Positions 1 through 32,013 of a DNA stretch of 32,013 nt are shown here, piece after piece. This stretch comes from a virus: the IMG/VR virus record IMGVR_UViG_3300023179_000334, positions 1 to 32,013 of that record; one strand, written 5' to 3'. Every line of letters begins with the position of its first letter. Within the stretch, counting starts at the first letter, position 1. The notes under the pieces are model-generated. The model was not told the DNA's origin. It saw nothing but the letters and a program-made list of their open reading frames with translations, and ran no database searches. Position numbers and translations under genes: made by a program.

Positions 1-65
1 CCAATATACCATTTTCCTGTTGATATTTGTACCCACTTATATACGTAAGCAATGGTTGTAGACAT
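1..65 (-). CDS. GIY-YIG endonuclease, N-terminal fragment cut by window edge
   Basis: The minus strand opens with ATG at 63-65 and runs off the left edge after 21 codons plus two bases. The peptide contains YVYKW, then an ISTGK turn, then WYI; the next two bases are GG, so the following residue is glycine and the motif completes as YIG. This spacing is the first catalytic hairpin of GIY-YIG nucleases, where the paired tyrosines sit in the active site. A GGAG Shine-Dalgarno sequence at 75-78 lies 9 bases before the ATG and supports the start. The gene lies 81 bp downstream of gp46 on the same strand. In T4-like phages such free-standing nucleases are usually homing (Seg-type) endonucleases. 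Only the N-terminus is visible, so the DNA-binding part and target are unknown. A different GIY-YIG nuclease, for example a repair enzyme, cannot be excluded. Confidence 0.6.
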   Translation of the reverse strand, partial: MSTTIAYVYKWVQISTGKWYI

Positions 66-146
66 TTTATGATACTCCGATTAGTAAATAGAGGGCTATC
101 CTTGAATCGGCAAGGAAGGAGGATCAGTCCGTTCGCCCAATAATAT

Positions 147-1913
147 TTATATCGTAGCATGTGTTTCATATTGCGTAAACCCGTTTTGCTTAATAACTTT
201 AAGAATATTTCCGACCCTACTTATAAGATCGTCTCTATGCGATACTAACCAAACACTTTTATTTCTGTCTCTTGTTAACGACTTTAACGCTGATAACGCA
301 TTTTCAACGCCAGCACTGTCTAGTCCACTATCGATTAACTCGTCAATGAATAAAATGTTTATTTTGTGATATAGGCTTTCGTAAATGTCTCGGAACGCCC
401 ATGACAAAGCTAAAATAACCCGATTAGATTCTCCACGAGATAAATTATAGAAGTCCAAATCCCGTCCCAATTCTGTGATTTCCACTGTGAGATCATTTTT
501 GAATGCCACCTGATGAGGTAGTCCGATTTTTTCCAAGTAGTAACTGAGTCGTGTATTTAAGTAGTTCAAGTTTTGGTCAATAATTTTCTTGCGTATAAAA
601 CTGTCTTTGTTGGTCAATAATTTTAACAAAAATTCTTCATGATCTCGAATCTGTGCCAATTGATTGATGCGGTCATAGCTGATATCCACCAGTGCAGTGG
701 TCTGCATGTCCGTGATCTGTTCACCGTAGGGATCTGTTTCTGCTTGTTTGCTGTTGATTTGTTGTTGTAGATTGGCCAAAGTGGCTCGATGTTCCACTGC
801 ATCACTTTCGCGATCGTAGAACACACTGGGGCAGATGCCCAGAGGGCCTAGATCTGCCACAGCTTGATTTTGCATGTCTAGGGCATTGACAAGATTGACA
901 ATGTTTTCTTTCACTGATGTCAGTTCTTGTTTTTTCTCGGCCAGTATCTTGACCTGTTCACTGTCATGAAAAGGTTTATTACAGCTATGACAGCGATGAT
1001 TCTCCAAAGCCACTATGTCTTTTTCTAGTTTTGCTAGTTCTCGCTGTTCTCTGGCCAAGTCCAATTGATTGCGTTTGATGTTGGTATTCAGATCTGCCAG
1101 GGCTTTACGCCTATTATTGTAAACTTCCAAGGCCTGATGTGCGGCTATTTCGGCATCTATGTCAATTTGATTCAATTGGTCATAGGCCAACCGCAGTTGT
1201 TCTAAGTCAGTGTCATGCTTGTTTTGCCAGAGTGTTTGTTTGCGCTTGAGTGACTCGATCTGTTCCAAGATTCTACGGTTGGCGTCAATTTGAGCCTTGA
1301 GGTCAGCTTCGGCCTGTTGCACAGCGTCCTTGCTCTGTCTAATACGTTCTTTAAGACCTTCGGCCTTTTCGCTTAACAATGTAATGCCCAACAACTGCTC
1401 AATGATTTCACGTTGTTCATTGGCACGCAAACTGAGAAATGGCAGGGTATAGGTATTGAGAGCCACAATGTGTTGAAACATGGTATGACTCATGTTCAAT
1501 AATCGTTCAATGGCCGCCTGTGTTTCTCTGCTGTCACCTTGGCTGAGATCTGCCACGGCCTGTTCTATGCCACCAACAAAAAACCTAAGCACATTGGGCT
1601 TACGACCACGTTCGATTCTATATTCGGTTCCGTCTTTGTCAAACTCTACTGTGACCAACATGTTTCGATCATTGGTTCTATTGATCAAGTTGTCTTTTTT
1701 AATATTGGTCAAGGCCGATCCGTAAAGAGCATAGCTGACTATGTTGAGCAGAGCACTTTTGCCTGTGCCGTTACGAGCACCCGAGTCATCGCCACCCAAG
1801 TCTAGATTTTCACCTAAGATAAGGGTAAGGTCACTACGATCAAGATTTACACTTTGTGTGACATTGCCTATGCTGAGAAAGTTACGGGCGGTGACATTCT
1901 TTATCTTGATCAT
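147..1913 (-). CDS. 46: Recombination endonuclease subunit gp46 (Rad50/SbcC-like ATPase)
   Basis: This is the ATPase subunit of the phage Mre11-Rad50-type nuclease complex, which resects DNA ends for recombination-dependent replication and host DNA breakdown. The 588 residues show the full SMC/Rad50 layout. The Walker A motif is ARNGTGKS at residues 46-53. A long coiled coil follows at about 180-440, with a zinc-hook CHSC at 308-311 at its apex. The ABC signature LSRGE is at 491-495, Walker B INILFIDELID at 518-528, and the H-loop VSHRDD has His559. Length is close to T4 gp46. The ATG overlaps the gp47 stop by 4 bases (ATGA) and no good Shine-Dalgarno is seen, so translation is probably coupled to gp47. 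Nothing looks broken. Family identity is firm; the role is known from T4. Confidence 0.95.
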   Translation of the reverse strand: MIKIKNVTARNFLSIGNVTQSVNLDRSDLTLILGENLDLGGDDSGARNGTGKSALLNIVSYALYGSALTNIKKDNLINRTNDRNMLVTVEFDKDGTEYRIERGRKPNVLRFFVGGIEQAVADLSQGDSRETQAAIERLLNMSHTMFQHIVALNTYTLPFLSLRANEQREIIEQLLGITLLSEKAEGLKERIRQSKDAVQQAEADLKAQIDANRRILEQIESLKRKQTLWQNKHDTDLEQLRLAYDQLNQIDIDAEIAAHQALEVYNNRRKALADLNTNIKRNQLDLAREQRELAKLEKDIVALENHRCHSCNKPFHDSEQVKILAEKKQELTSVKENIVNLVNALDMQNQAVADLGPLGICPSVFYDRESDAVEHRATLANLQQQINSKQAETDPYGEQITDMQTTALVDISYDRINQLAQIRDHEEFLLKLLTNKDSFIRKKIIDQNLNYLNTRLSYYLEKIGLPHQVAFKNDLTVEITELGRDLDFYNLSRGESNRVILALSWAFRDIYESLYHKINILFIDELIDSGLDSAGVENALSALKSLTRDRNKSVWLVSHRDDLISRVGNILKVIKQNGFTQYETHATI

Positions 1914-2926
1914 AGAGTTTTGTATATTTCTAGCAGTAGGTTACGATCATACTGTGTGCTTTCTATGGCAGTTAACGATTGATTTACAATTTGATCTACA
2001 CTTTGGAATGTAATATTACCCTGTATGATTTGATTTTCTAAGTCAGCTTGGGTATTTGGAATCAATTTGATTTCCCTACAACCATAGTCGTTCATAAAAG
2101 TGTCACGTAAGAATCCGGCTTCTTCATAGGAGATGTCGATGTTTAGATTAATTCTAGCATGAGTATTGGGTCTAAGCACACTGGCAGGATTATCCAGTAC
2201 TGTACTTAGATCGTAGATTCTGTACACAGGTTGATCGGGCCAAGCATGATATTCAGGTTCTCTCCCCCATTCCAGCATCATCAGTCCGCGATCGTCGTCG
2301 CCGGCATCGGCATAGTTATGCGGAAAACAGTTGCCAATATAGGTTACATTGCGCTGAGTCTGTCGTTTGTGAAAGTGTCCGGTGAACACATGTTCGAATT
2401 CGCTTAGGTGTTCTCTGCGTACTTCTCCCGAATCGGGCATGGGAACTAGGCTGTTCATCAGATATCCGGGCAGCTCTAAATGAGCAAAGCAGTATTTGCT
2501 TGATAGTTTTTTTAACTTTTTATAGTCATCGCCAATCAACCAAGGCAAAAAAGTTACATCACCCACAGTTAGAAAATCATTGACAATTTCTATATTGGGC
2601 AGATGGCGAGCCCATTCTACACTGGTTACATCACGACGATCTCTATAGAATAAATCATGATTGCCCGGAATTAGATAGACTTTTGGAAAAGCAGCATTGA
2701 GCAGTTCTAGGCACTGTAGAGAATAATTGAGACTCAGCACATTGATAGACGCTCTATGATTGTGCCAATCACCACACATTATGGCCACATCGCAGCCATT
2801 GGCTAGCCCGGTGTCAATGGTCCAGCGAACAAAATTCAAACAATCATCATTGTGTACAACACTGTTGGATTTAAGGCCCACATGCAGGTCTGTAAAGACC
2901 ACGGCCTTGTTAAATAAATTTGGCAT
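1910..2926 (-). CDS. 47: Recombination endonuclease subunit gp47 (Mre11/SbcD-like nuclease)
   Basis: This is the metal-dependent nuclease partner of gp46. All phosphoesterase motifs of the Mre11 family are present in order in the 338 residues: D13-L-H15, G52-D53-W-H-N-H, the G-N89-H90-D motif, His149 in FAHLEL, and H184-F-H186 in TGHFH. These residues bind two Mn ions in homologues. The C-terminal part (about 240-338) fits the capping and Rad50-binding region but has few landmarks. The gene lies 45 bp downstream of gp55 on the same strand and overlaps gp46 by 4 bp, forming a 47-46 unit. The ATG at 2924-2926 has no visible Shine-Dalgarno; a sigma70-like promoter ends so close to it that its transcript would be nearly leaderless. 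Confidence 0.95.
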   Translation of the reverse strand: MPNLFNKAVVFTDLHVGLKSNSVVHNDDCLNFVRWTIDTGLANGCDVAIMCGDWHNHRASINVLSLNYSLQCLELLNAAFPKVYLIPGNHDLFYRDRRDVTSVEWARHLPNIEIVNDFLTVGDVTFLPWLIGDDYKKLKKLSSKYCFAHLELPGYLMNSLVPMPDSGEVRREHLSEFEHVFTGHFHKRQTQRNVTYIGNCFPHNYADAGDDDRGLMMLEWGREPEYHAWPDQPVYRIYDLSTVLDNPASVLRPNTHARINLNIDISYEEAGFLRDTFMNDYGCREIKLIPNTQADLENQIIQGNITFQSVDQIVNQSLTAIESTQYDRNLLLEIYKTL

Positions 2927-2933
2927 AGGTACT

Positions 2934-2962
2934 AGTATAGCATGTCAAATTGATAAAGTCTA
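2934..2962 (-). promoter_or_regulatory. Candidate sigma70-type promoter with extended -10, driving gp47-gp46
   Basis: Read on the minus strand there is a -35 TAGACT (2957-2962), a 17-base spacer, and a -10 TATACT (2934-2939) directly preceded by TGC, an extended -10 element. The predicted start falls within a base or two of the gp47 ATG (2926), giving a leaderless or nearly leaderless mRNA. That would agree with the missing Shine-Dalgarno. Seen by eye only; the -35 is a weak match. Confidence 0.45.
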
Positions 2963-2971
2963 CGATTTTTG

Positions 2972-4825
2972 TCAGTCGTGATCTCCGTCGCTGGTATGAC
3001 TCTGATTCAGACCCTGGCGTGTATAACTGGGATTAAAACCATTGATTTCCAGTATGTCGTCACGCAAATTTTGATTACGTTTTTCGATATTGAGCACACG
3101 AGTAAAACTATTAGTTATAGCAGCAGTATAGTAGGCAAAGGGGTTTTGTGATTTGGATTCATCAAATTGTAGACCAATTTGGCTTAGTTGCAGTAGGGCT
3201 TGACTTCGCATTTCGTCGTTATAAGTATTGCCAGTGAGGTAAATAGTTCCGTTTCTTCTAGCTAAAAAACAGCCATACTGGGTCTTGGGACACCAAACTT
3301 GTCCAGAGTAGTCTATAGTTGGTTGATTTGGATGAGTAGCTTTTCCTTGACCGGGGTGTGATCTACCATTACGCTTACCCCCATGAAAATTAACACAGCT
3401 TACTCGGGTATAATTTTTCTTTTGGCTAAACAGATTTATATCATAATATTCCACCGGTTTTCCGAAACTAATATAGTGTCTAAGATGTCTATTAGATCGA
3501 ATACCGGATATTGCACATAAAGCCTGAAAAAGTTCTGCATGCTGGAAATTTTTTTGTACATATCTGCGCTGCCCATTTGATCGCCACCCATCACCATCGA
3601 TCATAGTGTTGATGAGTAGTATACGTTGTTCTTTAGTTAATTGACAAATAAACTCCATATTAAGATTTTTTTCTGGGAAAGTCTTGACAAATTTCTTAGC
3701 AGACTCGCGTTTTAGTCTAAATAATATAGTTCGTTTTCTTAAAGATTCTGAAAATTTATAATCAAGTTTCTCTAGACAATCTCTAATTCGATCAGCTTTT
3801 ATGCCAGGATTTTGATACAAACTTATAGTTTTAATCATTGAATTGTTATCCCACTCGTAACAACCCTCGGTCATAACCCAGCCGGCTAATTCAACAAAAC
3901 TGTCTAAGTGTATTTTATTGATCACCGAGTCTTCGGCTGTTCCTATTAAGATCAGTTGGTCTTGTTCTAGTAAATACTCAATCTTCACCAGTCCTCGTTC
4001 AGTGACCATCTTATGCTCGGGGGTGACTAGGCTGTCAAACCCTCGCAACGTCATTTTGTGCATTGGTCCTTGATAATTTCCACGGTAAATATCAAGAATA
4101 TTAGACCAAGTCATTGCACCATTGTGATAGCTTAGAATTTTATCATTTTGTGTTATTTCGTCAATACCTAACCACCCACGCTGTGTAAGAGCTTGTGTTT
4201 CGGCATCCACACAATAACCTCGCCAGTTCGAACGTGTAGCATAGCGTTCACATAATTTTATAAACATATGAGCCAGTGTGCGAGTCATTGTACCGTGGTC
4301 ACGACTCCATTTACCAGTGATCAAATCGCCCTGCCAGTGACTTTTACCCACACAGTAGGGCTGACCCTGCTGGTTGACTTTATAGTGTTGAAATGGAGGA
4401 AAATTGCATTTAAGATATTTGATCGCCGCACGAGGTTCGTCTTCGTCGTACTCAATATAGACATTTTCATCATCTGTGGGCTCCTCTGGTAGAGATTTTT
4501 TTACAACTGTTTCATTCACCGGCACATGTTCCCAGGTCATAACACGTATGACCACATCAGTTATGGCTATGGTATCCAAGGAAATGGCAAATTCATCTAG
4601 TTTCCTGCGTTCTCCGAGGCCATTGGCCGCATCTAATGCCAGTTTGGCCAAACGGTCTGCACGATTTTCTCTGGCGATCTCTAGTGTTTCTGGCGTGATC
4701 TGTGTCAGGGTATGTACTATTATATCATAATCAGACACATCGGGTGTAATATATGTACAGTAGGTGTTTTTACTGCGGTGTATTTCTTTCAATATATCTT
4801 TGTTATTAAGATAGTTATGTTTAAT
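2972..4825 (-). CDS. 55: Late-transcription sigma factor gp55, interrupted by an intein; non-standard start
   Basis: gp55 is the phage sigma factor that directs host RNA polymerase to late promoters. The C-extein has NDEM, FDESKSQNPFAYYT and the NIEKRNQN stretch, which align with T4 gp55 EMIADG, FDETKYKNPHAYIT and KKERK. The N-extein has about 200 residues with an insertion typical of marine T4-like phages. A 329-residue intein splits the conserved GY/T site. The first ordinary start is TTG at 4790-4792, with no clear Shine-Dalgarno. The same frame is open upstream and encodes NYLNNKDI, matching NYVNNKEL near the T4 N-terminus, so the protein must begin earlier. The best start is ATT at 4823-4825, 7 bases after GGAG. 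An ATG at 4837-4839 is in another frame and would need a -1 slip. The stop is TGA at 2972-2974. The spliced product would be about 288 residues. Confidence 0.88.
   Translation of the reverse strand: MKHNYLNNKDILKEIHRSKNTYCTYITPDVSDYDIIVHTLTQITPETLEIARENRADRLAKLALDAANGLGERRKLDEFAISLDTIAITDVVIRVMTWEHVPVNETVVKKSLPEEPTDDENVYIEYDEDEPRAAIKYLKCNFPPFQHYKVNQQGQPYCVGKSHWQGDLITGKWSRDHGTMTRTLAHMFIKLCERYATRSNWRGYCVDAETQALTQRGWLGIDEITQNDKILSYHNGAMTWSNILDIYRGNYQGPMHKMTLRGFDSLVTPEHKMVTERGLVKIEYLLEQDQLILIGTAEDSVINKIHLDSFVELAGWVMTEGCYEWDNNSMIKTISLYQNPGIKADRIRDCLEKLDYKFSESLRKRTILFRLKRESAKKFVKTFPEKNLNMEFICQLTKEQRILLINTMIDGDGWRSNGQRRYVQKNFQHAELFQALCAISGIRSNRHLRHYISFGKPVEYYDINLFSQKKNYTRVSCVNFHGGKRNGRSHPGQGKATHPNQPTIDYSGQVWCPKTQYGCFLARRNGTIYLTGNTYNDEMRSQALLQLSQIGLQFDESKSQNPFAYYTAAITNSFTRVLNIEKRNQNLRDDILEINGFNPSYTRQGLNQSHTSDGDHD
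3227..4213 (-). mobile_element. Intein with LAGLIDADG homing endonuclease inside gp55
   Basis: The 329-residue insert starts with Cys (block A: CVDAETQALTQRGW) and ends TGN before Thr+1 of the C-extein. Block B is TPEH at intein residues 64-67. Block F/G reads VWCPK...FLARRNGTIYLTGN, with terminal Asn329 but Gly instead of the usual His at position 328. The two dodecapeptide motifs of a LAGLIDADG nuclease are at 107-117 (VELAGWVMTEG, acidic Glu116) and 199-209 (LLINTMIDGDG, acidic Asp208), so the endonuclease looks intact. Removing the insert joins ...NWRGY to TYNDEM..., which restores a continuous gp55. The DNA looks more A+T-rich than the exteins, in keeping with a separate origin. Confidence 0.9.
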
Positions 4826-4839
4826 TTTAAATCTCCCAT
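4823..4839 (-). promoter_or_regulatory. gp55 translation start region: SD GGGAG, slippery TTTAAAA, ATT start
   Basis: Minus strand, 5' to 3': an ATG (4837-4839, not in the gp55 frame), GGGAG (4833-4837), TTTAAAA (4825-4831), then ATT (4823-4825) in the gp55 frame. GGAG to ATT spacing is 7 bases, ideal for initiation at ATT. Alternatively, ribosomes starting at the ATG would meet T TTA AAA in the correct phase for a -1 slip that enters the gp55 frame exactly at this ATT codon. Without a slip, the ATG frame stops after 16 codons. Confidence 0.55.
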
Positions 4840-4851
4840 CTAACTATAGTA

Positions 4852-4880
4852 GTTATAACATATGTTGGCAACAAAATCAA
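4852..4880 (-). promoter_or_regulatory. Candidate sigma70-type promoter with extended -10, driving gp55
   Basis: Minus strand: -35 TTGATT (4875-4880), 17-base spacer, -10 TATAAC (4852-4857), with TGT immediately upstream giving an extended -10. Transcription would start near 4845, leaving a short leader that contains the GGGAG Shine-Dalgarno at 4833-4837. The site sits in the 99 bp between the divergent gp55 and the structural block, back-to-back with the late promoter at 4895. Confidence 0.55.
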
Positions 4881-4894
4881 CCAATTTTTTTGGT

Positions 4895-4902
4895 AATAAA
4901 TA
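4895..4902 (+). promoter_or_regulatory. Late promoter (AATAAATA) for the baseplate block
   Basis: AATAAATA matches the NATAAATA late motif of T4-like phages (T4: TATAAATA). It is followed by CTAGA, and the 13-mer AATAAATACTAGA recurs at 11359 in front of gp6. The motif ends 22 bases before the ATG at 4925, leaving room for a short leader with AGGA at 4914-4917. Confidence 0.65.
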
Positions 4903-4924
4903 CTAGATAACTCAGGATCGTCAT

Positions 4925-5785
4925 ATGCCCGATATATACCCAGAATCAACCAATTCCGGTGTTGCCAGTAAAATTATCACCGACATAGCTAGTCTGGCCA
5001 ATCCGGTATTAGGTAGACTGGCCAATGCCGGACTGTTGCCCGGCGGACGTCGACGCCAAAACAATGTTAAAGAAGTTACAACCAGTGTGGTCTACATGGA
5101 TGAACAATATCGTCGCCGAAATTGGAAGGTCAGCATAAAACTCGGTGATAACAATAGAATTTTTTATAATTCTCTCAATCCTGGAATAATGGCTCCGCTT
5201 CTGGTAACCAATGGTGTTGTCTATCCCTATACTCCGCAGATTTCCGTAAATCATCAAGCTACCTACAACCAACAAAAGTTTACTCACAGCAATTATTTGC
5301 ATATGGCCTATGATGGCAGTGAAGTGCAACAAATACAAGTTTCTGGCGAATTTACTGCACAAGATCATCAAGAAGCATCATATATACTTGCTGTTATTTA
5401 TTTTTTCCGAGCAGCAACCAAGATGTTTTTTGGTCAAGGCGACAACATTGGCAATCCGCCGCCCTTGGTATATTTAAATGGTTACGGAGAAATGTATTTT
5501 CCTAATGTGCCTTGTGTAATTACTAGATTTTCACATACCATGCCCAGTGACGTTGACTACATAGAAACTAGTACAGTGAATCTTACCACAAAGGACTCTT
5601 ATACTATACGACAAGGTAACGGCGAAGAAACAATACCTGCCAGATCAATTAATACCACAACAAGGATCCCTGTTATCAGTACTATCAGCTGTGATCTACA
5701 ACCGGTCTACAGTAAGAGCAATCTTACACAATTTAACCTCAACGACTTTGCTCAAGGTAAATTGGTCGAAAGAGGATTTATCTAA
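4925..5785 (+). CDS. Baseplate-tail tube junction protein, gp48/gp54 type
   Basis: The 286-residue protein is the first gene of the structural block. Residues about 60-230 look like the tail-tube-related fold of gp48/gp54: a stretch ending ISVNHQATYNQQKF, then a helix with YILAVIYFFRAATKMFFG, then LNGYGEMYFPNVPCVITRF and a final strand set TSTVNLTTKDSYTI. T4 gp48 has a comparable helix (INIYQYFNYFSYG) and a following GPCQIQSI strand. The N-terminus carries a basic GGRRRQ patch near residue 41. In T4 these proteins cap the baseplate hub and nucleate tube assembly. The ATG has AGGA 7 bases upstream. The stop overlaps the next ATG (TAATG), so the two are translationally coupled. Choosing between gp48 and gp54 is not possible by eye, and a different tube-like protein remains possible. 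Confidence 0.55.
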   Translation: MPDIYPESTNSGVASKIITDIASLANPVLGRLANAGLLPGGRRRQNNVKEVTTSVVYMDEQYRRRNWKVSIKLGDNNRIFYNSLNPGIMAPLLVTNGVVYPYTPQISVNHQATYNQQKFTHSNYLHMAYDGSEVQQIQVSGEFTAQDHQEASYILAVIYFFRAATKMFFGQGDNIGNPPPLVYLNGYGEMYFPNVPCVITRFSHTMPSDVDYIETSTVNLTTKDSYTIRQGNGEETIPARSINTTTRIPVISTISCDLQPVYSKSNLTQFNLNDFAQGKLVERGFI

Positions 5786-6084
5786 TGGCCGATTACAATA
5801 AGTTTAGTCCCTACTATGCTACCGAACGGTTTGGTAACTTTTTAGATGTTAGACTAGATAGACCTGTGCCTAAAAATAGTTTGGATGTGGAATTTACTAT
5901 AACCAAAGTCTACGAATATCGTCCCGACCTGCTGGCACACGACTTATACGGGCGTAGTCAGCTATGGTGGGTATTTGCAGCTAGAAATCCAAACGTATTG
6001 ATTGATCCTCTATTTGATTTTTATGCTGGACAGGTTATCTATATTCCTACTCAAAGTAGTCTAACAGCAGCACTTGGTATCTAA
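5785..6084 (+). CDS. 53: Baseplate wedge protein gp53
   Basis: This 99-residue protein has the gp53 core: YEYRPDLLAHDLYGRSQLWW, which parallels T4 gp53 PEELANAIYGNPQLYW, followed by a LysM-like ending (DPLFDFYAGQVIYIPT). In T4, gp53 joins neighbouring wedges around the hub and fixes the baseplate ring. T4 gp53 is about twice as long, so this is the short form lacking the T4 C-terminal extension. It is coupled on both sides by TAATG stop/start overlaps (5782-5786 and 6081-6085), so it belongs to one translational unit with the genes before and after it. Neighbouring hub, gp25 and gp6 genes support the call. Confidence 0.82.
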   Translation: MADYNKFSPYYATERFGNFLDVRLDRPVPKNSLDVEFTITKVYEYRPDLLAHDLYGRSQLWWVFAARNPNVLIDPLFDFYAGQVIYIPTQSSLTAALGI

Positions 6085-8675
6085 TGGTTCAGTTTGTCTA
6101 TTCTTCAGAAGCCACTGATGATTATGAGATAAAGTTACAGGAGCAGGCTGCCCGTGATCGAGCAGCCAATGCTGCCAAGACATTGGCCGATTCGGCTCTG
6201 GCCAATTCTGGCTTAAGACTGACTCCCCAACAGATTGAGCGTGCAGTAGCAACAACGGTTCAATCGGCTGCTGGTCGTGTCACTGGCAGTGCCAATAATA
6301 GAGCACTTGCCGGTAAAACTGGACCCAGTGAGGACACCAAAGAATCTAGAACTGACTCACAAAAAATTGTCAAACGCAGTCTAGTTGAGTCTCCGGACAG
6401 TCCATTGCCCAATCCATTGGACTCATACGTAAACTATACCTATAATCTAAGTTTACACGCAGTACCTATTAATAAATACAACCGTATTGTCAACGACAAC
6501 TATGACTATACCACTGCAGACAATACTGTGTTGATTGCCGGTGGCGGTAGGAATAATGATGCATTTAGTCGGCATCCTAGATTCTCTAACACTGATTTTT
6601 ATTTTGATAGTTTCAAAATGCGAACTGTCATTGGTATGAATGCACAGACCCGGGGCAGCAATGTTATAGAAATAGAGTTTGTGATTATAGAACCAATTGG
6701 CATGACTTTTCTAGAGCGTATGATCGATGTAGCTGCTGGTTATAAGGTATTCAGCTGGGATCAATTGCCATTGGTGCTACAAATTGATTTTTTTGCCAAT
6801 GCAGACGCGAGTGATAATATGTATAAAACTGGTCTTATCGACGATCAAACCAAACGTATTGTTATCAAATTGATTAGTTGTAAGATCAAGGTCGACGCTC
6901 GTGGCACCTCTTATGTAATCACCGCAGTTCCAGTTAGTCAAACAGCTTTTATGCAGAATACGGCCACTACCCCGGCAATTTTTGAAGTTTTATCTACTAC
7001 CGTTGGTGAGTTTTTTGATAGTCAAAGGTCGGCTGAGGAAGTTACTCTGGCAGCTTTAGGCGAAGATCGTCGTGTTTCATCGGCGGGTGCCGGTGAATTT
7101 GGTCATGAAAAAAAGAAGTATTTTCGTGTAGGTAGTTATACAGCCGCTATTAATCAATACCAAAAAAGGCTAGAAGAAGCCGATTTGCAAGACTATGCCG
7201 ACACCTATGTTTTTAAATTAGATGATCAAATAGCCAAAAGCAAGATTATTTTTAACGAAAAAACCAACAGTGTTAACAGTGTGCCTATGACTAATACCAA
7301 CAGTCCCAGTGTCAATGTAAACATCAATCAAGAATTAGTGAGAATAAACGCTGGCACTACACTGCTAGATGTAATAAATCAGGTACTGCGTAACAGTCAA
7401 TACTTTGCCGATATTATTCAACAAAAACCGGAACTGAAAAATGCCAATCCAATTGGACTTTTTAAGGTAGTTCCGGTTATTGAATTCGACGAAGGCAAAT
7501 GGGATTTTAAACGTATGCAGTTTGCACGACGAATCATCATCTATATCAAGTCTTACGATTATCATAACACCAAATTTCGATATGCTAATCAAAGTTTACC
7601 TGAACGTTGGCACAAAGAATATAATTATTTGTATACCGGAAAAAATCAACAGATTTTGGATCTTAGTATAGATTTTAATTCTATGTTTTATGTGGCAATG
7701 ACTGAGCGCCCAACTAAGTTTGCCAGAAGTATTGTACAAAATCAAGAAGAAACCAATCAAGATCAAAAAGATCAAACAGACCAATCGTACGATCGAGCCA
7801 ATTCGATACAGTATGTTCGTGAACAGCCTAAGGTTACCAATGCTGAGGTGTTGAGCATTCAGGGATCTGCCGACGATAGTAGATCAGTACGCAGTAATGA
7901 TTTTTATAAAAGTGTATTCGGCAGTGCCACTGGTGATATGATTAATATCAAGATGCGTATTGCTGGTGATCCTCATATGATCAAACAAGATGAAGTATTT
8001 TTTACACCCAATGACTCGCAGGCAAATCAAGTACTAAACCGGTATAACAGTATTAACATGGATGTTACTGAAATTTATTGTTATTTAAGATTTGTGGTGC
8101 CTGAAGACTATGACAGTGATGGTATGATAAATTTTGGCGTTGATCGAAATTTTAATACTTTCAATGGTATCTATAGAATAATGAATGTAGAAAATAATTT
8201 TAGTCGCGGCGAATTTACACAAGAATTACAGCTGATCAAGTTGTTTGGACAGACGGACGATAAATCAAGATCGGCTGCGAAACCAAACAGAAATCGTGAA
8301 AAACCCGAATCTGCTGTCACTGTTGCTGCTGGCACTAGCAGCCAATCCAGTGGTCAGAATCGCGGTACAGTTGCAGCACAAAGGTTGTCCGCACAGGCAG
8401 AGTCTGTCTTTCAAGAATGGAATTCTGGGGTTAGTTCTCCAACGGGTAGACTCAAAAAAGGAGCAAGTGCATTACCTGGTTATGCATCTACACAAACCCA
8501 ATCTACTCAAACGCAGACTACATCGGCCAATGAAACCCCTGACAACAAAACACAAGTAGAGCCTCCATCGCCAGCAGACCGGGTAAAAGGCCGGGTGCCG
8601 CCCGGTCTGCGTTCGATTACGAATAAATCAGTAGTAAGTGATGCACCTACAGTATTTGGCAGCAGAAGAAGATAA
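6084..8675 (+). CDS. Large baseplate hub protein, probably gp27-like
   Basis: The 863-residue protein lies directly before the spike gene, where a hub protein is expected. Residues 1-75 are Ala/Gln/Arg-rich and helical. Residues about 110-290 contain strands such as FDSFKMRTVIGMNAQ and VIEIEFVIIEPIGMTF, resembling hub/tube domains. Residues about 430-550 contain TLLDVINQVLRNSQYF and YNYLYTGKNQQILDLSIDFN, which look like the gp27/gpD hub pattern. The last 150 residues (from about 730) are low complexity, rich in Gln, Ser, Thr and Arg. T4 gp27 is much shorter (391 residues), so this is an enlarged form or a different hub protein. The hub trimer would seat the spike and connect to the tube. The stop is 3 bp before the spike ATG; AGAAGAAGA just upstream acts as that gene's ribosome site. 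Confidence 0.5.
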   Translation: MVQFVYSSEATDDYEIKLQEQAARDRAANAAKTLADSALANSGLRLTPQQIERAVATTVQSAAGRVTGSANNRALAGKTGPSEDTKESRTDSQKIVKRSLVESPDSPLPNPLDSYVNYTYNLSLHAVPINKYNRIVNDNYDYTTADNTVLIAGGGRNNDAFSRHPRFSNTDFYFDSFKMRTVIGMNAQTRGSNVIEIEFVIIEPIGMTFLERMIDVAAGYKVFSWDQLPLVLQIDFFANADASDNMYKTGLIDDQTKRIVIKLISCKIKVDARGTSYVITAVPVSQTAFMQNTATTPAIFEVLSTTVGEFFDSQRSAEEVTLAALGEDRRVSSAGAGEFGHEKKKYFRVGSYTAAINQYQKRLEEADLQDYADTYVFKLDDQIAKSKIIFNEKTNSVNSVPMTNTNSPSVNVNINQELVRINAGTTLLDVINQVLRNSQYFADIIQQKPELKNANPIGLFKVVPVIEFDEGKWDFKRMQFARRIIIYIKSYDYHNTKFRYANQSLPERWHKEYNYLYTGKNQQILDLSIDFNSMFYVAMTERPTKFARSIVQNQEETNQDQKDQTDQSYDRANSIQYVREQPKVTNAEVLSIQGSADDSRSVRSNDFYKSVFGSATGDMINIKMRIAGDPHMIKQDEVFFTPNDSQANQVLNRYNSINMDVTEIYCYLRFVVPEDYDSDGMINFGVDRNFNTFNGIYRIMNVENNFSRGEFTQELQLIKLFGQTDDKSRSAAKPNRNREKPESAVTVAAGTSSQSSGQNRGTVAAQRLSAQAESVFQEWNSGVSSPTGRLKKGASALPGYASTQTQSTQTQTTSANETPDNKTQVEPPSPADRVKGRVPPGLRSITNKSVVSDAPTVFGSRRR
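8574..8610. repeat. Perfect 10-bp inverted repeat near the 3' end of the hub gene
   Basis: GCAGACCGGG (8574-8583) and CCCGGTCTGC (8601-8610) are exact reverse complements separated by 17 bases. The G+C-rich hairpin lies in the low-complexity tail of the hub protein, 69 bp before the spike start codon. No T-run follows, so it is not an ordinary intrinsic terminator. It could affect mRNA processing or spike translation, or may only reflect codon choice. Confidence 0.6.
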
Positions 8676-8678
8676 ACA

Positions 8679-10946
8679 ATGGCAATTGATCATAGAATAG
8701 GTAAAAAGGTTGATCCCAATCTAGTAAGGGAAAACGCAGCCGGTGTAAGATTTGATAGCGGTCCATTTATTGGTCTAGTTAAAAATAATCTTGATCCCAC
8801 ACGTTCGGGTCGTCTACAGGTATGGATACCCGATCTTGGTGCCGGTGATGAATCTAATCCGGTCAATTGGCGTACAGTAAGTTATGCTAGTCCGTTTTTT
8901 GGTAGTACTGTACAGGGTTCATCTAATGCCACTGGACCACGGGAAAACAGTTTTGACCGTGTGCGGCATACCTATGGTATGTGGTTTACGGTACCCGATC
9001 TAGAAAACTTTGTGCTATGCACATTTGTTGCCGGTGACCCCAATCGCGGATTCTGGTTTGCCTGTGTACCCAATCAACTGGGACATCATATGGTACCAGC
9101 AGTATCTAGTTCGCGTAATATTGATTCCAGCACAATCAAAGATGCCAAACTTCGCCGCATAGTCAAGCCTAATTCAGTATTACCAGTAGCGGAGTTTAAC
9201 GAATTCAATGCGCCTGATTTTTCGCAGTTTGTACAGGCACCTAAGCCCATACACGAATATCAGGCCAATAGATTAGTCACACAAGGATTAGATAGAATTA
9301 ATCTCACTGGCAGTCGCGGTATAATTTTTTCTAGTAGCCAACGTGAAACTCCCAGTGGGGTATTTGGAGTAAGTACCCCGGGTCGTACAGTTGCCAAACA
9401 AGAAGACCGAGTGCAGACACGTGCCGGTGGGCATAGTCTAGTCATGGACGATGGTGATCTTGCTGGTATTAACAATCTTGTACGTTTGCGTACGGCGGCC
9501 GGTCATCAAATTCTAATGGATGACTCTGAACGTATATTATATATCAGCAATAGCGAAGGCAGTTGCTGGATAGAAATGACCGGCAGTGGCCATGTCAATG
9601 TCTATGGTGCTGCCAGTATTAATCTCAGAGCTGGTCGAGATCTAAATCTTCATGCCGACGGAGATGTCAATATCAATGCCGGTGGTAGTATGAATCTAAG
9701 CAGTAAACAGTCAACCACTGTAAACAGCAGTGGTACACTAAACTTGACCAGTACAGGACAGACCTCATTGTACGGCGGTATAATCAAGATAGGCAGTGAT
9801 GGTCGTCTAGACTTGTATACACCAGCTGCCGGAAGTTTTACTGCCACACAGTCACTGATGTTTACTGGCAAGCCAATTGGTCTTAATTCCGGGCCTGGGC
9901 CCACTGTGTCGCGTCCCAAACCCAGTCCTATATATAATATTGCCGATACAAGAATAGACGGCAACGGTCAGTGGCAAGTACAACACAATGTTATCAAGAG
10001 TGTTAGCAAGATTGTACCAACTCACGAGCCTTGGCCTCGTACCGAAGGAGTAGCCAGTTCGGCCAGTGGTGGAAGTTCTAGTATAGCAGAAACCGGAACC
10101 GGAACTGGAACTGGAACTGGATCGGCCGCTGAATCAGCGGCCGGCAATCTCAACATTTCCAGCTCATCGGGATCCAGCATACTAGCATCGGGCAGTGCAG
10201 CCGGTGCTAGTATTACTGCCGGCTCTCCGCCCACAGCTAACATTGCTGTTATTGACTGCGGTGCTACCTTACAGTCACAGTCAGGAACAGTACGCGACAG
10301 CTCTGGTAATCCTATACTGACCGGCAGTGCAGCCAATTTAGATCCCGGGCCCAAGGCTGCAGTTGCACAGAATGTCTCTAACCCGGTTCCAGTCAACTAC
10401 CTGAAACGCGACGATGCTCCAAATCCGCCGGGCGGTATTGGTCCCTTGACACAGATTCATGTCAAGGGCATTATGACACAGTTGGGCTACAGCGAAAGTA
10501 CCTTTCAGTATACCAGAGTTAATCAATTGGGCTATGCTGGCAAGTATCAATTTGGTGCTTCGGCTCTGGTAGACACCTTATATATTAAACTTGCTGCTAC
10601 CAATGTCTACAGAGGTAATCGGGCCATGAATTATCCCACAAGCTGGACCGGGCGCAATGGAGTCAACAGTCAGTCTGACTGGTTAAATAATAAACAGGCA
10701 CAGGAATCTGCCATGTACGAATTATTGACAAAAAGTTACGGATTTTTAAGTGCCAATGGCGGTATCAAGAATGGCGACGATCTGTGTACAGTGGCTGGGA
10801 TGCTATGTGTGTCGCACCTATTGGGTCCTACCGGGTCTATAAATTGGCGTAAAACTGCACAAGGAGCTGATGCCAATGGAACATCAGGTATAGTCTATTT
10901 TAATCGGGGCAGATATGTCATTGATGTACTGGTCCGGGGCGGATAA
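8679..10946 (+). CDS. 5: Central spike/baseplate hub gp5-like protein with C-terminal muralytic domain
   Basis: The 755-residue protein has a gp5-type OB fold near the N-terminus (residues about 25-130, with FIGLVKNNLDPTRSGRLQVW and WRTVSYASPF). A repetitive beta-prism follows at about 250-395 (for example HVNVYG, INLRAG, LNLHADG, VNINAGG), as in gp5/VgrG spikes. Next comes a Ser/Gly/Thr/Ala linker (about 440-570), then a C-terminal domain from about 575 with GYSESTFQYTRVNQLG and GKYQFGASAL. The last resembles lysozyme/transglycosylase-type peptidoglycan hydrolases found in phage hubs; Glu606 is the likely catalytic acid. In T4 the lysozyme sits between OB fold and beta-helix, so the order differs here. 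The spike would pierce the outer membrane and the enzyme would open the cell wall. The ATG at 8679 follows AGAAGAAGA. Confidence 0.8.
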   Translation: MAIDHRIGKKVDPNLVRENAAGVRFDSGPFIGLVKNNLDPTRSGRLQVWIPDLGAGDESNPVNWRTVSYASPFFGSTVQGSSNATGPRENSFDRVRHTYGMWFTVPDLENFVLCTFVAGDPNRGFWFACVPNQLGHHMVPAVSSSRNIDSSTIKDAKLRRIVKPNSVLPVAEFNEFNAPDFSQFVQAPKPIHEYQANRLVTQGLDRINLTGSRGIIFSSSQRETPSGVFGVSTPGRTVAKQEDRVQTRAGGHSLVMDDGDLAGINNLVRLRTAAGHQILMDDSERILYISNSEGSCWIEMTGSGHVNVYGAASINLRAGRDLNLHADGDVNINAGGSMNLSSKQSTTVNSSGTLNLTSTGQTSLYGGIIKIGSDGRLDLYTPAAGSFTATQSLMFTGKPIGLNSGPGPTVSRPKPSPIYNIADTRIDGNGQWQVQHNVIKSVSKIVPTHEPWPRTEGVASSASGGSSSIAETGTGTGTGTGSAAESAAGNLNISSSSGSSILASGSAAGASITAGSPPTANIAVIDCGATLQSQSGTVRDSSGNPILTGSAANLDPGPKAAVAQNVSNPVPVNYLKRDDAPNPPGGIGPLTQIHVKGIMTQLGYSESTFQYTRVNQLGYAGKYQFGASALVDTLYIKLAATNVYRGNRAMNYPTSWTGRNGVNSQSDWLNNKQAQESAMYELLTKSYGFLSANGGIKNGDDLCTVAGMLCVSHLLGPTGSINWRKTAQGADANGTSGIVYFNRGRYVIDVLVRGG
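10092..10121 (+). repeat. Hexanucleotide repeat in the spike linker
   Basis: Five tandem 6-bp units, two ACCGGA then three ACTGGA, encode a Gly-Thr repeat in the linker between spike and muralytic domain. Such repeats can change length by slippage in whole codons, so linker length may vary between isolates. Confidence 0.85.
10123..10143. repeat. 21-bp near-perfect palindrome in the spike linker
   Basis: CGGCCGCTGA and TCAGCGGCCG flank a single central A, so each 10-base arm is the exact reverse complement of the other. It immediately follows the hexanucleotide repeat and encodes Ala/Glu/Ser residues of the linker. No regulatory role is evident from position alone. Confidence 0.8.
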
Positions 10947-10950
10947 CAGG

Positions 10951-10958
10951 CTTAAATA
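10951..10958 (+). promoter_or_regulatory. Possible late promoter variant (CTTAAATA) before gp25
   Basis: CTTAAATA followed by TTA lies in the 17-bp gap before gp25. It shares TAAATATTA with the site at 28306. Only 5 bases separate it from the ATG, so a transcript would be nearly leaderless, and ACAGG upstream could instead be the ribosome site of a longer mRNA. Weak evidence. Confidence 0.3.
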
Positions 10959-10963
10959 TTAAC

Positions 10964-11338
10964 ATGGCCACATATCTGGGTTTTAGCACCTACAATCGAC
11001 TACGACGTTTTAAACTGACTGATTTTGAATTGGTCAGACAGGATCTGTTTAATCATTTTCAAATACGCAAAGGCGAAAAGTTGATGAATCCCGACTTTGG
11101 TACTATAATTTGGAATGTGATCTATGAACCATTTACCGAAGCACTGCGTGATATGATTGTCGATGATGTCAAAAGAGTAGTCGGCTATGATCCAAGACTT
11201 GCTGTAGAAAACATTATTATTACCGAATTTACCAATGGTATATTCCTTGAGTTAGAATTACGTTACCTGCTAACCAATGAAACCAGTACTCTAAGTTTAC
11301 AGTTTGATAGAGACAGCAGTCTGTTGTCGTCAAGATAA
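10964..11338 (+). CDS. 25: Baseplate wedge protein gp25
   Basis: The 124-residue protein matches the gp25/W-like family in length (T4: 132) and in its core: LFNHFQIRKGEKLMNPDFG, then IIWNVIYEPFTEALRDMI, then a VENIIITEF strand. The family has a lysozyme-like fold without lytic activity and is part of the conserved wedge core, binding gp6 and gp53 near the sheath start. It sits between the spike and gp6 genes, the usual gp25-gp6 order of T4-like and other contractile tails. A gap of 46 bp with a late promoter separates it from gp6. The identity is clear by motif and by context. Confidence 0.9.
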   Translation: MATYLGFSTYNRLRRFKLTDFELVRQDLFNHFQIRKGEKLMNPDFGTIIWNVIYEPFTEALRDMIVDDVKRVVGYDPRLAVENIIITEFTNGIFLELELRYLLTNETSTLSLQFDRDSSLLSSR

Positions 11339-11358
11339 AATACCCATATAATGATGTC

Positions 11359-11366
11359 AATAAATA
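11359..11366 (+). promoter_or_regulatory. Late promoter (AATAAATA) before gp6
   Basis: AATAAATA, followed by CTAGA exactly as at 4895, lies 18 bases before the gp6 ATG at 11385. The 13-base identity between two intergenic sites in front of structural genes is the best sequence support for the phage's late motif. Confidence 0.65.
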
Positions 11367-11384
11367 CTAGAACCGGGTATATAA

Positions 11385-14300
11385 ATGGCCATTACTAATC
11401 GTCAAACTGGATTATTAGCAGCAGAAAATTGGAAACGTGTCTATCAGACTTTTAAGGAAGCTGATTTTACTGCCTATGATTTCGAAACATTGCGTAAGAG
11501 CATGATCGATTATATCAAGCAGACCTACCCTGAAGACTATAACGATTTTACAGAAAGCTCAGAGTTTATTGCTCTAATAGATCTGATTGCCTTCTTGGGA
11601 CAAAGTTTGGCCTTTAGAGCTGACCTCAATGCAAGAGAAAATTTTCTAGACACTGCGGAACGCAGAGATAGTATTCTAAAGCTGGCCAGGCTAGTCAGCT
11701 ATAATCCCAAGCGCCATATACCTGCCATGGGTTATTTGAAGATCGACAGTGTCAGTACCAGCGAGACACTGTCGGACAGCGACGGCATTGATATTACCAA
11801 TGTTGTGATCAATTGGGATGATAGCAGTGATGAAAATTGGTTAGAGCGTTTTACACTCATAATCAATGCCGCCCTGGTTAGCAATCAGGCAGTGGGACGT
11901 CCGGGCAGTTCTAAAAAAATCAACAATATCAGAACTGATGAATACAGTATCAATACTCTCAGCAGTCTTGTGCCGGTGTTTAGATTTGAAAGCACAGTGG
12001 AAGGCCAAAAGGTTTCGTTTGAAGCTGTTAGTGCCACCACTAGTAATCAAGATTATGTATACGAAGCAGCTCCCAACACACAGCGGGTATTTAATATACT
12101 CTATCGCAACAACGGTGCAGGCAATGACAGCACCAATACCGGATTTTTTGTCTATTTCAAACAAGGCGAACTAAATGTTTTAAATTTAAACATACCTGAA
12201 GCCGTGCCCAATAAGGTATTGGACGTAGATATCGACGGCATCAATAATACCGATGTCTGGTTATACACTGTAGATAGTCTAGGCACTGCTACAGATCTCT
12301 GGACTCAGGTACCCAGTGCAGCTACTGTCAATATCGTATATAATAAACAAAATCAGCGTAATCTATATCAGGTCAATTCAAAGGCCAATGATCAAATTAG
12401 TCTGGTGTTTGGAGATGGCACATTTGCTAATATTCCACAGGGCAGCTATAGACTCTATTATAGAACAGGCAATGGCCTAACCTACAAGATAACACCAGAT
12501 GAAATTCGCGGTATACCCATTGCGATTGACTATCTAAGTCGTAGTGGGCGTGTGGAAACCATAACTATCCGTGCCAGTCTAAAATATACGGTAGCCACGG
12601 CCAATGCCAGAGAAACATTAGATGACATCAAACAGCGTGCGCCACAGCAGTACTATACACAGAATCGTATGGTCACTGGCGAGGATTACAACATACTACC
12701 CTATACTAGTTTTAGTAACATAGTGAAAGTTCAGGCAGTTAATCGCACCAGTTCGGGTATCAGCAGATATCTTGACATAATAGACGGCACAGGTAGATAC
12801 TCCAGTACAGATATCTTTGCAGATGATGGTGTGCTCTATCGTGAAAATTTTCTAAAGACATTTACTTTTAGATTTGATAACTATAACGACATACAAAAAT
12901 TAATTTCAGGACAGCTAAGAGACATACTTACCAGTCCTGAAACACTGCACTACTATTATGAAACTGTGCCAGGGCAGGCACCAATTGACACAGGCATTCC
13001 GCCTACTGATATTTTTGCCAATAGATTCTATGTAATCAAGTTGGCCGGAACCACAGACTTTACCAGATTTGGCAGTAACAACAATCTTGAAGGAACTTCG
13101 TTTGTGGCCAATGTCAGCGGACGACTGATAAAAAACTATACAGTAATCAATTCGGCCACATCCAGCTATAGGTTCAGTGGTGCGGCATCTGGCAACAACC
13201 CTGATATCACTTTGTACGAAGGCGATCGACTTAATTTTAATGTCAATACCCTGGGCAGTCCATTTTGGATCAAAACTCTGCCCGGAACTGGTAGTACCAA
13301 TTATATCGTCGCCGGTAATATCAGTAACAATGGAATCAGCTCAGGCACAGTCAGCTGGGATACACTAGGAGTTGAGCCAGGAATCTACTATTATTCAAGT
13401 GAAAATTATGCTGCACAAAGTGGCAATATCATAATACAATCACAGGGCACTGGTCAGGTAAGAACCTTATTCAGATGGGTGCTGGGACAGTCTGGTGACA
13501 GCTCAGCCAATGGATATTTTATCTACAACTTTAATCCCAGTGCCATTGGCACAGCAGTTAACACTAGAAATCGCTATCTCAGACCCGGGGCATTGGTGTT
13601 GTTTGTGGCGCCTACCGGATCGTATTTTGACAGCAATAATAATCTTGTGTCTGGCACTCCTACCAGACAGAATGAAAGCACATTTCTATATGCCAGTATT
13701 GTTCATGTCAGCGGTGATGGTACCAATAACGGACAGGGATTGTATTCAGATGGTAGTGGACCGGTTGTGCTCAATACTCGTGTGCCCACCGGCGCTCTTG
13801 TTAACGTAATTATTCCTCACTTTGTCAACAGCTTCAATGGTGATTTTGCTGGATTGATCATTGATTACATTTTGGGGTATCGTAGTTTTATGCTCCACTA
13901 CGATATCAACTTACTGCGCTGGCGTATTAAAAATTACAGTGTGTCAGATACTGATTATTTTATTAGTTTTGTTTATAATATAAACAATCAAAACTACACT
14001 GTATCCTATAGAGGTATCAACTATCTATTCCACAGCCCTAGACGTGTTAATTTTTATGTGGATGAGCGCCAACACATATATGATTTGGAAAACAATCGTG
14101 TGGTTGAAGATACCATTCGTATTTTACGTAACAACAGTATGGCCGACACAGTGTCTCTAACTCAGGTAGGAACTGCCACTCAGTATCTGTACAATGTTCC
14201 GTTACAACAGGACTATACCTGGAAAATCTATAAGAGCAAAATTGACAACGACGGTTATACAGATACCAGCACTGTATATCTGACCTATAGCGATACCAAC

Positions 14301-15239
14301 AACGACGGTGTGCCGGATAATCCTGCTCTGTTTGCCTCTATTGTAGCACCGGCCACTGCTATTAAAACAAAATTAGTATTTTTCCGTGAAGTACAAGATG
14401 CTGATAGATTCAAGCGTCTAGAACTGGTTGACAACGCCACTGTGGTGACCACATTTAATACCATGGCCCAGGCCAATCAAAATCTATCAGGATTTCTCAA
14501 TGGGCAGTTGTTTTTCTTGACCAGTGACCTAGTTTTTAAACAACTATCTATTTCTGGTACCACACGCAGTCTGGTCTCTCCCCAGCAGACCTATAAATTC
14601 TTTTTAGGTCGACAGGGACTTAATTATCAATATGTACACAATAGTCCCTATACCAATAGAATAGATCCCAGTATCAGCAACATTATTGATCTATATGTAC
14701 TGACCGCAGACTATAATTTGGCCTATCGTCAATGGATACAAGATACCTCAGGTAGACTGACTGAGCCTCGAAAATTAACCAGCACAGAATTGGCCAATGC
14801 CTACAGCTCATTGAACAACAGCAAGGTGTTGACTGATACACTAATTTTTAATTCAGCCAAGTTCAAGCCTCTATTTGGTAACAAAGCTGTTGAATCTCTG
14901 CAGGCTACCTTTAAAATAGTCAAGAATGCCAATCTCAATCTTAGTGACAATGATATCAAAAGCAGTGTTATTGCTGCCATTAACGAGTATTTTTCCAGTG
15001 ATAATTGGGATTTTGGAGAAACTTTTTATTTTAGCGAGCTCAGTGCCTATTTGCATAAGGCACTTAGTCCAGATATAGCCAGTATCATACTAGTGGCCAA
15101 AGATACACAGGTGGGATTTGGTGCACTCTATCAGGTCAATGCTGAACCACATGAATTGATAATTAGTGCTGCCACTGTGCAAGATGTAGAAATAATCAGC
15201 AGTGTTACTGCTGTGCAACTAAATCAAATTCGGATATAA
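11385..15239 (+). CDS. 6: Baseplate wedge protein gp6, enlarged by inserted modules
   Basis: The N-terminal 130 residues (TYPEDYNDFTESSEFIALID, LAFRADLNARENFLDTAERR, LARLVSYNPKRH) and the C-terminal region (about 1160-1284, including LSDNDIKSSVIAAINEYF and FYFSELSAYLHKAL) are characteristic of T4 gp6 and the related P2 gpJ family. gp6 dimers form the inner ring of the baseplate and drive its conformational change. T4 gp6 has 660 residues and this one 1284. The extra length lies in the middle: a GTTDFTRFGSNNN-type module at about 555-580, a cupredoxin-like sandwich at about 592-687, and further beta-rich sequence to about 1130. The ATG at 11385 has a late promoter upstream but only a weak ribosome site (CCGGG). 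The stop is 3 bp before the giant gene. Confidence 0.88.
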   Translation: MAITNRQTGLLAAENWKRVYQTFKEADFTAYDFETLRKSMIDYIKQTYPEDYNDFTESSEFIALIDLIAFLGQSLAFRADLNARENFLDTAERRDSILKLARLVSYNPKRHIPAMGYLKIDSVSTSETLSDSDGIDITNVVINWDDSSDENWLERFTLIINAALVSNQAVGRPGSSKKINNIRTDEYSINTLSSLVPVFRFESTVEGQKVSFEAVSATTSNQDYVYEAAPNTQRVFNILYRNNGAGNDSTNTGFFVYFKQGELNVLNLNIPEAVPNKVLDVDIDGINNTDVWLYTVDSLGTATDLWTQVPSAATVNIVYNKQNQRNLYQVNSKANDQISLVFGDGTFANIPQGSYRLYYRTGNGLTYKITPDEIRGIPIAIDYLSRSGRVETITIRASLKYTVATANARETLDDIKQRAPQQYYTQNRMVTGEDYNILPYTSFSNIVKVQAVNRTSSGISRYLDIIDGTGRYSSTDIFADDGVLYRENFLKTFTFRFDNYNDIQKLISGQLRDILTSPETLHYYYETVPGQAPIDTGIPPTDIFANRFYVIKLAGTTDFTRFGSNNNLEGTSFVANVSGRLIKNYTVINSATSSYRFSGAASGNNPDITLYEGDRLNFNVNTLGSPFWIKTLPGTGSTNYIVAGNISNNGISSGTVSWDTLGVEPGIYYYSSENYAAQSGNIIIQSQGTGQVRTLFRWVLGQSGDSSANGYFIYNFNPSAIGTAVNTRNRYLRPGALVLFVAPTGSYFDSNNNLVSGTPTRQNESTFLYASIVHVSGDGTNNGQGLYSDGSGPVVLNTRVPTGALVNVIIPHFVNSFNGDFAGLIIDYILGYRSFMLHYDINLLRWRIKNYSVSDTDYFISFVYNINNQNYTVSYRGINYLFHSPRRVNFYVDERQHIYDLENNRVVEDTIRILRNNSMADTVSLTQVGTATQYLYNVPLQQDYTWKIYKSKIDNDGYTDTSTVYLTYSDTNNDGVPDNPALFASIVAPATAIKTKLVFFREVQDADRFKRLELVDNATVVTTFNTMAQANQNLSGFLNGQLFFLTSDLVFKQLSISGTTRSLVSPQQTYKFFLGRQGLNYQYVHNSPYTNRIDPSISNIIDLYVLTADYNLAYRQWIQDTSGRLTEPRKLTSTELANAYSSLNNSKVLTDTLIFNSAKFKPLFGNKAVESLQATFKIVKNANLNLSDNDIKSSVIAAINEYFSSDNWDFGETFYFSELSAYLHKALSPDIASIILVAKDTQVGFGALYQVNAEPHELIISAATVQDVEIISSVTAVQLNQIRI
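13160..13445 (+). other. Cupredoxin-like module inside gp6 (copper ligands missing)
   Basis: Residues about 592-687 show NPDITLYEGDRLNFNV, then SPFWIKTLPGTG, then NISNNGISSGTVSW and a PGIYYYSSENYAAQSG ending. This is the strand order of the plastocyanin-like modules common in marine phage structural proteins (NPxITV..G..L.F.V, HPFWIKT, GVTNNG, LYYQCxxHxxM). The His, Cys, His and Met ligand positions read Ser, Ser, Asn/Tyr and Gln here, so copper binding is unlikely. Confidence 0.6.
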
Positions 15240-15242
15240 TGA

Positions 15243-18200
15243 ATGGCTGTTGCTCGTAAAACTCTGGATTTTTTACCAAGTGTATTTCAGTCTGACACTA
15301 ATAACAAGTTTCTAGGCAGTACCCTTGATCAATTGATCAACGAACCGGACCAGGTTCGTGTTGATGGTTATATTGGTCGTAGATTTGGAACCATTAGTTC
15401 AGGCGGTTATCTGCAGGAGCCAACCGCAGACCGGTCAAATTATCAATTGGAACCTTCGGTAGTGATAGGAGATCCTGGACAGGTCACACTAATTGGTGAC
15501 TATTCTGATACTATCAATCGTATAGACTACTACGGCGGTATTACCAGCAATCATGATCGTTTGTTTCGCAACCAGTACTATTCTTTTGATCCACAAATCG
15601 ATCTTGACAAGTTGGCCAACTACAGCCAATACTATTGGCTACCCAATGGACCATATGCAATCCAAATAGGTAGTAGTGATGTAAATAGTGCCAACAATTA
15701 TATAATAACCGGAACAGTTTCTGGGTATACAACCAATAACACTGGTGCTGCGGTCAACCCTGAGCTGCGTCTAGTACGTGGGCGTACCTATACATTCACG
15801 GTCAACGAACCCGGCAAGGCTTTTTGGATTCAGACTGAACCCGGTAACACTGGAGTCAGTGAATATGAACCCAATACCAGTACTAGATTTGTCTATGGTG
15901 TAACCAACAATGGTGTCAGTATTGGAGTAGTTACTTTTACTGTTCCTGCTGCTTCAGCACAGAACAGCTATTATCTAGACTCTCTAATAGACTATGTGGA
16001 TTTTGCCACATCTAATACATTTAGCAGTCTCGATGGAGCCAATTGGACCACACTAACAACCATAGACGGCGATAGCCTCTACCCTCAAGATCGTTATGTG
16101 ATCTTTACCACCACCAGTAATAGTTCGGTTGATTGGACAACCAGAACCGGTGCTACGGTGCCTACCAATCAACGCCGCGGCCTATGGCGTATCAACATAG
16201 ATATATTCAGCAAACTAACACTGACCTATGTACGTGGGTTAGATACCTCTGGTCGTATCTCTATTAGACACGGTATCAACAATCAAGGAAAAGAATTTGT
16301 CTACAACGGTACAGTGCTTACCGAACTCTATCCTCCTACTGCCCCCTTGACCACTCTCTATTATCAAAACGGTAGCGACACATACAAACAGGGTCTTATA
16401 CGTATTGTTGATCAAGACACTGACATTATCAATGTAGACAGCGATATTATTGGTCAAGACAACTACAGCTTCAATGGTCTGGTACTAAGCAATGGAATGA
16501 AGATCACTTTTGACAACTCGGTCTTGCCTTCCGGTTATAGAAATAGAACATTTATTGTTGAAGGGGTTGGTACCGCAATAAAACTAATTGACTTTGAACG
16601 ATTGGTCGCGCCCGAGGTGGAGATACCTGGGCTTGGTATACCCTTTGACAGCACACCCTTTGACAGCGTTGGGTTTGACCAAGCTGTTGGAAGTAGTGTT
16701 GAGCCTGACTACATAGTGGCCAATCGTGCCAGCATAGATGAAAATGCCTGGGCACGTGGGAATCGTTGGTTTCATATAGATGTTATTCGCCAGGCTTCCC
16801 TGGCCAATAATTTTGCTCCAAACTTTGGAACTCGCGCCACAAGACCCATTATAGAATATCGAGCCAACCTACAATTGTTTGGATCGGGAAGAATTGGCAT
16901 GGGGCTAATCGATCAGTTTTTTGACAGCACTACCACATTGTTTGTCAATGGTAGAACTCAACAGCTGACCGATATCACTGCTCAAATTGACAATGTCAGC
17001 TATAAAACTCTCCGGGCTCAGAAGTTAGCTGTTGAACCCGGCCAGCTGGTAGTGTTTGGTAACGATATCAATTCCACTAGACGTGCAACCAAATACCTGC
17101 TGGGCACTAAGGATCAGTCTGCTGCGGTCAGTTATGATGGTACTCTGATTGGGTCAGTTACCACACGAGCAGGATCGACTCGTGTAGTAAGTTATAACCT
17201 AAACACCAACTTTTTGGTACAGCTGAGTATTGGGTCGTATATCTATAGCTCAGCTGGTCTGTATCTAGGACGGGTGGCACAGATATACAACAACTATGAA
17301 TTGGATTTGGTTGATAGTCTATCAATCAATTACAACAATCTAACAGGTCTGCGCTATAATGACAGTCGTCTGGCCTATACCAGTCTAGAGCTGGCATTGC
17401 CCTACAGCACACTGGTTGTGCGTTCAGGGATCAATCGCGGACGATCCTATTATCTGACCACGGACAATACCTGGCGGCTAGGACAACAAAAAACTTCTAT
17501 CAATCAGTATCCATATTATGATGTTATACTGCCAGTCAGTGATCAAAGTCTTGGTAGTTTCTATTATAACAGTAGATTTGTTGGTACAAAAATATTTGGC
17601 TATACCTTGGGTGCTTCAAGGGATCCTGTACTGGGGTTACTAGTCAAGTATATCAATAATTCGGGTACCATTGGTGATTTGGAATTTACCAACTATTATG
17701 ACACTGACAAATTTGACTACAGTCTGGATCCCTATGGACTTGACATAGCCACCGGTGCTGTTAGCCAAGGTGTACTAAGACTAATTGAAGATCGTTATAC
17801 CTATTCAATAACCAACTGTTGGGCAGCAGTGGACACACACAGTCGACAGTATCAACATATTCAGACTGAATATACTGGCAGTACCAATTACTTTGAAATT
17901 GGTGCTAGCCCAATTACAGTAGGTGTCGACAGTGCCGCTGAACCATCTCTCAAAGTCTATATCAACAACAACCTACTAATACGTACTAGACCCGGCAACA
18001 CCGATTCCTATAGTTATCAGGCTACCGGTCTGAGCAAAACTCTACGCATTGATCTAGCATTGTTGTCTGTTGGAGATAGAATTGACATATTTGTATTGTC
18101 CAATGATCAAAGCAGTCAAGGATACTATACGCTGCCAAAAAATCTAGAGTTCAATCCGCTCAATGAGACCATTGAACGTGTGAGCCTGGGTCAGATGCGA

Positions 18201-21200
18201 AATCATCTGATAGTCAAGGCATCAGGACTGCAGGGCCTATTAGGTAATCCTCGTGGTGCCAATAACATAAGAGATATTGATCATAGCCTACGAGCTGGTA
18301 CAATACTGCAACATTCGGCTCCTGTGGCATTGGCCACTGCATCAATCATTGACGAACGTGTGAATTTTTATTCAGGCCTTGACTATGCACGTCGCGAATA
18401 TACAAGATTTAAAAATCGTTTTTTAGAACTATCGGTTTCATTACCAAACATCAATCCTGTGGATCCAATTGGTGGAGTAGATCTAATACTGTCCTCGATT
18501 AACTCGGTAAAAAACAGCAGTTTTGCCTTTTACTACAGTGACATGTTGCCCTATGGCAATGATTATCGAACTCTGCGCTATCGCATACTCAATACCACAG
18601 TTCGTAACTATACCATAAGTTTAATATTCTCTGCCGACAGCGCCAGCAATAGAGCTGTAATGTTGTACCTGAACAACAGTCTATTGGTCATTGGCAGAGA
18701 TTATACATTCAGCGAGACCAGTCCAATGGTCATATTATCGGATTCGTTGGTCCTGGCAGTCAACGACAATTTGGAAATACGTGAATACAACAACACCGAC
18801 GGTTGTTTTATACCAGAAACTCCAACCAAGCTGGGATTACATCCCAAATATATACCTGCACGTTATCTGGATGATACCTATGTTGACAATATCTATGTGA
18901 TTCAAGGTCACGATGGTAGTATCATTCCGGCCTTCAACGACTACAGAGATAATTTTATACTAGAACTTGAAAATCGCATCTACAATAATATCAAAGTCAA
19001 CTATAACCAGGTTCGACCAGTTTTTGACGCACTGTTGCCTGGACGGTTTCGCAGCAGTGATTACACACTAGATGAGTTTAATTCTATTGTGACCACTGAA
19101 TTTTTACGCTGGGTCGGCACTAATCAGACCAATTATCTGGAAAACAACACGTTTCAGAGCAACAATGAATTCACATGGAATTTTAGTTTATGCAGAGATC
19201 GAAATGATCAGAAGGTTCCTGGTCATTGGCGAGGTATTTATCGTTACTTCTATGACACCGATCGCCCGCACACACATCCATGGGAAATGCTGGGTTACAC
19301 GGTTAAACCAACCTGGTGGGACACCTATTATAGTTGGACCAACAACATCAAACGCACAGCATTGATCACTGCCTGTACCAATGGCTACACACAAAATCCG
19401 GCATCTAGTACGCCCACAGTGGCCAACCCAGTGTACGCCAGAGCTGGATTTGCAGATATAGTTCCGGTGGATTCCACTGGTAATCTACGTAGTCCTTTAA
19501 TTCTTATCAAACAGCACAACAGCGCCACATTTTCACAGAGTTGGGCCATAGGTGATCTAGGTCCAGCAGAGTCAGCCTGGCGTCGTAGTAGCGAATATCC
19601 ATTTGCTCTGCAAAAGGCATTTAGCCTGATGCGCTCCAGCTATTTTGCTATTGCAGCCAATATCAACAACTATTATGAATTTGAAATCGGCACTTTTCGA
19701 CAATATCTGGTCGACACAACCAGACGACGGCTGACTCTAGATGATATCAAAATCAATGGAGCACCAGACAGCGCAGATAGTATAATACGTTCGGCCAGCT
19801 ATTTCAATTGGATACATGGTTATCTAACTAGCCTAGGTATTGATGCTGGCGCTCGATTGACTGAATACATTGGTCAGATACGTGTTAATCTCACACATAA
19901 ACTAGCTGCTTTTACAGACAAGAGTTATATTAATGTGTTGACTGAGCAGACCAGTCCGGGCAGTAGTAATCAGAGTATAGTTATACCCGATGAAGATTAT
20001 TTTGTACATCTTAATCGCAGTGCTGCCATTGCAGTGGTAAAATACAGCGCAGTAATTGTACAAAAAACTCCCACTGGATTTGCTATCAGTGGATACGACC
20101 TTGACTATCCCTACTTTGGTGTAATATTAGGCCAGCGCAGTGGCAAGTCCTATTCAATACAGGTCCTGGACCAAACAGTCACAGTGTTTGAAGATTTTGA
20201 AACCACCAGCTATCTAATTCCCTATGGTAGTGAATTAACCAGTCTGCAGCAGATGGCCGAATTTCTAGTTAGCTACCAGCGTTATCTGCAGAGCCAAGGA
20301 CTAATATTTGATCAATATGACAGTGATTTGAATCTGGTACGTGATTTTACTCTGAGCATACGTGAATTCCTCACATGGAATCTGCAAGGTTGGCGAGAAA
20401 ACAATATTATTGTGCTAAGTCCGCTTGGTGATAGTATCAACATCTACAGCGACAACTCGCAAATTGATCATATACGCGGTAACACCAGTGGTTCTAGACT
20501 GCTAGGTATTAATTTTAATCCCATAAGGAGTACCGATTTTACAGTACTGCGTGATGGATTTATAACCAAGTTACTGACTGTAAGCGGGCAAACAGTGGCC
20601 TTTGCCGAATTTAATCTTGTGCAATATGAACATGCACTGGTGTTTAACAATCGTACAGTGTTTAACGATATTGTATATGAACCTGCTCTTGGTACCAGGC
20701 AACTAAGACTGCGTATAGTTGGCAGTATTACCAATAATTGGGATGGGCAATATACACCGCCGGGTTTTGTCTACAATGACTCAAAGGTAGACGATTGGGT
20801 ACCAGGTCATGATTATAAAAAAGGCGATATTGTCAAATACAAAAATCTATATTATAGTGCAGTTAAGGATACTATTGCCACAGACTCATTCAATATCAAC
20901 AGTTGGTATCGATTGGAATCTGCACCTAGGTCTGGACTACTCAAAAACTTTGCCACCAATGCTGCTCAGAGTCAAGAGATCTACAATATAGATCAGCCTC
21001 CCTATGATGAACAATTGTTTAAATTTAGTTCCGGATTAATAGGATTTAGAAGTCGTGAATATCTGACTAATCTTGGTATCAGTCCAATAAGTCAAACTAA
21101 ATTTTATCAGGGATTTATACACGAAAAGGGCACTCGCAGTGCTGCATCGGCATTGGCCAGAGCACAGGTTGATGGTCAATCGCATGAGATTGAAATCTAT

Positions 21201-24200
21201 GAAGAGTGGGCTGCTAGAGTTGGTGAATATGGCGCAGTTGATGCCAAACCCTCGATTAAATTTGCAATTAGTGACACCATAACAGACATTGATCCAGTAA
21301 CACTGCTATTTCAATCAGAGCCCAATGAAGTCACTGATTCCAGAATCATAGCAGTAAGAACCAGTGATTTACTCAGTGCTACTAGAGATTTTGATGGAAA
21401 TTTGTTTAGATACCGTGATCCTGTACCAGTTCGTAACTATAGAATTGAGCTGTTTGGTGATGGAATTATCTGCGGCAGAAATCCTGCCTTTAAGGCAGAT
21501 GCACTATTCTATGCCTGTCTAACGGATCAGCAGACAGGTCGTGTGACCAATCCACCAGACAGTCTGCTATTTGATAGTCTAAATCAAAAATTCCGTGTAA
21601 GTGTGACCACTCGCAGCCGTGAAGGGTCAACCAGCACAGAATTACTGCAAGGTACCGATGGTGTCAATGCTGCCTGGCCTGACAATATTCAGGCCGATAT
21701 AGTGGTGATCAATCACGGTCTAATGGATGCCAAATTTGGCACACCATTAGATGTCTATAGACAAAATCTCACAAATATGCGTAATCTATTGACAGCCGAT
21801 CAGATTGTCATATGGATGACTCCTACGAAAATTGATGTCGCCAACAGTCATGTCAATTGGGCATCATTTGGGGGTACTACCAATATTGATGCCTATGCCC
21901 AGGTCATGCGAGATGTGGCCAAAATCTATGGCGACCCAGTGGCCGATGCCAATGGTATTAACAATTGGCTTTTTTATCTAAGAAACAATATATCTTTTGT
22001 CTATGAGAATGAGACTGTGGTACCCGGCGACGATATCAGTTTTACCATTGCAACGCCAGACCAGACTGCAGTCTACTATTATACTGTGGTCGATGCTTCA
22101 TATCTAATAGAATCGTCGGCATTGTATGTGGATTCCGGCGGGTCAATTGACCTGACAGTTACCAGTGACCTGACAGGTCAAACTCTCTACTGGACCATAG
22201 AAACACCCACAGCTGAGGATCTGTCTAGGACTGTGGTTGATACCGATTTTAGTGATGGTATACATCCAAGACAGGAAGGATACAATCTGTTGATCAATCA
22301 GGTACTGGCACCAACAATTGAAGCTGCCATAACAAAATCTATTAGACTTGCTAATGCCTATTATCCCGATGACTTGATCACAGCCGGGTATGCATCAGTC
22401 AACGAAGTGGATGCACAATTATTTGATATCAACAATCTAAAATCATTTGGTAGGCAGATAGTCAGCAGCATAAGCAATGGATTTAAGATTTGGGTAGCCA
22501 AAGACTATAACTATCAATGGCAAGTCTATAGGTTATTTAAAATTGCCGGCACGATCACAGATGTTCAAACCGACCTGGATCGTAAAATCATATTCGTTGT
22601 CAACAATCAACATGGATTGGTCGCAGGCGACTACTTTGCTGTACGCGGATTAGGCACCAATATTGATGGATTCTATGTGGTGTTTAGCAGTGATGATTTT
22701 ACTTTGACAGCAGTAGATGATAATGTTTACGAAACTATACGCAATTTTAACCTGGTCAGCGATACTGCAGAACTATACGACTTTCAACCATTGAGGTTTC
22801 CAACTCTAGCGGCCAGAGATGCTGCCAGTCCCAGGCATGGTTGGATCAGCAGCGATATAGTCTACATAGATGACATTGGTGACGTCAATTCCAGCTGGGC
22901 AGTGTATGACAGAATTGACAGATACAATATTGCTGCATCTGATTCTATCCTTGAACCCGATAGTGATATTGATTTTAGTGTAACCAGTCCGTTAGATGAG
23001 GAAGTAGATTTATATTACTCAATACTCAGCAATTATCAATTGGATTACACAGTTCCGATATTTACTCCTGGAATTGGGGCATTATTCAGAGTATTGGCCC
23101 CCGACAACCGCAAATTATATTACACTATTCAGAACGCCATTAATATTCCTGAAGTTGAACAAACTGCACCATTGGACATCTATGCCGGGCAGGATTCCTG
23201 GACCCTGACCAGACAACAGATCAGTAGAATTGACATCGACAGTGTCAATGAAATATTTCTATATAGCAAAAAAGATCAGAAAATATTAGCTAGATTGGAT
23301 ATTTTGGATCCAGCCAAGGGTCGAATCTTAGGTGCGGCTCAGGCCGATATTGACTATACTACCGAGCACGATCCTGCCAAGTACAATGTTGGTACCGATC
23401 AAGATGTCAGCATTGCCAGTGATTTTTATTGGGCAGCCGAACATGTGGGACAGTACTGGTGGCATGTGGGGCGCTGCAGATTTATCAATTACGAACAGGA
23501 TTCGTTGTCCTATAGACTAGACAACTGGGGTAGTCTATTTTCAGACAGTAGTGTAGAAATATATGAGTGGATCGAAAGTGATCTATTGCCATCGGAGCAT
23601 GTGGAGCAAGGTCGCAAAGGACTACCACTCTATGCCAACAATCAGGCCTATACTGAGCACGCTTTTGTAAATCCGGAAAATAATATAGTCACTGTGCGCT
23701 ACTATTTCTGGGTACGTGATACTAGAACACCAGCTAGCAACAGTAAAATCTACAGCAGTCACGACCTAGAATCTGTTATCAAAAATCCAAGACTGACCGA
23801 TATTGCCTATGCTGCACTATTAGATCGCAATGCGATTGCCTTGTACAATGTCGAACCATACATCAAAGGGTCAGACACAGTTTTACACATTACCTATAAT
23901 AGGAATAGCCAGGCCGGTCTTATACATACCGATTATCGGTTGATTCGTCAAGGCAGCGAGCTTGATCAGTTTCCTATTAGAATAGAAAGCAAGTTAATTG
24001 ACAGTTTGTGCGGGTTAGATTTACTGTCACGCACAGTGCCAGATGCAAGACTCAACAGCTACGAACAAATTGGACTAGATATTCGACCACGACAGACTCT
24101 AATTGTCAATCGTAGGGCCGCTGTGGAAAATGTAGTTCGTTATGTCAATCAACTGTTGATCAGTCGCCCATTGGCCAGTAGAATCATTGATCGTGACCGC

Positions 24201-27200
24201 ATATACAGCGACTATTTCTATAGTCAAGAGCCTATACCCGCTAGTAGCGAATACGACCAGATTGTAGACTACTACAGATCTGATATTGGGTCTGACCTAC
24301 GTACACCAACGCCTACAGCCAATCTTAGAGTTTTGGTTCGTCAAGATTTGACTGCAGGTGGTTATTGGACTATTAGAAAGTATGATATCACTAATACTGA
24401 TCCATTGATTGAACGTCGTTATAGATTAGTACGCAGACAAAGCTATGACACCAGACGAATTTGGAATTTCGTGGATTGGTATGCTGCTGGCTATTCGTCT
24501 AGAACAGTAATCAATAGATCTGTAGATAACAACACAGAATTGGCCAAACTTGACCTACAGGTCAATGAAATCATTCGTGTTACAAACAGGCGTACCGAAC
24601 TGATAATTGGTACCTACCTTGGCAGTGACAGCAGACCCGGACTGTTTGAACTCTATCGGGTTGATCTTGTTGACAATGTCAAGCAGTTGACATTGATTGG
24701 TCTTGAACAAGGTACCCTGCAGCTGACCGAACAACTGTTTGGCGATCTAGGCTGGGACGGTGCAGGGTTTGACAGCGACTACTATGACTTTAACTTTGGG
24801 GTTGAATTTAGAGCAGTGTTGCTAGGACTCAAACAAGACGTTTTTATCAATGACCTGGCTCTGTACTATAATCTCACACTGTTCTATTTGGTAGAATACA
24901 TACTTAGCGAGCAAAAAAATATCGACTGGATGTTTAAAACCAGTTTTGTCAGTGTGCTACATCGTGTACAAGGACTGCTGCAATCGCCTAATTTTGTTCG
25001 TGATAGACAGTCCAGTTATGAAAAATATCTCAACGAAGTCAAGCCCTATCGTGTCAAGATTCGTGAGTATATTACCAGTTATTCTAATTTAGAATTGACA
25101 CGATTGCACATAACCGACTTTGATTTACCTGCCTATTGGGACAGGCAGTTACAGATATTGCGTAGTCCCAATAGCGAATATCCTGTTGAAGATCAAGCTC
25201 GTTTACAAGGTTCCAAGTACCTAGACTGGACCAATAATCATAAATACCTGTTGGGCAGACTAGATATCTACGCCACTGGTTATGGTTATGAAGCTGATCC
25301 TACACCTCAAGTGGCCGTGATCAGACGTGATCTTCAGACTGGATCTAATGCCAGTGCTCGTATACAGGTCAATAATCTAACATCCGGTATTGGTAAAGTC
25401 TACATAGATAACCCTGGAGGAAACTATACACTGACTCCCTATGTACAGGTACTTGGTATCGGCGGCACCGCGGTAAGCGATATGCTAGTGCACAACTACA
25501 AGATTACCTCAGTGGGCAATGCCAATACCACGATAACCACTGCCAATCTCAATAATCTAAACACATCCACTGTGACTTTTAGTTCAAACAGCAGCGGATA
25601 TATAATGCATAGAATACGTCGCAGCGATGGGCAGGTCGTATTTACACGTCAATACGATTTGGCCAATGAAAATCGCCCTGGGTACATTGGATACAACAGC
25701 AGAGATCTAGCATCGGATCTAAACAGAACTAGCGGTGACTTTGTTGTAGCTTTGCATACATTTGGCGAAACCTATTTTAATAGACTAGGATCGACTGTTA
25801 TTGCCTATAGGGTACTAGCATCAACCCAATCGATTGCTGCATCGGGATCCTTGAATCTTACATTTAGTTCCTACGACCCCGGGGAAACACTCTACTGGAC
25901 TATTGAATCAGTTTTTGTCTATAGTGTAGTAGCATCAACTGAGTCAATAGCTCCACTGGGATCCTTGAATCTTACATTTAGTTCCTACGATCCTGGAGAA
26001 ACACTCTACTGGACTATTGAACCAGTTCTGGCCAATAGTCCTAGCGTTCCTGCCGTTATACCCACAGTTGCTGTTCCCGACATCAGTTTGGATCTAGCCC
26101 TCTACCGCTGCGGCGCTAGCCCAGGTATATTTGCCAATAATACAATATTTGTTCCTGGCGGTGCCTATGCATTGGTAGGTATACCCGGAGTTGGTGCTGG
26201 CCACGGAATTGAAATTTTTAGTGGTCAATATGCCAATGATCCAATGGCATTTGCCAGTATAGATTTTCGTATAAGACAAGGCAGTCTTACTCCTATAGCT
26301 ACTCAACCTCCTATAGTACCTTTCTACAGTCTATTGGCATCAGCTGAGAGTGTTGATGCTGCTGCTGTGCTTACGATTAAAATTTTTAGTCTATATCCCA
26401 ATCAAACACTGTATCTGACCATAGAAACTGCTACGGCTGACGATCTAGCCAGAGTTTACCAATATCCAAGAACTTTTAATCTGGACATAACAAATACCTT
26501 GTCTACGGTTAATCCTGCAAGATCAGCTCTATTGGTTCCTAGACTCTATAACGGCACTGTGAGAAAATTGCGTACCAGCATGAAATTTGATCGTATAGCC
26601 ACACGTGCCACAACCACTCCTGTCTATGACTGGGTCACGGGTGGCTATGATGGTGAACCAATTGATTACCAATCTATCAACTCACCTGTGGAAACTGGAG
26701 TGTTTGATCGTACCTATGCACCGGGTACTCTGCTGCGCTATCAAGGACAGGCCTATCGTGTGCTAAGAGAAACTGCCAGCGGACCTGTATTTCCTTTTGG
26801 TAATATGGAGCTTATTGGTTCCGATGTACAATACAGCGACCCACGATATCTACACGGCTACTTTACTAATGCCAATGAGCGTATATTGGCCTATTACCAA
26901 CCTTCTGCTGATATGGTTCCTCTGGAATTAAATAGGCTAGTACCCGGTGTGGGAACAATTGTCAGTTCAGCACAAAGTACCAGTATTAACTATACCGAAA
27001 CAGTGCTGGTTGGTGATACTTTTAGCAGTACTGTGGGTATCAGCCCCGGTAACATACAGTTGGTTGGCGGCGGCTTTGTTGACAGTCTGTTTAGTTATGC
27101 ACCCGAAGAGCTGTTGCCAGGCTCAACCTATGATGTATTGAGCATAAAAGTTATTACTAACAGTGCAACCAATACCGGGTTCAGAATTAGCCGAGACATT

Positions 27201-27518
27201 TCGGGCAATGTGTTCTATCATAATGTCAGTCCTGCCTATACAACTATACTGGCACAGGATTTGAATATAACAGATGCTAATATTGTAGTGGCCGATGGTA
27301 CAGTGCTGCCACCGACTGCTACCGGAATTGAGCCCAGAGTGATCTATATCAATGGCGAACGCATAGCCTATCGTACACGTAATGCAAATATTCTAACAGA
27401 TCTTCGTCGTAGTTATGGTGGTACCGGAGTTCCTTTGCGACATCAGGCCAATAGTAATGTTGAAGTAATAAGTATTACCACAGAATTTCCTGCACCTACA
27501 CTGGCAGCAGCATTATAA
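15243..27518 (+). CDS. Giant multi-domain virion protein at the gp7 position (probable baseplate wedge)
   Basis: With 4091 residues this is the largest gene in the window. It starts 3 bp after gp6, where T4 has gp7 (1032 residues), but I see no confident alignment to T4 gp7. N-terminal residues (KTLDFLPSVFQSDTNNKFLG, then NHDRLFRNQYYSFDP and LANYSQYYWLPNGPY) are typical of very large structural proteins of marine T4-like phages. Inserts recognised in order: cupredoxin-like module (about 153-248), a Trp-rich GHWRGIYRYFYDTDRP block (about 1320), carbohydrate-binding-like module (about 1849-1896), degenerate SGNH hydrolase (about 2064-2365) containing Ig-like modules, more Ig-like modules near 2560, 3524-3599 and 3695-3738, and a second carbohydrate-binding-like module (about 3796-3860). 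No signal peptide or membrane segment is seen. It is probably a baseplate arm that also contacts the cell surface. Wedge assignment rests on position. Confidence 0.6.
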   Translation: MAVARKTLDFLPSVFQSDTNNKFLGSTLDQLINEPDQVRVDGYIGRRFGTISSGGYLQEPTADRSNYQLEPSVVIGDPGQVTLIGDYSDTINRIDYYGGITSNHDRLFRNQYYSFDPQIDLDKLANYSQYYWLPNGPYAIQIGSSDVNSANNYIITGTVSGYTTNNTGAAVNPELRLVRGRTYTFTVNEPGKAFWIQTEPGNTGVSEYEPNTSTRFVYGVTNNGVSIGVVTFTVPAASAQNSYYLDSLIDYVDFATSNTFSSLDGANWTTLTTIDGDSLYPQDRYVIFTTTSNSSVDWTTRTGATVPTNQRRGLWRINIDIFSKLTLTYVRGLDTSGRISIRHGINNQGKEFVYNGTVLTELYPPTAPLTTLYYQNGSDTYKQGLIRIVDQDTDIINVDSDIIGQDNYSFNGLVLSNGMKITFDNSVLPSGYRNRTFIVEGVGTAIKLIDFERLVAPEVEIPGLGIPFDSTPFDSVGFDQAVGSSVEPDYIVANRASIDENAWARGNRWFHIDVIRQASLANNFAPNFGTRATRPIIEYRANLQLFGSGRIGMGLIDQFFDSTTTLFVNGRTQQLTDITAQIDNVSYKTLRAQKLAVEPGQLVVFGNDINSTRRATKYLLGTKDQSAAVSYDGTLIGSVTTRAGSTRVVSYNLNTNFLVQLSIGSYIYSSAGLYLGRVAQIYNNYELDLVDSLSINYNNLTGLRYNDSRLAYTSLELALPYSTLVVRSGINRGRSYYLTTDNTWRLGQQKTSINQYPYYDVILPVSDQSLGSFYYNSRFVGTKIFGYTLGASRDPVLGLLVKYINNSGTIGDLEFTNYYDTDKFDYSLDPYGLDIATGAVSQGVLRLIEDRYTYSITNCWAAVDTHSRQYQHIQTEYTGSTNYFEIGASPITVGVDSAAEPSLKVYINNNLLIRTRPGNTDSYSYQATGLSKTLRIDLALLSVGDRIDIFVLSNDQSSQGYYTLPKNLEFNPLNETIERVSLGQMRNHLIVKASGLQGLLGNPRGANNIRDIDHSLRAGTILQHSAPVALATASIIDERVNFYSGLDYARREYTRFKNRFLELSVSLPNINPVDPIGGVDLILSSINSVKNSSFAFYYSDMLPYGNDYRTLRYRILNTTVRNYTISLIFSADSASNRAVMLYLNNSLLVIGRDYTFSETSPMVILSDSLVLAVNDNLEIREYNNTDGCFIPETPTKLGLHPKYIPARYLDDTYVDNIYVIQGHDGSIIPAFNDYRDNFILELENRIYNNIKVNYNQVRPVFDALLPGRFRSSDYTLDEFNSIVTTEFLRWVGTNQTNYLENNTFQSNNEFTWNFSLCRDRNDQKVPGHWRGIYRYFYDTDRPHTHPWEMLGYTVKPTWWDTYYSWTNNIKRTALITACTNGYTQNPASSTPTVANPVYARAGFADIVPVDSTGNLRSPLILIKQHNSATFSQSWAIGDLGPAESAWRRSSEYPFALQKAFSLMRSSYFAIAANINNYYEFEIGTFRQYLVDTTRRRLTLDDIKINGAPDSADSIIRSASYFNWIHGYLTSLGIDAGARLTEYIGQIRVNLTHKLAAFTDKSYINVLTEQTSPGSSNQSIVIPDEDYFVHLNRSAAIAVVKYSAVIVQKTPTGFAISGYDLDYPYFGVILGQRSGKSYSIQVLDQTVTVFEDFETTSYLIPYGSELTSLQQMAEFLVSYQRYLQSQGLIFDQYDSDLNLVRDFTLSIREFLTWNLQGWRENNIIVLSPLGDSINIYSDNSQIDHIRGNTSGSRLLGINFNPIRSTDFTVLRDGFITKLLTVSGQTVAFAEFNLVQYEHALVFNNRTVFNDIVYEPALGTRQLRLRIVGSITNNWDGQYTPPGFVYNDSKVDDWVPGHDYKKGDIVKYKNLYYSAVKDTIATDSFNINSWYRLESAPRSGLLKNFATNAAQSQEIYNIDQPPYDEQLFKFSSGLIGFRSREYLTNLGISPISQTKFYQGFIHEKGTRSAASALARAQVDGQSHEIEIYEEWAARVGEYGAVDAKPSIKFAISDTITDIDPVTLLFQSEPNEVTDSRIIAVRTSDLLSATRDFDGNLFRYRDPVPVRNYRIELFGDGIICGRNPAFKADALFYACLTDQQTGRVTNPPDSLLFDSLNQKFRVSVTTRSREGSTSTELLQGTDGVNAAWPDNIQADIVVINHGLMDAKFGTPLDVYRQNLTNMRNLLTADQIVIWMTPTKIDVANSHVNWASFGGTTNIDAYAQVMRDVAKIYGDPVADANGINNWLFYLRNNISFVYENETVVPGDDISFTIATPDQTAVYYYTVVDASYLIESSALYVDSGGSIDLTVTSDLTGQTLYWTIETPTAEDLSRTVVDTDFSDGIHPRQEGYNLLINQVLAPTIEAAITKSIRLANAYYPDDLITAGYASVNEVDAQLFDINNLKSFGRQIVSSISNGFKIWVAKDYNYQWQVYRLFKIAGTITDVQTDLDRKIIFVVNNQHGLVAGDYFAVRGLGTNIDGFYVVFSSDDFTLTAVDDNVYETIRNFNLVSDTAELYDFQPLRFPTLAARDAASPRHGWISSDIVYIDDIGDVNSSWAVYDRIDRYNIAASDSILEPDSDIDFSVTSPLDEEVDLYYSILSNYQLDYTVPIFTPGIGALFRVLAPDNRKLYYTIQNAINIPEVEQTAPLDIYAGQDSWTLTRQQISRIDIDSVNEIFLYSKKDQKILARLDILDPAKGRILGAAQADIDYTTEHDPAKYNVGTDQDVSIASDFYWAAEHVGQYWWHVGRCRFINYEQDSLSYRLDNWGSLFSDSSVEIYEWIESDLLPSEHVEQGRKGLPLYANNQAYTEHAFVNPENNIVTVRYYFWVRDTRTPASNSKIYSSHDLESVIKNPRLTDIAYAALLDRNAIALYNVEPYIKGSDTVLHITYNRNSQAGLIHTDYRLIRQGSELDQFPIRIESKLIDSLCGLDLLSRTVPDARLNSYEQIGLDIRPRQTLIVNRRAAVENVVRYVNQLLISRPLASRIIDRDRIYSDYFYSQEPIPASSEYDQIVDYYRSDIGSDLRTPTPTANLRVLVRQDLTAGGYWTIRKYDITNTDPLIERRYRLVRRQSYDTRRIWNFVDWYAAGYSSRTVINRSVDNNTELAKLDLQVNEIIRVTNRRTELIIGTYLGSDSRPGLFELYRVDLVDNVKQLTLIGLEQGTLQLTEQLFGDLGWDGAGFDSDYYDFNFGVEFRAVLLGLKQDVFINDLALYYNLTLFYLVEYILSEQKNIDWMFKTSFVSVLHRVQGLLQSPNFVRDRQSSYEKYLNEVKPYRVKIREYITSYSNLELTRLHITDFDLPAYWDRQLQILRSPNSEYPVEDQARLQGSKYLDWTNNHKYLLGRLDIYATGYGYEADPTPQVAVIRRDLQTGSNASARIQVNNLTSGIGKVYIDNPGGNYTLTPYVQVLGIGGTAVSDMLVHNYKITSVGNANTTITTANLNNLNTSTVTFSSNSSGYIMHRIRRSDGQVVFTRQYDLANENRPGYIGYNSRDLASDLNRTSGDFVVALHTFGETYFNRLGSTVIAYRVLASTQSIAASGSLNLTFSSYDPGETLYWTIESVFVYSVVASTESIAPLGSLNLTFSSYDPGETLYWTIEPVLANSPSVPAVIPTVAVPDISLDLALYRCGASPGIFANNTIFVPGGAYALVGIPGVGAGHGIEIFSGQYANDPMAFASIDFRIRQGSLTPIATQPPIVPFYSLLASAESVDAAAVLTIKIFSLYPNQTLYLTIETATADDLARVYQYPRTFNLDITNTLSTVNPARSALLVPRLYNGTVRKLRTSMKFDRIATRATTTPVYDWVTGGYDGEPIDYQSINSPVETGVFDRTYAPGTLLRYQGQAYRVLRETASGPVFPFGNMELIGSDVQYSDPRYLHGYFTNANERILAYYQPSADMVPLELNRLVPGVGTIVSSAQSTSINYTETVLVGDTFSSTVGISPGNIQLVGGGFVDSLFSYAPEELLPGSTYDVLSIKVITNSATNTGFRISRDISGNVFYHNVSPAYTTILAQDLNITDANIVVADGTVLPPTATGIEPRVIYINGERIAYRTRNANILTDLRRSYGGTGVPLRHQANSNVEVISITTEFPAPTLAAAL
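15700..15985 (+). other. Cupredoxin-like module inside the giant virion protein (copper ligands missing)
   Basis: Residues about 153-248 read NPELRLVRGRTYTFTV, KAFWIQTEPGNTG, then VTNNGVSIGVVTFTV and an NSYYLDS ending, the same strand order as the module in gp6. The His of HPFWIKT is Lys/Ala here and the C-terminal Cys-His-Met loop is absent, so it is a structural sandwich and not a copper protein. Confidence 0.6.
20785..20928 (+). other. Carbohydrate-binding-like module (CBM5/12-like) in the giant protein
   Basis: Residues about 1849-1896 read DDWVPGHDYKKGDIVKYKNL followed by YYSAVKD and a closing NSWYRL. This follows the CBM5/12 pattern (W-pG-xY-xxGDxVxYxxxxYxA ... W) with the aromatic residues that stack on sugars. 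Binding to a surface glycan is inferred from family, not shown. Confidence 0.5.
21432..22335 (+). other. Degenerate SGNH/GDSL hydrolase domain with Ig-like insertion, in the giant protein
   Basis: Residues about 2064-2365 show SGNH blocks in order. Block I is IELFGDGIICG (2072-2074 Gly-Asp-Gly, where active enzymes have Gly-Asp-Ser). Block II is SREGSTSTELLQG, with its Gly. Block III is INHGLMD (2159-2162, where active enzymes have Gly-x-Asn-Asp). Block V is DGIHP, with Asp2338 and His2341 kept. The nucleophile Ser and the oxyanion Asn are therefore both replaced, which predicts loss of esterase activity. Two Ig-like modules (21999-22226) are inserted between blocks III and V. Confidence 0.65.
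21999..22226 (+). other. Two Ig-like modules inserted within the SGNH-like domain
   Basis: The first copy reads ETVVPGDDISFTIATPDQTA then VYYYTVVD. The second reads SALYVDSGGSIDLTVTSDL then GQTLYWTIE. Both follow the pattern S-v-x-x-G-s-l-x-f-t-v...g-q-t-L-Y-w-T-I-E seen repeatedly in this protein and in two downstream genes. They split the hydrolase fold just before its Asp-His block. Confidence 0.55.
22921..23031 (+). other. Ig-like module in the giant protein (diverged copy)
   Basis: Sequence AASDSILEPDSDIDFSVTS then EEVDLYYSILSN follows the same module pattern as the copies at 21999-22226 and 25812-26039, but is more diverged: Trp-Thr-Ile-Glu of the typical ending is replaced by Tyr-Ser-Ile-Leu. 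Confidence 0.45.
25812..26039 (+). repeat. Tandem 114-bp repeat encoding two Ig-like modules
   Basis: Two 114-bp copies (25812-25925 and 25926-26039) encode 38-residue units containing GSLNLTFSSYDPGETLYWTI. A 33-bp core starting at GGGATCCTTG is identical in both (25844-25876 and 25958-25990), and a stretch beginning AAACACTCTACTGG is also shared, while the 5' third differs more. This indicates a fairly recent duplication followed by divergence or partial gene conversion. Confidence 0.9.
26322..26454 (+). other. Further Ig-like module in the giant protein
   Basis: YSLLASAESVDAAAVLTIKI then NQTLYLTIETATADDLARV matches the module pattern. Its ending resembles that of the second copy in the SGNH region (TIETPTAEDLSRT), so these two may derive from one another. 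Confidence 0.5.
26628..26820 (+). other. Second carbohydrate-binding-like module in the giant protein
   Basis: Near the C-terminus, VYDWVTGGYD is followed by FDRTYAPGTLLRYQGQAYRV and FGNMELI. The Y-aPGtLlrYqGqaYrv stretch resembles the CBM5/12-like pattern at 20785-20928. The match is weaker, because the closing tryptophan is not seen. Confidence 0.35.
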
Positions 27519-27533
27519 GAATGGTATAAAAAC

Positions 27534-27692
27534 ATGATAAATAATGATGTCCTTCCTGATTTAGATCCGAATAAATCACAGATTCCTATAGATAATTTTG
27601 TACCAGATGAAAATGGTGGTTTATATTTACAGGGATTTTTTAAAATTTCTGATCCAGAGTCTGGATTGATAATTATTCAGGGTCGTGCATAG
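27534..27692 (+). CDS. Small conserved-looking protein of 52 residues, unknown function
   Basis: The gap between the giant gene and the next structural gene holds an ATG frame of 52 codons ending TAG. The peptide starts MINNDVLPDLDPNKSQIPID, goes on to FVPDENGGLYLQGFFKISDP and ends GLIIIQGRA. It is acidic, with no Cys and no membrane segment. Its good composition and tight packing (15 bp after the giant gene, 1 bp before the next start) suggest a real gene of the structural operon. I recall similar short proteins in marine T4-like phages but cannot name a function. The ribosome site is weak (TAAGA). A GATAAATA late-like motif overlaps its start codon, so it would have to be translated from an upstream transcript. 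Confidence 0.6.
   Translation: MINNDVLPDLDPNKSQIPIDNFVPDENGGLYLQGFFKISDPESGLIIIQGRA
27536..27543 (+). promoter_or_regulatory. Possible late promoter (GATAAATA) overlapping the 52-residue gene start
   Basis: GATAAATA fits NATAAATA and lies about 150 bases before the 201-residue gene. It overlaps the ATG of the small gene, so a transcript from here would exclude that start codon. It could be chance in A+T-rich sequence. Confidence 0.35.
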
Positions 27693-27693
27693 T

Positions 27694-28299
27694 ATGGAAC
27701 ATAATAGTCGTATACAAATCACAGGGCATCTTAAGATCTATGACCCTAATAGCGCTGATATCTATGTTGATCAGCATAATGCTATTCATTTTGAAAATAT
27801 CAGCGAAGCACTGGCCTATGGCCTAGCCAACAAACACAGCCATTATATCAGCGAAATGCACTTTGGTCGTGGTGGCACTACCATAGATAGTTCTGGTGTG
27901 ATTGTCTATCAAATTCCCAACACACAGGTACAGAATGGAGATCTATATGCTCCGACTTTTTATAAGCTAGTGGACGACACCGATAACGAAAATCGTGATC
28001 CTTTTAGAAATAATATGCAGATTAGACACATTCCCAATACTGTCTATAGCGATATACTGGTTACCTGTTTACTAGACTACGGCGAACCAGCTGGGCAATT
28101 GGCGTTTGATAACGCTGCTTCATTGGAATCAACCTTTGTATTTGATGAGTTGGGATTGAAAGGCTGGAGTGCGGCTGGAGCAGCGACTGGAAAATTGTTG
28201 ACCCATGTTATTTTCCATCCAGTGCAAAAAAGTCTAAACAGACAGATACAAATTGACTACACAGTGCGTATTCAAAGTCTAACAAATCTAACAGGGTAA
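27694..28299 (+). CDS. Structural protein of unknown function in the baseplate/fibre block
   Basis: The 201-residue protein begins MEHNSRIQITGHLKIYDPNS. The ATG at 27694 is preferred: AGGG lies 11 bases upstream and the previous stop ends 1 base before it. A GTG three codons upstream (27685) would overlap the small gene by 8 bases. Visible stretches are a repeat-like opening HLKIYDPNSADIYVDQHNAI, a helix (ISEALAYGLANKHSHYI), a Gly-rich FGRGGTTIDSSGVI, and a C-terminal strand HVIFHPVQKSLNRQIQIDYT. It does not resemble T4 gp8, gp9 or gp10 by eye. The phrase YDP/SDP-x(n)-D is shared with the preceding 52-residue protein, so the two may be partners. Location between a wedge-type protein and the fibres suggests a baseplate or fibre-attachment role; that is inference. 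Confidence 0.7.
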   Translation: MEHNSRIQITGHLKIYDPNSADIYVDQHNAIHFENISEALAYGLANKHSHYISEMHFGRGGTTIDSSGVIVYQIPNTQVQNGDLYAPTFYKLVDDTDNENRDPFRNNMQIRHIPNTVYSDILVTCLLDYGEPAGQLAFDNAASLESTFVFDELGLKGWSAAGAATGKLLTHVIFHPVQKSLNRQIQIDYTVRIQSLTNLTG

Positions 28300-28305
28300 A
28301 ATCTG

Positions 28306-28313
28306 ACTAAATA
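28306..28313 (+). promoter_or_regulatory. Possible late promoter variant (ACTAAATA) before the S74 fibre gene
   Basis: ACTAAATA then TTA lies in the 38-bp gap, 24 bases before the ATG at 28338, leaving a leader with GGGAG (28323-28327). It shares TAAATATTA with the site before gp25 and has one mismatch to NATAAATA. Confidence 0.45.
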
Positions 28314-28337
28314 TTACATACTGGGAGTCAAAGGTTC

Positions 28338-29513
28338 ATGGGATATATAATTAATTTAACCAACGGTGATCCACTGGTCACCGTTGATGATGGTAGAGCA
28401 GATCTAAGTAGTACCAGTATTGCTCTGATCGGTAAAAACTATGCAGGTTATGGCGAATATCTAAATGAAAATTTAGTACATCTGTTGGAAAATTTTGCCA
28501 AAGACACTGCACCAAGCAATCCATTGGTTGGACAATTATGGTTTGATAAAAGTCAGGGCGTACTCAAAGTCTACAATGGAACCACACATATTCCAGCTGG
28601 ATCTTCTATTGTCAACGACAATACCAGCAGCAGCATGCATTATTTGACATTTGTCAGCTCTTCTACTAATAATCCTCCCCCTGTGTTAAAAACAGATTCT
28701 ATCAAGGGGCTAACCTATCAGCCCAGTACTGGTAATATGGCACTAAACAAATCAACGGGTGGAGTGGCCAAATTTGAAATCAATGCAGGTCGTAATGATA
28801 GAAATTATGCAACGGTGACCGCAGCCAATTATAGTACTGATGTAAACGAAACACTGCTTAGATTAACAGGCGAAGATGGTAAAAATGCCTGGGTCCAAAT
28901 TGATACCTATCAGTCAGGTCCGAATAGTCCTCTTTCCACTGGAGGCATACTATTTAGAAAAAGTCGAGGTACCAGTCAGACACCTGAATCACTGCAAAAC
29001 GATGACTATATTGGCGGCCTAGCTGCTCTTGGATTCAGTGGCAACCAATTTTTGCCCACTGGCGTTTTGGTATTTTATGCCAGCGGCAACTATAACGCCA
29101 ATTCCACACCCAGTGGTCTAAGAGTATTTTTAACAAATTCAACTTCAACGATCACACGAGTCACTGCCGATTTCAAATCTAACGGTGATCTAGATGTCAT
29201 GGGTGATGTGGTTGCCTATGCTGTGTCGGACAGTAGATTAAAAACCAATATACAGCCACTCAATGGTGCACTAGACCGTGTTTCCAGCATATCGGGGGTT
29301 ACATTTAACTGGAACACATTGGCTGATGGTAAAGATACACAAATTAGACAGGTCGGGGTACTGGCTGATCAAATACGTCAGGTATTGCCCGAAGCAGTAC
29401 AAGAAAAAAGCACAGGTTATCTTGGAGTTGACTATCAAAAAATTGTACCACTGTTGATTGAAGCTGTTAAAGAATTAAGATTAGAAGTGCAACAGTTAAA
29501 AATTGCTCAATAG
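28338..29513 (+). CDS. Tail fibre protein with C-terminal S74 intramolecular chaperone
   Basis: The 391-residue protein has an N-terminal module (GYIINLTNGDPLVTVDDGRA, then GEYLNENLVHLLENFA and NPLVGQLWFDKSQGVLKVYN) widespread in fibres of marine T4-like phages and probably used for attachment. A beta-rich shaft follows. The C-terminus from residue 297 (SDSRLKTNI, then GVTFNWN, QVGVLADQIRQVLPEAV, GYLGVDYQKIVPLLIEAVKE) is a Peptidase_S74/endosialidase chaperone domain. In characterised members it trimerises the fibre and then cuts itself off at a conserved Ser at the domain start; Ser297 is the likely site here, which would release about 95 residues. The final helix is a short coiled coil. GGGAG lies 10 bases before the ATG. 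The host receptor is unknown. Confidence 0.82.
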   Translation: MGYIINLTNGDPLVTVDDGRADLSSTSIALIGKNYAGYGEYLNENLVHLLENFAKDTAPSNPLVGQLWFDKSQGVLKVYNGTTHIPAGSSIVNDNTSSSMHYLTFVSSSTNNPPPVLKTDSIKGLTYQPSTGNMALNKSTGGVAKFEINAGRNDRNYATVTAANYSTDVNETLLRLTGEDGKNAWVQIDTYQSGPNSPLSTGGILFRKSRGTSQTPESLQNDDYIGGLAALGFSGNQFLPTGVLVFYASGNYNANSTPSGLRVFLTNSTSTITRVTADFKSNGDLDVMGDVVAYAVSDSRLKTNIQPLNGALDRVSSISGVTFNWNTLADGKDTQIRQVGVLADQIRQVLPEAVQEKSTGYLGVDYQKIVPLLIEAVKELRLEVQQLKIAQ

Positions 29514-29522
29514 GATAGTATA

Positions 29523-31499
29523 GTGAGTCTGCCCTCAACTGGTCGTATATCGCTTGGCAATGTCCAGTCTGAATTTGGTGGTTCCAATCCTATACGCCTA
29601 AGCGAATATTATGCCGGTGGCAGCTATGTGGTAGTCGGTACTTCGGGCACCAGTGGGTCGATACCCAGCACAGGCAGTATCAGTTTGGGAAGATTTCGCG
29701 GTAGTGCAACTTCGATTTCGCCTGGAACCTATTCAATATCAGTGACCCCAACCAGTGTTCCAGCAGCTGGTAGTCTGACGTTCACGGTCAGCAGTGTCAT
29801 TGGTTCTCAGAATCTTTTCTACACTGTAGAAGAGCGCGACATAATTGATCTAGGTATTAGTGTAGACCCTGTTGTTGCCGAAGTTGGGCAAAGTGCAACA
29901 TTCAGTTGGTTTACCAGTAATGCCACAAATGTTGTTTATCGTATAGGCAGTATTACAGATACACCAGTTGCCATACCCTTAAACGGAACAATTACCACGC
30001 CCACATTTAGTGCAGCCAATATTGGTATAGCCAATGTATTTGTTACAGCATCTAATACCGCACTATCAAGTTCTAACATTGTTACCAAAATTGCCAGTAT
30101 TAGTGTGGTGCCCAGCACGGCAATTACCACTACGACCACAACCCTGGCACCAATAAAGACTGGTACTGGATATTTGGTTAATCCATCTACCACTTACACT
30201 AACCTGATTGGTGTGCCATTGCCTGACGATCCAGTTTATCTGATGTTTAGAATGTTAGGTGCTGCTGGGGGCGGTGGCGGTGGCGATCGCAGCAGTATTG
30301 GAGGATCAGGCGGAGGTGGTCATTTGATCATCGGCACTGTGTTATTACCAGCAGGCACCAAGGTATTACGTGGTGGTGTGGGTGCCGGCGGCAGTAGAGC
30401 TGGTAGTAGTGACCGATCGTTGGAAAGTAGCGTACAAAATGGTCTGGGCGGAACTGGGTACAGTTGGCCACAGTTATCAGCAGCAACAGCCGGAGCTGGT
30501 GGTGCAGGAGCACCAGCAGGTACTCGAAACAGAAGTGGATCAGGCGGTGGCGGTGGTGGGGGAACCATATTGGGGTTTACCTTAAACGGAATAGAAATAC
30601 CAATAGCTGCGGCAGCCGGTGGTGGTGGTGGGGGCGGCGGTAGCGATTATGTGGCCGCCGGCGGTGGTGCCGGACGGATTGGTCTAACTACAATTGGCAA
30701 TGTTAGAACTCTAGTTACAGCAGTGGGCAGTTCGGCCACACGGTTGACCAATGATGGCGGCGGTGGTGGTGGCGGTGGTGGTGGAGCAGGCGAAGCCGGC
30801 ACTGGCGGAACTGACCGAACTTCTGGCGGCACAGGCGGATCGGCTGGGCAATCATTGCAGAATATTTCAGTTGTTCTTAACAGAGGTAGTTATGCTGACT
30901 TTACGGTCTATCGTCCAGCTGGAGATCCTAGCCTTGTGACCGATCCAGCAGCTAGAGATAGTGACTATTTTGGGCGCGGTGGGCGCGGTGGATTGCAGTA
31001 CATCGTTAGTGATTCCGGTAGCGGCGGTGCCATTGCAGTATATTGGACCAGTAATGTCGCTGTGGCACCGAACAATTATAATTTAGTCCCTAACTTTCCA
31101 GCTCCAGACCTGACGGTGTTATTGAATGGCACTAACATAACGGTTAGTACGATTGACAGCACTGCTTATCTAAACATTTATAGAAACGGTACTTATGAGA
31201 CCAATAACAATCTAAGTCGTGTAGACTGGATCAATTTACCAAGTACCTATGTGGGTAATTTTTATGAAATTTATTTATCAACATCTAATGTCACCGGCGG
31301 AGCCACTGTGGAAACCTTAGGCGGAACTCTTAACACATGGACGGCTCTATCTGCATATTCGAGCACAAATCCAATTTATGTGCGTTTACTATCGGGTTCC
31401 ATAACCTATAGTGCCACAGTCGTAGTCACACTGCGTAAAATTGGCACTACAACCGAATATGAATCAAGGTTTACTCTCGAAACCAGTTCATCAATATAG
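29523..31499 (+). CDS. Glycine-rich tail fibre adhesin (GTG start)
   Basis: The start is GTG at 29523; AGGA at 29512-29515, 7 bases upstream, supports it, and no ATG competes. The first 60 residues hold two copies of a short module (LPSTGRISLGNVQSEFGG and IPSTGSISLGRFRGS) typical of marine phage fibre N-termini. An Ig-like module comes next (VPAAGSLTFTVSSVIGSQN with LFYTVE), then another beta domain, a Thr6-Leu-Ala-Pro linker (from residue 202), and a long poly-glycine region (about residues 247-443) with GGGGGG runs between short hydrophobic strands. That pattern recalls the glycine-rich adhesins of T-even phages (gp38 type), whose loops between glycine stretches bind the receptor. A C-terminal beta domain of about 130 residues follows. 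Host-range function is inferred from this resemblance. Confidence 0.72.
   Translation: MSLPSTGRISLGNVQSEFGGSNPIRLSEYYAGGSYVVVGTSGTSGSIPSTGSISLGRFRGSATSISPGTYSISVTPTSVPAAGSLTFTVSSVIGSQNLFYTVEERDIIDLGISVDPVVAEVGQSATFSWFTSNATNVVYRIGSITDTPVAIPLNGTITTPTFSAANIGIANVFVTASNTALSSSNIVTKIASISVVPSTAITTTTTTLAPIKTGTGYLVNPSTTYTNLIGVPLPDDPVYLMFRMLGAAGGGGGGDRSSIGGSGGGGHLIIGTVLLPAGTKVLRGGVGAGGSRAGSSDRSLESSVQNGLGGTGYSWPQLSAATAGAGGAGAPAGTRNRSGSGGGGGGGTILGFTLNGIEIPIAAAAGGGGGGGGSDYVAAGGGAGRIGLTTIGNVRTLVTAVGSSATRLTNDGGGGGGGGGGAGEAGTGGTDRTSGGTGGSAGQSLQNISVVLNRGSYADFTVYRPAGDPSLVTDPAARDSDYFGRGGRGGLQYIVSDSGSGGAIAVYWTSNVAVAPNNYNLVPNFPAPDLTVLLNGTNITVSTIDSTAYLNIYRNGTYETNNNLSRVDWINLPSTYVGNFYEIYLSTSNVTGGATVETLGGTLNTWTALSAYSSTNPIYVRLLSGSITYSATVVVTLRKIGTTTEYESRFTLETSSSI
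30126..30143 (+). repeat. Threonine-codon repeat (Thr6 linker) in the glycine-rich adhesin
   Basis: Six consecutive Thr codons of mixed ACN usage followed by Leu-Ala-Pro form a linker between the Ig-like and glycine-rich parts. A longer version of the same linker ending Ala-Ala-Pro is in the next gene at 31777. Confidence 0.8.
30261..30852 (+). repeat. Poly-glycine (GGN) repeat tract in the adhesin
   Basis: Several runs of GGC/GGT codons (for example near 30268-30283, 30544-30564, 30618-30642 and 30758-30785) encode Gly5 to Gly10 stretches. The tract is a local G-rich block on the plus strand in an otherwise A+T-rich genome and offers many short homologies for recombination or slippage. Confidence 0.85.
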
Positions 31500-31512
31500 A
31501 CCTAGTCAGTAT

Positions 31513-31520
31513 GATAAATA
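31513..31520 (+). promoter_or_regulatory. Candidate late promoter (GATAAATA) before the last fibre gene
   Basis: GATAAATA fits NATAAATA exactly and lies in the 67-bp gap, 46 bases before the ATG at 31567. The same gap has a small 5-bp hairpin (31529-31542) without a T-run. Confidence 0.5.
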
Positions 31521-31566
31521 ACTTAACAGGCATATTGATGCCAATCTAAATTAAACAAGAGAAGCT

Positions 31567-32013
31567 ATGGCCAAGAATTTTATTGTAAGATTACGCACAG
31601 GTGGATACAGTGGAAACATTGTAGCCAATTCACAGGTAATAACCTACACCCAGGGGACTGGATCGATTCTGTCCACCGATTTTAATCCAGTAGTGCCTAA
31701 CCTAAGAGGTAATGTGACAACAGGTAGCGATCGTCTTGCAACATTTACCTTGACCATGGCCGGAACAATAACTAGCACCACTACCACTACTTCAACAACA
31801 ACCACTACCACTACAGCAGCACCAAATGCACCATCATATAGATTTACGGCGCCAGCGACTACTTCAGTAAATGAAGGAAGTTCGATCAACTTTACATTTG
31901 AGAGTAATAATGTCGCAGCAGGAACCGTATATAGCTATCGCTTGTTCTCTACTTCAACACCAGCTGCTGATTTCAACGATATTACTAACGCATTAATAGG
32001 TAATATTACTAGT
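31567..32013 (+). CDS. Fibre-like structural protein with poly-threonine linker, cut by window edge
   Basis: An ATG frame at 31567 stays open for 149 codons to the window end. AAGAGAAG just upstream is a ribosome site. The first 70 residues (MAKNFIVRLRTGGYSGNIVA, then LRGNVTTGSDRLATFTLTM) form a small beta-rich module. A Thr5-Ser-Thr7-Ala-Ala-Pro linker follows at residues 71-86. The last visible part (SVNEGSSINFTFESNN, then YSYRLFSTSTPAADF) resembles the Calx-beta/Ig-like repeats (SVNEGS-lxFxV...ADF) found in many copies in marine phage structural proteins. It is probably another fibre or decoration protein; the full length and C-terminus are outside the window. Confidence 0.68.
   Translation, partial: MAKNFIVRLRTGGYSGNIVANSQVITYTQGTGSILSTDFNPVVPNLRGNVTTGSDRLATFTLTMAGTITSTTTTTSTTTTTTTAAPNAPSYRFTAPATTSVNEGSSINFTFESNNVAAGTVYSYRLFSTSTPAADFNDITNALIGNITS
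31777..31815 (+). repeat. Threonine-codon repeat (Thr/Ser13 linker)
   Basis: Thirteen codons, twelve Thr (ACC/ACT/ACA) and one Ser (TCA), form a microsatellite-like tract between the N-terminal module and the Calx-beta-like domain of the last gene. Confidence 0.85.

Follow-up and report, generated by a model that had tools for sequence, protein, structure and literature searches.

A probable SGNH pseudo-esterase within a giant virion-associated protein of jumbo phages

SGNH hydrolases rely on a few conserved sequence blocks. The Ser of block I is the nucleophile, and the side chain of the block III Asn contributes to the oxyanion hole (PMC9487903). In OatA, replacement of this Asn abolished the activity; some families manage without it. 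Atypical sites can also work, as in the SASA enzymes, which lack the block III Asn, and in PatB1, which makes use of a block II Arg; the Ser is kept in both (PMC9487903). In the CE20 carbohydrate esterases, the SGNH domain is discontinuous, and the beta-sandwich ancillary domain inserted into it lies beside the active site (PMC12313940). Pseudoenzymes are known as well. The Arabidopsis protein ERMO3/MVP1/GOLD36 (At1g54030) is a GDSL pseudoenzyme in which the block I Ser has become Gly (PMC4757993), and it is also regarded as a pseudoenzyme elsewhere (PMC3498303).

In phage tails, esterase activity has been demonstrated for two SGNH proteins of Klebsiella prophages (PMC13123978, which also cites G7C gp63.1). 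Phage-tail SGNH domains are predicted to be capsule or O-antigen deacetylases largely by their fold. Among the open-licence papers searched, none reports a phage-tail SGNH pseudoenzyme. Here, a probable domain of this kind is described in a stretch of 32,013 nucleotides of viral DNA (IMG/VR record IMGVR_UViG_3300023179_000334), referred to as the window.

The giant protein and its neighbourhood

Two adjoining genes set the scene.

15243-27518, + strand: giant virion/baseplate-associated protein of 4091 aa that carries the SGNH domain; match to the virion structural protein family phrog_10938, E=5e-207
11385-15239, + strand: gp6-like baseplate wedge protein, immediately upstream of the giant; phrog_10646, E=1.5e-285

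The reading frame of the giant has no internal stops. When it was searched in two parts, the phrog_10938 profile matched with E=4.6e-207 and 7.7e-76. Its conserved blocks are about 22-41% identical to the giants of RaK2, 121Q and PA5oct-like phages, and the neighbourhood agrees with its membership in this family. Relatives of the giant are found in 121Q, RaK2, PA5oct, Phosso, Atu_ph07 and SCTP-2, mostly with a wedge gene immediately 5' of them. Further baseplate-wedge and hub-lysozyme genes lie near the window giant, and it is from this neighbourhood that the label 'baseplate protein' would follow. The PA5oct record carries an ESI-MS/MS note for the homologous giant, which points to a location in the virion.

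Two conserved blocks of the giants are separated by a stretch of variable content, from 230 to 1550 aa in length, and the SGNH domain is located in this stretch. It is absent from the cultivated giant-bearing jumbo phages that were examined; the host range can, therefore, not be read from them.

Two other genes of the window deserve mention. A tail-fibre-like ORF (28338-29513) has an intramolecular chaperone of the Peptidase_S74 type at its end (E 2.7e-15). On the minus strand, a late sigma factor-like ORF (2972-4792; phrog_12791, phrog_234) is split by an apparent intein. This putative intein starts with CVDAETQALT and ends with YLTGN, followed by a Thr; LAGLIDADG_3 matches it weakly (E 0.009).

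The SGNH domain and its catalytic positions

The domain, its catalytic positions and its insertion are placed as follows.

21429-22340, + strand: SGNH (GDSL-like) domain, aa 2063-2366, catalytically incomplete; from Pfam, AlphaFold2, Foldseek and homologues
21462-21464, + strand: codon GGA of Gly2074 at the block I nucleophile position (FGDG); from the alignment with 27 homologues, with Ser in every complete one
21723-21725, + strand: codon ATG of Met2161 at the block III Asn position (NHGLMDA); from the alignment with homologues
22254-22265, + strand: Asp2338 to His2341, block V DGIH, kept; from the alignment, with codons GAT (Asp2338) and CAT (His2341) in DGIHP
21996-22241, + strand: insertion between block IV and block V, aa 2252-2333, with a beta module; from alignment A4

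Residues 2063-2366 match both PF13472 (Lipase_GDSL_2, E=3.4e-12) and PF00657 (Lipase_GDSL, E=1.2e-6), and both matches pass the Pfam cut-offs. An AlphaFold2 model of residues 2055-2372, for which an alignment of natural homologues served as the input, shows an alpha/beta core of high confidence and an insertion that is modelled with low confidence. By Foldseek, its best matches in the PDB are SGNH/GDSL esterases (1yzf, 7ddy, 7c23 and 4q7q; E 2e-6 to 6e-8), and the model of a complete homologue, L180, gave a similar list. The tail spikes of PP99 and Possum are among the best viral structure matches. In a profile alignment, the block I, III and V positions pair with the Ser, Asn and His of 1yzf. 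The initial annotation had proposed the SGNH fold from the sequence; the model and the profile matches confirm it, and residues 2063-2366 are a genuine SGNH domain.

The residue numbers assigned earlier (Gly2074, Met2161, Asp2338 and His2341) proved exact when the codons were checked. The Asp and His that a competent SGNH hydrolase needs in block V are present, and both the block I nucleophile and the block III oxyanion Asn are missing. Block II is recognisable, with REGSTS in the window versus QGNSTS in complete relatives, and the equivalent of the oxyanion Gly is ambiguous. As the domain has no nucleophile, the standard acyl-enzyme mechanism is impossible, and the domain is predicted to be inactive as an esterase.

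It had also been suggested that another residue has taken over catalysis. The domain would then still be an esterase, with a different residue or water as its nucleophile. Asp2338 and His2341 are retained, Ser2337 adjoins Asp2338, Cys2077 lies three residues from the Ser position, and atypical SGNH active sites do exist (PMC9487903, PMC12313940). However, Cys2077 is conserved in complete enzymes too and, hence, is no replacement. Ser2337 is the only window-specific hydroxyl residue beside a catalytic residue, but it sits on the acid/base loop and not at the nucleophile position. Blocks I and III contain no window-specific Ser, Thr or Cys, and no alignment column gains a nucleophile-type residue alongside the loss of Ser. 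Met2161 additionally removes the oxyanion Asn side chain. This suggestion finds no support and is very improbable. In all likelihood, the window domain is a pseudo-esterase that is dead yet retained.

Ahead of block V, some 80 residues (2252-2333) break into the domain; they contain a beta module of which the giant has further copies. The AlphaFold2 confidence in this insertion is mostly <50. None of the other 17 rows of alignment A4 has an insertion at this point; many have a longer module-bearing insertion right after block I. With a profile core of 31 aa, five copies of the module were detected in the giant and one in the ORF at 29523-31499.

22128-22217, + strand: beta module copy 1, aa 2296-2325, within the SGNH domain; profile search, E 6e-12
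22965-23024, + strand: copy 2, aa 2575-2594; profile search
25830-26036, + strand: copies 3 and 4, aa 3530-3598, within an ILEI-like stretch; profile search
26349-26441, + strand: copy 5, aa 3703-3733; profile search

The single copy outside the giant (29754-29834) lies in a neighbouring ORF of 658 aa that has no Pfam or PHROG match. The ILEI-like stretch (25572-26312; aa 3444-3690) is homologous to the ILEI region found in the L180 fibre and is split into two halves by copies 3 and 4. Pfam gives no ILEI match in the window, even after the inserted modules are excised. A link between catalytic loss and the insertion of beta modules was considered and dropped, as L175 and L177 are incomplete though their domains have no insertion.

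Two Cys residues of the domain may also be mentioned. The first lies three residues past the nucleophile position (FGDxxxC); it is conserved whether or not a member is catalytically complete, but L230 lacks it. The second is present in all 18 rows of alignment A4; it follows the first by 15 residues in the window, and elsewhere the spacing varies with insertions. A disulphide between them is possible.

Homologues, ancestry and selection

As a single sequence, the window domain found no match in IMG/VR. Scans with alignments were needed, and they yielded 27 usable homologues besides the window. The SGNH-bearing ones are all metagenomic contigs, and counts of variants include near-identical contigs such as L177/L205 and L183/L185. 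In five of the 27 (L180, L181, L182, L187 and L239), the domain is N-terminal in separate fibre-like proteins of 1254-1769 aa, with the catalytic Ser, Asn, Asp and His intact in each. L180 additionally has ILEI and laminin-G domains, and L187 has ILEI, which is in keeping with a fibre-like nature. In the remaining 22 and the window, the domain occupies one shared site of the giant. Three of these giants (L203, L208 and L222) are complete and 20 are incomplete. An early survey of 14 giants had suggested that none has the full catalytic set; this was refuted when further scans found L203, L208/L214 and L222.

The Ser/Asn/Asp/His positions of the incomplete giants read GMDH (window), GINY, SMDH, SEDH, SRDH, STDH, GNDH, GNDY, GYDF or NNDI. 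Activity is still conceivable for those that keep Ser, Asp and His and have an Arg at the Asn position. The initial annotation had pointed to a comparison of GDS with GDG among homologues. In this comparison, Ser is present in all complete homologues, Gly is found in several giants, and at least five changes at this position are required.

In a tree of 195 giants built on the conserved upstream block, the 31 that bear the SGNH domain fall into a single clade (support 93), so that one change suffices; its sister is L016 plus L054 (support 61). In both of these, the giant gene is divided into two ORFs of about 2275 and 1271 aa (3973-14624 in L016, 3976-14633 in L054). The site is empty in the relatives L015, L016 and L054. 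L015 reads ...IFLDRP and continues across the empty site with IGLTYETDIKSAGYVN, versus ...LFRYRDPV, the SGNH domain and ...YYPDDLITAGYASVN in the window. A single clade of SGNH giants, with empty-site relatives outside it, indicates that the domain was acquired once.

The tree of the SGNH domain itself was built after removing the catalytic columns. The minimum number of changes on it is five for Ser, six for Asn and two for His. The AU test rejects a single clade of all Ser-less rows (p=5e-95) as well as one of all incomplete giants (p=1.4e-5). Change counts alone carry no direction; losses and not gains are favoured because the full catalytic set is found in the fibre-type outgroup and in part of the ingroup. 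It would follow that the giants lost Ser on at least five independent occasions. L230, which has Gly, pairs with the complete L203 (support 93/84), and on this tree its loss of Ser is recent. The window joins L177/L205 with a branch support of 84/80 only.

The fold appears to be maintained after these losses. Among L188, L191 and L192, all three without Ser, Asn and His, the pairwise dN/dS (NG86) of the domain core is 0.07, 0.15 and 0.11. Among L183, L184 and L185, which lack only Asn, it is 0.03-0.04, an approximate value owing to synonymous saturation, and the complete pair L180/L181 gives 0.11. Such low values in broken members mean that the broken domains are not drifting. For a pseudoenzyme, residue loss is seen in the window and purifying selection in other broken members; close relatives of the window are lacking, and the selection on its own copy is extrapolated from those members. 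Of the earlier view of a dead esterase fixed in the tail, the first part is well supported, given the SGNH fold, the missing nucleophile, the repeated inactivation in relatives and the purifying selection on broken members. Fixation as one event does not hold, since L203, L208 and L222 are intact at the same site and Ser was lost several times.

A functionless, decaying remnant, or substitutions that are errors of sequencing or assembly, might be imagined for a domain that has lost several catalytic positions and comes from a 32-kb metagenomic fragment. Yet the frame of 4091 aa is open, FGDG is seen again in the independent contigs L175, L186, L188, L190, L204, L210 and L230, and the dN/dS values of the Ser-less members given above are low. 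Such an origin is hardly credible. That the domain was acquired once, lost its Ser independently in several lineages including that of the window, and is kept under purifying selection as a pseudo-esterase is, by comparison, well supported and probable.

Conservation by itself is of limited use in this argument. Of the 107 columns invariant in complete fibre-type relatives, 40 are also invariant in ten distinct giants, so conservation alone does not statistically single out the catalytic positions; the weight of the case is borne by the tree and by what the catalytic residues are known to do.

Possible roles and known counterparts

The most probable history is as follows. An SGNH domain of the carbohydrate-esterase type, like those with which some fibre-like phage proteins begin, was inserted once into the variable stretch of the giant, in one clade of jumbo phages. 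In some lineages, all the catalytic residues are still in place, and these domains are predicted esterases. Several other lineages, including that of the window, independently lost Ser, and often the oxyanion Asn and His, with the fold still under purifying selection. More speculatively, the retained pocket (FGD, TRS, WPD, NHG and DGIHP) may bind a cell-surface glycan without cleaving it, and the beta modules inserted beside it may affect access or display.

In the broken members, FGD, the CG that follows it, TRS, WPD, NHG and the HP..GY-type residues are invariant or nearly so, with single exceptions in L230, L191 and L232. This fits a pocket that is kept, and equally a folding requirement that is kept. 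The main rival reading is a purely structural spacer or scaffold, without a ligand, whose fold is kept for packing and for the display of beta modules. The stretch between the conserved blocks tolerates very different lengths and contents, many giants manage without the SGNH domain, and the domain has taken up beta modules at two different places, all of which suit a spacer. Against this, the near-invariance of FGD, NHG, WPD and HP..GY, motifs that line the pocket in SGNH folds, goes beyond any obvious packing need, though packing could still explain it. A spacer is a serious contender that we nevertheless find rather doubtful. Glycan binding is tentatively preferred as the role of the window domain, with a chance that may approach even. 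Conversion to a sugar-binding device, as the initial annotation envisaged, is plausible. The wider reading, in which the giant-protein esterase of this jumbo-phage clade was repeatedly converted from a receptor-modifying enzyme into a non-cleaving receptor binder, is possible and is put forward with some reserve.

If that wider reading is true, these phages offer a natural series for a tail enzyme becoming a lectin. As intact and broken versions occur at one position of one protein, the passage from enzyme to binder can be tested with natural sequences. There is also a practical side: the fold is clear here, yet one or more catalytic residues are missing from 20 of the 23 giants with the domain at this site, and annotation by fold would therefore overcall esterases.

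Compared with the SGNH/GDSL superfamily at large, the window domain has the same fold, the same block order and the block V Asp and His; it differs in the block I Gly for Ser, the block III Met for Asn and the interruption by a beta module. The giant belongs to the same protein family (phrog_10938) as those of RaK2, 121Q and PA5oct-like phages, whereas the cultivated members examined have no SGNH domain. CE20 provides a precedent for a beta domain inserted in an SGNH domain (PMC12313940), but the CE20 enzymes are active, and any likeness of fold to the window module, which is modelled with low confidence, would be tentative. Like the window, ERMO3/MVP1/GOLD36 is a GDSL pseudoenzyme with Gly for the block I Ser, although it is a plant endomembrane protein unrelated to phage tails. 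The phage tail deacetylases (G7C gp63.1, Pectobacterium PP99 and Possum, and the Klebsiella prophage fibres) likewise carry an SGNH domain in a virion tail protein. They are enzymes of fibres or spikes for which activity has been reported or proposed, whereas the window domain lies inside a giant baseplate-associated protein and has no nucleophile.
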